This document shows, piece by piece, positions 1 to 38,040 of a DNA stretch of 38,040 bases (positions are counted from its first letter, which is position 1; each line of letters starts with the position of its first letter). A program made the position numbers and the translations under genes. Origin of the DNA: Desulfovibrionaceae bacterium. Lineage in GTDB: Bacteria > Desulfobacterota > Desulfovibrionia > Desulfovibrionales > Desulfovibrionaceae. The notes beneath the pieces are model-generated. The model ran no database searches. It was given only the letters and a program-made list of their open reading frames with translations, and was not told the DNA's origin. The stretch covers positions 1 to 38,040 of the forward strand of contig JAFQMU010000227.1 of assembly GCA_017421085.1 (NCBI GenBank), read 5' to 3'.

Positions 1-168
1 CTTTACAACCTCAACCAGATGCTTAACTTTTTCAATCATCCCGCGAACAGCAGGGGAATCTTCAAATTCCTTTTCCTTGCGAATTCTACGAAGGCCCATG
101 GCGTCCAGCGTCTTGCGCTGATTCGGGCTGCAACCTATGGGGCTGCGAACAAGTCTAACCTTTATCAT
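1..168 (-). CDS. rpmD: 50S ribosomal protein L30 (3' end cut by window)
   Basis: The reverse strand starts with ATG at 168 and reads 56 codons to the window edge without a stop. It begins MIKVRLVRSPIGCSP and contains the L30 pattern LGLRRI-like (here MGLRRIRKEKE) followed by the helix MIEKVKHLVEVVK. L30 proteins are about 55-60 residues, so only the last residue or the stop is missing. It is a small protein of the large ribosomal subunit and follows rpsE by 26 nt, the normal spc-operon position. The gene was too short and incomplete to stand out as an open frame, but the match is clear. Confidence 0.93.
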   Translation of the reverse strand, partial: MIKVRLVRSPIGCSPNQRKTLDAMGLRRIRKEKEFEDSPAVRGMIEKVKHLVEVVK

Positions 169-194
169 CGCTATTACCTTCTTATTATGCCGCC

Positions 195-686
195 CTATTT
201 ACGGGGAGCGTGCAGGGTTTTACCCCTGAGTTCGGAGACTTCTTCAGCACTGCGCAGTGAAGCAAGTCCGGCCATGGTGGCCTTGATCACGTTATGCGGG
301 TTGTTGGTCCCAATCGCCTTGGAAAGCACATCGCGAATACCGGCAGCTTCCATTATCGCACGCACCGCGCCGCCAGCGATAACGCCAGTACCTTCAGAGG
401 CAGGAATCAACAGCACAGAACCAGCCCCGAATTTGCCGAGCACCTGATAGGGGAGGGTACCATCCAGAACAGGAACCTGAATCATGTTACGTCTGGCGCT
501 TTCTGTGGCCTTGCGCAGGGCTTCAGGAACTTCCTGAGCCTTGCCGAGACCAAAGCCTACGCTGCCGTTACCGTCACCCACAACAACAAGAGCACTGAAT
601 GAAAACCGGCGACCACCCTTAACAACTTTGGCTACTCTGTTCAGGGCTACTATCTTTTCAACAAAACCTACTTCATTAGTTTCCAT
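195..686 (-). CDS. rpsE: 30S ribosomal protein S5
   Basis: S5 is a 30S protein involved in decoding accuracy and mRNA unwinding at ribosome entry. The 163-residue product has the family hallmarks [20 protein letters not shown] and [19 protein letters not shown] in the N-terminal double-stranded-RNA-binding-like domain, then [21 protein letters not shown] in the C-terminal domain. The frame can be opened by a GTG at 695, but that codon lies inside an AAGGTG Shine-Dalgarno sequence that is ideally spaced (6 nt) from the ATG at 686, so 686 is chosen. The gene follows rplR directly. Confidence 0.96.
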
Positions 687-697
687 GTAAGTCACCT

Positions 698-1051
698 TTA
701 AAATTCCAGTCCGCCTTCACGAGCACCATCAGCAACAGCCTTAACCCGCCCATGATACTTATATCCGTTACGGTCAAAGGTCACGGCAGCAATGTTCTTC
801 TCTTTGGCAATGCGTGCAATTTCCTGACCAACTTTGGTTGCACCTTCAATATTCAGGTGAACACCGCTGTCGGACTTACCAAGGGAAAGGGTTGATGCAG
901 CCGCAAGAGTTACGCCAGCTTCATCATCCACCAGTTGGGCATAGATGTGAAGATTGGACCTGTACACAACGAGACGGGGACGTTCGGGACAACCGGAAAT
1001 CTTCTTGCGGATGCGCACCTTGCGCTTAATCCGGGCGTCATGCTTTTTCAT
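698..1051 (-). CDS. rplR: 50S ribosomal protein L18
   Basis: L18 binds 5S rRNA and helps attach it to the 50S subunit. The 117-residue product carries the basic N-terminus typical of L18 ([12 protein letters not shown]), the core [20 protein letters not shown], and the C-terminal motif [20 protein letters not shown] ending REGGLEF. Length equals the family norm. It sits between rplF and rpsE, as in nearly all spc operons. Confidence 0.96.
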
Positions 1052-1070
1052 ATGAGTTTAACCCCGCTAT

Positions 1071-1607
1071 TTATTTTTTACCAGATTTACCGGCCTTGCG
1101 GCGAATCTGTTCATTTTCGTACTTGATGCCCTTGCCCTTATAAGGTTCGGGCTTGCGCAGACGGCGAATGCTTGCAGCAACTTCGCCCACCTTGGCCTTG
1201 TCAATCCCGGAAATAGTAAGTTTATTACCTTCAACGTTGGCTGTGATACCCTGAGGCAACTGGAATATCACCGGGTGGGAGAAACCGAGAGACATTTCAA
1301 CAGCTTCACCCTTCACAGCAACGCGGTAACCCACCCCGTTGAATTCGAGCACTTTGCTCCAGCCTTTGCTCACTCCGTCAACACAGTTAGCCAGAAGAGC
1401 CCTGCGCAGGCCATGCTGAGAGCGAGAAACTTTGGAATCATCCTTTCTGGTAATAACTACCTGGCCACCTTCCACTTTATATTCCACAGCTTCATGACGA
1501 GGGGTGGTGATTGTGCCTTTAGGACCCTTCACTTCAATGGCAGCGTCCAACACTTTCACCTCAACCCCGCCAGGAATAGCGATGGGCAATTTACCTATTC
1601 TGGACAT
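1071..1607 (-). CDS. rplF: 50S ribosomal protein L6
   Basis: L6 lies near the GTPase-associated centre of the 50S subunit. The 178-residue product opens MSRIGKLPIAIPGGVEV, the standard L6 start, and has the C-terminal signature RLRKPEPYKGKGIKYENE that identifies bacterial L6. Two repeated L6 folds are implied by the length. The gene is in the usual place between rpsH and rplR. Confidence 0.97.
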   Translation of the reverse strand: MSRIGKLPIAIPGGVEVKVLDAAIEVKGPKGTITTPRHEAVEYKVEGGQVVITRKDDSKVSRSQHGLRRALLANCVDGVSKGWSKVLEFNGVGYRVAVKGEAVEMSLGFSHPVIFQLPQGITANVEGNKLTISGIDKAKVGEVAASIRRLRKPEPYKGKGIKYENEQIRRKAGKSGKK

Positions 1608-1618
1608 ACTTGCACCTA

Positions 1619-1999
1619 CTACCAGATTTCACAGAGAAGTTCGCCGCCGATGTGCTGTTCTTTCGCCTTGGCGCCGGAAATCACACCCTTGGAGGTGGAT
1701 ACGATACAAATACCAAGGCCATTCTGCACATTTGGCACCCCAGCCGCGCTTACATATATGCGGCGACCGGGTTTGCTGATCCGCTTAAGGCCGGAAATAA
1801 CACCTTTACCGCCAATGTACTTCAGGCCGATTTTGATGTCACGGTCTTCAACGGACACATCTTCCACATAGCCTTCATCCCGCAGGATATTGGCAATGGA
1901 TTCCTTAATTTTCGAGCGCGGCACACTCACTTCCTTGTGCAGGGCCAAGTGTGCGTTGCGGATACGCGTAAGCATATCTGCAATAGGATCAGTCATCAT
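1619..1999 (-). CDS. rpsH: 30S ribosomal protein S8
   Basis: S8 is a primary 16S rRNA-binding protein and, in E. coli, the translational repressor of the spc operon. The 126-residue product starts [20 protein letters not shown] and ends with the S8 signature [22 protein letters not shown]. Two consecutive ATG codons occur at the start. The first (1999) lies 10 nt after an AGGAG and is preferred. Whether S8 autoregulation operates here cannot be read from the sequence. Confidence 0.97.
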
Positions 2000-2027
2000 A
2001 GTTGTTATTCTCCTGAAAAATTATGAC

Positions 2028-2213
2028 TTACCAGCTCGATTTGCGAACGCCGGGCAACTCGCCGCGCAACGACATGTTGCGGAAGCAGATACGACAAATG
2101 CCAAACTTGCGCATAAAGGCGCGCGGGCGTCCACAAATGGGGCAACGATTATAGGCGCGCACAGAAAACTTGGGCTTTCTGGTGGCCTTTACTTCCAAAG
2201 CTGTACGTGACAA
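2028..2213 (-). CDS. rpsN: 30S ribosomal protein S14, zinc-binding (type Z)
   Basis: The 61-residue product is the short S14 form with an intact zinc ribbon: CPIC and CRIC pairs separated by 12 residues ([24 protein letters not shown]), ending [12 protein letters not shown]. Short S14 of this kind binds one zinc ion. The start codon is TTG at 2213, supported by a GGAG placed 7 nt upstream. No ATG or GTG precedes it in frame at a sensible distance. The unusual start may lower its translation relative to neighbours, which is inference only. Confidence 0.95.
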
Positions 2214-2224
2214 AGCTTTTCTCC

Positions 2225-2764
2225 TTACTTTCTAAAGGGCATGCCAAGCTGATCAAGAAGCATTTTCCCTTCGCGGTCGGTCTTGGCAGTGGTAACAATA
2301 GTAATATTCATACCCTTGGGGTTATCGATTCTGTCAATTTCCAGCTCGGGGAAAATGGCATGTTCCTTAATGCCCAGGGTAAAGTTGCCCCTGCCGTCAA
2401 AGCCGCGGTCAGAAATGCCTCTGAAGTCGCGTACGCGCGGAAGAGCAAAGTTGAACAGTTTATCCAGAAAATCCCACATTCTGTCATGCCGCAAAGTTAC
2501 ACGACAACCAATCGGCATGCCTTCACGCAGCTTAAAGGATGCAATAGACTTCTTGGCGGTGGTGATTACGGCTTTCTGACCGGCAATAAGCAAAAGTTCC
2601 TGAACGGCTTCTTCCATAAGCTTATTGTTCTGGCTCGCAGCGCCAAGGCCAATGTTGAGGGAAACCTTCTCAAGCCCGGGAACCTGCATGGAACACTTGT
2701 AATTAAATTCCTGCTGCAGGGCCGGCACCACTTTATCCCTGTAAATTTTCTCAAGACGCGTCAT
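2225..2764 (-). CDS. rplE: 50S ribosomal protein L5
   Basis: L5 contacts 5S rRNA and the P-site tRNA. The 179-residue product starts [17 protein letters not shown] and has the L5 signatures [31 protein letters not shown] and the loop [17 protein letters not shown]. Length is the family norm. It is followed by the TTG-started rpsN after 11 nt. Confidence 0.97.
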
Positions 2765-2788
2765 GGCTTATCTTCCTAAGTCTTAGTG

Positions 2789-3112
2789 CTACGCTATTAC
2801 TTCGTTACATTTTTTACAGAAACGAACTTTCTTGCCATCTTCGGTAAAGCGGTATCCTACGCGAGTAGGTTCGGCACAGGCGCTGCATACCAGCATTACG
2901 TTGGAAATGGCAAGCGGCATTTCTTTGTCCTGAATACCGCCGGCCTGCTGACGATAGGGGTTGGGCTTGGTGTGGCGCTTGGCAACGTTTACCTTTTCAA
3001 TCAGCACGGTTTCCTTCTTGCGGTTAACCTTGATGATTTTGCCGATTTTGCCCTTGTCTTTGCCGGCGATTACCATCACTTTGTCATCTTTACGGATTCT
3101 ATACTGTCTCAT
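2789..3112 (-). CDS. rplX: 50S ribosomal protein L24 with C-terminal zinc ribbon
   Basis: L24 is an assembly initiator of the 50S subunit. The 107-residue product has the KOW motif near the start ([19 protein letters not shown]). Its C-terminal part has two cysteine pairs, CSAC and CKKC ([12 protein letters not shown] and [11 protein letters not shown]), the zinc-ribbon variant of L24 seen in many bacteria outside the gammaproteobacteria. Together with the zinc form of S14 this suggests that zinc-dependent ribosomal proteins are the main copies here. Confidence 0.96.
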
Positions 3113-3124
3113 GACCGTAAACCC

Positions 3125-3493
3125 CTATAATACTTCCGGGGCAAGAGAAATAATCTTCATAAAGTTTTTGGCGCGCAGTTCGCGGGCAACAGGTCCGAAA
3201 ATACGGGTGCCCACAGGCTCGCCCTGCTTGGAAAGCAGAACCGCAGCGTTGGTATCAAACTTAATATAAGATCCATCTGCCCGACGAATTTCTTTAGCTG
3301 TGCGCACAATCACCGCATCCATCACATCGCCCTTTTTCACCTTGGCGTGGGGCATGGCTTCCTTTACAGAAACCACAATGATATCGCCAACCGTGGCATA
3401 GCGGCGCTTGGAACCCCCAAGCACTTTAATGCAGGCAACTTTCTTGGCGCCGGAGTTATCCGCAACCTGAAGAGCAGTTTCTACCTGAATCAT
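3125..3493 (-). CDS. rplN: 50S ribosomal protein L14
   Basis: L14 forms an intersubunit bridge. The 122-residue product starts [18 protein letters not shown] and carries the L14 signature [16 protein letters not shown] followed by FDTNAAVLL and [13 protein letters not shown]. The length of 122 is exactly the usual bacterial size. It lies between rpsQ and rplX. Confidence 0.97.
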
Positions 3494-3523
3494 AACTGAC
3501 CTCTCTATAATGTCGAGCTGTTA

Positions 3524-3787
3524 CTACAGGCTCTTTTCCACAATGGATTCCAGATGCCAGCGCTTGGTGGCGGACATAGGCCGGAACTCGACAATTCTCA
3601 CCACGTCCCCCACACTGCACTCATTATTGGGATCATGAGCGGTAAAACGCTTGCGGCGGCGCACATACTTTTTCAGCAGGGGGTGCATGACCTGGGTTTC
3701 AACATTCACAATAATGGTCTTGTCATTCTTGTCGGAAACCACAACGCCGACAAGTTTTCTACCTTTGGTATTTAGGATAGCGGCCAT
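3524..3787 (-). CDS. rpsQ: 30S ribosomal protein S17
   Basis: S17 is a primary 16S rRNA-binding OB-fold protein. The 87-residue product contains GRKLVGVVVSDKNDKTI, HPLLKKYVRRRKRFTAHD and CSVGDVVRIVEFRPMSATKRW, all standard S17 motifs. It begins two nucleotides after the rpmC stop, in keeping with tight translational linkage. Confidence 0.96.
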   Translation of the reverse strand: MAAILNTKGRKLVGVVVSDKNDKTIIVNVETQVMHPLLKKYVRRRKRFTAHDPNNECSVGDVVRIVEFRPMSATKRWHLESIVEKSL

Positions 3788-3789
3788 AG

Positions 3790-3975
3790 TTACGCTCCCT
3801 TCTTCATTAAAGTAAGTATACGCGCAATGGTACGCTTCTTTGCCGGAATCTGAGCTGTATTTTCCAACTGACCGGTAGCATGGCTGAAGCGCAGATTCAT
3901 CAGTTCCTGACGGGCAGCCGCAAGCTTCTCTGCCAGCTCTTCCTGCGAAAGCTTTTTAAGTTCTGCAAGTTTCAT
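3790..3975 (-). CDS. rpmC: 50S ribosomal protein L29
   Basis: L29 sits at the peptide exit and helps form the docking site for trigger factor and SRP. The 61-residue product is a two-helix protein with the L29 pattern MKLAELKKLSQEELAEKL then ELMNLRFSHATGQLENT and a C-terminal IARILTL. It sits between rplP and rpsQ with two-base gaps on both sides. Confidence 0.95.
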   Translation of the reverse strand: MKLAELKKLSQEELAEKLAAARQELMNLRFSHATGQLENTAQIPAKKRTIARILTLMKKGA

Positions 3976-3977
3976 AA

Positions 3978-4391
3978 CTAGATGATCTCCTTAGTCACGA
4001 TAACTGTTTTCACAGGAAGCTTGTGCGCGGCGCGGATGAGAGCTTCCTTGGCAACATCGAGACTCACGCCGTCTATTTCATAAAGCACGCGACCCGGTTT
4101 AATCGGAGCCACGAAGCCTACAGGGGCGCCCTTACCGGAACCCTGACGGGTTTCAAGCGGTTTGGCGGTGATGGGCCAGTCAGGGAAAACGCGAATCCAG
4201 ATTTTACCCTGACGCTTGATGTGGCGCATTACCGCAATACGGGCCGCTTCGATTTGCTGCGAAGTAAGTTTGCCATGCTCCAATGCCTTAAGACCGATAG
4301 TGCCGAAGGAAATCACGCTGCCGTTGATGGCCATGCCTTTATTGCGGCCCTTCATGCGCTTACGGAATTTTTGTCTTCTTGGACTCAACAT
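3978..4391 (-). CDS. rplP: 50S ribosomal protein L16
   Basis: L16 organises the A-site tRNA region of the 50S subunit. The 137-residue product starts [19 protein letters not shown] and contains the conserved RIWIRVFPD-like stretch ([16 protein letters not shown]), [19 protein letters not shown] and the C-terminal [12 protein letters not shown]. Its ATG overlaps the rpsC stop by one base (TAATG), indicating translational coupling. Confidence 0.97.
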
Positions 4392-5032
4392 TACTGCTGT
4401 ACCTCATTGTCCAGAATTTCGCCTTTGAAAATCCAGACCTTAACGCCGATAATACCGTAAGTGGTGGTGGCAACGGCGTAACCATAATCAATGTCGGCCC
4501 GCAGAGTATGCAGCGGCACGCGGCCGTCGCGGTACCATTCGGAGCGGGCAATTTCAGCACCAGCCAGACGCCCGGAGCAGGCGATTTTAATCCCTTCCGC
4601 ACCGAACTTGCGGCTCATCAGCACCGTGCGCTTCATGGCGCGGCGGAAAGCCACCCGGCGCTCAAGCTGCATGGCCACGTTCTCGGCCACCAGCTGGGCT
4701 TCAAGCTCAGGACGACGAATTTCATTAACCTCAATGGAAAACTCACGCCCAAACTTCTGCTTGAGATCGGAACGGAGTTTTTCAATTTCCACACCCTTGC
4801 GACCGATAATGATGCCGGGACGGGCGGTGGAGAGAATCAGCCTCACTTTTGCGCCATGGCGTTCTATTTCGATTCTGGCAAGACCGGCATGATAAAGAAG
4901 TTTCTTGATGAAGGTCCGGATCTTATGATCTTCGAAAACATAAGCCGGATAATCCTTCTTGCTGTACCAGCGTGACTGCCAGTTTTTGTTATACCCCAGG
5001 CGAAAACCAAAAGGATGTACTTTCTGACCCAT
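4391..5032 (-). CDS. rpsC: 30S ribosomal protein S3
   Basis: S3 forms part of the mRNA entry tunnel. The 213-residue product opens [16 protein letters not shown]. It has an N-terminal KH domain with the GRKG loop ([17 protein letters not shown]) and the C-terminal S3 signature ([40 protein letters not shown]). Length fits the family. It overlaps rplP by one base. Confidence 0.97.
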
Positions 5033-5034
5033 AA

Positions 5035-5361
5035 TTAACCTTCCAATATCACAGTAATGTGGCTGGTTCGCTTAAGAATCCGGTTGGCACGACCCATGGA
5101 GCGCGGCTTAATCCGTTTCCAGATGGGACCGTCATTAACCACCACCTGCTTCACCTGCAAAGCGTCCACATCAGCGCCAATCTGCTGCGCGTTCGCAACA
5201 GCCGAATACATCACTTTATAAATAATTTCAGCTGCCTTCTTGGGGGTGAAACGCAGAATGTTCAGCGCATCTTCCACCGGCAGGCCATTCACATTGCGGG
5301 CCACAAGGCGCGCCTTGCGAGGCGATATTCTAGTAAACTTCAAAGTAGCTCTGGATTCCAT
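5035..5361 (-). CDS. rplV: 50S ribosomal protein L22
   Basis: L22 lines the peptide exit tunnel and its loop is a known site of macrolide-resistance mutations. The 108-residue product contains [18 protein letters not shown], then [19 protein letters not shown] and the loop/tail [22 protein letters not shown] at 5370 opens the frame three codons earlier but lies within the AAAGGTG Shine-Dalgarno, so the ATG at 5361 (6-nt spacing) is chosen. The same arrangement is seen at rpsE. Confidence 0.96.
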
Positions 5362-5372
5362 TCTAGTCACCT

Positions 5373-5657
5373 TTATTTCTTGACAGCTTTAGATTTCTTG
5401 TCGCCAGCATGTCCATGGAAGGTGCGGGTAAGCGAGAATTCGCCCAGTTTGTGACCAACCATGTTTTCGGTGACGAATACTGGAACAAACTTTCTGCCGT
5501 TATGCACCGCGAAGGTAAGGCCGACCATCTCGGGCAGAATGGTGGATCTGCGCGACCAGGTCTTGATTACCCTACGGTCATTGTTGGCAACGGCCTGCTC
5601 TACTTTTGCAAACAGATGGCCATCCACAAAGGGGCCTTTTTTCAGCGACCTAGGCAT
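5373..5657 (-). CDS. rpsS: 30S ribosomal protein S19
   Basis: S19 lies in the head of the 30S subunit and contacts the A site. The 94-residue product begins [19 protein letters not shown] and includes [25 protein letters not shown] split over the S19 signature, with [14 protein letters not shown] near the end. Size and order (rplB before, rplV after) match the S10 operon. Confidence 0.97.
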
Positions 5658-5673
5658 ATCTTACTCCTAACTT

Positions 5674-6498
5674 CTATCGACGGCGCTTAACAATAAGCTT
5701 GGACGATGCTTTTTTACGATTTCTGGTCTTATAACCCTTAGTAGGCATACCCCAAGGCGATACCGGATGACGACCGCCGGAGCTGCGCCCTTCACCACCG
5801 CCGAGCGGGTGGTCGATGGGGTTCATGGCAACACCGCGCACCTGAGGCCTGCGCCCAAGCCAGCGGTTACGCCCAGCCTTACCAAGGCTGATGTTTTCAT
5901 GGTCAAGGTTGCCAACCTGTCCAATGGTAGCAACACAGGCAGTGAGCACCTTGCGGATTTCGCCGGAGGGCATACGCAGAAGCGCATACTTGCCTTCTTT
6001 TGCGGTAAGCTGGGCATAGGCCCCGGCGGCACGGCAGAACTGCCCGCCGCGGCCGGGATGCAGCTCAATGTTATGCACAACGGTACCTACAGGGATATTG
6101 TTAATCTGCATTGCGTTGCCCGGTTTGATATCAGCATTGGGACCGGCAAGCACCTGATCACCCTGCTTCAACCCGTTGGGTGCAATAATATAACGTTTTT
6201 CACCGTCTGCATAGTGCAAAAGAGCAATACGGGCAGTGCGGTTGGGGTCATATTCAATATGCGCCACCACAGCCGGAATTCCGGCCTTGTCGCGCTTAAA
6301 GTCAATAATGCGGTAAAGACGCTTATGCCCGGCGCCTCTGCGACGGGAGGTCACGCGCCCCACATTGTTTCTACCGCTGCGTTCGGGTTTGCCGTGCACC
6401 AGAGAACGCTCATAACCGCTGCGGGTAATCTCTTCATAGGTAGAAACAGTCTGGAAGCGACGGCCAGCGGAAGTCGGGTTTAACTTACGTACGGGCAT
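5674..6498 (-). CDS. rplB: 50S ribosomal protein L2
   Basis: L2 is a core 23S rRNA-binding protein needed for peptidyl transferase activity. The 274-residue product has [11 protein letters not shown] at the N-terminus, [35 protein letters not shown], and the C-terminal signature [17 protein letters not shown] with the histidine of the conserved GVAMNPxDHPHGG region followed by Leu-Gly here rather than His-Gly. Length is normal for bacterial L2. Confidence 0.97.
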
Positions 6499-6501
6499 TG
6501 C

Positions 6502-6792
6502 TTATACCCCCTCAAAGAAATCAATTTTATCGCCTTCGGCCAAAGTAACGTAGGCTTTCTTATAACCGCTGACTTTACCGATGACTCTGCCATGACGCTG
6601 CCTGGGTTCAACCTTGCGGTTAACCACGTTGACGTCAAGCACTTTAACGTTAAAGGCTTTTTCTACAGCCTTGCCAATCTCAATCTTGTTGGCCTGCTTA
6701 TTTACATAAAAAGCTATTTTGTTTTCGCCATCGCGAAGCAAGGTCGCTTTTTCAGAAATAATCGGCTTAATCAAAATTTGCGTATAATCCAT
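6502..6792 (-). CDS. rplW: 50S ribosomal protein L23
   Basis: L23 is the exit-tunnel protein that docks trigger factor and SRP. The 96-residue product shows the family pattern [14 protein letters not shown] near the start, then [22 protein letters not shown], and [23 protein letters not shown] at the end. It ends three bases before rplB. Confidence 0.96.
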
Positions 6793-6803
6793 GATGCTAT
6801 CCC

Positions 6804-7439
6804 TTAGGCTTCACACTTTTGACTGAAGCGGGCTTCCAGCGGAGCAACGCTTTCTTCCAGCAGCACCAGTTGAGGATGACGCAGAATATCGAAAACAGTA
6901 AGCTGACTTGCAGTCATCACAGTGATGCCGGGTACGTTGCGGGCGGAAAGCTTCAGATTGGTATTTTCAGCCGGAGCCACCACCAGGGCCTTGGCAAGAC
7001 CAAGATTGCCGGCAACCTTAACAAATTCCCTTGTTTTAATCTCAGGGAGATCAATAGCCTTTACAACCATCAGGTTATTTTCGGCAAGACGCGAAGACAA
7101 AGCCATTTTCAAGGCCAGACGACGCACCTTTTTATTTACCTTGAAGGAATAATCACGGGGCTTGGGGGCAAAAAGCACCGCACCGCCGCGCCACAGAGGC
7201 GAACGTGTCGAACCGGCACGGGCGCGCCCGGTACCCTTCTGGGAATAAGGTTTCTTACCGCCGCCTGAAACCTGGCCGCGCTCTTTGGCGGCATGGGTAC
7301 CTACGCGGTAAGCTGCGCGCTGAGCCCGCACTACCAGATTGAGGATTTCGGGGCGCACAGCCACTTCAAAAATATCGGCCTGGAGATTAATCTCGCCCGC
7401 TTCCTGCTTATTCTGATCATATATCTTTACGAGAGCCAT
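6804..7439 (-). CDS. rplD: 50S ribosomal protein L4
   Basis: L4 lines the exit tunnel and, in E. coli, represses its own operon by binding the S10 leader. The 211-residue product has the extended-loop signature [20 protein letters not shown] followed by [15 protein letters not shown], and the C-terminal [17 protein letters not shown]. The long leader upstream of rpsJ in this window makes an L4-type feedback plausible, but sequence similarity to the E. coli leader was not seen. Confidence 0.97.
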
Positions 7440-7451
7440 TTTCCAATCTCC

Positions 7452-8078
7452 CTACTGCTTCTTAACCATTACCAGACCGCCCTTGGGGCCGGGAATGGAG
7501 CCTTTAATCAGAATGACATTCTCTTCCGGACGAACTTCCACGATCTGAAGATCGACTATGGACACGCGCGCATCGCCCATGTGACCCGCCATTCTCTTAT
7601 TCTTGAATACGCGACCCGGGAAGGTATGACAACCGGTAGAACCAGCCTGACGATGCACCTTTTCGGCGCCGTGGCTGTCGGGAGCGCCCCGGAAGTTCCA
7701 TCGCTTCATGGGACCGGCATAACCCTTACCAATGCTGCGGCCGATTACAGTAATGAAGTCGCCGCGCTGGAAAATATCCACAGTAATGTCCTGGCCCACC
7801 TCATATTCACTGGGTCCCTGCAGACGAATTTCGCGCAGGGTACGGCAAAGCCTGTCGGCCTTGGACAGATGCCCCTTCAGAGCCTTGTTCAGATGCTTTT
7901 CCTTGCCTTCGTCATAACCGATCTGCAGGGCATCATAACCATCTTTTTCCCGATTCTTAACCTGAACAACAGGACAGGGACCGGCCTCTACCACAGTCAC
8001 GGGAAGAACAGCGCCGTCAATATCAAAAATTCGGGTCATGCCCAGCTTGCGGCCGATAATTGCCAATTTTTCTGCCAT
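7452..8078 (-). CDS. rplC: 50S ribosomal protein L3
   Basis: L3 is an early-assembly protein whose long arm reaches the peptidyl transferase centre. The 208-residue product has [11 protein letters not shown] at the start, the L3 signature [20 protein letters not shown] and [21 protein letters not shown], and a C-terminal [14 protein letters not shown]. Order and length are standard. Confidence 0.97.
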
Positions 8079-8098
8079 GATAATTCACCGCCTTAAAG

Positions 8099-8416
8099 CT
8101 AGAGCTTAATTTCAACATCAACGCCGGCGGGCAGCGAAAGCCTGCCGAGCGCGTCAACGGTTTGCTGGGTAGGCTCAAGAATATCCATCAAACGCTTATG
8201 AATGCGCATTTCGAACTGCTCACGTGATTTCTTATCCACATGCACGCTGCGGTTTACAGTATACTTGTGGATATTGGTGGGCAGAGGGATGGGGCCGGCA
8301 ACGCCTGCACCCGTGTTGCGGGCCGTATCCACAATTTCGGCTACAGCCTTGTCTAAAATGCGGTAATCGTAAGCCTTGAGCTTAATCCTGATACGATCAC
8401 TGCTTACTGTTGTCAT
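8099..8416 (-). CDS. rpsJ: 30S ribosomal protein S10
   Basis: S10 is a 30S head protein that also acts as NusE in transcription antitermination. The 105-residue product starts [20 protein letters not shown] and has the conserved [31 protein letters not shown] block. An in-frame ATG at 8467 would add 17 residues (beginning [10 protein letters not shown]) that S10 proteins lack. The internal ATG at 8416 has a clear GGAGAGAAG Shine-Dalgarno sequence just upstream and gives the standard length, so it is chosen. First gene of the operon, preceded by a long leader. Confidence 0.97.
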
Positions 8417-8957
8417 CTCTTCTCTCCGTATCTCAAAAGACGCTTTTGGCCTTGCCTGCCGAACCATTTCGGCGGCCAGTATTCCTCACCAGGGCGAAAC
8501 CTGAATGGCACTACCGGTCCAGGTTTCTTTAACCGGGGAACTTCGCCTCAAACAGCTCACTGCGAGTGGGCTACAGAAGAATGATCGTTTTGGGCAGCCA
8601 GGCTGACCAAAACAGGACCTCTCCCTTCACAGCCTCTTTCATCACAGCACTTTCAACAAAGCTCCATGCGAAGGTATATCCTACGTTTGACAGCCTGACT
8701 TTAAAAGGTCAGGTGGTCCGCAGGGGTCACCAAGGGGCGGAATACTCCGCCAACTTCACTACCTTACAGCCCGGCACATCAAGCCTTGGCGGGCTGGAAC
8801 GGCGCACAAACAAATGCGGCAACGCCTGCAATTTCAAAACAACGCTACCGTTTGAGCGGCGCGCTGTCTGCGCTTGGAGGGTTGCACCCTCCCTCCCCAG
8901 CCGTTACGGGGAGTTCCCAACCTTGAGTTATGGCTGATAGGCCATCCTACAAGACCA
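8417..8957 (-). ncRNA. Long structured 5' leader of the S10 operon
   Basis: About 540 nt separate the predicted transcription start from rpsJ, with no convincing gene inside. Several perfect stem-loops are visible. They include 8454-8476 (six pairs with a 4-base loop, plus outer pairs across a bulge), 8587-8613 (GTTTTGG pairing with CCAAAAC plus an inner CAGC/GCTG), 8736-8751 (GGCGGA with TCCGCC) and the 7-bp GGAGGGT/ACCCTCC hairpin at about 8877-8893. In E. coli the S10 leader is the target of L4 control, so an autoregulatory role is a reasonable inference. I see no match to the E. coli leader. A 23-codon frame (8571-8642, two Trp codons) lies inside but lacks a good ribosome site. Confidence 0.5.
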
Positions 8958-8964
8958 GAGCGAC

Positions 8965-8993
8965 TTAATACCCCTGTCAGCCAATCAAGTCAA
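8965..8993 (-). promoter_or_regulatory. sigma70-type promoter of the S10 operon
   Basis: On the minus strand TTGACT (8993-8988) is followed after exactly 17 bases by TATTAA (8970-8965). This is a near-consensus -35/-10 pair with optimal spacing. Transcription should start near 8957-8958 and run into the rpsJ leader. Strong promoters are expected for ribosomal protein operons. This is the best promoter match I found in the window. Confidence 0.75.
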
Positions 8994-9375
8994 GTACTTT
9001 TTGCAAATTTCCATTAAACTTTATTTTGCCGCACTGCTTCCAGCAAATCCATTACAATGAAAATTTTAAATCAAATTTGTCAGTAATTCCAGCTCATCCC
9101 CAAATTTGAAGGACAGGTTGCTGCAAAAAGCTGTAGACATTCGCCCGGAAATATGTTTGTTATGCCCTGCCGGGCAACCGGCAAGGGCCGATCTGAAACT
9201 GTTTCCCTAAGCGGTGCATAAGGCAGTTTCAGACCAGGCCCTTTTTATTGGGCCATAAAAAATTCCCATCATTAATATCATTTGGTTGTTCCATAGGGCT
9301 GAACCGCCGATTTCCTTTTACTTCACTCTGGTCAAATTGCAAAATCTGCGCTAAATTATATTGTGGAGTATATTT
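8994..9375. other. Divergent intergenic region with three consecutive stem-loops
   Basis: This gap between the S10 promoter (leftward) and the DsbD-like gene (rightward) has no convincing ORF. Three hairpins lie in a row. The first is 9165-9187 (CCCTGCCGG pairing with CCGGCA-A-GGG around a GCAA tetraloop). The second is 9192-9233 (10-bp TCTGAAACTG/CAGTTTCAGA stem with a 22-base loop). The third is 9237-9254 (GGCCC/GGGCC with a T-rich loop). Their direction is unclear. They could form a small RNA, a 5' leader element of the DsbD-like gene, or remnants of a terminator. The rest of the gap is A/T-rich and unassigned. Confidence 0.4.
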
Positions 9376-11322
9376 GTGAATAAAAATCATCGGCATATTC
9401 GTCTGACAGGCGCAGCTCACCGGCTTGCTTCATTGCTGCTGCTGATCTGTCTTGCCTGCGGTTCAGCCCAGGCACAGGGCATTGTTTTTTCCGGTCAGAA
9501 GGCAAACGCCCTTCCGGTGCAGTTCAGTCATTCAGTCTATCGCCTTGACTCGGATCCGCAGGCCCGGCTGATCGCGCTTGAGTTTACGCCTGTTCACGGT
9601 CACTACGCCTACGCCAATGATCCGGGGGAAGCGGCAGGCCGCCCCACCAGCGTGAAACCGATTTTCAAAACCGCTCCGGACCTCCCCCCCCCGGATTACA
9701 AACTCATTTACCCCCTGGGAAAGCAAATTGCGGATATTTATTCCGGAGGAAAACAGGTAAATGTGTATGACGGCCCCACTTCTATTTTTATAGCTGTTTA
9801 CCCGGCTAAAGAAAATGGCCTTTCAGACGCTGTGCCCAGCCGGGAAGACCCCGCCGCCTCGGCCGACTCTACAAACGGGATATTCACCAATGGCAGGCTT
9901 GATGTTGAGTTGGAAGTTCAGATGCTCATCTGTTCCCTCACCAACTGCACCCCGGTAAAAAAACTCATTCCTGTAAAGCTTGCCGCCGATGCCTCTCTGG
10001 CCTCGGCTGAGGCTCAGCCTTGGTGGCCTGAATATGCCGAAGCCCTCAAAATAATTCAAAACACCATGCCTGCCCTGAGCCCGGTGTACGACTCGCCCGG
10101 GCTGGAAATTGAAAGCTTGGGAAAGGCCGTGTTTTTCGGGCTGATTGCAGGTTTAATCTTAAATTTCATGCCCTGCGTGTTCCCTGTGGTCAGCCTGAAG
10201 CTGCTTTCATTCATCATAGCCCTGGGTCAGCCCGATGCCGAGAAGCGCATCCGCGCCTTCCGCCATCAGAATCTGATGTTTTCGCTGGGGGTGCTTGTCT
10301 GGTTTTCACTGCTGTCAGCCCTGCTTTCGGCCATGGACTTGCTGTGGGGGCAGATTTTTCAAAGTCAGATAATGGTTCTGGTCATTCTGCTGCTGGTGTT
10401 TGCCCTTACCCTCAGCCTGTTTGGGCTGTTCATGCTTCCTTCATTCGCCTTCAGAGAAAAACAGGGCCAAATGAGCAAACGCAGCGCCTTTATTACCGGA
10501 ATGCTCTCCACCTGCCTCGCCACCCCGTGCAGCGGTCCCTTGCTCGGCGGGGTGCTGGGCTGGAGTTTCAACCAGTCGCAGCCCACTCTGGGGATTGTTT
10601 TTCTGGCGGTAGGCCTGGGCATGGCCAGCCCCTATCTTTTTCTGGCGCTCTTCCCCAAAATGGGGCGCTATTTTCCCAAGCCGGGTCCCTGGCTCGCCAG
10701 ACTGGAAGTATCCCTGGGCTTCTTTTTGCTGCTTACCTGCGTCTACCTGTTCAGCCTGCTCACCAGCGAAATGAAAATGGGGGCCGGGCTGGGGCTGGCT
10801 CTGCTCTTCTGTCTGGGCCTGCTCTGGGGCAGAAGGCAGAATGCTCACGGAATGAACATTATTTTCTACTGGCGCTCACTTCTGGCCTGTGTTCTGGTTT
10901 TGGCAGCATTTATGGTCATCTGGAACCATGTGCTCTTCAGAGAAAGAGAAAATCGCTGGGTTCCCTATTCAGAAGAACTGTTCATGCGCGAAAGCTCACA
11001 AAAAAACATCGTAATTGACTTTACCGCTGACTGGTGCCCCAACTGCAAGCTGCTTGAGCGCACGGTTTTCACTGAAGAGCGGATGGAAGAATGGGAAAAT
11101 AAATATAATGTACTGTTCATGCAGGTTGACCTGACCCATGACAACCCGGCGGGTTACGCCCTGCTCTCGGCCCTGAACAGCAGCAGCATTCCTGTTGTAG
11201 CTCTTTTCCCCCGGCAGGCAGACATCGACGCCCCCCTTTCTCCCATTGTTTTGCGCGATCTGTTCGGCCCGGCCCGCCTGGAAGAGGCTGCGGAAAAGGC
11301 CTGGTCAAACCCGGACGGATAA
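9376..11322 (+). CDS. DsbD-family thiol:disulfide interchange protein
   Basis: DsbD-family proteins carry electrons from cytoplasmic thioredoxin across the inner membrane to periplasmic disulfide reductases. From a GTG at 9376 (GGAG 7 bases upstream; the TTG at 9361 has none) the protein has 648 residues. It has a signal peptide (about 1-34), a periplasmic domain with a Cys186/Cys191 pair (ICSLTNC), and a multi-helix membrane domain (about 250-520) with the redox cysteines Cys267 (NFMPCVFP) and Cys385 (ATPCSGPLLGG). A C-terminal thioredoxin-like domain has the CPNC motif (Cys554/Cys557, ADWCPNCKLLE). The three-domain design matches DsbD/ScsB. Which of these it is, and its periplasmic partner, cannot be told; no partner gene is adjacent. 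Confidence 0.9.
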   Translation: MNKNHRHIRLTGAAHRLASLLLLICLACGSAQAQGIVFSGQKANALPVQFSHSVYRLDSDPQARLIALEFTPVHGHYAYANDPGEAAGRPTSVKPIFKTAPDLPPPDYKLIYPLGKQIADIYSGGKQVNVYDGPTSIFIAVYPAKENGLSDAVPSREDPAASADSTNGIFTNGRLDVELEVQMLICSLTNCTPVKKLIPVKLAADASLASAEAQPWWPEYAEALKIIQNTMPALSPVYDSPGLEIESLGKAVFFGLIAGLILNFMPCVFPVVSLKLLSFIIALGQPDAEKRIRAFRHQNLMFSLGVLVWFSLLSALLSAMDLLWGQIFQSQIMVLVILLLVFALTLSLFGLFMLPSFAFREKQGQMSKRSAFITGMLSTCLATPCSGPLLGGVLGWSFNQSQPTLGIVFLAVGLGMASPYLFLALFPKMGRYFPKPGPWLARLEVSLGFFLLLTCVYLFSLLTSEMKMGAGLGLALLFCLGLLWGRRQNAHGMNIIFYWRSLLACVLVLAAFMVIWNHVLFRERENRWVPYSEELFMRESSQKNIVIDFTADWCPNCKLLERTVFTEERMEEWENKYNVLFMQVDLTHDNPAGYALLSALNSSSIPVVALFPRQADIDAPLSPIVLRDLFGPARLEEAAEKAWSNPDG

Positions 11323-11395
11323 GACCGGAGCGTCAGACAAACCCTGTTGCGCAAACCGCTGTCTGCTGTTAAATAATGGCCTGGCGAGGTAAATA

Positions 11396-12325
11396 ATGAC
11401 TCGAAAACAGTGTTATATTCTTCTGGGGATAAGCGAGGGCAGCAGCCTTGACGAGGTGAAGCGGGCCTACCGCAAACGCGCTTTCGAGTTGCACCCCGAT
11501 CTCAACCCCGCCCCTGATGCCGGCAGAAAATTTCAACAGCTCAATGAAGCCTATGTGCTGCTGCTGAGCTTTCTTGAAGAAGAAAACAATTTAAGCGCCC
11601 ATGTCAGACGCTTTGCCGGGTTTGCCAGAAAACAGCCGGAAGCGGGCGCAGCCCCCTCCCAACCGAGGGAGAACCCGGCCCGCCCCGGCCCGACAGACGG
11701 AAATTTCAATTCCGCATCCGATCCGGCCCAAAATCGGGGGAAAAACACTGAATCATCCGGGCCAGGCCGCCAAAATTCCGGAGCAGGCGCCACTCAGTCG
11801 GCTTCCGCCCGGACGGCCAGACAAACCGCCGGTCAGAGCAGTCCTCCCCCCCCAGGACAGGGGCTTTTTTTCAATAAATCGGATGACGAATCGCACTTAA
11901 GCCGGGAAGAAGTGCTTTCCGGAGTTCTGCGCGACCCGTTCGCCCGCCGGGTATTTGAAGATATTTACAGTGAAATAAGACAAAGCGGCAGAAAGGCCGG
12001 AGAAATTATCCAGAAAAGCGGCCGCGACATTGCGGAACTCTTTCCGGCCCGAAGCGCCCGTGGTGTGGTCAACTCAGTTAAAGGCTGGCTGCGCCGCCAG
12101 ATAGACGATGAACAGACTGTTGCAGTTCCCGTGCACAGTCTGCGCCCGGGAATGCGCATCCGCCTGCAGATTCAGCAGGGCATGTCGGGAGAGGTGCAGA
12201 ACATAGAGGTGACCATTCCCCTGGATTACACGCCAGGCAGGCCGGTGCGTCTGAAAGGACTGGGCAAAAAAATAGGTCCATGGCTGGGTGACTTATATTT
12301 AAGAATTGTTCCAAAAGACGCCTGA
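11396..12325 (+). CDS. J-domain (DnaJ/CbpA-like) co-chaperone
   Basis: The 309-residue protein has an N-terminal J domain (about 4-70) with the HPD motif at 33-35 (FELHPDLNPAPDAGRKFQQLNEAY), which stimulates Hsp70 ATPase activity. A central stretch (about 75-165) is rich in Pro, Gly, Ser and Gln and looks disordered. The C-terminal part (about 245-309) resembles the substrate-binding beta domain of DnaJ/CbpA (MRIRLQIQQGMSGEVQ, VTIPLDYTPGRPVRLKGLGK, GDLYLRIV). It lacks the cysteine-rich zinc domain, so it is not a full DnaJ. The ATG follows a GAGG. It is 73 nt downstream of the DsbD-like gene and likely co-transcribed. Confidence 0.85.
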   Translation: MTRKQCYILLGISEGSSLDEVKRAYRKRAFELHPDLNPAPDAGRKFQQLNEAYVLLLSFLEEENNLSAHVRRFAGFARKQPEAGAAPSQPRENPARPGPTDGNFNSASDPAQNRGKNTESSGPGRQNSGAGATQSASARTARQTAGQSSPPPPGQGLFFNKSDDESHLSREEVLSGVLRDPFARRVFEDIYSEIRQSGRKAGEIIQKSGRDIAELFPARSARGVVNSVKGWLRRQIDDEQTVAVPVHSLRPGMRIRLQIQQGMSGEVQNIEVTIPLDYTPGRPVRLKGLGKKIGPWLGDLYLRIVPKDA

Positions 12326-12490
12326 CCCCGTTACAGGGCAGGCCCAGGCCCAAACGAAACGGCGGACGACCTTCAGACATCATTCCCGCCGGGGCAGGGC
12401 ATACAGGCCTTGGCCGCTGCCTGTCTGAAACAGGCCCGGGGGTTGGCTGTCTGGATTTTTACAACGATATCCGCTTAAACAGGAGACACC

Positions 12491-13846
12491 ATGTCTTTTT
12501 TATCGGGCAGCCCGCTGAAAACAGCATTACGCTGCATTCTGATTCTGATATTGGCAATGATTGGAGCAGGCCTGCTTTATTCCGATGAAATAGGCCAAAT
12601 TTACCGCGACTGGAAAACCGGAGGAAGCTCTGAGGAGAGCATCGCCATCCCCCAGCCCCCGGGTGTGGATAACCCGGAAATAAATGCGCCTTCCCCCAAC
12701 CCTGCTCCGCAGGCTTCCAGCGGGCCCGGCTACGGCCTGCCAGATCCTTCCGGTATTTTTGAGCAGACAGTTCCTGGTTCGCATCTTGCCATGTCTGCCC
12801 CCGATGAACTTAATACGCCTGCCTCGGAGACAGATAGCGACACGGCAGGGCGCGATATCAATCTCCAAGATGAGGAAAACGTTCTCCTGTCTGAAGGAGA
12901 AAACGCCTCAGCAACGCCTCTTACCTCCAGCCGGGAAGACGCTTCTTCCCCGGTATCAGAGTCCGAACCTGTAGGCGGCATGGAAATAATCACCTCCAGC
13001 GGGCAGCGGGTGCAGGTGGGCGGCACCGCCCCATTACAACATCAGGACAGCATCATTACCCGGCGTTACATTTATGATCTGGCCGGATTTCTGGTAAACG
13101 CCTACTATCCGCCCGGAACCCATCGAAATGCAGTGAAAAACGGCTACATCAACGCCTCACTGCTTAATCTCAATGTTCATTACGGGGCGGACACCCGCCG
13201 CCACTTCGGACGCGCCCGGGCGGCTGTTTTGCGCTATGTGCTTTCTCCCTCCATGCTGGAAGGGCTGTACAGACTGTATAAAAACGACTTTCTGAACGCC
13301 ATGCAGGAGCTTGCCGGGCAGCAGAACCGCCGGCTTGGCGGGAAAATGCGGAAAATGACCGATTCCGAGCAAAAACGGATGTTTGCCGACTATGCCGTTT
13401 ATACGGAAAGTCTGGCCGCCTTGTTCGAGGCCTGCGCCGCCAGTCCGGCAATCAGGGAAAAACTCGATGCATATTATGATGCAGCAGCCCTGGCGGTTCG
13501 CAATAACCAAATTTATATTGAAGCCAGTATTGCATATGATCAGGCCGGTTCTGCGAATAGTAATGAAGTAAAAGCAGCCCTCAGCCAGGCAAAAGCGGCT
13601 TACGACAGCAGCTTCCATGCACGGGAAGACGCACGCGACGCCCTGCTGGTCAGCCTTAAACGCTACCCGGGCGTGCGCGCACTCGGCGACCCGAATATCC
13701 TGTATGGCGCAGGCTGGATAAAACGCCGCCTGGCAGACGGCAGCGCAAGCTCCGATACCCTCTCAGCAGTTTCGCGCATCCTGCACAATCTTTCAGATGC
13801 AATGAACAAACTGGCAACCGGCGCTGCCGGGAGAGGAGGAGCCTGA
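12491..13846 (+). CDS. Membrane-anchored protein of unknown function
   Basis: I do not recognise a family. The 451-residue product has one N-terminal transmembrane segment (about 12-30, LRCILILILAMIGAGLLY). A long Pro/Ser/Glu-rich, probably disordered extracytoplasmic linker follows (about 40-175). A largely alpha-helical C-terminal region (about 185-445) is rich in Ala, Arg and Tyr, with the stretch YIYDLAGFLVNAYYPPGTHR at its start. An AGGAGA Shine-Dalgarno precedes the ATG. The stop overlaps the cobU start by one base (TGATG), so the two are translationally coupled even though no functional link is obvious. The 165 nt upstream contain no gene. Confidence 0.75.
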   Translation: MSFLSGSPLKTALRCILILILAMIGAGLLYSDEIGQIYRDWKTGGSSEESIAIPQPPGVDNPEINAPSPNPAPQASSGPGYGLPDPSGIFEQTVPGSHLAMSAPDELNTPASETDSDTAGRDINLQDEENVLLSEGENASATPLTSSREDASSPVSESEPVGGMEIITSSGQRVQVGGTAPLQHQDSIITRRYIYDLAGFLVNAYYPPGTHRNAVKNGYINASLLNLNVHYGADTRRHFGRARAAVLRYVLSPSMLEGLYRLYKNDFLNAMQELAGQQNRRLGGKMRKMTDSEQKRMFADYAVYTESLAALFEACAASPAIREKLDAYYDAAALAVRNNQIYIEASIAYDQAGSANSNEVKAALSQAKAAYDSSFHAREDARDALLVSLKRYPGVRALGDPNILYGAGWIKRRLADGSASSDTLSAVSRILHNLSDAMNKLATGAAGRGGA

Positions 13847-14373
13847 TGCTGACCCTGGTTCTGGGAGGCAGGCGCAGCGGCAAAAGCAGCTGGGCGGAAA
13901 ACAGGGCTTTAAGCTACTCCGGCAGGGATCTGGTTTATCTTGCCACCTGTCTGCCACGTGACGCTGCAATGCGACAGCGGGTGCTCCGACATCAGGAGCG
14001 CCGGGCCGCACACGCCCGCCCCTGGACTCTGCGGGAAGAGCCCGTTGCACTGCCAGAAGCTCTGAAAGAAATTGAACAGAATCATCCCGGCTGCACTGTG
14101 CTGCTAGACTGTCTATCCCTGTGGCTGGCTAACCTTATGGAAAAGAGCAGCAATGAAGAAATTGAGGCTGAAACGGACAGACTGCTCAGCGTCATGCAGG
14201 GCTTCAACGGCAACCTGATAGTTGTGAGCAATGAAGTAGGACTCGGAGTGGCCCCGGCTAACGAAGTGGGAAACCGCTTCGCAGACCTGGCAGGCGCAAT
14301 TAATCAGAAAGCCGCCCTGGCGGCAGACGAGGTGGTTTTCATTGCCGCGGGCCTGCCGCTTTATTTAAAATAA
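13846..14373 (+). CDS. cobU: Adenosylcobinamide kinase / adenosylcobinamide-phosphate guanylyltransferase
   Basis: CobU phosphorylates adenosylcobinamide and then transfers GMP to it, preparing the nucleotide-loop assembly of cobalamin. The 175-residue product starts with the family P-loop GGRRSGKSSWAE (residues 7-14 core), has LLDCLSLWLANL, and the signature VSNEVGLGVAPANEVGNRFAD near the C-terminus. A GGAGGAG lies just before the ATG, which overlaps the preceding stop. It may serve the cobalamin-dependent ribonucleotide reductase encoded about 18 kb away. No other cob gene is in the window. Confidence 0.93.
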   Translation: MLTLVLGGRRSGKSSWAENRALSYSGRDLVYLATCLPRDAAMRQRVLRHQERRAAHARPWTLREEPVALPEALKEIEQNHPGCTVLLDCLSLWLANLMEKSSNEEIEAETDRLLSVMQGFNGNLIVVSNEVGLGVAPANEVGNRFADLAGAINQKAALAADEVVFIAAGLPLYLK

Positions 14374-14389
14374 AACAAATGAGGATAAT

Positions 14390-15499
14390 ATGCAGGAATC
14401 TACAGTTTATTTTACCGGACTGCGAGCCCGCAGCGAGCGCGACAATAAAATCAGCAAGGTGGCCCGCCTGATTGATGCCACAGGTTATGCAGGAAATCTT
14501 GACCCTGAAGACCTGATTGCAATCAAAATACATTTCGGAGAGCGCGGCAACGATTCGTACATCAACCCCAGGTTCGCCCGGGTAGCAGTGGATAAAATCA
14601 GAGATGCCGGAGCCAAACCATTTATTACTGATACAAACACCCTTTATAAGGGCAGCCGCCATAATTCGGTTGACCATCTGCATACTGCGCTGGAAAACGG
14701 ATTTTCCTTCGCCACCGTAAATGCCCCCCTGATTATCGGCGATGGGCTGAGCGGCGCCTTCAGTAAAGATGTGGCCGTAAACGGCAGGCATTTCAGCACG
14801 GTGAAAATTGCCGGGGTGATGGAAGAAGCCGACGGCATGTTTGTAATGTCCCACTTCAAAGGGCATCAATCCAGCGGTTTCGGCGGGGCAATAAAAAACC
14901 TGGCCATGGGCTGCGCCACTGCGCAGGGTAAAAAGGATCAGCACGCCGCTAAATTCGAGGTTGAACCGCAGCTCTGCGTAGCCTGTCAGGCCTGCCTGAA
15001 CTCCTGCCCGACCAATGCAATCTCCATCCAGAAAGGCAAGGCGGTAATTTCCCCGGAAATCTGCATCGGCTGCGGCGAATGCATGACTGTCTGCCCGACC
15101 TCCGCCATCAGCCTGAACTGGGAAACCGAACTCCAGGGCTTCATCGAACGAATGGTGGAATACGCCCTGGGCGCAGTGCAGGGAAAACAGCGCAAGACCG
15201 CTTACATAAACTTCCTGACCGATATTACCCCCGACTGCGACTGCGTGCCCTGGTCAGACGCCCCCATTGTGCCGGACATCGGCATTGCCGCTTCTCTCGA
15301 CCCGGTGGCCCTCGACCAGGCCTGCCTCGACATGGTAAACCAGCAGCAGGGCTGCGGCGACTCATTGCTCAAGTGCGGGCATGCGGCCGGTGAAGACAAA
15401 TTCAAGGGCGTGTGGTCCTACACAATTGGAGAACATCAGCTTGCCTACGCCGAAAGCCTCGGGCTGGGCAGCCGCACCTACCGGCTGGTGGAGATATAA
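14390..15499 (+). CDS. DUF362-type protein with two [4Fe-4S] clusters
   Basis: The 369-residue product joins a DUF362 domain (about 1-180, with IKIHFGERGNDSYINPRF and HFKGHQSSGFGGAIKNLAMG) to a two-cluster ferredoxin insert. Cluster 1 cysteines are 196, 199, 202 and 206 (CVACQACLNSCP) and cluster 2 cysteines are 225, 228, 231 and 235 (CIGCGECMTVCP). A C-terminal DUF362-like part follows, with Cys-rich DCDCVPWSD at about 282-290. Such proteins are common in anaerobes and their reaction is not established. There is no signal peptide, so it is probably cytoplasmic. It follows cobU by 16 nt and is likely in the same operon. Confidence 0.85.
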   Translation: MQESTVYFTGLRARSERDNKISKVARLIDATGYAGNLDPEDLIAIKIHFGERGNDSYINPRFARVAVDKIRDAGAKPFITDTNTLYKGSRHNSVDHLHTALENGFSFATVNAPLIIGDGLSGAFSKDVAVNGRHFSTVKIAGVMEEADGMFVMSHFKGHQSSGFGGAIKNLAMGCATAQGKKDQHAAKFEVEPQLCVACQACLNSCPTNAISIQKGKAVISPEICIGCGECMTVCPTSAISLNWETELQGFIERMVEYALGAVQGKQRKTAYINFLTDITPDCDCVPWSDAPIVPDIGIAASLDPVALDQACLDMVNQQQGCGDSLLKCGHAAGEDKFKGVWSYTIGEHQLAYAESLGLGSRTYRLVEI

Positions 15500-15683
15500 T
15501 TGACCGGTAACCGTGACGCCGCCTGAAAACAGGGCTGAACAGAAGTCTGCCCGGCAGGCTGCGCCCCGCTCTTAACTAAGATATTCCGAATTATGCGCCG
15601 GCAGCTATGAAGGCTGCAGGCGTCTGCTGTACAGATTATAATAAACAGAGCAGAGAGCAATTATCGCTTAAAAGGCTTTCACC

Positions 15684-17018
15684 ATGTTTGCAACATTTGA
15701 AAACCACTGCCGCTTCACAAATTATGAACAGCTGGAAGAATACCTGAACAGCCTGGGCCTTTTTCACATGGATTTCGGTCTGGAGCGGGTAAGACTGGCG
15801 CTCAGTATTCTCTTTCCCAATGGGCTCCCCTGCAAAAGCGCCCAGATTATCGGCACTAACGGCAAAGGCTCCACCGCTCACTTTCTGGCCTCTCTTTCCC
15901 GCGCCCACGGCATCAGCGCCGGGCTGTTCACATCTCCCCATCTGCTGAGCGTGCGCGAACGGGTGCGGGTGAACGGAAAACAACTTCCGGAAGCCGAGTG
16001 GCTGGCCTGCGCCAATATTGCAGATGCGGCACAGCAGCAAAATCCCGATGCCCCCCTCACATATTTTGAATTTGTATTCGCAATAGCTCTGATCGCGTTC
16101 GCCCGGGCCGGGGTAAAACTGGCTGTGCTCGAAGCCGGGCTGGGCGGAGAGTATGACGCCACCAGCGCCATAACCGCCGATATGGTTCTTTTCACCCCCA
16201 TCGACTTTGATCATGAGCAGATTCTGGGAAATACCCTTGCGGAAATCGCAGCCACCAAGGCCGGGGCAGTCCGGCCGGGGCAGATTCTGCTTACCGCGCC
16301 CCAGAGTCCTGAAGCCCTGGAAGTCATGCGGGCAAAGGCCCGCGTTGCGGATAACCGCCTGCTCAAGCCCTCTGCCCGGCAAAAATTTGACTACCAGCTG
16401 GGCCTGCCGGGCTGTCAGCAAAGCGGCAACGCCCTGCTGGCCCTTACCGGTTATATGCAGCTCGCTCAAAAATTTTCCTGGCCCATGTATAAACCGGCCA
16501 TAGTCAGGGCCCTGAAAAACACTTTCATACCCGGCCGGATGCAACTGATAAACCCCATTCTTAACAGACCGCCCATCCTGCTGGACGGCGCCCACCACCA
16601 GCACGCCTTTGAGGCATTGAACAAAAATATTGAAGCCTACAGGCTGCGCCCGCGCTGCCTGATTTTCAGCTGTATGAGCGACAAGCGTCTTGATGCAGCC
16701 ATAAGCATGCTCCCGGCCTGGACAGACGGCCCAATTTTTGTTCCTCCCATTGCAAATAACCCCCGGTCCGTCTGCCCACAAAAACTGGCCGACCGAATCG
16801 GACCGAAAGCCCGTCCTACAGGCAGCCTGAAAGAAGCCCTGCATCTGGCCGGACAAGAGCCCGCCCGCGCCTGCCCGCCCACTGTTCCGGGCGGCTGGCC
16901 CGAAGAGCTGAGAAGCCCGGTTCTTATCTGCGGCTCGCTTTATCTGCTGGGAGAATTCTTCCGTCTGCACCCTGGATTTCTGGAACCGGGAAGGCAAAAC
17001 AACACTGCCTGCGGCTGA
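15684..17018 (+). CDS. folC: Folylpolyglutamate synthase / dihydrofolate synthase family protein
   Basis: FolC adds glutamate to dihydropteroate and folates using ATP. The 444-residue product has the Mur-ligase-type ATP loop GTNGKGSTAHFL (57-64 core), then the substrate motif LFTSPHLLSVRERVRVNG, the central GLGGEYDATSAI, and FTPIDFDHEQILGNTLAEIA, which are all FolC landmarks. The C-terminal motif usually written DGAHNP reads DGAHHQ here, a small departure. It has its own 184-nt upstream gap (15500-15683), in which I see no gene or clear site. Confidence 0.9.
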   Translation: MFATFENHCRFTNYEQLEEYLNSLGLFHMDFGLERVRLALSILFPNGLPCKSAQIIGTNGKGSTAHFLASLSRAHGISAGLFTSPHLLSVRERVRVNGKQLPEAEWLACANIADAAQQQNPDAPLTYFEFVFAIALIAFARAGVKLAVLEAGLGGEYDATSAITADMVLFTPIDFDHEQILGNTLAEIAATKAGAVRPGQILLTAPQSPEALEVMRAKARVADNRLLKPSARQKFDYQLGLPGCQQSGNALLALTGYMQLAQKFSWPMYKPAIVRALKNTFIPGRMQLINPILNRPPILLDGAHHQHAFEALNKNIEAYRLRPRCLIFSCMSDKRLDAAISMLPAWTDGPIFVPPIANNPRSVCPQKLADRIGPKARPTGSLKEALHLAGQEPARACPPTVPGGWPEELRSPVLICGSLYLLGEFFRLHPGFLEPGRQNNTACG

Positions 17019-17118
17019 GTGAGCGTGAGCGTTCCGCGAGCAGTTCACAGGCACAGCGGTTCTCAATCAACCTGTCATAAAAATTGTCAAGCGCTGCCAA
17101 GTCGGATATAAAACTGCC

Positions 17119-18198
17119 ATGTACAAGGTGCTGCACATCGTAAAGGCGCTGGGCCTGGGCGGAACGGAAAAAGTCATGCAACTCATGGCGCTGGGGCTGC
17201 GCGGCAGCCGGTTTGAACCGGCCGTTTTCAGCCTGCAGGACGGAGCACGCGCCGCCATGCTTCAGGATGGCGGCATAGATGTTAAGATTTCCGACAGACT
17301 GTTTGAATATATTCTTGAGCAGCGCCCGCACATCGTGCATGTGCACCGGGCGGGCTGGCCCGAACCGGGGCTGATGCGCCCCATTGCAGCCGCCCGCCTG
17401 CGTCTGGCCCGCCAGACAGGAAGCAGCTTCAAACTGCTTGAAACCAACGTCTTTGGACGGCATGACCCTTCCCCCGAAGGAAAAACTTTTGATACCACCC
17501 TGTTCGTATCGCATTTCTGCGCACAGCGCTTCGCACGCCTGCACCAACTCCCGGCGGAGCCGCCCCGGCGTCAGGTGCTGTATAACCCCATTGACTATGC
17601 GACAATTTCCGCCCAAACCCTCCCGCCGGCACAGCGCGATTACAGCCGCCCTGTGGCAGGCAGGGTGTCGCGTCCCGATCCGGGCAAATGGTCAAATCTG
17701 GCCCTGGACTGGCTGCCGTCGGTATGCGCTGAAATTCCCGGCTTTCGTTACAAAATTATCGGAGGAATAGAACCGGCGGTGCAGTTTGTGCAAAAACACA
17801 GGCTTGAACAACAGGTGGAATTTCTCCCCGCCTTCCTCAACGATTCGGCGCTGGCCGGATTTCTGGATGGTCTGTCTGTTTTCGCCCATGCCAACGATAC
17901 CGGAGAAAGCTTCGGACTGGTAATTGCCGAGGCTATGGCCGCAGGTCTGCCGGTGATTACTCACCCGGCTGCCGGTGAGCGCGACAATGCCCAGCTTGAG
18001 CTGGTGGAGCACGGCAAAACCGGACTGATTGCAGGAAATGCTGAGGAATATGCCGCTGCCGTCATCTGGCTGCTCAATCATCCGGCGGAAGCAAGGCGCA
18101 TGGGCGCAGCAGGACGGGAAAAAGCCGCCAGGGAATATGCCCAGGAGGTAATCGCTGCAAAGCTCATAAAAATTTATGAAGACCTCTTAAAGGAATAA
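17119..18198 (+). CDS. Family 4 (GT-B) glycosyltransferase
   Basis: The 359-residue product has the GT-B two-domain design of GT4 enzymes. The N-terminal acceptor domain starts VLHIVKALGLGGTEKVMQ, and the C-terminal nucleotide-sugar domain has the E-x7-E motif in GESFGLVIAEAMAAGLPVITH (about 265-285). It is a retaining glycosyltransferase, probably acting at the cytoplasmic membrane on lipopolysaccharide or another surface glycan. Sugar and acceptor cannot be read from sequence. It stands alone between folC and the tyrA-like gene with 100-nt and 74-nt gaps and no strong Shine-Dalgarno. Confidence 0.85.
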   Translation: MYKVLHIVKALGLGGTEKVMQLMALGLRGSRFEPAVFSLQDGARAAMLQDGGIDVKISDRLFEYILEQRPHIVHVHRAGWPEPGLMRPIAAARLRLARQTGSSFKLLETNVFGRHDPSPEGKTFDTTLFVSHFCAQRFARLHQLPAEPPRRQVLYNPIDYATISAQTLPPAQRDYSRPVAGRVSRPDPGKWSNLALDWLPSVCAEIPGFRYKIIGGIEPAVQFVQKHRLEQQVEFLPAFLNDSALAGFLDGLSVFAHANDTGESFGLVIAEAMAAGLPVITHPAAGERDNAQLELVEHGKTGLIAGNAEEYAAAVIWLLNHPAEARRMGAAGREKAAREYAQEVIAAKLIKIYEDLLKE

Positions 18199-18272
18199 AA
18201 AGCAAAACCGCCGCCCAGTTTTAATCTGCTGCGGCTGTTTCCGAATGAAAATAAAACATCATATCTTAAAAT

Positions 18273-19154
18273 ATGAATATTATGTCTGATTTAAAAAATT
18301 TGAAAGTCTGCATCATCGGTTCGCGCGGTCAGATGGGCCAGTTGTTTACTCAATGCTGGAACGGCAAAATCGGCGGAATTTATCCCCTTGACCGCCGACC
18401 GGACGCCGCAGACCTGCACCCGGATGACATTGAACGGGTTGTCCCCCATGTTGATGTACTGATTGTAAGCGTTCCGCTCAGCCGCTTTGATTCAGTGCTG
18501 GCTGCTGTCGCCCCTGCCCTGCAAGCCGGCACTATCCTGAGCGATGTCGGCTCGGTCAAGGTTCAGCCCATGCAGCTGATGGAAAAATATCATGCCGGCC
18601 CTGTGGTGGGCACCCATCCTCTGTTCGGACCGAGAAATTTTTTCCCCGCTTCGTCCGGCGCCACGCAGGCGGACGCATCCAGCCCGGTGCGGCAGTTCCT
18701 GAAAGAGGCGTTCCACGGCCTTGGCAAACAGGTGGCTATTACTCCGGGCCGCAACTGCCCGCCCCACGCCCTGGAAACAGTTGATACCCTCTTCCGTCTG
18801 GGCGGCTGCGACACCTTCATCACCAGCGCGGCTGAACACGACAGAGCCATTGGAACCATTCAGTCGCTGAACTTTCTGAGTCATCTGGCCTACTTTTCCA
18901 CGGCTGCGGCAATTCCCGGCCTGGCAAGATACGTTACCCCATCGTTTGTAAGGCGGCTTCTGGCCGCCCGCACCATGCTGGGAGAAGACGCTGGCCTGTT
19001 CACCAACATTGCCCGGCATACGCCCGACATGCAGGAAACCATTAAGGCATATGTGCAAAATCTGGAAAAGGCGGGCAGACTGGACAATGACTCTTTAAAT
19101 GAATTGCTGCAAACTCTTGAGATTTATTTCAAACCAGAACAGTATAACATTTAA
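18273..19154 (+). CDS. tyrA: Prephenate dehydrogenase-like protein (tyrosine biosynthesis)
   Basis: The 293-residue product has an N-terminal NAD(P)-binding fold (KVCIIGSRGQMGQLF, with Ser-Arg in place of the common Gly-x). SVPLSRFDSVL and GTILSDVGSVKVQPMQ follow, then the prephenate dehydrogenase motif VVGTHPLFGP and the helical domain SAAEHDRAIGTIQSLNFLSHL. It would convert prephenate to 4-hydroxyphenylpyruvate with NAD(P). No chorismate mutase or ACT domain is visible. Two start codons are possible (18273 and 18282); neither has a clear ribosome site and the longer is given. Confidence 0.82.
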   Translation: MNIMSDLKNLKVCIIGSRGQMGQLFTQCWNGKIGGIYPLDRRPDAADLHPDDIERVVPHVDVLIVSVPLSRFDSVLAAVAPALQAGTILSDVGSVKVQPMQLMEKYHAGPVVGTHPLFGPRNFFPASSGATQADASSPVRQFLKEAFHGLGKQVAITPGRNCPPHALETVDTLFRLGGCDTFITSAAEHDRAIGTIQSLNFLSHLAYFSTAAAIPGLARYVTPSFVRRLLAARTMLGEDAGLFTNIARHTPDMQETIKAYVQNLEKAGRLDNDSLNELLQTLEIYFKPEQYNI

Positions 19155-19162
19155 GCCCGACA

Positions 19163-19939
19163 ATGACCCACTTCACCCCGGCAGAAGCTGCCCGCTCCCG
19201 CTTTCCGCGCGGCCTGCATCAGCCTGAAGGCAGCTTTCGTTTTTCCATGGATGCCCTGCTGCTGGCCGCCTTCGCCCGCCTTCCCCAAAACGGAAGGCTG
19301 CTCGATCTGGGTTGCGGATGCGGGATAATCGGGCTGGCGCTCCTGCTCGCTCACCCCACGGGCAAAGCAGTGGGAATTGACATCTCACCCCAGCTCATTG
19401 AGTGCGCCAGGCAAAATGCCGCCCTGCTTGGACTGGAAGCGCGCTTCAACGCTCACTGCCATGACCTGCGCACCCCCCTGAATGCAGAAAGGCTGCCGGG
19501 GCCGGAACAATTTGACCTGATAACCGCAAACCCGCCCTTCCGCAGAACTAATCAGGGCAATATGCCCCAACATGAGCTGCGGCAGGCGGCCCTGTTCGAA
19601 ACAGCGGGAGGACTGCCTGATTTTGTAAAGGCCGCTTCCTTTTTTCTGAAAAACCGGGGCAGCTTCTGCTGCATCTGGAGCAGCGAACGTCTGGCAGAGC
19701 TGATCTGCACTCTGAAAAAACATCGTCTTGAACCCAAGGAGCTGCTGCCCGTTCAGGCCCGCCCCGGCAGGGAATGCGGTCTGACGCTGCTGCGGGCAAT
19801 GAAAAACGGCGGCCCAGGCTTGAAACTGGCGCCGCCGTTACAAATTTATGAAACCGCCCCTCGTCCGGGCGCAGAACCCGGTCTGACTTCAGAAGCGCTG
19901 GAATTCTGCCCGCTGCTCGCCTGTAACGCCAAACGCTGA
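19163..19939 (+). CDS. TrmN6-like adenine-N6 methyltransferase
   Basis: The 258-residue product is a Rossmann-fold SAM methyltransferase. It has motif I DLGCGCGIIGLAL (48-54 core), an acidic end of strand 2 (GIDISPQLIE), and the amino-methyltransferase motif NPPF at 123-126. The N-terminal QPEGSFRFSMDALLLAAFA and overall size match the TrmN6/YfiC group, which modifies adenosine 37 of a valine tRNA. A PrmC-like or other N6-adenine target is possible. It begins 9 nt after the tyrA stop, so the two are probably co-transcribed. It ends 45 nt before the convergent tolC-like gene. Confidence 0.8.
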   Translation: MTHFTPAEAARSRFPRGLHQPEGSFRFSMDALLLAAFARLPQNGRLLDLGCGCGIIGLALLLAHPTGKAVGIDISPQLIECARQNAALLGLEARFNAHCHDLRTPLNAERLPGPEQFDLITANPPFRRTNQGNMPQHELRQAALFETAGGLPDFVKAASFFLKNRGSFCCIWSSERLAELICTLKKHRLEPKELLPVQARPGRECGLTLLRAMKNGGPGLKLAPPLQIYETAPRPGAEPGLTSEALEFCPLLACNAKR

Positions 19940-19984
19940 CTGCAGAGTAAAAGCAACGGTTTTGCCGGCTCCCCAGAACAGAAC

Positions 19985-21403
19985 TTAATTTTCCAGCAGA
20001 TAATCCTGGCTGACAGGGGAGTTTTTCATAATTATGGGGGCGTCTATCTCCGCCTTTTCAAACTCGCTGTGCGCTATCCCCAGGCTCTCCAGCAGACGCC
20101 CTCCCAGGGCCAGCAGACGGTAAGCCGAGCCCACCTCATTCATACGCGCGGTCACCAGCTGCATGGAGTTGGAAAAAATTTCGTTTTCCGCGTTCAACAC
20201 GTCAAGCAGGCTGCGCTGCCCGATGTTAAACTGCTCCCAATACATTGAGGTGGTTGACTTTGCATAGTCAACGGCCTGTTGGTAGAAACGAATCTGTTCC
20301 CGGGTCGCCTCCAGACGCGCCCAGGTATCGCGGGTATCCTTGGCCAGCCCTTCGTAAATATCCTGATAATCTGCCCTGGCCTGACGCGAACGTGAGAAGG
20401 AAGCCTTGATGTTATAATAGTCATACAGCCCGTTGAACAAATTCCAGTCGGCGCGCAAAAGGGCGGTGTAGCTTCTGGTCCACGATACGCTTGAATCCAC
20501 ATGATCAAGATAGCGGGCGCCCAGCTCGGCATAAATTATCGGGTGATAACCGGACTTAGCCAGAGTAATTTCCGCATCAGCCGCGCTGATATCGGACATG
20601 TAGGCATCAAGTTTGGGGTTGTTGGTCTGGGCGTACATCAGGGCTTCATTGTAGCTGGCGGGGGCAGTCGGCGGGAACTCGGGCGGCAGAAGCTCGTGAG
20701 CTTCCATTCCCGTAACCCGTCTGTAGTTGGCCATGGCCACCTGCAAATCGCCCTGCGCCCCGGCCAGAGTGGAACGGGCCTGGGCCAGACGCCCTTGAGT
20801 CTGGGTAACATCGGCGACAGTGTCTATGCCGGAGGCCAGACGCTCCTGCTGGGAACCCAGAATCCTTTCATGCACCCGCACATTGTTTTCAGCCAGATCA
20901 ACCAGCTGACGCTGACGCAGCACCTCAATGTGAGCCAGCACCGCGTCAAGCCCGATGCTCTCCGAATTGTCAAACAGGCGGCTGTAGGCTGAATTCAGCT
21001 TGGCCTCGTTAATATCCACCCGGCTGGCCGTAGCCAGACCGTCCCAGATAGTCTGGGTGAGAATAAGCTCCCCGTCAAAACGGGCGTATACTGTTTCATC
21101 CTGATCCAGGCGGCGGGTGTCTTCATTGCTGTATTGACGCAGACCATAGCCTGCCCGCGCATCAAGCCGGGGAAACCAGCCGGAACGGGCCTTGCCCACT
21201 TCGTGCAGGGCGGCTTCGCTGTACTCCTGAAAACTTTTGATTACGGGATGATTGTGCAGACTGGACAGGGCGGAATCGCGCAGGCTAGCAGAAACCGGCA
21301 TTCTTTCCTGAGCCCCCGCATCAGTTTCAAACAGTAAAAAACCTGCAATCACAAACCCTAAACAACTGAAAAGCCTGCCGGCATAGTAAACTGATTTAAG
21401 CAC
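19985..21403 (-). CDS. TolC-family outer membrane channel (LapE/AggA-like)
   Basis: The 472-residue product has a signal peptide (about 1-31, ending DAGAQ) and the duplicated long coiled helices of TolC proteins. HNHPVIKSFQEYSEAALHEVGKARSGWFPRLDARAGYG opens the first repeat. The second contains ITLAKSGYHPIIYAELGARY and VDYAKSTTSMYWEQFNIGQRSLLDVLNAENE. It forms the outer membrane duct of a type I secretion system. The start is GTG at 21403 with a GAGG 7 bases upstream. It is divergent from the exporter, with a shared 310-nt control region. Confidence 0.92.
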   Translation of the reverse strand: MLKSVYYAGRLFSCLGFVIAGFLLFETDAGAQERMPVSASLRDSALSSLHNHPVIKSFQEYSEAALHEVGKARSGWFPRLDARAGYGLRQYSNEDTRRLDQDETVYARFDGELILTQTIWDGLATASRVDINEAKLNSAYSRLFDNSESIGLDAVLAHIEVLRQRQLVDLAENNVRVHERILGSQQERLASGIDTVADVTQTQGRLAQARSTLAGAQGDLQVAMANYRRVTGMEAHELLPPEFPPTAPASYNEALMYAQTNNPKLDAYMSDISAADAEITLAKSGYHPIIYAELGARYLDHVDSSVSWTRSYTALLRADWNLFNGLYDYYNIKASFSRSRQARADYQDIYEGLAKDTRDTWARLEATREQIRFYQQAVDYAKSTTSMYWEQFNIGQRSLLDVLNAENEIFSNSMQLVTARMNEVGSAYRLLALGGRLLESLGIAHSEFEKAEIDAPIIMKNSPVSQDYLLEN

Positions 21404-21713
21404 AGCACGTCCTCACACTACGGCCATTGAGCTAGGAATTTACAGATAAATTTTATATATTCTTTACTTCTTTGTCTACCTTCCTTTGGCCGGAAACGAA
21501 AATATCAGGCCTGGGGCCTGCCTCAAACCGTGATGGAAAATTTTGTCGGGCAAACCGCTTAAGGATTTTTAAGAAATGAATTATACAGATACAAAGTCGT
21601 ATGGCCAAAGTGAAAGCTCCGGCCGCATCCAGCTTTCAAACTATGCACTTTTCTGTTTCAGGAGCACTTTTTTCCCAAAAGAAAAGGCGTTGATTTCAGC
21701 CTGAGGTTGCCTG
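21404..21713. promoter_or_regulatory. Divergent control region between tolC-like and ABC exporter genes
   Basis: This 310-nt gap must hold promoters for both arms of the secretion locus. On the minus side the A/T-rich stretch 21440-21465 (reads AATATATAAAATTT toward the tolC-like gene) is a plausible -10 region with TAGACA upstream, but spacing is short. The plus side has a candidate 42-codon ORF (21576-21704) directly before the exporter. A GGGCAAACC string at 21549-21557 recalls the cyclic-di-GMP-I riboswitch but the rest of that motif is missing. Confidence 0.4.
21576..21704 (+). CDS. Possible 42-residue small protein upstream of the exporter
   Basis: An ATG at 21576 opens a 42-codon frame ending TGA at 21704, nine bases before the exporter ATG. 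The peptide starts MNYTDTKSYGQSESSGRI and ends FFPKEKALISA. An AGGA lies 10 bases before the ATG, which is only a fair ribosome site. No signal peptide or known motif is visible. The tight spacing to the exporter would allow translational coupling or a leader-peptide role. It may equally be untranslated leader. Confidence 0.25.
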   Translation: MNYTDTKSYGQSESSGRIQLSNYALFCFRSTFFPKEKALISA

Positions 21714-24155
21714 ATGACTGCTAAGCTAAAAGACAAACTCAAGCCAAACCTGGCTCATGAAGGAAATTCCGCTTCTTTGCCTGATGACGGCAGCTGTGAA
21801 AAAGAGATATTTACCAACCCGCCCGATGATAAACCGGTTGAAGCTGAGAATCCTGCCGCGCATCAGGCAGCCTCCGGCTCTGCTTCCCCAAAAGAACAGA
21901 AAGCATCTGAAGCGGGGAACGGTTTTCCAGCTCAGACGCCCCCCTGCGGCGATAAAAATGATGAGGGTTTATCCCGCCCCCTTTCAACTCTCGAGGTGAG
22001 CGCTGGTGATGTTGACTTCGAGCCTCCGCTCATTCAGAGTTTGGCCATGCTGTTCAAACTGCTGGGCAAACCTGTATCGTCTAGCTTTCTGCTTTCCGGC
22101 CTGCCGGTAACCGAGGCCGCCCTGCGCCCCTCCTCACTGATCCGCGCTGCCCGCCTTGGGGGCATGCACGCCAAAACCGTTTACCGGGCCACCCTCAGAG
22201 AAATTTCTCCGCTAACCCTTCCCTGCATTTTACTGCTCAAGAACAACAAGTCCTGCGTACTGGCCGGTTATGACGAAAACGGAGCTCAGGTACTATTCCC
22301 GGAAACCGGGCAGATTCCTACGCCTGTTTCGCTGGAAAGCCTGGAAAATGAATATACAGGCTACGCCATTTTCGGCAGACTGGAAGGCAAACTGGACAGA
22401 CGGGCCAGCGAGATTAAACTGGTTAAGCAGAAACGCTGGTTCTGGGATACGCTGCTGCACTTTTTCCCCATCTACAAGCATGTGCTGCTGGCCAGCGTGG
22501 TGGTAAATCTGCTTACCTGCGCCTCGCCTTTGTTCTTCATGAATGTATACGACCGGGTGGTTCCCAACGGGCGCAATGCCTTTGAAACCCTGTGGGCTCT
22601 TGCGGTCGGCATCGTCATTGTTTATCTGTTTGACTTTATCCTGCGTAACCTGCGCTCCTACTTTGTGGATGTGGCCGGTAAAAACGCCGACATGGTCCTG
22701 GCCAGCCGCCTGATGCGTCACCTGATGAACATCAAGCTGGACAATAAGCCCGACTCAACCGGCTCTCTGGCCAATAATCTGCGCGAATTCGACTCGCTGC
22801 GCGAGTTTTTCGGCTCAACCACCCTGCTGGCTCTGGTTGACCTGCCTTTTCTCTTCTTTTTCCTCGGCATAATCGCCTTTATCGGCGGGCCGCTGGTCAT
22901 TGTGCCTCTGGCGGCAATTCCCCTGGTCGTTGGGGCGGGCTTCCTTTCTCAATACTGGTTTCAGCGGGCTGTGGAAGCAGGATATAAGGAAACCACCCAG
23001 AAAAACGCCCTGCTGATTGAAATCATTAATGGGCTTGAAACCGTAAAAAGCTCTCTGGCGGAAGGAAGGATGCAGCATTCCTGGGAAGAGGTGGTAAGCA
23101 TGAGCGCCAACTCCAGCGCCAGAATCAAGATGTTTTCCAATCTCACGCTCACCCTGTCGGTGCTGGCTACCCAGATGGTCAGCGTGCTGGTGATTATCTG
23201 GGGGGTATACCGCATTGACGAGCAGCTGATGACCATGGGCGCCCTGATTGCCGTAAATATGCTGGCCGGACGGGCCATGGCCCCGCTTTCTCAGCTCGCA
23301 TCCATGCTCACCCGTTTGCAGCAGTCGCGCATGGCGCTCAAGTCGCTCGACCTGCTCATGCTTTTGCCGGCAGAACGCCCGGACGACAAACCGTATGTGG
23401 ATTTTGGCAAACTGCGGCCCGCCCTTACCCTTGACAACCTTTATTTTAAATACCCAGACACTGAGCGCTGGGCCCTGGAAGGGGTGAATCTGCAAATCAA
23501 CCCCGGCGAAAAAGTAGGGATTATCGGCAGGATGGGATCAGGCAAAAGCACCTTGGGGCGTTTGCTCATGGGCCTTTACGAGCCGTCTGAGGGGGCGGTG
23601 AAGCTTGACGGGGTGGATATCCGCCAGCTTGACATCGCTGATTTACGTGCGCGGGTTGGCTACCTGTCGCAGGACAACTACCTGTTTTACGGCAGCGTGC
23701 GCGACAATATTGCCCTGGGCATGCCCTACGCCGATGACCGGATGATTTTGCGGGCTGCATCCATTGCCGGGGTGAGCGATTTTATCCGCGCCCACCCCGC
23801 CGGGTTCGGAATGCCGGTGGGTGAACGGGGCATGGCCCTTTCAGGCGGGCAGAGGCAGGCGGTGGCCATTGCCCGCGCCCTGCTGCATGACCCGGATATT
23901 CTGGTGCTTGATGAACCCAGCAGCAATATGGACAACGCCTCCGAGCATGTTTTCAAACAGCGCCTGGCCGCCTGTATTGAAGACAAAACAGTGATTATTG
24001 TAACTCATCGCCTGAGCATGCTTGATCTGGTAGACCGGCTGGTAATTGTGGATAACGGCAGAATTGTAGCCGACGGCCCGAAAGATGCCGTGCTCCGGGC
24101 CCTGAAAGACGAACGGATAAAAGGCGGAGCAGGAAACAGCCCCGCTCCGGGCTGA
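21714..24155 (+). CDS. Type I secretion ABC exporter with degenerate C39 domain (LapB-like)
   Basis: The 813-residue product has four parts. A Pro/Glu/Ser-rich N-terminal extension covers about 1-100. A C39-peptidase-like domain (about 104-225) has no cysteine where the catalytic one should be (EPPLIQSLAMLFKLLGKP). A six-helix membrane domain spans about 245-545. The ATPase domain has Walker A GRMGSGKS (605-612), signature LSGGQ (709-713), Walker B ILVLDEP (729-735) and the switch His at 765. C39-like domains without cysteine recognise but do not cut substrates, as in RTX adhesin exporters of the LapB type. GAGG precedes the ATG by 7 bases. Confidence 0.93.
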   Translation: MTAKLKDKLKPNLAHEGNSASLPDDGSCEKEIFTNPPDDKPVEAENPAAHQAASGSASPKEQKASEAGNGFPAQTPPCGDKNDEGLSRPLSTLEVSAGDVDFEPPLIQSLAMLFKLLGKPVSSSFLLSGLPVTEAALRPSSLIRAARLGGMHAKTVYRATLREISPLTLPCILLLKNNKSCVLAGYDENGAQVLFPETGQIPTPVSLESLENEYTGYAIFGRLEGKLDRRASEIKLVKQKRWFWDTLLHFFPIYKHVLLASVVVNLLTCASPLFFMNVYDRVVPNGRNAFETLWALAVGIVIVYLFDFILRNLRSYFVDVAGKNADMVLASRLMRHLMNIKLDNKPDSTGSLANNLREFDSLREFFGSTTLLALVDLPFLFFFLGIIAFIGGPLVIVPLAAIPLVVGAGFLSQYWFQRAVEAGYKETTQKNALLIEIINGLETVKSSLAEGRMQHSWEEVVSMSANSSARIKMFSNLTLTLSVLATQMVSVLVIIWGVYRIDEQLMTMGALIAVNMLAGRAMAPLSQLASMLTRLQQSRMALKSLDLLMLLPAERPDDKPYVDFGKLRPALTLDNLYFKYPDTERWALEGVNLQINPGEKVGIIGRMGSGKSTLGRLLMGLYEPSEGAVKLDGVDIRQLDIADLRARVGYLSQDNYLFYGSVRDNIALGMPYADDRMILRAASIAGVSDFIRAHPAGFGMPVGERGMALSGGQRQAVAIARALLHDPDILVLDEPSSNMDNASEHVFKQRLAACIEDKTVIIVTHRLSMLDLVDRLVIVDNGRIVADGPKDAVLRALKDERIKGGAGNSPAPG

Positions 24156-24262
24156 TATCCTTATTAAGCGTATACTTTTAGGAATAATTATATTATTTAA
24201 ATATGAGACCCGGTCTGATGCGGATAAGCATCCCTGCACGCCAAAGGTCGGTGGATTAACCT
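24156..24262 (+). other. A/T-rich 107-nt gap inside the secretion operon
   Basis: Between the exporter and the adaptor gene lies an A/T-rich stretch (24185-24205) with no ORF. It could hold a weak internal promoter or an RNA processing site, but no strong -35/-10 pair or terminator is visible. Confidence 0.3.
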
Positions 24263-25723
24263 ATGAAAAAAGCGTCTTTCTTGCAAAAACTGGCGGCGCT
24301 GTTTGTCCGTCTGCCTCAGGGCGAGGTTCCTGCATCTGAAGGCATGAAACGCCGACCATCGCTGCTCGACCGGGCCTCGTTCAGGTCTGATTTGCGCGAA
24401 ATGAGCCACGACGCCCGTGAAAATCTTGCCTTCATGAACAGCGTGGACGCCGCTCTGCATAACACAGGTCATCCTATGGCCTATGTTGTTTCGCTAGGGG
24501 TAGCGCTGTTTTTTGCAGCGTTTATCATCTGGGCTTCTCTTGCAAATCTGGATGAGGTAACCAGAGGTCAGGGCTCGGTAGTGCCTTCGCAACGGGTACA
24601 GGTGATCCAGAACCTGGAAGGCGGCATTCTGGAAAATATCCCGGTTCAGGAAGGCTGGATTGTGGAAAAAGGAGAAATTCTGGCAGTTATCGACAACACC
24701 GGCCTGCTCGGCACCGTAGGCGACATGCGGGTCAAGGTGCTTGAGCACCGGGCCGCCATTGCCCGCCTGGAGGCTGAGGCCACCGGGCGGGAGCCAGTGT
24801 TTCCCCCTGATTTGCTGGAAGCTGCGCCGGTAATAGTTGAACAGGCCCAAGCTCTTTATCTTTCCCGCAAAAACCAGTTTGACCAGGAAGAGTCGGCTCT
24901 GCTTTCAGTGCTTGAGCAGCGCATGCACGATGTGCAGGAACTGGAAAGCAAAAGAAAAACCATTTCCGAGTCTCTGAATATTGCCGTGCAGCGGCGCGAT
25001 AACGCCAAGCCTCTGATGGAACGAAAAATCTTCTCACAACAGGATTATCTCCTGCTTGAGCAGCAGGTTACCGACCTGACCGGCGAGCTGAACAACATTG
25101 CCGTGGCCATTCCCCGCGCCCAGAGCGCCCGGCGCGAGGCCAACGACCGCCTGGAACACCGGCAGGCGGAAATTCGCTCGCAGGCCCTGACAGAGCTCAC
25201 CAAGACCAGGGCAGAACTTGCAACCATGGAGGCGACCCTGGAAGGCCGGGAAGATGTGCTGCGCCGCACCGATGTGCGTTCTCCCGTGCGGGGCATTGTA
25301 AAAAAAATCCATATCACCACCAACGGCGGAGTCATCAAACCGGCTGAACCGATAATGGAGATTGTTCCCCTCGATGATCAGCTGCTGGTAGAGGCGAAAA
25401 TCCGCCCCTCGGACATTGCCTTTATCAAGGTGGGGCAGCAGGCCATGGTCAAGATATCTACCTTCGACTTCAGCCGTTTCGGCGGACTTGAGGCCAGAGT
25501 GGTGCATGTGGGAGCCGATACTCTGGAAGATAAAAACGGAGAAAGCTACTATCAGGTAAGGCTGCAAACCGATAAAAACGCGATTGTTTATCAGGGGGTG
25601 GAGCACCCCATCAGTCCGGGGATGATTGCCACTGTGGATATACTGACCAATAAGAAGACGGTTCTCGACTATTTGCTGAAACCGATATTCAAGGCAAAAG
25701 AGGATGCCTTTACCGAACGCTGA
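24263..25723 (+). CDS. HlyD-family membrane fusion protein of type I secretion (LapC-like)
   Basis: The 486-residue product bridges the inner-membrane exporter and the TolC-like channel. It has a cytoplasmic N-terminus (about 1-72), one transmembrane helix (about 73-92, AYVVSLGVALFFAAFIIWAS), the lipoyl half-motif RVQVIQNLEGGILENIPVQEG, a long coiled-coil hairpin (about 190-335), and the returning beta-barrel part (VRSPVRGIVKKIHITTNGGVI, then VKISTFDFSRFGGLEARVVHV), all typical of HlyD/LapC. Its 3' end overlaps the lapG-like gene by 20 bases, implying coupled translation. Confidence 0.93.
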   Translation: MKKASFLQKLAALFVRLPQGEVPASEGMKRRPSLLDRASFRSDLREMSHDARENLAFMNSVDAALHNTGHPMAYVVSLGVALFFAAFIIWASLANLDEVTRGQGSVVPSQRVQVIQNLEGGILENIPVQEGWIVEKGEILAVIDNTGLLGTVGDMRVKVLEHRAAIARLEAEATGREPVFPPDLLEAAPVIVEQAQALYLSRKNQFDQEESALLSVLEQRMHDVQELESKRKTISESLNIAVQRRDNAKPLMERKIFSQQDYLLLEQQVTDLTGELNNIAVAIPRAQSARREANDRLEHRQAEIRSQALTELTKTRAELATMEATLEGREDVLRRTDVRSPVRGIVKKIHITTNGGVIKPAEPIMEIVPLDDQLLVEAKIRPSDIAFIKVGQQAMVKISTFDFSRFGGLEARVVHVGADTLEDKNGESYYQVRLQTDKNAIVYQGVEHPISPGMIATVDILTNKKTVLDYLLKPIFKAKEDAFTER

Positions 25724-26396
25724 TTGCCTGAAAAATCTGCTGGCCCTGCTGGCAGCGCTTTTCATCTTTTCTCTGCCGGGCTCTCCAGAAAAGGCATACG
25801 CTCAGGAGAATAAGCGCAAGGAGTTTCATTTATTTGGAACCAAAGAATTTCGTGCGTCCTATAAAAGTCTGCCCAAATGGGTGGAAATTGTAAATTTTGA
25901 AAAAGGCAGCGCCACCTTTCAACACCTGAAAGGCAAGGAGGCAGGCCGCTGGAGCCGCCTGCGCGAACAGACTTTAAATGCCGGACGCCTGGACAAAATT
26001 AAACGGGTAAACAACTTTTTTAACCGGTGGCCCTACCGCACCGACATGGAAGCCTGGGGCAAAAGCGATTACTGGGCAAAGCCCAAGGAATTTATCGCCA
26101 AATCGGGCGACTGCGAAGATTATGCCATAATCAAATATTTTGCCCTGAAGGATCTGGGTGTGCCCATTGAAGATATGCGAATAGTGCTGCTCAACGACAC
26201 CATTCGCGGCTTGGGGCACGCCGTGCTGGCGGTGGACGTGGACGGAACGGCATATATTTTGGATAATGTATCCAGTCTGGTACTCACCGATGACCGGCTG
26301 CCACACTATAAACCGGAATATTCAGTGAATGAATATTTCCGCTGGGTGCATCTGCCGGCTGAGTCGGTAAACCCGGCAAAGTCCGTAATAAACTAG
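25704..26396 (+). CDS. lapG: LapG-type periplasmic cysteine protease (transglutaminase-like, C93)
   Basis: LapG cuts the N-terminal retention module of giant secreted adhesins and so releases them from the cell surface. The 230-residue product has a signal peptide (about 1-34, ending KAYAQ) and the C93 core RVNNFFNRWPYRTDMEAWGKSDYW split around the family landmarks. The catalytic triad candidates are Cys137 (SGDCEDYAI), His172 (GLGHAVLAV) and Asp187 (YILDNV). Asp136 and Glu138 flank the cysteine, as do the calcium ligands known in LapG proteins. It overlaps the HlyD-like gene by 20 bases. The protease appears intact. Confidence 0.92.
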   Translation: MPLPNADCLKNLLALLAALFIFSLPGSPEKAYAQENKRKEFHLFGTKEFRASYKSLPKWVEIVNFEKGSATFQHLKGKEAGRWSRLREQTLNAGRLDKIKRVNNFFNRWPYRTDMEAWGKSDYWAKPKEFIAKSGDCEDYAIIKYFALKDLGVPIEDMRIVLLNDTIRGLGHAVLAVDVDGTAYILDNVSSLVLTDDRLPHYKPEYSVNEYFRWVHLPAESVNPAKSVIN

Positions 26397-26773
26397 AAGC
26401 CGCCATAAAATGCGGCTTCCGCCGCCTGAAATGCAGGCGGCCCGGCGGCGAAACCGCCATGAACAAGCCGAAATCCGCTTTTTTCGGAAAAGTAATTTTG
26501 TCAACTCGAAAGTTGCTTATTGAGACAGGTTCTCTACCAAGGCATTTGTTCAGGCGACAGGAGCAGCCGCCCGCTCTGGACCAGGCGGAAAACTGCGCTT
26601 TTTCAGCACAGCGGGAAAACAGAGCCTGGATTGAAAGCAGCAGCGTTTCAATCAAAATTGCTCCGAAACAGTTCAATGCGGCCACAGGCCGCGTTGAGAA
26701 CGGCGGCCCCGGGCAGGGCGCCGCCCGATATCCAAAGGCGACGTAGCAATATTTATAATAATGGAGAGCTGTT
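26397..26773 (+). promoter_or_regulatory. 377-nt hairpin-rich region between lapG and the HD-GYP-like gene
   Basis: No convincing ORF is present; frames of 85-95 codons here lack family features and good ribosome sites. At least eight stem-loops can be drawn: 26396-26419 (GAAGCCGC/GCGGCTTC), 26421-26441 (GCCGCCTG/CAGGCGGC), 26444-26458, 26468-26487, 26502-26515 (CGAA loop), 26567-26588, 26629-26653 (GATTGAAA/TTTCAATC) and 26672-26698 (about 11 bp around GCGGCC/GGCCGC). A further pair, GGCGGC/GCCGCC, lies at 26702-26725. The first ones may end or stabilise the lapG transcript. The rest would form the leader of the next gene, whose GGAG site is at about 26763. Confidence 0.5.
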
Positions 26774-28843
26774 ATGACTAATTTGACCGCAGGAGCCCCC
26801 GCAGGCAAAAAGTCAAAGGTTTTGTGGTTTGGGCTTGCCCTGGCGCTGGTTACCGTTGTTGTCGCGGCCAGCCTGTTGTTTCTGAATGTACGCAGCCGCG
26901 AGGCCGATCTTGAGGCAGCCCTGGAACAGCAGCAGACAGCCTTTATCAACGGACGGGAGCAGAGCATCACCCTCTGGCTCGACGATATGGAAATGCAGGG
27001 GGAACGTATTGTAAACGGCGATATTTTCCGCCTGTTCGCCTCAGATGTGAATATGCTTGAAGGCGACATTTCCATTCTGTTCGCCGGAGCGGAAGATTCA
27101 GACAATGATGACCTGCGCAGCCTGGTTGCCCAGCTGCCGATGATGCGGAATATGCTCAGAGAATTTGCCTCATATTCCGGCTTTCTCTCCGGCCGGATAG
27201 TCAACAGCCGCGGTGAAACATACATCGCCAGCGAAACCGGGGTGCCCCGGCTGACCAGGGAACAGATGAAACGGGTAAGCGCAGCCCTCGACAGCGGTAA
27301 AACCGTGTTTTCCAATGTTTACCTTACCCCGCACGGTCTGGTTATGGATATGTTCATGCCTATTTTCCCGCCTCAGGCGGATGACGGCTCCGATCAGGCG
27401 GTAAGCGTGCTGGTTCTCTCCCGCATCGTTACTCCCCGCCTCTCAGAATTTGTAAAATCTTCACCGACAGATTTACGCGATATGCGCAGCTATCTGGTGC
27501 AGGCAGGGGAAAACAACCGCCTTGAGCTCATGCGCCCCGGCATGGGAGTTGACAGCCTGGGCGCCTTGCCTCCCGATATTCTGCAAAACAGCGAAAAACA
27601 GATGAAATTTGCGAGGCGCACAGGCGTAAATGGCGAGGAAGTATACTCCATGGGGGTGAAAATACCTCACATGAACTGGTGGCTGATTGAAGAAGTGAAC
27701 TATGAAGAAGTGCGCACCGAACTGAACGCGTACATCAGCACAGCCATAGGTCTTACCGTTATGGCCTCGCTCGTGCTCATTCTAACGATTATTGTGCTCT
27801 GGTGGCGGCTGGTGGGCAATGAACACCGCGAAACGGCAATGCGGGTACAGAATCTGCTTTCTCAAATAGAGGAACAGAAACAACTGCTCGATGCCATCAA
27901 CTCCACCATTTCCGACCTTATTTCGCTTACAGATGACAAAGGGGTTATCCAATATGCCAACCTGGCCTTTGCCGAGGCCGTGGGGCGCGATGTGAAGCAG
28001 GTTGTCGGGCTGGATATCCCCGCCCTGTTCGGCTTTGACACCGGCAAACGCCTGATTGCCAGCGACCATCAGGTGCTGATGAGCGGAGAAGCTCTGACGG
28101 TGAGAGAGACCATCTGGCTGCAGTCGCAAAAACATCATTTTGAAATTGTCAAAGCGCCCCTTTCTGGCGTGGCAGGGCGTCAGGCCCGGGGCATCGTATC
28201 TGTCTATCGCGACATCAGCGAACTGGTGGAAGCCCAGGAGCGCAGTCAGAAGGTTGTACGTCAGACCATCGATGCCCTGGTGCGCACTATCGAAGAAGGC
28301 GACCCCTACCTGGCCGGGCACTCCCGGTTTATGAGCGTCCTGAGCAGCCAGATCGCCAGGGCCATGAACCTGACCGAAATCAGCGCAGCCACAGTGGAGG
28401 AGGCGGCGAACCTTTCCCAGATAGGCAAGATGTTCGTGCCTCAGGAAATTCTGAATAAGCCCGGGGCGCTCACTGAAGAAGAAAAAATGATTATGGAAAG
28501 CCACGCCGAGCACTCGCGGCGGGTGCTCCAGAATATAGAATTTGACCTGCCCATAGTCGATGCCATTTATGAAATGAATGAACGCCTGGACGGCACCGGT
28601 TACCCCCGCAGGCTCAAAGGTGAAGAAATCGGCGTTAATGCGCGCATTCTGGCTGTGACCAACGCGTTTACCGCCATGGTGCGTCCCCGCTCCTACCGGC
28701 AGGCCCTGCCGGTAAACGAGGTGGTGGAAATTTTACGCAGACAAAGCGCCGCATATGATCAGGAAGTGGTTGACGCGCTTGAACGCCTGCTGTCAACGCC
28801 GGCAGGCGAACGTCTGATGAACACCTTGTCTAAACACGGGTAA
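26774..28843 (+). CDS. Membrane sensor: periplasmic domain, PAS, degenerate HD-GYP
   Basis: The 689-residue product has a transmembrane helix (about 16-38), a periplasmic domain of about 280 residues, and a second helix (about 322-346). A cytoplasmic PAS domain (about 370-480, AINSTISDLISLTDDKGVIQYAN) and an HD-GYP-like domain (about 500-675) follow. The HD-GYP scaffold is clear (EGDPYLAGHS, IGKMFVPQEILNKPG, RLDGTGYPRRLKGEEI, NARILAV). However, the metal ligands are replaced: HD by Ser548-Gln549, HH by Met601-Asn602, and the late aspartates by Asn630 and Thr633. It is thus probably not a cyclic-di-GMP hydrolase but may bind the nucleotide. Its place after lapG suggests a LapD-like role. Confidence 0.85.
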   Translation: MTNLTAGAPAGKKSKVLWFGLALALVTVVVAASLLFLNVRSREADLEAALEQQQTAFINGREQSITLWLDDMEMQGERIVNGDIFRLFASDVNMLEGDISILFAGAEDSDNDDLRSLVAQLPMMRNMLREFASYSGFLSGRIVNSRGETYIASETGVPRLTREQMKRVSAALDSGKTVFSNVYLTPHGLVMDMFMPIFPPQADDGSDQAVSVLVLSRIVTPRLSEFVKSSPTDLRDMRSYLVQAGENNRLELMRPGMGVDSLGALPPDILQNSEKQMKFARRTGVNGEEVYSMGVKIPHMNWWLIEEVNYEEVRTELNAYISTAIGLTVMASLVLILTIIVLWWRLVGNEHRETAMRVQNLLSQIEEQKQLLDAINSTISDLISLTDDKGVIQYANLAFAEAVGRDVKQVVGLDIPALFGFDTGKRLIASDHQVLMSGEALTVRETIWLQSQKHHFEIVKAPLSGVAGRQARGIVSVYRDISELVEAQERSQKVVRQTIDALVRTIEEGDPYLAGHSRFMSVLSSQIARAMNLTEISAATVEEAANLSQIGKMFVPQEILNKPGALTEEEKMIMESHAEHSRRVLQNIEFDLPIVDAIYEMNERLDGTGYPRRLKGEEIGVNARILAVTNAFTAMVRPRSYRQALPVNEVVEILRRQSAAYDQEVVDALERLLSTPAGERLMNTLSKHG

Positions 28844-28854
28844 TGATTTAGAAG

Positions 28855-28884
28855 AAAGGGAACGCTGGTGCGGCTGCTCCCTTT
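28855..28884 (+). terminator. Stem-loop after the HD-GYP-like gene
   Basis: AAAGGGA (28855-28861) pairs with TCCCTTT (28878-28884), 12 bases after the stop codon, with a GC-rich interior. There is no strong U-run afterwards (the stem's own TTT is followed by GCGGG), so it is a weak candidate terminator for the secretion operon. Confidence 0.35.
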
Positions 28885-29145
28885 GCGGGCACAGAACATC
28901 CGTATGAAAGTTATACTGATGTCACCTCTGGAAATGGTCTGCCTCTGCCGTTTCAGAAGGCTGCCTCACTTGGGCGCGCTGCTCCGCAAGTCGCATACGT
29001 TATGTCAGCCGATTCAAGGCAATTGAAGATGCGCTTCCCGCACGCAAGCCGACGTACAGCGGCGCCTTGAAAGAAGCGAAGGATAATTTTTTAAAACTAA
29101 TCTGCATGAGTGCAAAGTCAGATTATCATTTTTGAGGGTGCAACA
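28885..29145 (+). other. Intergenic stretch before the CDP-glucose dehydratase
   Basis: No gene recognised. A 40-codon frame (28904-29026, MKVILMSPLEMVCLCR...) has no ribosome site and no family features and is not called. The A/T-rich end of this stretch (about 29085-29100) may carry the promoter of the sugar cluster, but no clear -35/-10 pair was found. Confidence 0.3.
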
Positions 29146-30249
29146 ATGTTCAAAGGTGCGTACAGTGACAAGAAAGTCTTGATAACCGGGCATACCGGGT
29201 TCAAAGGTTCCTGGCTTTCAGCCTGGCTGCTCTCACTGGGAGCGGAAGTAGGCGGATTTTCTCTGGGAAACCCTACCGAACCTTCAAATTTCGATGTGCT
29301 GGGGCTCCGTCCCCGCATCAGGCATTATGAAGGCGACATCCGCGACCGCGATGCAATTACCGATGTAGTAAAAGACTTCGCCCCGGACATAGTGTTCCAT
29401 CTGGCCGCTCAGTCTCTGGTGCGCAAATCATATTCGCACCCGGCGCTGACCATGGAAACCAACATCATGGGCACGGTCAACCTGCTTGAAGCAGTGCAGG
29501 GTTCACCCAGCATCCGTTCGCTCGTGTGCATCACCTCCGACAAATGTTATCACAACAAGGAGTGGATGTGGGGCTACAGGGAAAACGATGAGCTGGGCGG
29601 CGATGACCCTTACTCCGCCTCCAAGGCCGGGGCGGAACTGGTGGCTCATTCCTATTTCCGCTCTGGTCTGCCGGTGGATATTTATGCGGCGACAGCCCGG
29701 GCAGGCAACGTAATCGGCGGCGGCGACTGGGCGGAAGACCGCATTGTTCCCGACTGTGTGAGGGCCTGGACCGCCGGAAAGCCGGTGAATATCCGCAACC
29801 CCTGGTCAACCCGTCCCTGGCAGCATGTGCTTGAGCCGTTGTCCGGCTATCTCTGGCTGGGTTCATGTCTTTATACCGGGCATACCCGCGATGGCCTGCC
29901 GGTAAACAAAGAGGCGTTTAACTTCGGCCCGGCAGCGGATGTAAATAAAACTGTGGGTGAAGTGGTGGAAAGCCTCGGCGCCCACTGGCCCGGCTTCAGC
30001 AACGCCATAGACCGCAACGTCCCGGCAGGAAAAATGGAAAACACCCTGCTTAAACTCTGCTGCGACAAGGCGCTGGCCCACCTGGGCTGGAAGGCGGTGC
30101 TCGATTTCCCGCAGACTGTTGAATATACTGCTTCATGGTACAAGGCATGGCGCGACGGCGACAAGGACATGTATGCCTTCACCATGCGCCAGATTGAAGA
30201 ATATGTCGCGCAGGCGCGGCAAAAGGGGCTTGAATGGGCTCAGCAATAG
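29146..30249 (+). CDS. rfbG: CDP-glucose 4,6-dehydratase
   Basis: This short-chain dehydrogenase turns CDP-glucose into CDP-4-keto-6-deoxyglucose for O-antigen deoxysugars. The 367-residue product has the NAD-binding motif TGHTGFKGSWLSAWL, HLAAQSLVRKSYSHP, the catalytic region ITSDKCYHNKEWMWGYREND and the YSASK motif (DPYSASKAGAELVAHSY), all diagnostic of RfbG. An upstream ATG at 29110 would add 12 residues; ATG 29146 follows GAGG at 29134-29137 and matches the usual start. The partner cytidylyltransferase (rfbF) and 3-dehydrase (rfbH) are not in the window. Confidence 0.93.
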   Translation: MFKGAYSDKKVLITGHTGFKGSWLSAWLLSLGAEVGGFSLGNPTEPSNFDVLGLRPRIRHYEGDIRDRDAITDVVKDFAPDIVFHLAAQSLVRKSYSHPALTMETNIMGTVNLLEAVQGSPSIRSLVCITSDKCYHNKEWMWGYRENDELGGDDPYSASKAGAELVAHSYFRSGLPVDIYAATARAGNVIGGGDWAEDRIVPDCVRAWTAGKPVNIRNPWSTRPWQHVLEPLSGYLWLGSCLYTGHTRDGLPVNKEAFNFGPAADVNKTVGEVVESLGAHWPGFSNAIDRNVPAGKMENTLLKLCCDKALAHLGWKAVLDFPQTVEYTASWYKAWRDGDKDMYAFTMRQIEEYVAQARQKGLEWAQQ

Positions 30250-30710
30250 ATGGAGTTGCGCTTACCCCGCTGAGAATCATTCCCACCCAGGGCGGGCCGG
30301 TGCTGCATATGCTCAAGGCGGAATCGCCCAATTTTGCCGGGTTTGGAGAAATTTATTTCTCCGAAGTTACGCCGGGATCAGTGAAGGGCTGGAAGCGGCA
30401 TCTGCAGATGCGCCAGAATTTTGCTGTGCCCAGGGGCTGCGTCAGATTCATCATTTATGACGATCGCCCCGGATCCCCTACCAGAGGAATGGTACAGGAA
30501 TGCCTTCTGGGCCGCCCTGACCACTACCGCCTGCTCAGCATGCCGCCTCTCCTCTGGTACTCGTTTGCCTGCGTGGGGGAAGAACCGGGCCTGATTGCCA
30601 ACCTGACCGACCTGATGCACAACTCGGAAGAAAGCGAGATGGTTCCCATTGACAGCGCTGAGGCATCGGCCTTTCCCTATTCGTGGGCAAAGAGCAGGAA
30701 TGGGGAATAA
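30234..30710 (+). CDS. dTDP-4-dehydrorhamnose 3,5-epimerase-like (RfbC/cupin) protein
   Basis: The 158-residue product resembles the RfbC cupin fold: VALTPLRIIPTQGGPVLHMLK at the start, FGEIYFSEVTPGSVKGWKRHL with the histidine of the epimerase core, QNFAVPRGCVRFIIYDDRPGS, and LLSMPPLLWYSFACVGEEPGLIANL. It likely epimerises a nucleotide-linked 4-keto-6-deoxyhexose made by the adjacent dehydratase, as in CDP-sugar pathways. It is shorter than full RfbC (about 180). It overlaps rfbG by 16 bases, with AAGGGG before the ATG. Confidence 0.8.
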   Translation: MGSAIDGVALTPLRIIPTQGGPVLHMLKAESPNFAGFGEIYFSEVTPGSVKGWKRHLQMRQNFAVPRGCVRFIIYDDRPGSPTRGMVQECLLGRPDHYRLLSMPPLLWYSFACVGEEPGLIANLTDLMHNSEESEMVPIDSAEASAFPYSWAKSRNGE

Positions 30711-30715
30711 CCCGT

Positions 30716-31384
30716 ATGGAGCTTAAGGAAATGGCCGTGCTGGCCTGTTCGCTGGCAATGGATACCTTTGCGGTTTCTCTGGTTTTCGGCACGGGAGAAT
30801 GCCTGCTGCGAGCCAGACAGGTTGCGCTCGTGGCCCTGATTTTCGCCCTTGTGCAAAGCAGTTTTATTACTGCGGCCTGGCTGGGCGGACATCACCTGGC
30901 GAACCTCATCAGCAGCTTTGATCACTGGGTGGCTTTTATACTCCTGGCGCTGGTGGGAGTGCACCTGCTCAGAGAGGGGAAAGCCAAAATATATATGCCC
31001 CTGGCAAAGCCTGCGCAAGGGGCAGACAGCGAAGCGGGAGGAAAAGCATCTCCCCCTGAATGCGATGCCATAATCTGCCGCCTGGGCAGAATAAATCAGG
31101 ACAGCTTCTTGCCTGCCTCTCTGTTTACGCTGCTGGGGCTGGCCGTGGCCACCAGCATAGACTCGCTGGGAGCGGGCGTGGGCGTTTCCCTGCTGGGCTC
31201 AACAGGCTGGATTCTTTCCCTGCTGGTTTTCATCGTAACCTTTATGTTCAGCGCCGCCGGGGCATTTCTGGGTCGCAAGGCCCGCAGCATCACCAGAATG
31301 GGAGGCTGGGCCTGCGTATTCGGCGGAATGATTCTGCTCTCCATGGGAATGGACATCCTGTATAAACACGGAGTGTTTGACTGA
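30716..31384 (+). CDS. mntP: MntP-type manganese efflux pump
   Basis: MntP exports excess Mn2+ through the inner membrane. The 222-residue product has six hydrophobic segments and the family's two symmetrical signature motifs, LAMDTFAVSLVFG near the N-terminus and ATSIDSLGAGVGVSLLG in the second half, each with a buried aspartate. A loop of about 35 residues separates the two halves. The ATG at 30716 has GGGGA 9 bases upstream; a longer frame from 30683 lacks this. It starts 5 nt after the epimerase stop, so it is co-transcribed with the sugar genes. No Mn riboswitch (yybP-ykoY) is seen directly before it. Confidence 0.87.
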   Translation: MELKEMAVLACSLAMDTFAVSLVFGTGECLLRARQVALVALIFALVQSSFITAAWLGGHHLANLISSFDHWVAFILLALVGVHLLREGKAKIYMPLAKPAQGADSEAGGKASPPECDAIICRLGRINQDSFLPASLFTLLGLAVATSIDSLGAGVGVSLLGSTGWILSLLVFIVTFMFSAAGAFLGRKARSITRMGGWACVFGGMILLSMGMDILYKHGVFD

Positions 31385-31477
31385 AGCTGCTTCAGAATTC
31401 TGTCCGCCGTGAATTAAACGCTATCTGGGCAGGGCCCTTGAATTATCTGAAGTCCCCAGTATTATGACAACTTCTAT

Positions 31478-31507
31478 ACTCAGGCAGCCGTGACAGGCTG
31501 CCTGAGT
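31478..31507. terminator. Bidirectional stem-loop between mntP and the serine recombinase
   Basis: A 12-bp perfect stem (ACTCAGGCAGCC with GGCTGCCTGAGT) with a 6-base loop lies in the 218-nt gap between convergent genes. The following TTCCTGTTT is only moderately T-rich, so termination strength is uncertain. The remainder of the gap holds nothing I can assign. Confidence 0.6.
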
Positions 31508-31602
31508 TCCTGTTTCATCCGATACGCCGGTCGATTTAAAGGCTTACGTTGCATATCAGCTGCCAGTGCAAAACTACAATTTCCTTTTTCCAGGCAGGAA
31601 CT

Positions 31603-32208
31603 TTACGCACTGTCTTTTTCAAAAAGCTCCACGCGATAACGGAAGCTGGAGCGGGGCATTCCGCAGCGCCTTGCCGCTTCAGCTGCGGTGATTGTCCCAT
31701 CTTTCCAGAGGTCGTACACTTTAAAGAATGCGCTGGGAAGAGGCTTAGGCTCACGGCCAAACCGCACTCCGCTGATTTTAGCTGCGGCAATGCCCTCAGC
31801 CTGACGTCTTCTGATATTTTCCCGTTCATTTTGAGCAACAAACGAAAGCACCTGAAGCACCACATCCGCAATAAAGGTTCCCAGCAGGTCCTTATCGCGC
31901 CGGGTATCCAGAAGCGGCATATCAAGCACCCAGATATCCACCCCCATTTCCTTGGTCAGAATGCGCCATTGATTTTGAATTTCATCATAATTTCTTCCCA
32001 GCCGGTCAATGCTGGTTATGCACAGCTGATCCCCGCTTCTCAGGCGCCGGAGCATGGCCTTGTATTGAGGACGGCGAAAATCTTTGCCGGAAACCTTGTC
32101 TACATAAAGGCGTTCTCTGGCAATTTCCTGTTCGTTCATAGCCACATACTGACGCATTTCATTCTGATCGGCGCTGGACACTCTGATATATCCATACACT
32201 TTTCCCAT
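31603..32208 (-). CDS. Serine recombinase (resolvase/invertase family)
   Basis: The 201-residue product has the N-terminal catalytic domain of resolvases and invertases: YGYIRVSSADQNE with the nucleophile Ser11, the arginine cluster in ITSIDRLGRNYDEI, and the long helix LSFVAQNERENIRRRQAEGI. A C-terminal helix-turn-helix of the HTH_7 type follows (GTITAAEAARRCGMPRSSFRYRV). The start at 32208 is preferred over 32271 because GGAG lies 9 bases upstream and the product then begins at the domain. It is a single gene: no transposase, res-like repeats or tRNA were seen beside it. It could resolve or invert DNA; the target is unknown. Confidence 0.9.
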   Translation of the reverse strand: MGKVYGYIRVSSADQNEMRQYVAMNEQEIARERLYVDKVSGKDFRRPQYKAMLRRLRSGDQLCITSIDRLGRNYDEIQNQWRILTKEMGVDIWVLDMPLLDTRRDKDLLGTFIADVVLQVLSFVAQNERENIRRRQAEGIAAAKISGVRFGREPKPLPSAFFKVYDLWKDGTITAAEAARRCGMPRSSFRYRVELFEKDSA

Positions 32209-32308
32209 ACCGCTGATCTCCTGTACCGTAAAAAAACATGTGTTAATCTGAGCCTGAGCATATTTCTTCAATTGTTTTCACATGCCACGCTCACCGCCTC
32301 ATAAAACA

Positions 32309-32347
32309 TAAATATGGCGCACGAAATTCTCCGTTGCGCCATATTTA
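32309..32347. repeat. 13-bp perfect inverted repeat (hairpin) between recombinase and nrdJ
   Basis: TAAATATGGCGCA (32309-32321) pairs perfectly with TGCGCCATATTTA (32335-32347), with a 13-base loop. It lies about 100 bases upstream of the recombinase start and about 260 before nrdJ. It could be an operator, an attenuator or a recombinase site; no T-run marks it as a terminator. Confidence 0.6.
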
Positions 32348-32444
32348 CGGTGATTATCTTTTAACATAAGCGCATGACACTTAAAACCTGCTGTCAGTGC
32401 ACAGATGCCGCTTCCCGGCGATGAAAGCTTGCCGGAAAAATATC

Positions 32445-32473
32445 TTGGCAAGGCGCAGAATAAAGGATATTCT
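32445..32473 (+). promoter_or_regulatory. Candidate promoter of nrdJ
   Basis: TTGGCA (32445-32450) and TATTCT (32468-32473) are separated by exactly 17 bases, a reasonable sigma70 pair. Transcription would start near 32480 and give a leader of about 125 nt before the nrdJ ATG at 32606. This supports the later start, since the longer reading frame from 32405 would include the promoter. No NrdR box pair or cobalamin riboswitch was recognised in the leader. Confidence 0.4.
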
Positions 32474-32605
32474 ACCTGTTCCAAATGGGTCGCCCTGTTC
32501 ACTGCGGCGCCCGTCATCGACATCGCAGCCTGCTCAGGTCAGTGGAAATCGACATTGCCTGCAGCATTGTCAGTAAAACCTTTATATATTGAGAGACAGC
32601 TTTAT

Positions 32606-34888
32606 ATGACCATCACCACTCAGGAATCAGCCCCATATCCGCCCATGCCTTCCAAACTGGAAAAGGTGGAAATCAACCCCAACGCTGAAATTGTGCTTTC
32701 CAAGCGCTATTACAAGAAAGATGAAAACGGAAACTTCACTGAAAGCGGGCGGGAGCTGTTCTGGCGCGTGGCCTCGGCAATAGCCGCAGAAGAAGATAAA
32801 TATGAAAAATCTCCTTACTCGGCCACCGAGCTGGCCCGCGAATTTTATGACCTGATGGTGAGCTGGAAATTTCTGCCCAACTCTCCCACACTGATGAATG
32901 CAGGGACCAGGCTGGGGCAGCTGTCCGCCTGTTTTGTGCTGCCGGTGGGAGACTCCATTGAAGAAATTTTTGATGCGGTGAAGCATGCGGCCATCATTCA
33001 CAAATCGGGGGGAGGCACCGGTTTTTCCTTCTCACGTATCCGCCCGAGAGAAAGCAGAGTCGGTTCAACCGGCGGAGTTGCGTCCGGGCCCCTTTCCTTT
33101 CTGCGCATTTTCAACACAGCCACTGAGCAGATTAAACAGGGCGGCACCAGACGCGGGGCCAACATGGGCATCATGCGGGTAGACCACCCCGATATCATGG
33201 ACTTTATCCGGGCCAAGGAGCGGGAGGGAGATTTTAATAATTTCAACCTTTCTGTGGCCCTCACTGAAGAATTTATGAAATCGGTGGAAGCCAATAAAGA
33301 ATATGACCTTATAAACCCGCAAAACGGGCAGGCCGCAAGCAGCCTCAATGCCCGCAAGGTGTTTGAAATTCTGGTGCAGAAAGCCTGGGAGTCGGGCGAC
33401 CCCGGCATCGTATTCATCGACCGCATCAACCGCGACAACCCCACCCCCATGCAGGGAGAAATTGAATCTACCAACCCCTGCGGAGAACAGCCGCTTTTGC
33501 CCTATGAGGCCTGCAACCTGGGATCAATAAATGTTTCCCGTTTTTTCAGAACGCCTGAGAATGAAGCTGACTTGGGCTCTCCGGATGCCTGCATCGACTG
33601 GGAAGAACTGCGCCGGGCAATTCATCTTTCCGTGCGTTTTCTCGACAACGTTATTGACGCTTCGCGTTTCCCCATTCAGCTCATTGAAGATAATGTGCGT
33701 AAAAACCGCAAAATCGGGCTGGGGCTGATGGGCTGGGCTGACCTGCTCTTTATGCTGGGCATTCCCTATAATTCCGAGCAGGCCATTAATCTGGCAGGCA
33801 AAATGATGAAATTTTTCCGTGATGAGGGGCGCAGCGCCTCCCACGTCCTGGCGGAAGAGCGCGGCCCCTTCCCCGCCTATGAAGAATCGATTTTTGCCCG
33901 GCACAAACAAGGCCCTTACCGCAACGCGACCATTACCACCATTGCCCCCACAGGCACCCTTTCCATTATTGCGGGCTGTTCTTCCGGCATTGAGCCCCTG
34001 TTTGCCCTGTGCTTCGCCCGCAACGTGATGGACGGCGAACGCCTGGTGGAGGTAAACCCCTATTTTGAACAGGCCCTGCGCGACAGCGGCAGCTATTCCG
34101 CCTCCCTGATGGACGCTGTAGCCGCCAAGGGCAGCATTCAAACAATGGATTATCTGCCCCAGAAAGTTCGACAGGTCTTTGTTACTGCCATGGATATCGA
34201 ACCCATCTGGCACCTCAGAATGCAGGCCGCCTTCCAGGAATATACCGACAATGCAGTATCCAAGACGGTAAACCTGCCAAACTCGGCCAGTATTGACGAT
34301 ATCCGCAATATATACTGGCTGGCCTATCAGCTTGGATGTAAAGGAGTGACAGTATACCGCGACGGCTGCAAGTCGGTGCAGGTGCTTTATACCGGCGAAG
34401 GCAAAAAAACTGAGGCGCCGGCTGAAGAAAAGTCTAAAGTACGCACCCGCCCTGACTTGGTTTACGGTTTTACCCAGAAGGTGGACACCGGGCTCGGCGT
34501 GATGTATGTGACCATTAATGAAGTGGATGGAGAGCCGTTTGAACTGTTTGTCACCATCGGCAAATCCGGCCACTCCATTACCGCCAAGGCTGAGGCTATC
34601 GGGCGGCTGGTGTCGCTGGCGCTGCGCTCCGGCATCAATGTGCGGGAAATTGTCAAGCAAATCAAGGGGATTGGCGGAGAACACCCTGTCTTCCAGAAAA
34701 AGGGCCTGCTCTTGTCCATTCCCGATGCTATCGCCTGGGTTTTGGAAAACCGCTATCTCTCCGACCAGGCCCCGGTTTCAGGCGGCACGGCGCTGGGCAA
34801 GCAAACCTGCCCGGACTGCGGCAGCGAGCTGGTGTTTCAGGAAGGCTGCCACCTCTGCCCGACCTGCGCCTACTCCAAATGTGGATAA
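32606..34888 (+). CDS. nrdJ: Adenosylcobalamin-dependent (class II) ribonucleotide reductase
   Basis: Class II enzymes make deoxyribonucleotides with a cobalamin radical and need no oxygen. The 760-residue product has the N-terminal NSPTLMNAGTRLGQLSACFVLP, SGGGTGFSFSRIRPR, the catalytic region NPCGEQPLLPYEACNLGSIN, TIAPTGTLSIIAGCSSGIEP, and a C-terminal zinc-binding tail CPDCGSELVFQEGCHLCPTC ending SKCG. There is no glycyl-radical or di-iron motif. The ATG at 32606 starts MTITTQESAPYPPMPSKLEK; the frame is open back to 32405 but that part is unlike NrdJ. Gaps: 32209-32605 upstream contains the hairpin and promoter listed separately. Confidence 0.94.
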   Translation: MTITTQESAPYPPMPSKLEKVEINPNAEIVLSKRYYKKDENGNFTESGRELFWRVASAIAAEEDKYEKSPYSATELAREFYDLMVSWKFLPNSPTLMNAGTRLGQLSACFVLPVGDSIEEIFDAVKHAAIIHKSGGGTGFSFSRIRPRESRVGSTGGVASGPLSFLRIFNTATEQIKQGGTRRGANMGIMRVDHPDIMDFIRAKEREGDFNNFNLSVALTEEFMKSVEANKEYDLINPQNGQAASSLNARKVFEILVQKAWESGDPGIVFIDRINRDNPTPMQGEIESTNPCGEQPLLPYEACNLGSINVSRFFRTPENEADLGSPDACIDWEELRRAIHLSVRFLDNVIDASRFPIQLIEDNVRKNRKIGLGLMGWADLLFMLGIPYNSEQAINLAGKMMKFFRDEGRSASHVLAEERGPFPAYEESIFARHKQGPYRNATITTIAPTGTLSIIAGCSSGIEPLFALCFARNVMDGERLVEVNPYFEQALRDSGSYSASLMDAVAAKGSIQTMDYLPQKVRQVFVTAMDIEPIWHLRMQAAFQEYTDNAVSKTVNLPNSASIDDIRNIYWLAYQLGCKGVTVYRDGCKSVQVLYTGEGKKTEAPAEEKSKVRTRPDLVYGFTQKVDTGLGVMYVTINEVDGEPFELFVTIGKSGHSITAKAEAIGRLVSLALRSGINVREIVKQIKGIGGEHPVFQKKGLLLSIPDAIAWVLENRYLSDQAPVSGGTALGKQTCPDCGSELVFQEGCHLCPTCAYSKCG

Positions 34889-34901
34889 GATTTTCAACCG
34901 G

Positions 34902-34934
34902 ACCGGATGCCTGTAAAAAGGACGGGCATCCGGT
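34902..34934 (+). terminator. Stem-loop after nrdJ
   Basis: A 13-bp stem with one T-G wobble (ACCGGATGCCTGT with ACGGGCATCCGGT) and a 7-base loop AAAAAGG starts 13 bases after the nrdJ stop. It lacks a T-tract, so it may act as an mRNA end-stabiliser or a weak terminator ahead of ftsE. Confidence 0.5.
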
Positions 34935-35012
34935 TCACCAGCTTCACAGCGGGCCTGCTGAAACAGGCCGGAATTCCGACCAGAAAAGGGGGCCTGTTCA
35001 ACTTGGTGGAAC

Positions 35013-35753
35013 ATGCTTATAATCCGTAATCTTTCGCATAACTTTGGCCGCCACTGGACGCTGAAAAATATTTCATTCTCCCTGAACAAAGGCGATTTTC
35101 TGTTTCTGTCGGGCCCTTCCGGCGCGGGCAAAACAACTTTGCTCAAACTGCTGTACGCCGCTCTGCCTGTACAGCGGGGGCAGGTGCAGCTGGCCGGTTT
35201 CAGTCTTAATTCAATGGATTATTCCAGCGTTCCCATGCTGCGTCGCCAGGTAAGCGTGGTATTTCAGGATTTCAAAATCCTGCCTGACCGCAATGTTTAT
35301 GAAAATGTGGCTCTGCCTCTGGAAGTAAGGGGGCTGGCCCGCTCAGCCATCGACCGCAGAGTGCAGGCTGTGTGCCGGGGGCTTGGTCTGGAAAACCGCA
35401 TTAATACCCCCTGCGGCAGTCTCTCAGGGGGGGAGCAGCAGCGGGTGGCCGTGGCCCGGGCCGTGGTGGTCAACCCTCAGGTGCTCCTGGCGGATGAGCC
35501 CACCGGCAACCTTGACCCCGACCTGTCACAGCGGCTGATGGATTTGTTTATGCAGTTCCACGCGCACGGCACAACAGTAATTCTAGCTACTCACAGCAGA
35601 GAAATTGCTGCACGCAACCCTTCGGCCAAGATGCTCCGCCTGGAAGACGGCATGATCACCTGGGCCAACTGGCCGGATGCAGTCATTTTCAGAAACGCCG
35701 ATCTCAGCCCGGCCTGGGGCGGGGCGGGACTTCCGGAACACCTGGAAATATAA
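35013..35753 (+). CDS. ftsE: Cell division ATP-binding protein FtsE
   Basis: FtsE is the ATPase of the FtsEX complex that links septal ring assembly to peptidoglycan hydrolase activation. The 246-residue product has Walker A GPSGAGKTT (34-42), the Q-loop VSVVFQDFKILPDRNVYENV typical of FtsE, signature LSGGEQQRVAVARA, and Walker B LLADEPTGNLDP. A C-terminal tail of about 25 residues past the core (WANWPDAVIFRNADLSPAW) is longer than usual. It is followed by ftsX after 11 nt. Confidence 0.93.
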   Translation: MLIIRNLSHNFGRHWTLKNISFSLNKGDFLFLSGPSGAGKTTLLKLLYAALPVQRGQVQLAGFSLNSMDYSSVPMLRRQVSVVFQDFKILPDRNVYENVALPLEVRGLARSAIDRRVQAVCRGLGLENRINTPCGSLSGGEQQRVAVARAVVVNPQVLLADEPTGNLDPDLSQRLMDLFMQFHAHGTTVILATHSREIAARNPSAKMLRLEDGMITWANWPDAVIFRNADLSPAWGGAGLPEHLEI

Positions 35754-35764
35754 ACGGAGATGTC

Positions 35765-36670
35765 ATGCTCAGGGTTTGGACAAGATTAATTATACAGGGC
35801 CTGAGAGATATGCGCCGCAACGCATGGTCGCAGTTCATGGCTCTGGGAGCGGTGACTCTGGTTGTTTTTCTCTCAGGTCTGTTCTTGCTGGTGCTGAATA
35901 CCCTGGACAATGAACTTTCCAGCAGCCGCGGGGAAGTGGTAATTCAGGTTTACTGGCGACAGGACGTAGAGGTGCGCACTATGCGCGCCCAGTGGGAAGA
36001 ACTCTCCCATCTGCCGGGACTGGTAAGCTGGAGCACCTACACGCCGGATGATGCTCTCGCGGCCCTTTCAAACCGTCTGGGGCAGAGTGCAGGGGTTGAC
36101 GTGTCGTTCTTGAGGGGAAAAAGCCCCCTGCCAGGCACGGCTGTGCTCAACTTTCACCCCAGAGAAGATAATGAACAGTGGCTTGATGAAACAGTAAAAT
36201 ATCTGAAGTCAACGTCCGGGGTGGAACGCGTGGTGGCCAACCCCCTGCGGGAAGAACTGGCCAAGGTCTGGAATTCCATCAGCCGCAAGGTCATGCTGCC
36301 CTCTGTCTGTCTGCTGGCCGGGGTGCTGGCCCTGGTGGTGGGCAACACCATTCGTCTTACTCTGGTTTCAAGGGCTGCTGAAATTGAAATTTTACAGCTT
36401 GTCGGCGCCGAAAACTGGTATATCCGCCTGCCCCTGCTCACCAGCGGTTCAACCCTTGGTCTGCTGGGAGGTCTGATCGGACTAGGCCTGCTCAGCCTGA
36501 TTTACTGGCAGCTGCATGGCCTTTATCTGCCACCGCTGGTCACCAAACTGCAATTTCTGCCCATATCGCAAATCGTTATGCTTGTGGCAATTCCCGTCCT
36601 GATGGGCTTTCTGGGTTCGTATCTGGCCGTGCGCAAACCCTTGATTCACTCTGACCCTGAAGAGCCATAG
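35765..36670 (+). CDS. ftsX: Cell division permease FtsX
   Basis: FtsX is the membrane partner of FtsE. The 301-residue product has a first transmembrane helix (about 24-45), a periplasmic domain of about 125 residues (VVIQVYWRQDVEVRTM, then SRGEV-like start, ending RVVANPLREELAKVW), and three further helices in the C-terminal half (VCLLAGVLALVVGNTIRL, TLGLLGGLIGLGLLSL, VMLVAIPVLMGFLGSYL), the FtsX topology. The conserved stretch RLTLVSRAAEIEILQLVGAENWYIR is present. CGGAG precedes the ATG. The pair forms a classic ftsEX operon. Confidence 0.92.
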   Translation: MLRVWTRLIIQGLRDMRRNAWSQFMALGAVTLVVFLSGLFLLVLNTLDNELSSSRGEVVIQVYWRQDVEVRTMRAQWEELSHLPGLVSWSTYTPDDALAALSNRLGQSAGVDVSFLRGKSPLPGTAVLNFHPREDNEQWLDETVKYLKSTSGVERVVANPLREELAKVWNSISRKVMLPSVCLLAGVLALVVGNTIRLTLVSRAAEIEILQLVGAENWYIRLPLLTSGSTLGLLGGLIGLGLLSLIYWQLHGLYLPPLVTKLQFLPISQIVMLVAIPVLMGFLGSYLAVRKPLIHSDPEEP

Positions 36671-36778
36671 GCCGCCCGGCACACGATGCTTTTTACTTGC
36701 ACTCCTCAGTGCAGACCCAGCCTCAAAACAGCCTTCAGCTTAATCGGCTGCCACCGGGCCAGCCGTTGATTTCCCTTC

Positions 36779-36814
36779 AAACAAAAGAGCACCCCCGGGG
36801 GTGCTCTTTTGTTT
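36779..36814. terminator. 36-bp perfect palindrome, bidirectional terminator
   Basis: Between the convergent ftsX and metG lies a perfect 36-bp palindrome centred on CCCCC/GGGGG. An A-run sits on its left and a T-run on its right (AAACAAAAGAGCACCCCC and its complement). The GC-rich core of 10 bp flanked by A/T tracts is a factor-independent terminator for both strands. Confidence 0.88.
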
Positions 36815-36862
36815 TCTATGCTCAAACCTCAACAATTCAGAGGGGAGGAAACGGATATCATA

Positions 36863-36882
36863 ATCAACCTTTCAAGGTTGAT
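36863..36882 (-). repeat. 9-bp inverted repeat between the palindrome and metG
   Basis: ATCAACCTT pairs with AAGGTTGAT with a 2-base centre. It lies 100 bases downstream of the metG stop on the minus strand, and a second short hairpin (CGGCG/CGCCG, about 36925-36938) lies nearer to the stop. These may stabilise the metG mRNA end. No other gene is seen in 36671-36983. Confidence 0.4.
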
Positions 36883-36983
36883 AAAGTTACTTCACCAGAA
36901 GCAGTTTTCAGGCTCTTTCCAGCGGCGTTATCGCCGAGCCGTCAGAGTTTCCGATGTGTCTCAGCTTCCACTCAAAGAGAACT

Positions 36984-38040
36984 CTAGTAAACCTTGCTGC
37001 CGGGAGGAACCGGAGCGCAGGGCGCCAGCAACTCCAGTTCGTTCTCGCCTTTATGGGAAGCAAGCAGCATTCCATGCGACACCAGACCGCGCATTTCACG
37101 GGGAGCAAGGTTGGCGACAACACAAACCTGCCTGCCCACCAGTTCATCAGGCGTGAAATATTCTGCAAGCCCGGACAGTATCTGACGCGGTTTTTCTTCC
37201 CCCAAATCAATTTCAAGCCGGAAGAGCTTGTCTGCATTGGGGTGTTTTTCGGCAGCCACAATTGTTCCTACGCGCAGGTCAATTTTGGCAAAATCATTAT
37301 AGCTGACAGTTTCCGGCTCGGCGGAAGCCTGCGCCTCACCGGTCGGAGCCGGCCTTGTCGCATCTGTTTTAGGCTTGGAAGCGCGCGGCTTCAGACTGTT
37401 GAACGCGCTTTCTTCCAGACGGGGGAAGAGGTTGCTCCCCTTGGAGAGCTGCTCGCCGGGAATCATCCCGCAGAAATCTTTCGCGAGCTCATTCAGGTTA
37501 TAGCGCTCAGGGCGAGGGTCTTTATTCAGCTGCTCAAGCATCCGTCCGGCAGACTCCGGCATTACCGGCAGCAACTGCACAGCCACCTTGAACAAGCCGG
37601 TAAGCAATGTGTGCATTACGGTGCTCAGACGTTCAGTATTGCTTTCCTTAAATAAAGTCCAGGGCGCGGTTGAGTCTACATACTTATTCATAGCCCGCAC
37701 CAGCTCCCACAGCGCTTCCAGCGCATAGGAGAATTTGGTCTGCCCGAACAACTCCAGATATCTCTCCTGAGCATCGGCGGCCAAATCAATGATGGCTCTG
37801 TCTTCATCCAACAGCTGAGCCGGTTGCGGCACTTTGCCTTCAAAGTATTTTTGATTCATCGCCAGCACTCTGGAAAACAGATTGCCTAGATCATTGGCCA
37901 GATCGGCATTATGCCGCACTATCAACGACTCCAGCGAAAACGAAGCATCGGAGCCGAAGTGCATTTCACGCAGCAGATAGTAACGGAAGGAATCCATGCC
38001 GCAGATACCCGCAAGCTTCACCGGGTCGATTACATTGCCC
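36984..38040 (-). CDS. metG: Methionyl-tRNA synthetase, C-terminal part (5' end outside window)
   Basis: MetG charges tRNA(Met). The visible part, about 352 codons, begins within the catalytic domain's end (IDPVKLAGICGMDSFRYYLLREM, reading GDASFS-like FGSDASFSLESLIVRHNADLANDLGNLFSR). It covers the anticodon-binding helical domain and, after a Pro/Ala linker (about 80 residues), a C-terminal EMAP-II/Trbp111-like tRNA-binding domain (DFAKIDLRVGTIVAAEKHPNADKL, RQVCVVANLAPREMRGLVSHGMLLAS). The presence of this C-terminal domain marks the long dimeric MetG form. The frame runs off the right edge without a start, so the gene is partial. Confidence 0.94.
   Translation of the reverse strand, partial: GNVIDPVKLAGICGMDSFRYYLLREMHFGSDASFSLESLIVRHNADLANDLGNLFSRVLAMNQKYFEGKVPQPAQLLDEDRAIIDLAADAQERYLELFGQTKFSYALEALWELVRAMNKYVDSTAPWTLFKESNTERLSTVMHTLLTGLFKVAVQLLPVMPESAGRMLEQLNKDPRPERYNLNELAKDFCGMIPGEQLSKGSNLFPRLEESAFNSLKPRASKPKTDATRPAPTGEAQASAEPETVSYNDFAKIDLRVGTIVAAEKHPNADKLFRLEIDLGEEKPRQILSGLAEYFTPDELVGRQVCVVANLAPREMRGLVSHGMLLASHKGENELELLAPCAPVPPGSKVY

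Follow-up and report, generated by a model that had tools for sequence, protein, structure and literature searches.

The S10 operon encodes approximately eleven ribosomal proteins. Most of what is known of its control, a textbook case, comes from Escherichia coli. The E. coli S10 leader is roughly 170 nt long, and its attenuator site lies close to rpsJ, in a place similar to that of the U tract described below. As set out in the accessible part of PMC10931766, uL4 controls the E. coli operon via this leader at the level of both transcription and translation, and L4 acts together with NusA at the attenuator hairpin.

Other S10 leaders have been proposed from comparative data. The S10 r-leader of Firmicutes and Clostridia is named, in the portion of PMC7247131 available to us, as a motif predicted ahead of ribosomal protein genes. 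The rpsJ motif RLC-47-1 of Peptostreptococcaceae is presented in the accessible sections of PMC11109978 as a candidate ribosomal leader occurring in three genera of one Firmicutes family. In Table 1 of PMC7247131, within the same available portion, the L20 leader is the only entry from Deltaproteobacteria, and no rpsJ leader is given for this lineage. The accessible part of a paper on Oleidesulfovibrio alaskensis (PMC11124144) makes no mention of rpsJ or S10. Searches of the openly licensed literature listed no rpsJ or S10-operon leader RNA for the lineage.

Operon, leader and promoter in the window

The window, i.e. the whole stretch of DNA that was analysed, is 38,040 nt long and derives from a bacterium of the Desulfovibrionaceae. 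The S10 operon and the elements preceding it are located on the minus strand:

8988–8993, minus strand: -35 hexamer TTGACT, read from the sequence and from its conservation in relatives
8965–8970, minus strand: -10 hexamer TATTAA, read from the sequence, at an exact spacing of 17 nt
8417–8958, minus strand: structured S10 operon leader of about 540 nt, recognized by fold stability and same-genus homology
8447–8478, minus strand: 3' hairpin (UGGCC/GGCCA enclosing GCCGAA/UUCGGC), from the fold of the window
8435–8440, minus strand: U-rich tract UCUUUU, 19–24 nt before the rpsJ start
8424–8429, minus strand: Shine-Dalgarno sequence ACGGAG of rpsJ, read from the sequence
8099–8416, minus strand: rpsJ, encoding ribosomal protein S10, the gene that opens the S10 operon (Pfam PF00338, E 4.3e-36)

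The L3, L4 and L2 genes of the operon were likewise matched by Pfam, and the gene order, taken from the list of open reading frames with names assigned partly by reading, continues across the S10 cluster and the spc cluster as far as about position 195. From the position of the promoter, we infer that transcription starts near 8958; since rpsJ begins at 8416, the leader would extend from about 8417 to 8958. Its predicted fold (-225.7 kcal/mol) is more stable than the mean of dinucleotide shuffles (-196.7 kcal/mol; z -4.36), and none of 100 shuffles was as stable. The 123-aa open reading frame opposite the leader had no Pfam match, an upstream open reading frame common to the leaders was not found among the 10 compared, and the frames overlapping the leader do not look like genes. 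Searching Rfam 15 at gathering score gave no match in the window or in 10 relatives; with E values up to 5, three matches were obtained on the leader, all at chance level, and these were discarded.

The promoter (TTGACT-17-TATTAA) has nine of the twelve consensus bases. It is not included in a stricter promoter scan of the window, and TTGACT-N16-18-TAT is expected to occur 0.23 times in the window by chance. Conservation was assessed on 60 non-redundant leaders, of which L169 was left out, its upstream sequence being too short. TTGAC-N-17-TA was present in all 59 testable leaders (0.81 expected from shuffles), a count made on relatives that are not independent of one another, and was located 119–220 nt upstream of the core motif in each of the 59. 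Such a fixed spacing and place across genera would not be expected by chance. We judge the promoter to be real because it is conserved in relatives; alone, the window's copy is unremarkable.

These results bear on two claims of the first-pass annotation. It had described a long gene-free leader before rpsJ, and the length, the strong fold and the character of the overlapping frames all agree with this. It had also described a near-consensus promoter with 17-nt spacing: promoter and spacing stand, whereas 'near-consensus' was generous for nine matches in twelve.

Between the S10 promoter and a divergent dsbD-like gene (9361–11322), the plus strand carries a long hairpin, AAGGGCCGATCTGAAACTG ... 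CAGTTTCAGACCAGGCCCTTTTT, at 9183–9246. By eye it resembles either a terminator or an element of the dsbD-like gene's leader.

Distribution among relatives and operon layout

S10 was located in 113 of 119 Desulfovibrionaceae genomes, the other six having no rpsJ match. For 90 of these 113 we extracted the upstream DNA, which was too short in four cases. A leader from the same genus (L003) aligned with that of the window over about 590 nt with 80.5% identity; outside the genus, BLAST aligned islands only. Alignment of 29 leaders with MAFFT revealed a chain of common motifs extending from the promoter to the ribosome-binding site.

A covariance model, R1, was built from 14 leaders, none of which came from the window's genus. 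R1 matched the leader of the window with E=1.9e-9. In the family it matched 42/119 genomes from 14 of 44 genera, with one copy per genome, and all 42 matches were upstream of rpsJ and on the same strand as rpsJ. These were the same 42 genomes in which the motif had already been located upstream of rpsJ. Weak members of the family were missed by R1 because Infernal's stricter filters were used. Wider samples, which overlap one another, gave matches in 106/297 genomes (order), 88/247 (class) and 7/247 (phylum), all within Desulfovibrionaceae; in the order-wide sample, the one genome with two R1 matches has 4% contamination. As far as sampled, the leader RNA family appears to be confined to Desulfovibrionaceae.

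An exact pattern search of named genomes yielded 49 stretches, mostly from Desulfovibrio, Mailhella, a Bilophila bin, Desulfovibrio sp. A2 and a Halodesulfovibrio bin; the Desulfovibrio matches include D. piger ATCC 29098, where the motif lies before rpsJ. S10 was found within 900 nt downstream in 40 of the 49, and in six the end of the stored DNA was reached first. Three matches (Kushneria, Pseudomonas luteola and an alphaproteobacterial bin) were rejected as unrelated chance matches.

The family has two operon layouts: fusA, tuf and rpsJ are tightly joined, or the S10 operon stands apart and has a promoter and the RNA to itself. The existence of two layouts was noticed at loci L055–L072, at about -1.2 kb. 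The RNA was found at none of the 14 loci with adjacent tuf and at none of the 17 with fusA within 300 nt (0/31 together, of 90 loci). Among 54 separated loci, 42 had the clear form and 11 had divergent forms called by eye; L077 was left uncalled, and L047 (partly masked) and four loci that were too short were not counted. The sequence further upstream was read in 11 genomes with adjacent tuf; there fusA, tuf and rpsJ lie close together, and no leader was found before tuf. Since none of the 31 coupled loci carries the RNA and the packed loci are leaderless, the promoter and the RNA go with the separated S10 operon.

Secondary structure of the leader RNA

Comparison of the leaders pointed to the following helices, listed in the order in which they would be transcribed:

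8893–8913, minus strand: hairpin A (CUCCCC...GGGGAG), position conserved in the 29-leader alignment
8876–8892, minus strand: hairpin B (GGAGGGU-GCA-ACCCUCC), from pairing and covariation in a 21-sequence subset
8811–8835, minus strand: hairpin P1 (GAAAUUGCAGGCGUUGCCGCAUUUG), which has a strand in common with P2 and is weaker here than in relatives
8817–8829, minus strand: 5' strand of helix P2, GCAGG-C-GUUGCCG, from the cognate-partner test and pair types
8761–8803, minus strand: hairpin P4, GCC-GUUC-CAGCCC...GGGCUG-UAA-GGU, from covariation
8720–8732, minus strand: 3' strand of helix P2, UGGUGAC-C-CCUGC, from the cognate-partner test and pair types
8694–8713, minus strand: hairpin P6, CCUGAC...GUCAGG, 3' of the conserved GGACCACCUG, both motifs conserved by eye

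P2 is a long-range helix of up to 17 pairs, formed by GCAGGCGUUACCAAAUG with CAUUUGGUGACCCUGC, in which the partner lies about 60–120 nt downstream in most leaders; it closes a domain containing P4. In the cognate-partner test with 42 leaders, from which the divergent L037, six loci of genus g20 and the loci of g35 were left out, cognate P2 strands had a mean energy of -18.5 kcal/mol, compared with -14.8 kcal/mol for permuted partners (z -10.0, 0/20000 permutations). With one leader per genus (14 leaders) z was -4.75, again with 0/20000 permutations. Variable positions of P2 contain up to five pair types; position 13, for example, has AU 33, GC 6, CG 6, GU 6 and UA 1 in 60 leaders. The best partner, with rows read by eye, was at the expected site in 55/60 leaders, the exceptions being L008, L038, L125, L143 and L169. 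The apical stem of P4 covaries as well (z -9.6, 0/5000 permutations; 50 of 60 leaders testable), and its internal loop is mostly invariant.

A model alignment of 62 sequences (five of 67 sources, L027, L028, L029, L053 and L054, had no model match) was used to count compensatory changes. For P2 plus P4, 90.1% of cells were paired and 13/24 pairs were changed on both sides, with 59 both-side-changed cells compared to 13.9 in shuffles; this alignment was made to fit P1 and P4 and not P2, and it misplaces some groups. Sliding the partners by 1–3 columns lowered the pairing to 30–58%. The predicted secondary structure of the leader is supported by covariation via P2 and P4.

Of the smaller elements, hairpin B was 99% paired in a 21-sequence subset of relatives, with 5/9 pairs changed on both sides, and hairpin A was 100% paired but invariant in the same subset. 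P6 and GGACCACCUG were both detected in 51/60 leaders by a loose search, some of them not at the proper place.

By eye, genera g20 and g35 have shorter or divergent forms of the leader. The P2 strands of g20 are TTTGCAGGCTT and GCCTGCAAA, and those of L049 are TTTGCAGGTA and TACCTGCAAA. The GCCUGCA strand of L027 and L039 has two potential partners, a UGCAGGC copy upstream of it and another downstream. The g20 leaders L027, L028, L029, L031, L039 and L049 share the shorter form, with 7–8 U in 8 bases at about -26 before rpsJ, ahead of the ribosome-binding site.

P1 consists of GACAU...AUGUC around GGCGU...AUGCC. In the 62-sequence alignment, which is fitted to P1, 98.5% of its cells were paired, and three pairs were changed on both sides as against 0.1 in shuffles. 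The cognate-partner test gave z -2.6 for the outer arms with all leaders and -1.1 per genus (2894/20000 permutations as good), and z -0.95 and -0.17, respectively, for the inner arms. The test is weak because P1 hardly varies. In the window's own genus P1 is weakened.

Two conserved but incompatible helices are a hallmark of a switch. Since P1, kept in nearly all leaders, and P2 both require one strand, the RNA probably switches between two conformations, and we infer that P1 and P2 are alternative states of one leader. With P1 nearly invariant and its cognate test weak, the switch reading rests more on conservation than on covariation. A local hairpin, GGUGACCCUGCGGGACC, was considered as the partner state of P1 and dropped; by eye its GGG arm varies.

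Near the 3' end, the leaders are rich in U at -25 to -19 before the start codon (0.44–0.65 per position in 66 leaders, less on both flanks), compared with 0.06–0.39 at control loci without the RNA (18 kept of 25); in many leaders the tract is short. In many relatives the tract follows a stable hairpin (mean z -1.1). An intrinsic terminator at a common position was not found, the predictions, obtained in 24/42 leaders, being scattered. Nor did we find a conserved partner for the Shine-Dalgarno sequence at a position common to the leaders. As candidate partners, the pyrimidine tract (z +0.39) and a local hairpin (z +0.44) were negative, and pairing of the P4 5' strand with the Shine-Dalgarno region (z -2.2, 65/5000) was too weak to claim. 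A perfect or near-perfect anti-Shine-Dalgarno sequence (UUGCUCCGUU-like) was seen about -126 to -140 before rpsJ in the Desulfovibrio leaders L025, L030, L097, L098, L099, L104 and L157, and is absent from that place in most other leaders.

Interpretation and comparison with known systems

The locus is probably a two-state autoregulatory leader. We read it as the 5' untranslated leader of the S10 operon, transcribed from its own promoter, in which P1 and P2 would provide two states and the operon would repress itself via excess product; we estimate the probability of this reading at roughly 0.68. Excess product of the operon would bind the P2/P4 domain and bias the choice between the P1 and P2 states. 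This choice would alter how RNA polymerase pauses or terminates at the 3' hairpin and U tract, or else how rpsJ is translated, with the outcome that the operon is repressed. The most likely ligand is L4, suggested only by the E. coli precedent. S8, which the first-pass annotation had also offered as a sensed protein, found no support here. Its proposal of a new type of long leader before the S10 operon fared better, the leader being conserved, covarying, absent from Rfam and provided with its own promoter. Likewise, the conserved structure that it had suggested looking for among relatives was found, in the covarying P2 and P4 and in the 42 family genomes matched by R1.

A wider variant, which we regard as unlikely, is a large bistable sensor of more than one input, for example free ribosomal protein together with the status of transcription or of ribosome assembly. 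Such a sensor would have arisen with the promoter when the S10 operon left the str operon in Desulfovibrionaceae, and would represent a class of its own and not the copy of an rRNA site.

Several results weigh against the autoregulatory reading: the near-invariance of P1 and its weakening in the window's genus, the scattered terminator predictions and short U tracts, and the failure to find a conserved Shine-Dalgarno partner or significant 23S rRNA mimicry. For the last of these we compared 42 leaders, by sequence only, with the readable part of the 23S rRNA of one relative, and no consistent local alignment indicative of 23S rRNA mimicry was clearly above shuffles. For most leaders the best score fell inside or close to the range given by its 30 shuffles. 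Leaders L010–L013 of genus g38 scored 31 (shuffle maxima 25–27), at a place not common to other genera. A recurring short match, CTGGACGGCAGGGAAG, to one 23S site was rejected: its score of 27 falls within the shuffle maxima (25–32), and it is absent in several genera.

Also unlikely is a constitutive leader, whose structure would protect the transcript or aid Nus-factor antitermination without sensing anything. S10 is NusE, and both the length and high stability of the RNA and the length of the S10 operon would suit such a role. However, boxA-like sequences occur in 4/60 leaders, compared with 2.8 expected, and a covarying long-range pairing combined with an alternative hairpin exceeds the needs of stability.

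Similarly doubtful, and slightly more so, is a riboswitch-like leader sensing a small molecule, an ion or an alarmone instead of a ribosomal protein. The mutually exclusive, conserved P1 and P2 fit this explanation, as does the mostly invariant internal loop of P4. Metabolite riboswitches usually recur ahead of several genes, whereas this RNA is found only before rpsJ, in one copy per genome.

We give very little weight to a free-standing RNA gene that lies before rpsJ by happenstance and acts elsewhere. Its size and complexity resemble those of ornate stand-alone RNAs and it has its own promoter, but in the family sample it never occurs away from rpsJ, it is absent where rpsJ is coupled to fusA/tuf, and its conserved features reach the ribosome-binding site without a common terminator. 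Chance hairpins in an otherwise ordinary G+C-rich intergenic region would agree with the promoter score of the window, which alone is no better than in chance scans. This reading is already contradicted, to the point of near exclusion, by the covariation of P2 and P4 and by conservation over 14 genera.

The Desulfovibrionaceae S10 leader RNA is a real, apparently undescribed family of unusually large size. Were the S10 operon of Desulfovibrio, Mailhella and Bilophila controlled through a much larger and differently built leader, this would suggest a reinvention of that control, and would supply a large new RNA-protein (or RNA-ligand) system for study. The tie between the leader and the separation of the operon makes a question in the evolution of ribosome regulation testable.

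Among described systems, the L4-regulated S10 leader of E. coli and other gammaproteobacteria also stands before rpsJ and the S10 operon and is structured, and in both a hairpin and a U-rich tract lie a short way upstream of rpsJ. The Desulfovibrionaceae leader differs in being about three times longer, in having a long-range helix that competes with a hairpin, and in belonging to a different lineage; the two are set apart by description only. The S10 r-leader of Firmicutes and Clostridia is an S10 ribosomal leader too, from a different phylum, and is likened here by its description in the accessible portion of PMC7247131 only. RLC-47-1, as described in the available sections of PMC11109978, resembles the present leader in its place before rpsJ and in having been found by comparison only, a likeness of descriptions. 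For the 20 ribosomal leader candidates in the portion of PMC7247131 at hand, the evidence is of the same kind as for the Desulfovibrionaceae leader, namely covariation and a constant position before ribosomal protein genes.

Follow-up and report, generated by a model that had tools for sequence, protein, structure and literature searches.

Organization of the Locus

The window, by which we mean the whole stretch of 38,040 nucleotides that was analyzed (contig JAFQMU010000227.1 of the Desulfovibrionaceae assembly GCA_017421085.1), contains the genes of a type I secretion machinery together with a protease gene and a receptor gene, which are named dvhG and dvhD here after their counterparts in Desulfovibrio vulgaris. 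The TolC-family outer-membrane channel (LapE-like; 19985..21403, minus strand) is divergent from the rest of the genes and was assigned by TIGR01844 (E 2e-75, above cut-off) and OEP (E 9e-50). All other components are encoded on the plus strand, beginning with a type I secretion ABC transporter (LapB-like; 21714..24155) that matches TIGR03375 (LssB) above cut-off (E 4e-284) and carries a C39-like N-terminal domain (Peptidase_C39, E 1.5e-6). The gene of a periplasmic adaptor (HlyD/LapC-like; 24263..25723; TIGR01843, E 2e-117, above cut-off) follows, and its end is overlapped by the start of dvhG (25704..26396). A gap of 377 bases (26397..26773) then separates dvhG from dvhD (26774..28843).

The gene order ABC transporter, adaptor, DvhG, DvhD is common to the window, its relatives, and the published D. 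vulgaris locus. The window differs from the latter in the gap before dvhD and in the position of the adhesin gene, which lies away from the operon. In several of the relatives examined, dvhG and dvhD almost touch. The gap sequence was considered as a repeated element, a possibility that was rejected since only a single copy exists in the genome.

The Protease DvhG

DvhG is a protein of 230 amino acids that was assigned to the C93 (LapG-type) proteases by PF06035 (E 5e-19), and it is the product of the only C93 gene in the genome. A PDB sequence search returned the LapG structures 4fgo and 4u65 as sole matches. Unlike LapG itself, however, the protein stays far below the cut-off of the NCBIfam LapG model NF045674 (86.8 bits versus 320). 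Going by this model, DvhG is a C93 protease but not a Lap-type LapG.

The three catalytic residues, Cys137, His172, and Asp187, are all present. Cys137 is embedded in a Gly-Asp-Cys-Glu-Asp motif (26106..26120, plus strand), in which it is flanked by the calcium-site residues Asp136 and Glu138. Asp136, Cys137, Glu138, and His172 do not vary among 62 relatives, 60 of which also have Asp187. The intact LapG-type protease described in the initial annotation was thus confirmed, both by the family model and by direct location of the residues. At the N-terminus, a hydropathy scan together with the sequence points to a likely Sec signal peptide (25704..25802, plus strand), with a hydrophobic stretch at residues 6-27 and an AYA-QE junction after residue 33, where cleavage would be expected. 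In contrast, DvhG of D. vulgaris has a membrane anchor and a linker of roughly 180 residues; such a linker is absent from the window protein.

The Receptor DvhD

In a PDB sequence search, the 689-residue product of dvhD matched three chains titled 'HD domain/sensory box protein', which are fragments of D. vulgaris DvhD (DVU1020): the PAS/HD-GYP fragment 9rc0 (E 1e-115), the HD-GYP fragment 9rbz (E 4e-78), and the periplasmic dCache fragment 9rc2 (E 6e-54). The PAS/HD-GYP part is 58% identical between the two proteins. Hydropathy places two membrane helices at residues 13-41 (26810..26896) and 317-349 (27722..27820), between which the periplasmic dCache domain is located (residues 50-309, 26921..27700; match to 9rc2). 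The PAS domain (residues 379-485, 27908..28228; PAS_4, E 1e-10) and a degenerate HD-GYP domain (residues 502-665, 28277..28768; HD_5, E 8e-42, and residue map) follow, all on the plus strand. This arrangement is that of the Dvh/Bfs system and bears out the domain composition initially proposed for the protein, and a Pfam domain search found neither GGDEF nor EAL domains in it. On sequence grounds, both open reading frames are orthologs of DvhG and DvhD of D. vulgaris (DVU1019/DVU1020, BfsG/BfsD). The pair is far from a chance arrangement, given the match to 9rc0 and the presence of a listed DvhD-like neighbor in 113 of 145 genomes of the order with listed C93 matches.

The fold, the tyrosine of the GYP loop, and the arginine and tyrosine contacts to cyclic di-GMP (c-di-GMP) are shared with PmGH and other active HD-GYP phosphodiesterases. 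However, active enzymes keep the metal ligands at the HD, HH, and late Asp positions, and DvhD of the window has none of them: the residue map shows S548-Q549 in place of HD, M601-N602 in place of HH, and N630 and T633 where active enzymes have the late Asp residues, in agreement with the losses first noticed in the sequence.

When the published c-di-GMP contacts of D. vulgaris DvhD are mapped onto the window protein, seven of the eight canonical ones are kept. Y523, L577, K582, Y621, M646, R650, and Y652 of D. vulgaris correspond to Y512, L566, K571, Y610, M635, R639, and Y641, and the exception is E668, the reader of the second base, which is replaced by Gln657. At the bridging site, P567 is kept as P556, but K520 and R569 have become Gly509 and Glu558, for which reason binding of a third c-di-GMP to the dimer may be weakened or lost. 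The same pattern extends to 85 relatives, none of which keeps K520 or R569 (the latter position usually being Glu or Asp), whereas P567 is found in 81. Of the bridging site published as conserved, only the proline therefore fits this description, and the polar pair looks particular to the crystallized protein. The D. vulgaris structure paper itself rated the polar bridging contacts as weak (PMC13090378).

The Adhesin

A profile was built from the retention modules of relatives and searched against the genome. Its one match is the N-terminus of an open reading frame of at least 3080 amino acids on contig C69, which is a different contig from that of dvhG and dvhD and whose end cuts the frame. 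The retention domain is followed by YGDQLETAAGPAAGG, with TAAG/PAAG motifs; the DP motif just before TAAG is absent from this cleavage region. A search of the genome for RTX sequences returned only the C-terminal fragment of a secreted protein (823 amino acids, truncated where contig C134 ends). A C93 substrate other than the giant adhesin on C69 may exist. In sum, the genome encodes all parts of a Dvh module: the adhesin lies on C69, and the window supplies the protease, the receptor, and the three secretion components (TolC channel, ABC transporter, and adaptor).

Distribution and Phylogeny

The pairing of a C93 protease with an HD-GYP-type receptor, suggested in the initial annotation as a feature to look for in other genomes, recurs throughout the order. 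A C93 protein (E up to 1e-6) was detected in 157 of 297 genomes. Of the 145 genomes with listed C93 matches, 113 have, among the matches listed, a DvhD-like gene at most 3.2 kb away on the same strand, and inspection of the sequence showed such a neighbor in at least five of the rest. The 297-genome sample includes just one more member of the genus to which the window belongs, and this genome lacks both genes. In the scan of named genomes, one relative with the receptor was identified, Halodesulfovibrio sp. SZUA-473.

A tree of 87 rows places DvhD of the window in one group with its D. vulgaris counterpart and a further 34 DvhG-adjacent-type receptors (support 96/98). Ser-Gln occupies the HD position in 54 of 56 DvhG-adjacent relatives, and the HD-GYP domain is well conserved in the family, with a mean identity of 56%.

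Relation to Known Systems

The D. vulgaris pair has been described in several steps. In 2017, the synteny and the domain swap by which LapG is accompanied by an HD-domain substitute for LapD were noted (PMC5646257). In 2024, c-di-GMP-dependent control of DvhG was reported in a reconstituted system, as summarized in PMC11784015. In April 2026, crystal structures of DvhD fragments followed (PDB 9RBZ, 9RC0, 9RC2; PMC13090378). This last study described the periplasmic dCache domain, SQ in place of HD, and Met-Asn in place of HH, and showed that DvhD binds c-di-GMP with a Kd of about 99 nM without hydrolysis. Binding of cGAMP (Kd about 500 nM), splaying of the stalk helices upon c-di-GMP binding, and cleavage of the adhesin by DvhG at a di-alanine site were also reported (PMC13090378). 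For the restraint of DvhG by DvhD, the authors offer an AlphaFold 3 model in which helix alpha1' of the dCache domain lies along the rear side of DvhG (PMC13090378), and direct contact with the dCache domain would accordingly be the modeled mode of restraint.

The window pair resembles that of D. vulgaris in domain order, lost ligands (SQ, MN, N), canonical pocket, gene order, and the presence of a cleavable giant type I adhesin. The receptors differ at K520/R569 and E668, which are Gly/Glu and Gln in the window. With LapD-LapG of Pseudomonas fluorescens, the common logic comprises a membrane c-di-GMP receptor built on a dead phosphodiesterase, a periplasmic C93 protease, and a giant type I adhesin that carries a retention module; the domain organization, however, is LapD_MoxY_N-HAMP-GGDEF-EAL in P. 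fluorescens LapD and dCache-PAS-HD-GYP in the window receptor.

The locus is thus a new member of the published Dvh design, in another genus. The original interpretation is largely right: the proposal of a LapD analogue with a dead HD-GYP domain as its receptor holds insofar as such a function was reported for the D. vulgaris orthologs and nearly all ligand contacts are kept. The novelty of the design does not hold: what had been put forward as a possible distinct design was already in print for D. vulgaris in 2017, 2024, and 2026.

Proposed Mechanism and Alternatives

We consider it very probable that the locus is a Dvh (Bfs) adhesin-control module, in which the protease that cuts the adhesin is restrained under the control of c-di-GMP. 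The same behavior as in D. vulgaris is inferred from the orthology, the kept contacts, the lost metal ligands, the catalytic triad with its calcium site, and the presence of all parts. DvhD would reside in the inner membrane as a dimer. By analogy with the D. vulgaris ortholog, its HD-GYP domain would bind c-di-GMP and, because the metal ligands are gone, would be unable to cut it. Binding would move the stalk helices, and the movement would travel by way of the PAS domain and the membrane helices into the periplasm, where the dCache domain would then hold back DvhG, a calcium-dependent protease. A drop in c-di-GMP would free DvhG to cut the giant type I adhesin in its N-terminal retention module, at a di-alanine (TAAG/PAAG); the cut adhesin would leave the cell, and the cell would detach. 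Seven GGDEF matches are encoded in the genome, and the four with an intact GGDEF/GGEEF motif could make c-di-GMP.

Control of the protease by a true LapD encoded elsewhere, with the HD-GYP-like protein as an independent sensor beside LapG, is very improbable. Two GGDEF-EAL proteins are encoded in the genome, both on contig C140, and one of them has a long periplasmic portion in addition to membrane helices. Its GGDEF domain is degenerate and its EAL catalytic motifs are intact; it scores 117 bits with the LapD model against a cut-off of 1020, with a match that covers the GGDEF-EAL part only, and several phosphodiesterase models outscore the LapD model on it. The second protein lacks a periplasmic domain. 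A profile search did not find LapD_MoxY_N (PF16448) in the genome, and the absence of LapD is strong but not final because this metagenome-assembled genome is about 91% complete. The LapD-type GGDEF-EAL protein that the initial annotation had named as a competing controller was sought by domain search and LapD model in the genome at this completeness and was not found. The conservation of the DvhG-DvhD neighborhood across the order likewise speaks against it.

The receptor might also be a LapD analogue whose main input is no longer c-di-GMP, its state being set by the PAS domain, the dCache domain, or cGAMP. PAS and dCache are sensor folds, D. vulgaris DvhD binds cGAMP with the submicromolar affinity given above, E668 and the bridging contacts differ in the window protein, and most ligand contacts are lost in the DvhG-adjacent receptors of a related genus. 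We nevertheless regard such a change of input as very improbable, as the seven canonical contacts from Y512 to Y641 are kept and more than half of the PAS/HD-GYP residues are identical to those of D. vulgaris DvhD. Finally, the substituted HD and HH ligands would also fit a dead remnant, i.e., a degenerate phosphodiesterase without function. This is exceedingly improbable in view of the intact 689-residue frame, the recurrence of Ser-Gln in nearly all DvhG-adjacent relatives while the domain stays conserved, and the reported function of D. vulgaris DvhD.

Contact-Poor Receptors in a Related Genus

In another genus of the same family, here termed g3, key ligand contacts are missing from the DvhG-adjacent receptor, and a second receptor that retains them frequently occurs. 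A first set of g3 genomes was chosen for a listed second or distant receptor copy. In all 20 complete DvhG-adjacent copies of this set, Y523 is replaced (by Asn in 19 and by His in the remaining copy), Gln or Leu takes the place of K582, the GYP tyrosine Y621 is missing, and H588 and N613 are Ala and Gly. The contact-poor receptors form one clade (support 100/100), and their HD-GYP domains are 71% identical within the group. A single clade with such strongly conserved domains argues that these receptors are not decaying.

The second receptor in the same set keeps Y523, Y621, and R650, and nearly always Y652, with Arg at position 582. Wherever enough flanking sequence was available in the loci examined, it is encoded in an operon of TolC, ABC transporter, adaptor, and receptor without DvhG. 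One genome (G260) has both receptors side by side, with DvhG-DvhD1 facing DvhD2-adaptor-ABC-TolC. DvhD paralogs are not mentioned in the main text of PMC13090378. A two-receptor arrangement was rejected as a general account of the contact-poor g3 receptors, because searches of some genomes (G056, G137, G240, and G265) found the contact-poor copy only. A split receptor would thus explain part of the cases at most.

These observations suggest, as a tentative and still somewhat doubtful reading, that the Dvh design is evolvable. The third, bridging c-di-GMP of D. vulgaris DvhD would then not be general and would be weakened in the window protein, and the DvhG-side receptor of g3 would have lost c-di-GMP sensing. 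Its task would either be shared with a second DvhD-like receptor, encoded in a type I secretion operon, or have passed to another signal.

Outlook

The value of the window pair is confirmatory, and as a divergent member it helps to compare the importance of individual contacts. The comparative data refine the model in a testable manner, as the polar bridging contacts lack conservation. The contact-poor receptors of the related genus provide a lead on how the inside-out adhesin switch can be rewired. Overall, the locus is in support of the view, already published, that the Lap adhesin switch was rebuilt in sulfate-reducing bacteria with a dead HD-GYP domain as its receptor.

Genomic surroundings of dvhG and dvhD

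The left end of the window is occupied by a ribosomal protein operon on the minus strand (195-8467; S10, L3, L4, L2, S3, L6, S5 and others). Between dvhG, which encodes the C93 (LapG-type) protease, and dvhD, which encodes the membrane receptor with its degenerate HD-GYP domain, lies a gap of 377 bases of unique sequence (26397-26773) that contains several short GC-rich inverted repeats, whereas the two genes are almost in contact in several of the relatives examined. Immediately downstream of dvhD, a CDP-glucose 4,6-dehydratase gene (TIGR02622 above cut-off) is followed by a weakly epimerase-like gene (29110-30710 for the pair). Another contig of the same genome, C69, encodes a giant adhesin on its minus strand (L141, 1-9240). 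The protein is at least 3080 aa long; its tandem TAAG-PAAG comes after the retention module, and the DP motif is absent just ahead of TAAG-PAAG.

Cyclic di-GMP contacts of the receptors

In Desulfovibrio vulgaris DvhD, K520 and R569 reportedly touch the bridging c-di-GMP (PMC13090378). Both residues, equivalent to residues 509 and 558 of the window DvhD, are kept in 0 of 85 relatives, and P567 is kept in 81 of the 85.

The receptors adjoining DvhG in g3, a related genus of the same family, were compared residue by residue (L062, L063, L074-L089, L092, L093 at 3365-5455, L144-L146, L158-L165 and L167-L169). They have lost c-di-GMP contacts: Y523 is replaced by Asn, K582 is often Gln, H588 is Ala in most copies, and the GYP tyrosine (Y621) is absent or replaced by Gln, Leu, Ser, Asn, His or Thr. 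These contact-poor copies are nonetheless well conserved, and they may be blind to c-di-GMP. Some g3 receptors (L164, L165, L167-L169, L171, L172, L174, L175) have an alignment gap exactly at the GYP tyrosine, and in four of those gapped there, position 523 is Gly and position 582 is Tyr.

A second DvhD-like receptor, compared at L057-L061, L094-L113, L118 (11981-14128) and L176-L180, retains the c-di-GMP contacts. Where the flanks of the examined loci were long enough, this receptor belongs to a TolC-ABC-adaptor-receptor operon without DvhG; at L118, it is convergent with DvhG-DvhD1. In some genomes (G056, G265, G137, G240; L144, L160-L163), the searches found the contact-poor copy next to DvhG and no second receptor. 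Control of DvhG may operate there wholly without c-di-GMP, or a second, more distant receptor may have been overlooked. For some genomes, the contact-retaining second receptor suggests a two-receptor version of the adhesin switch.
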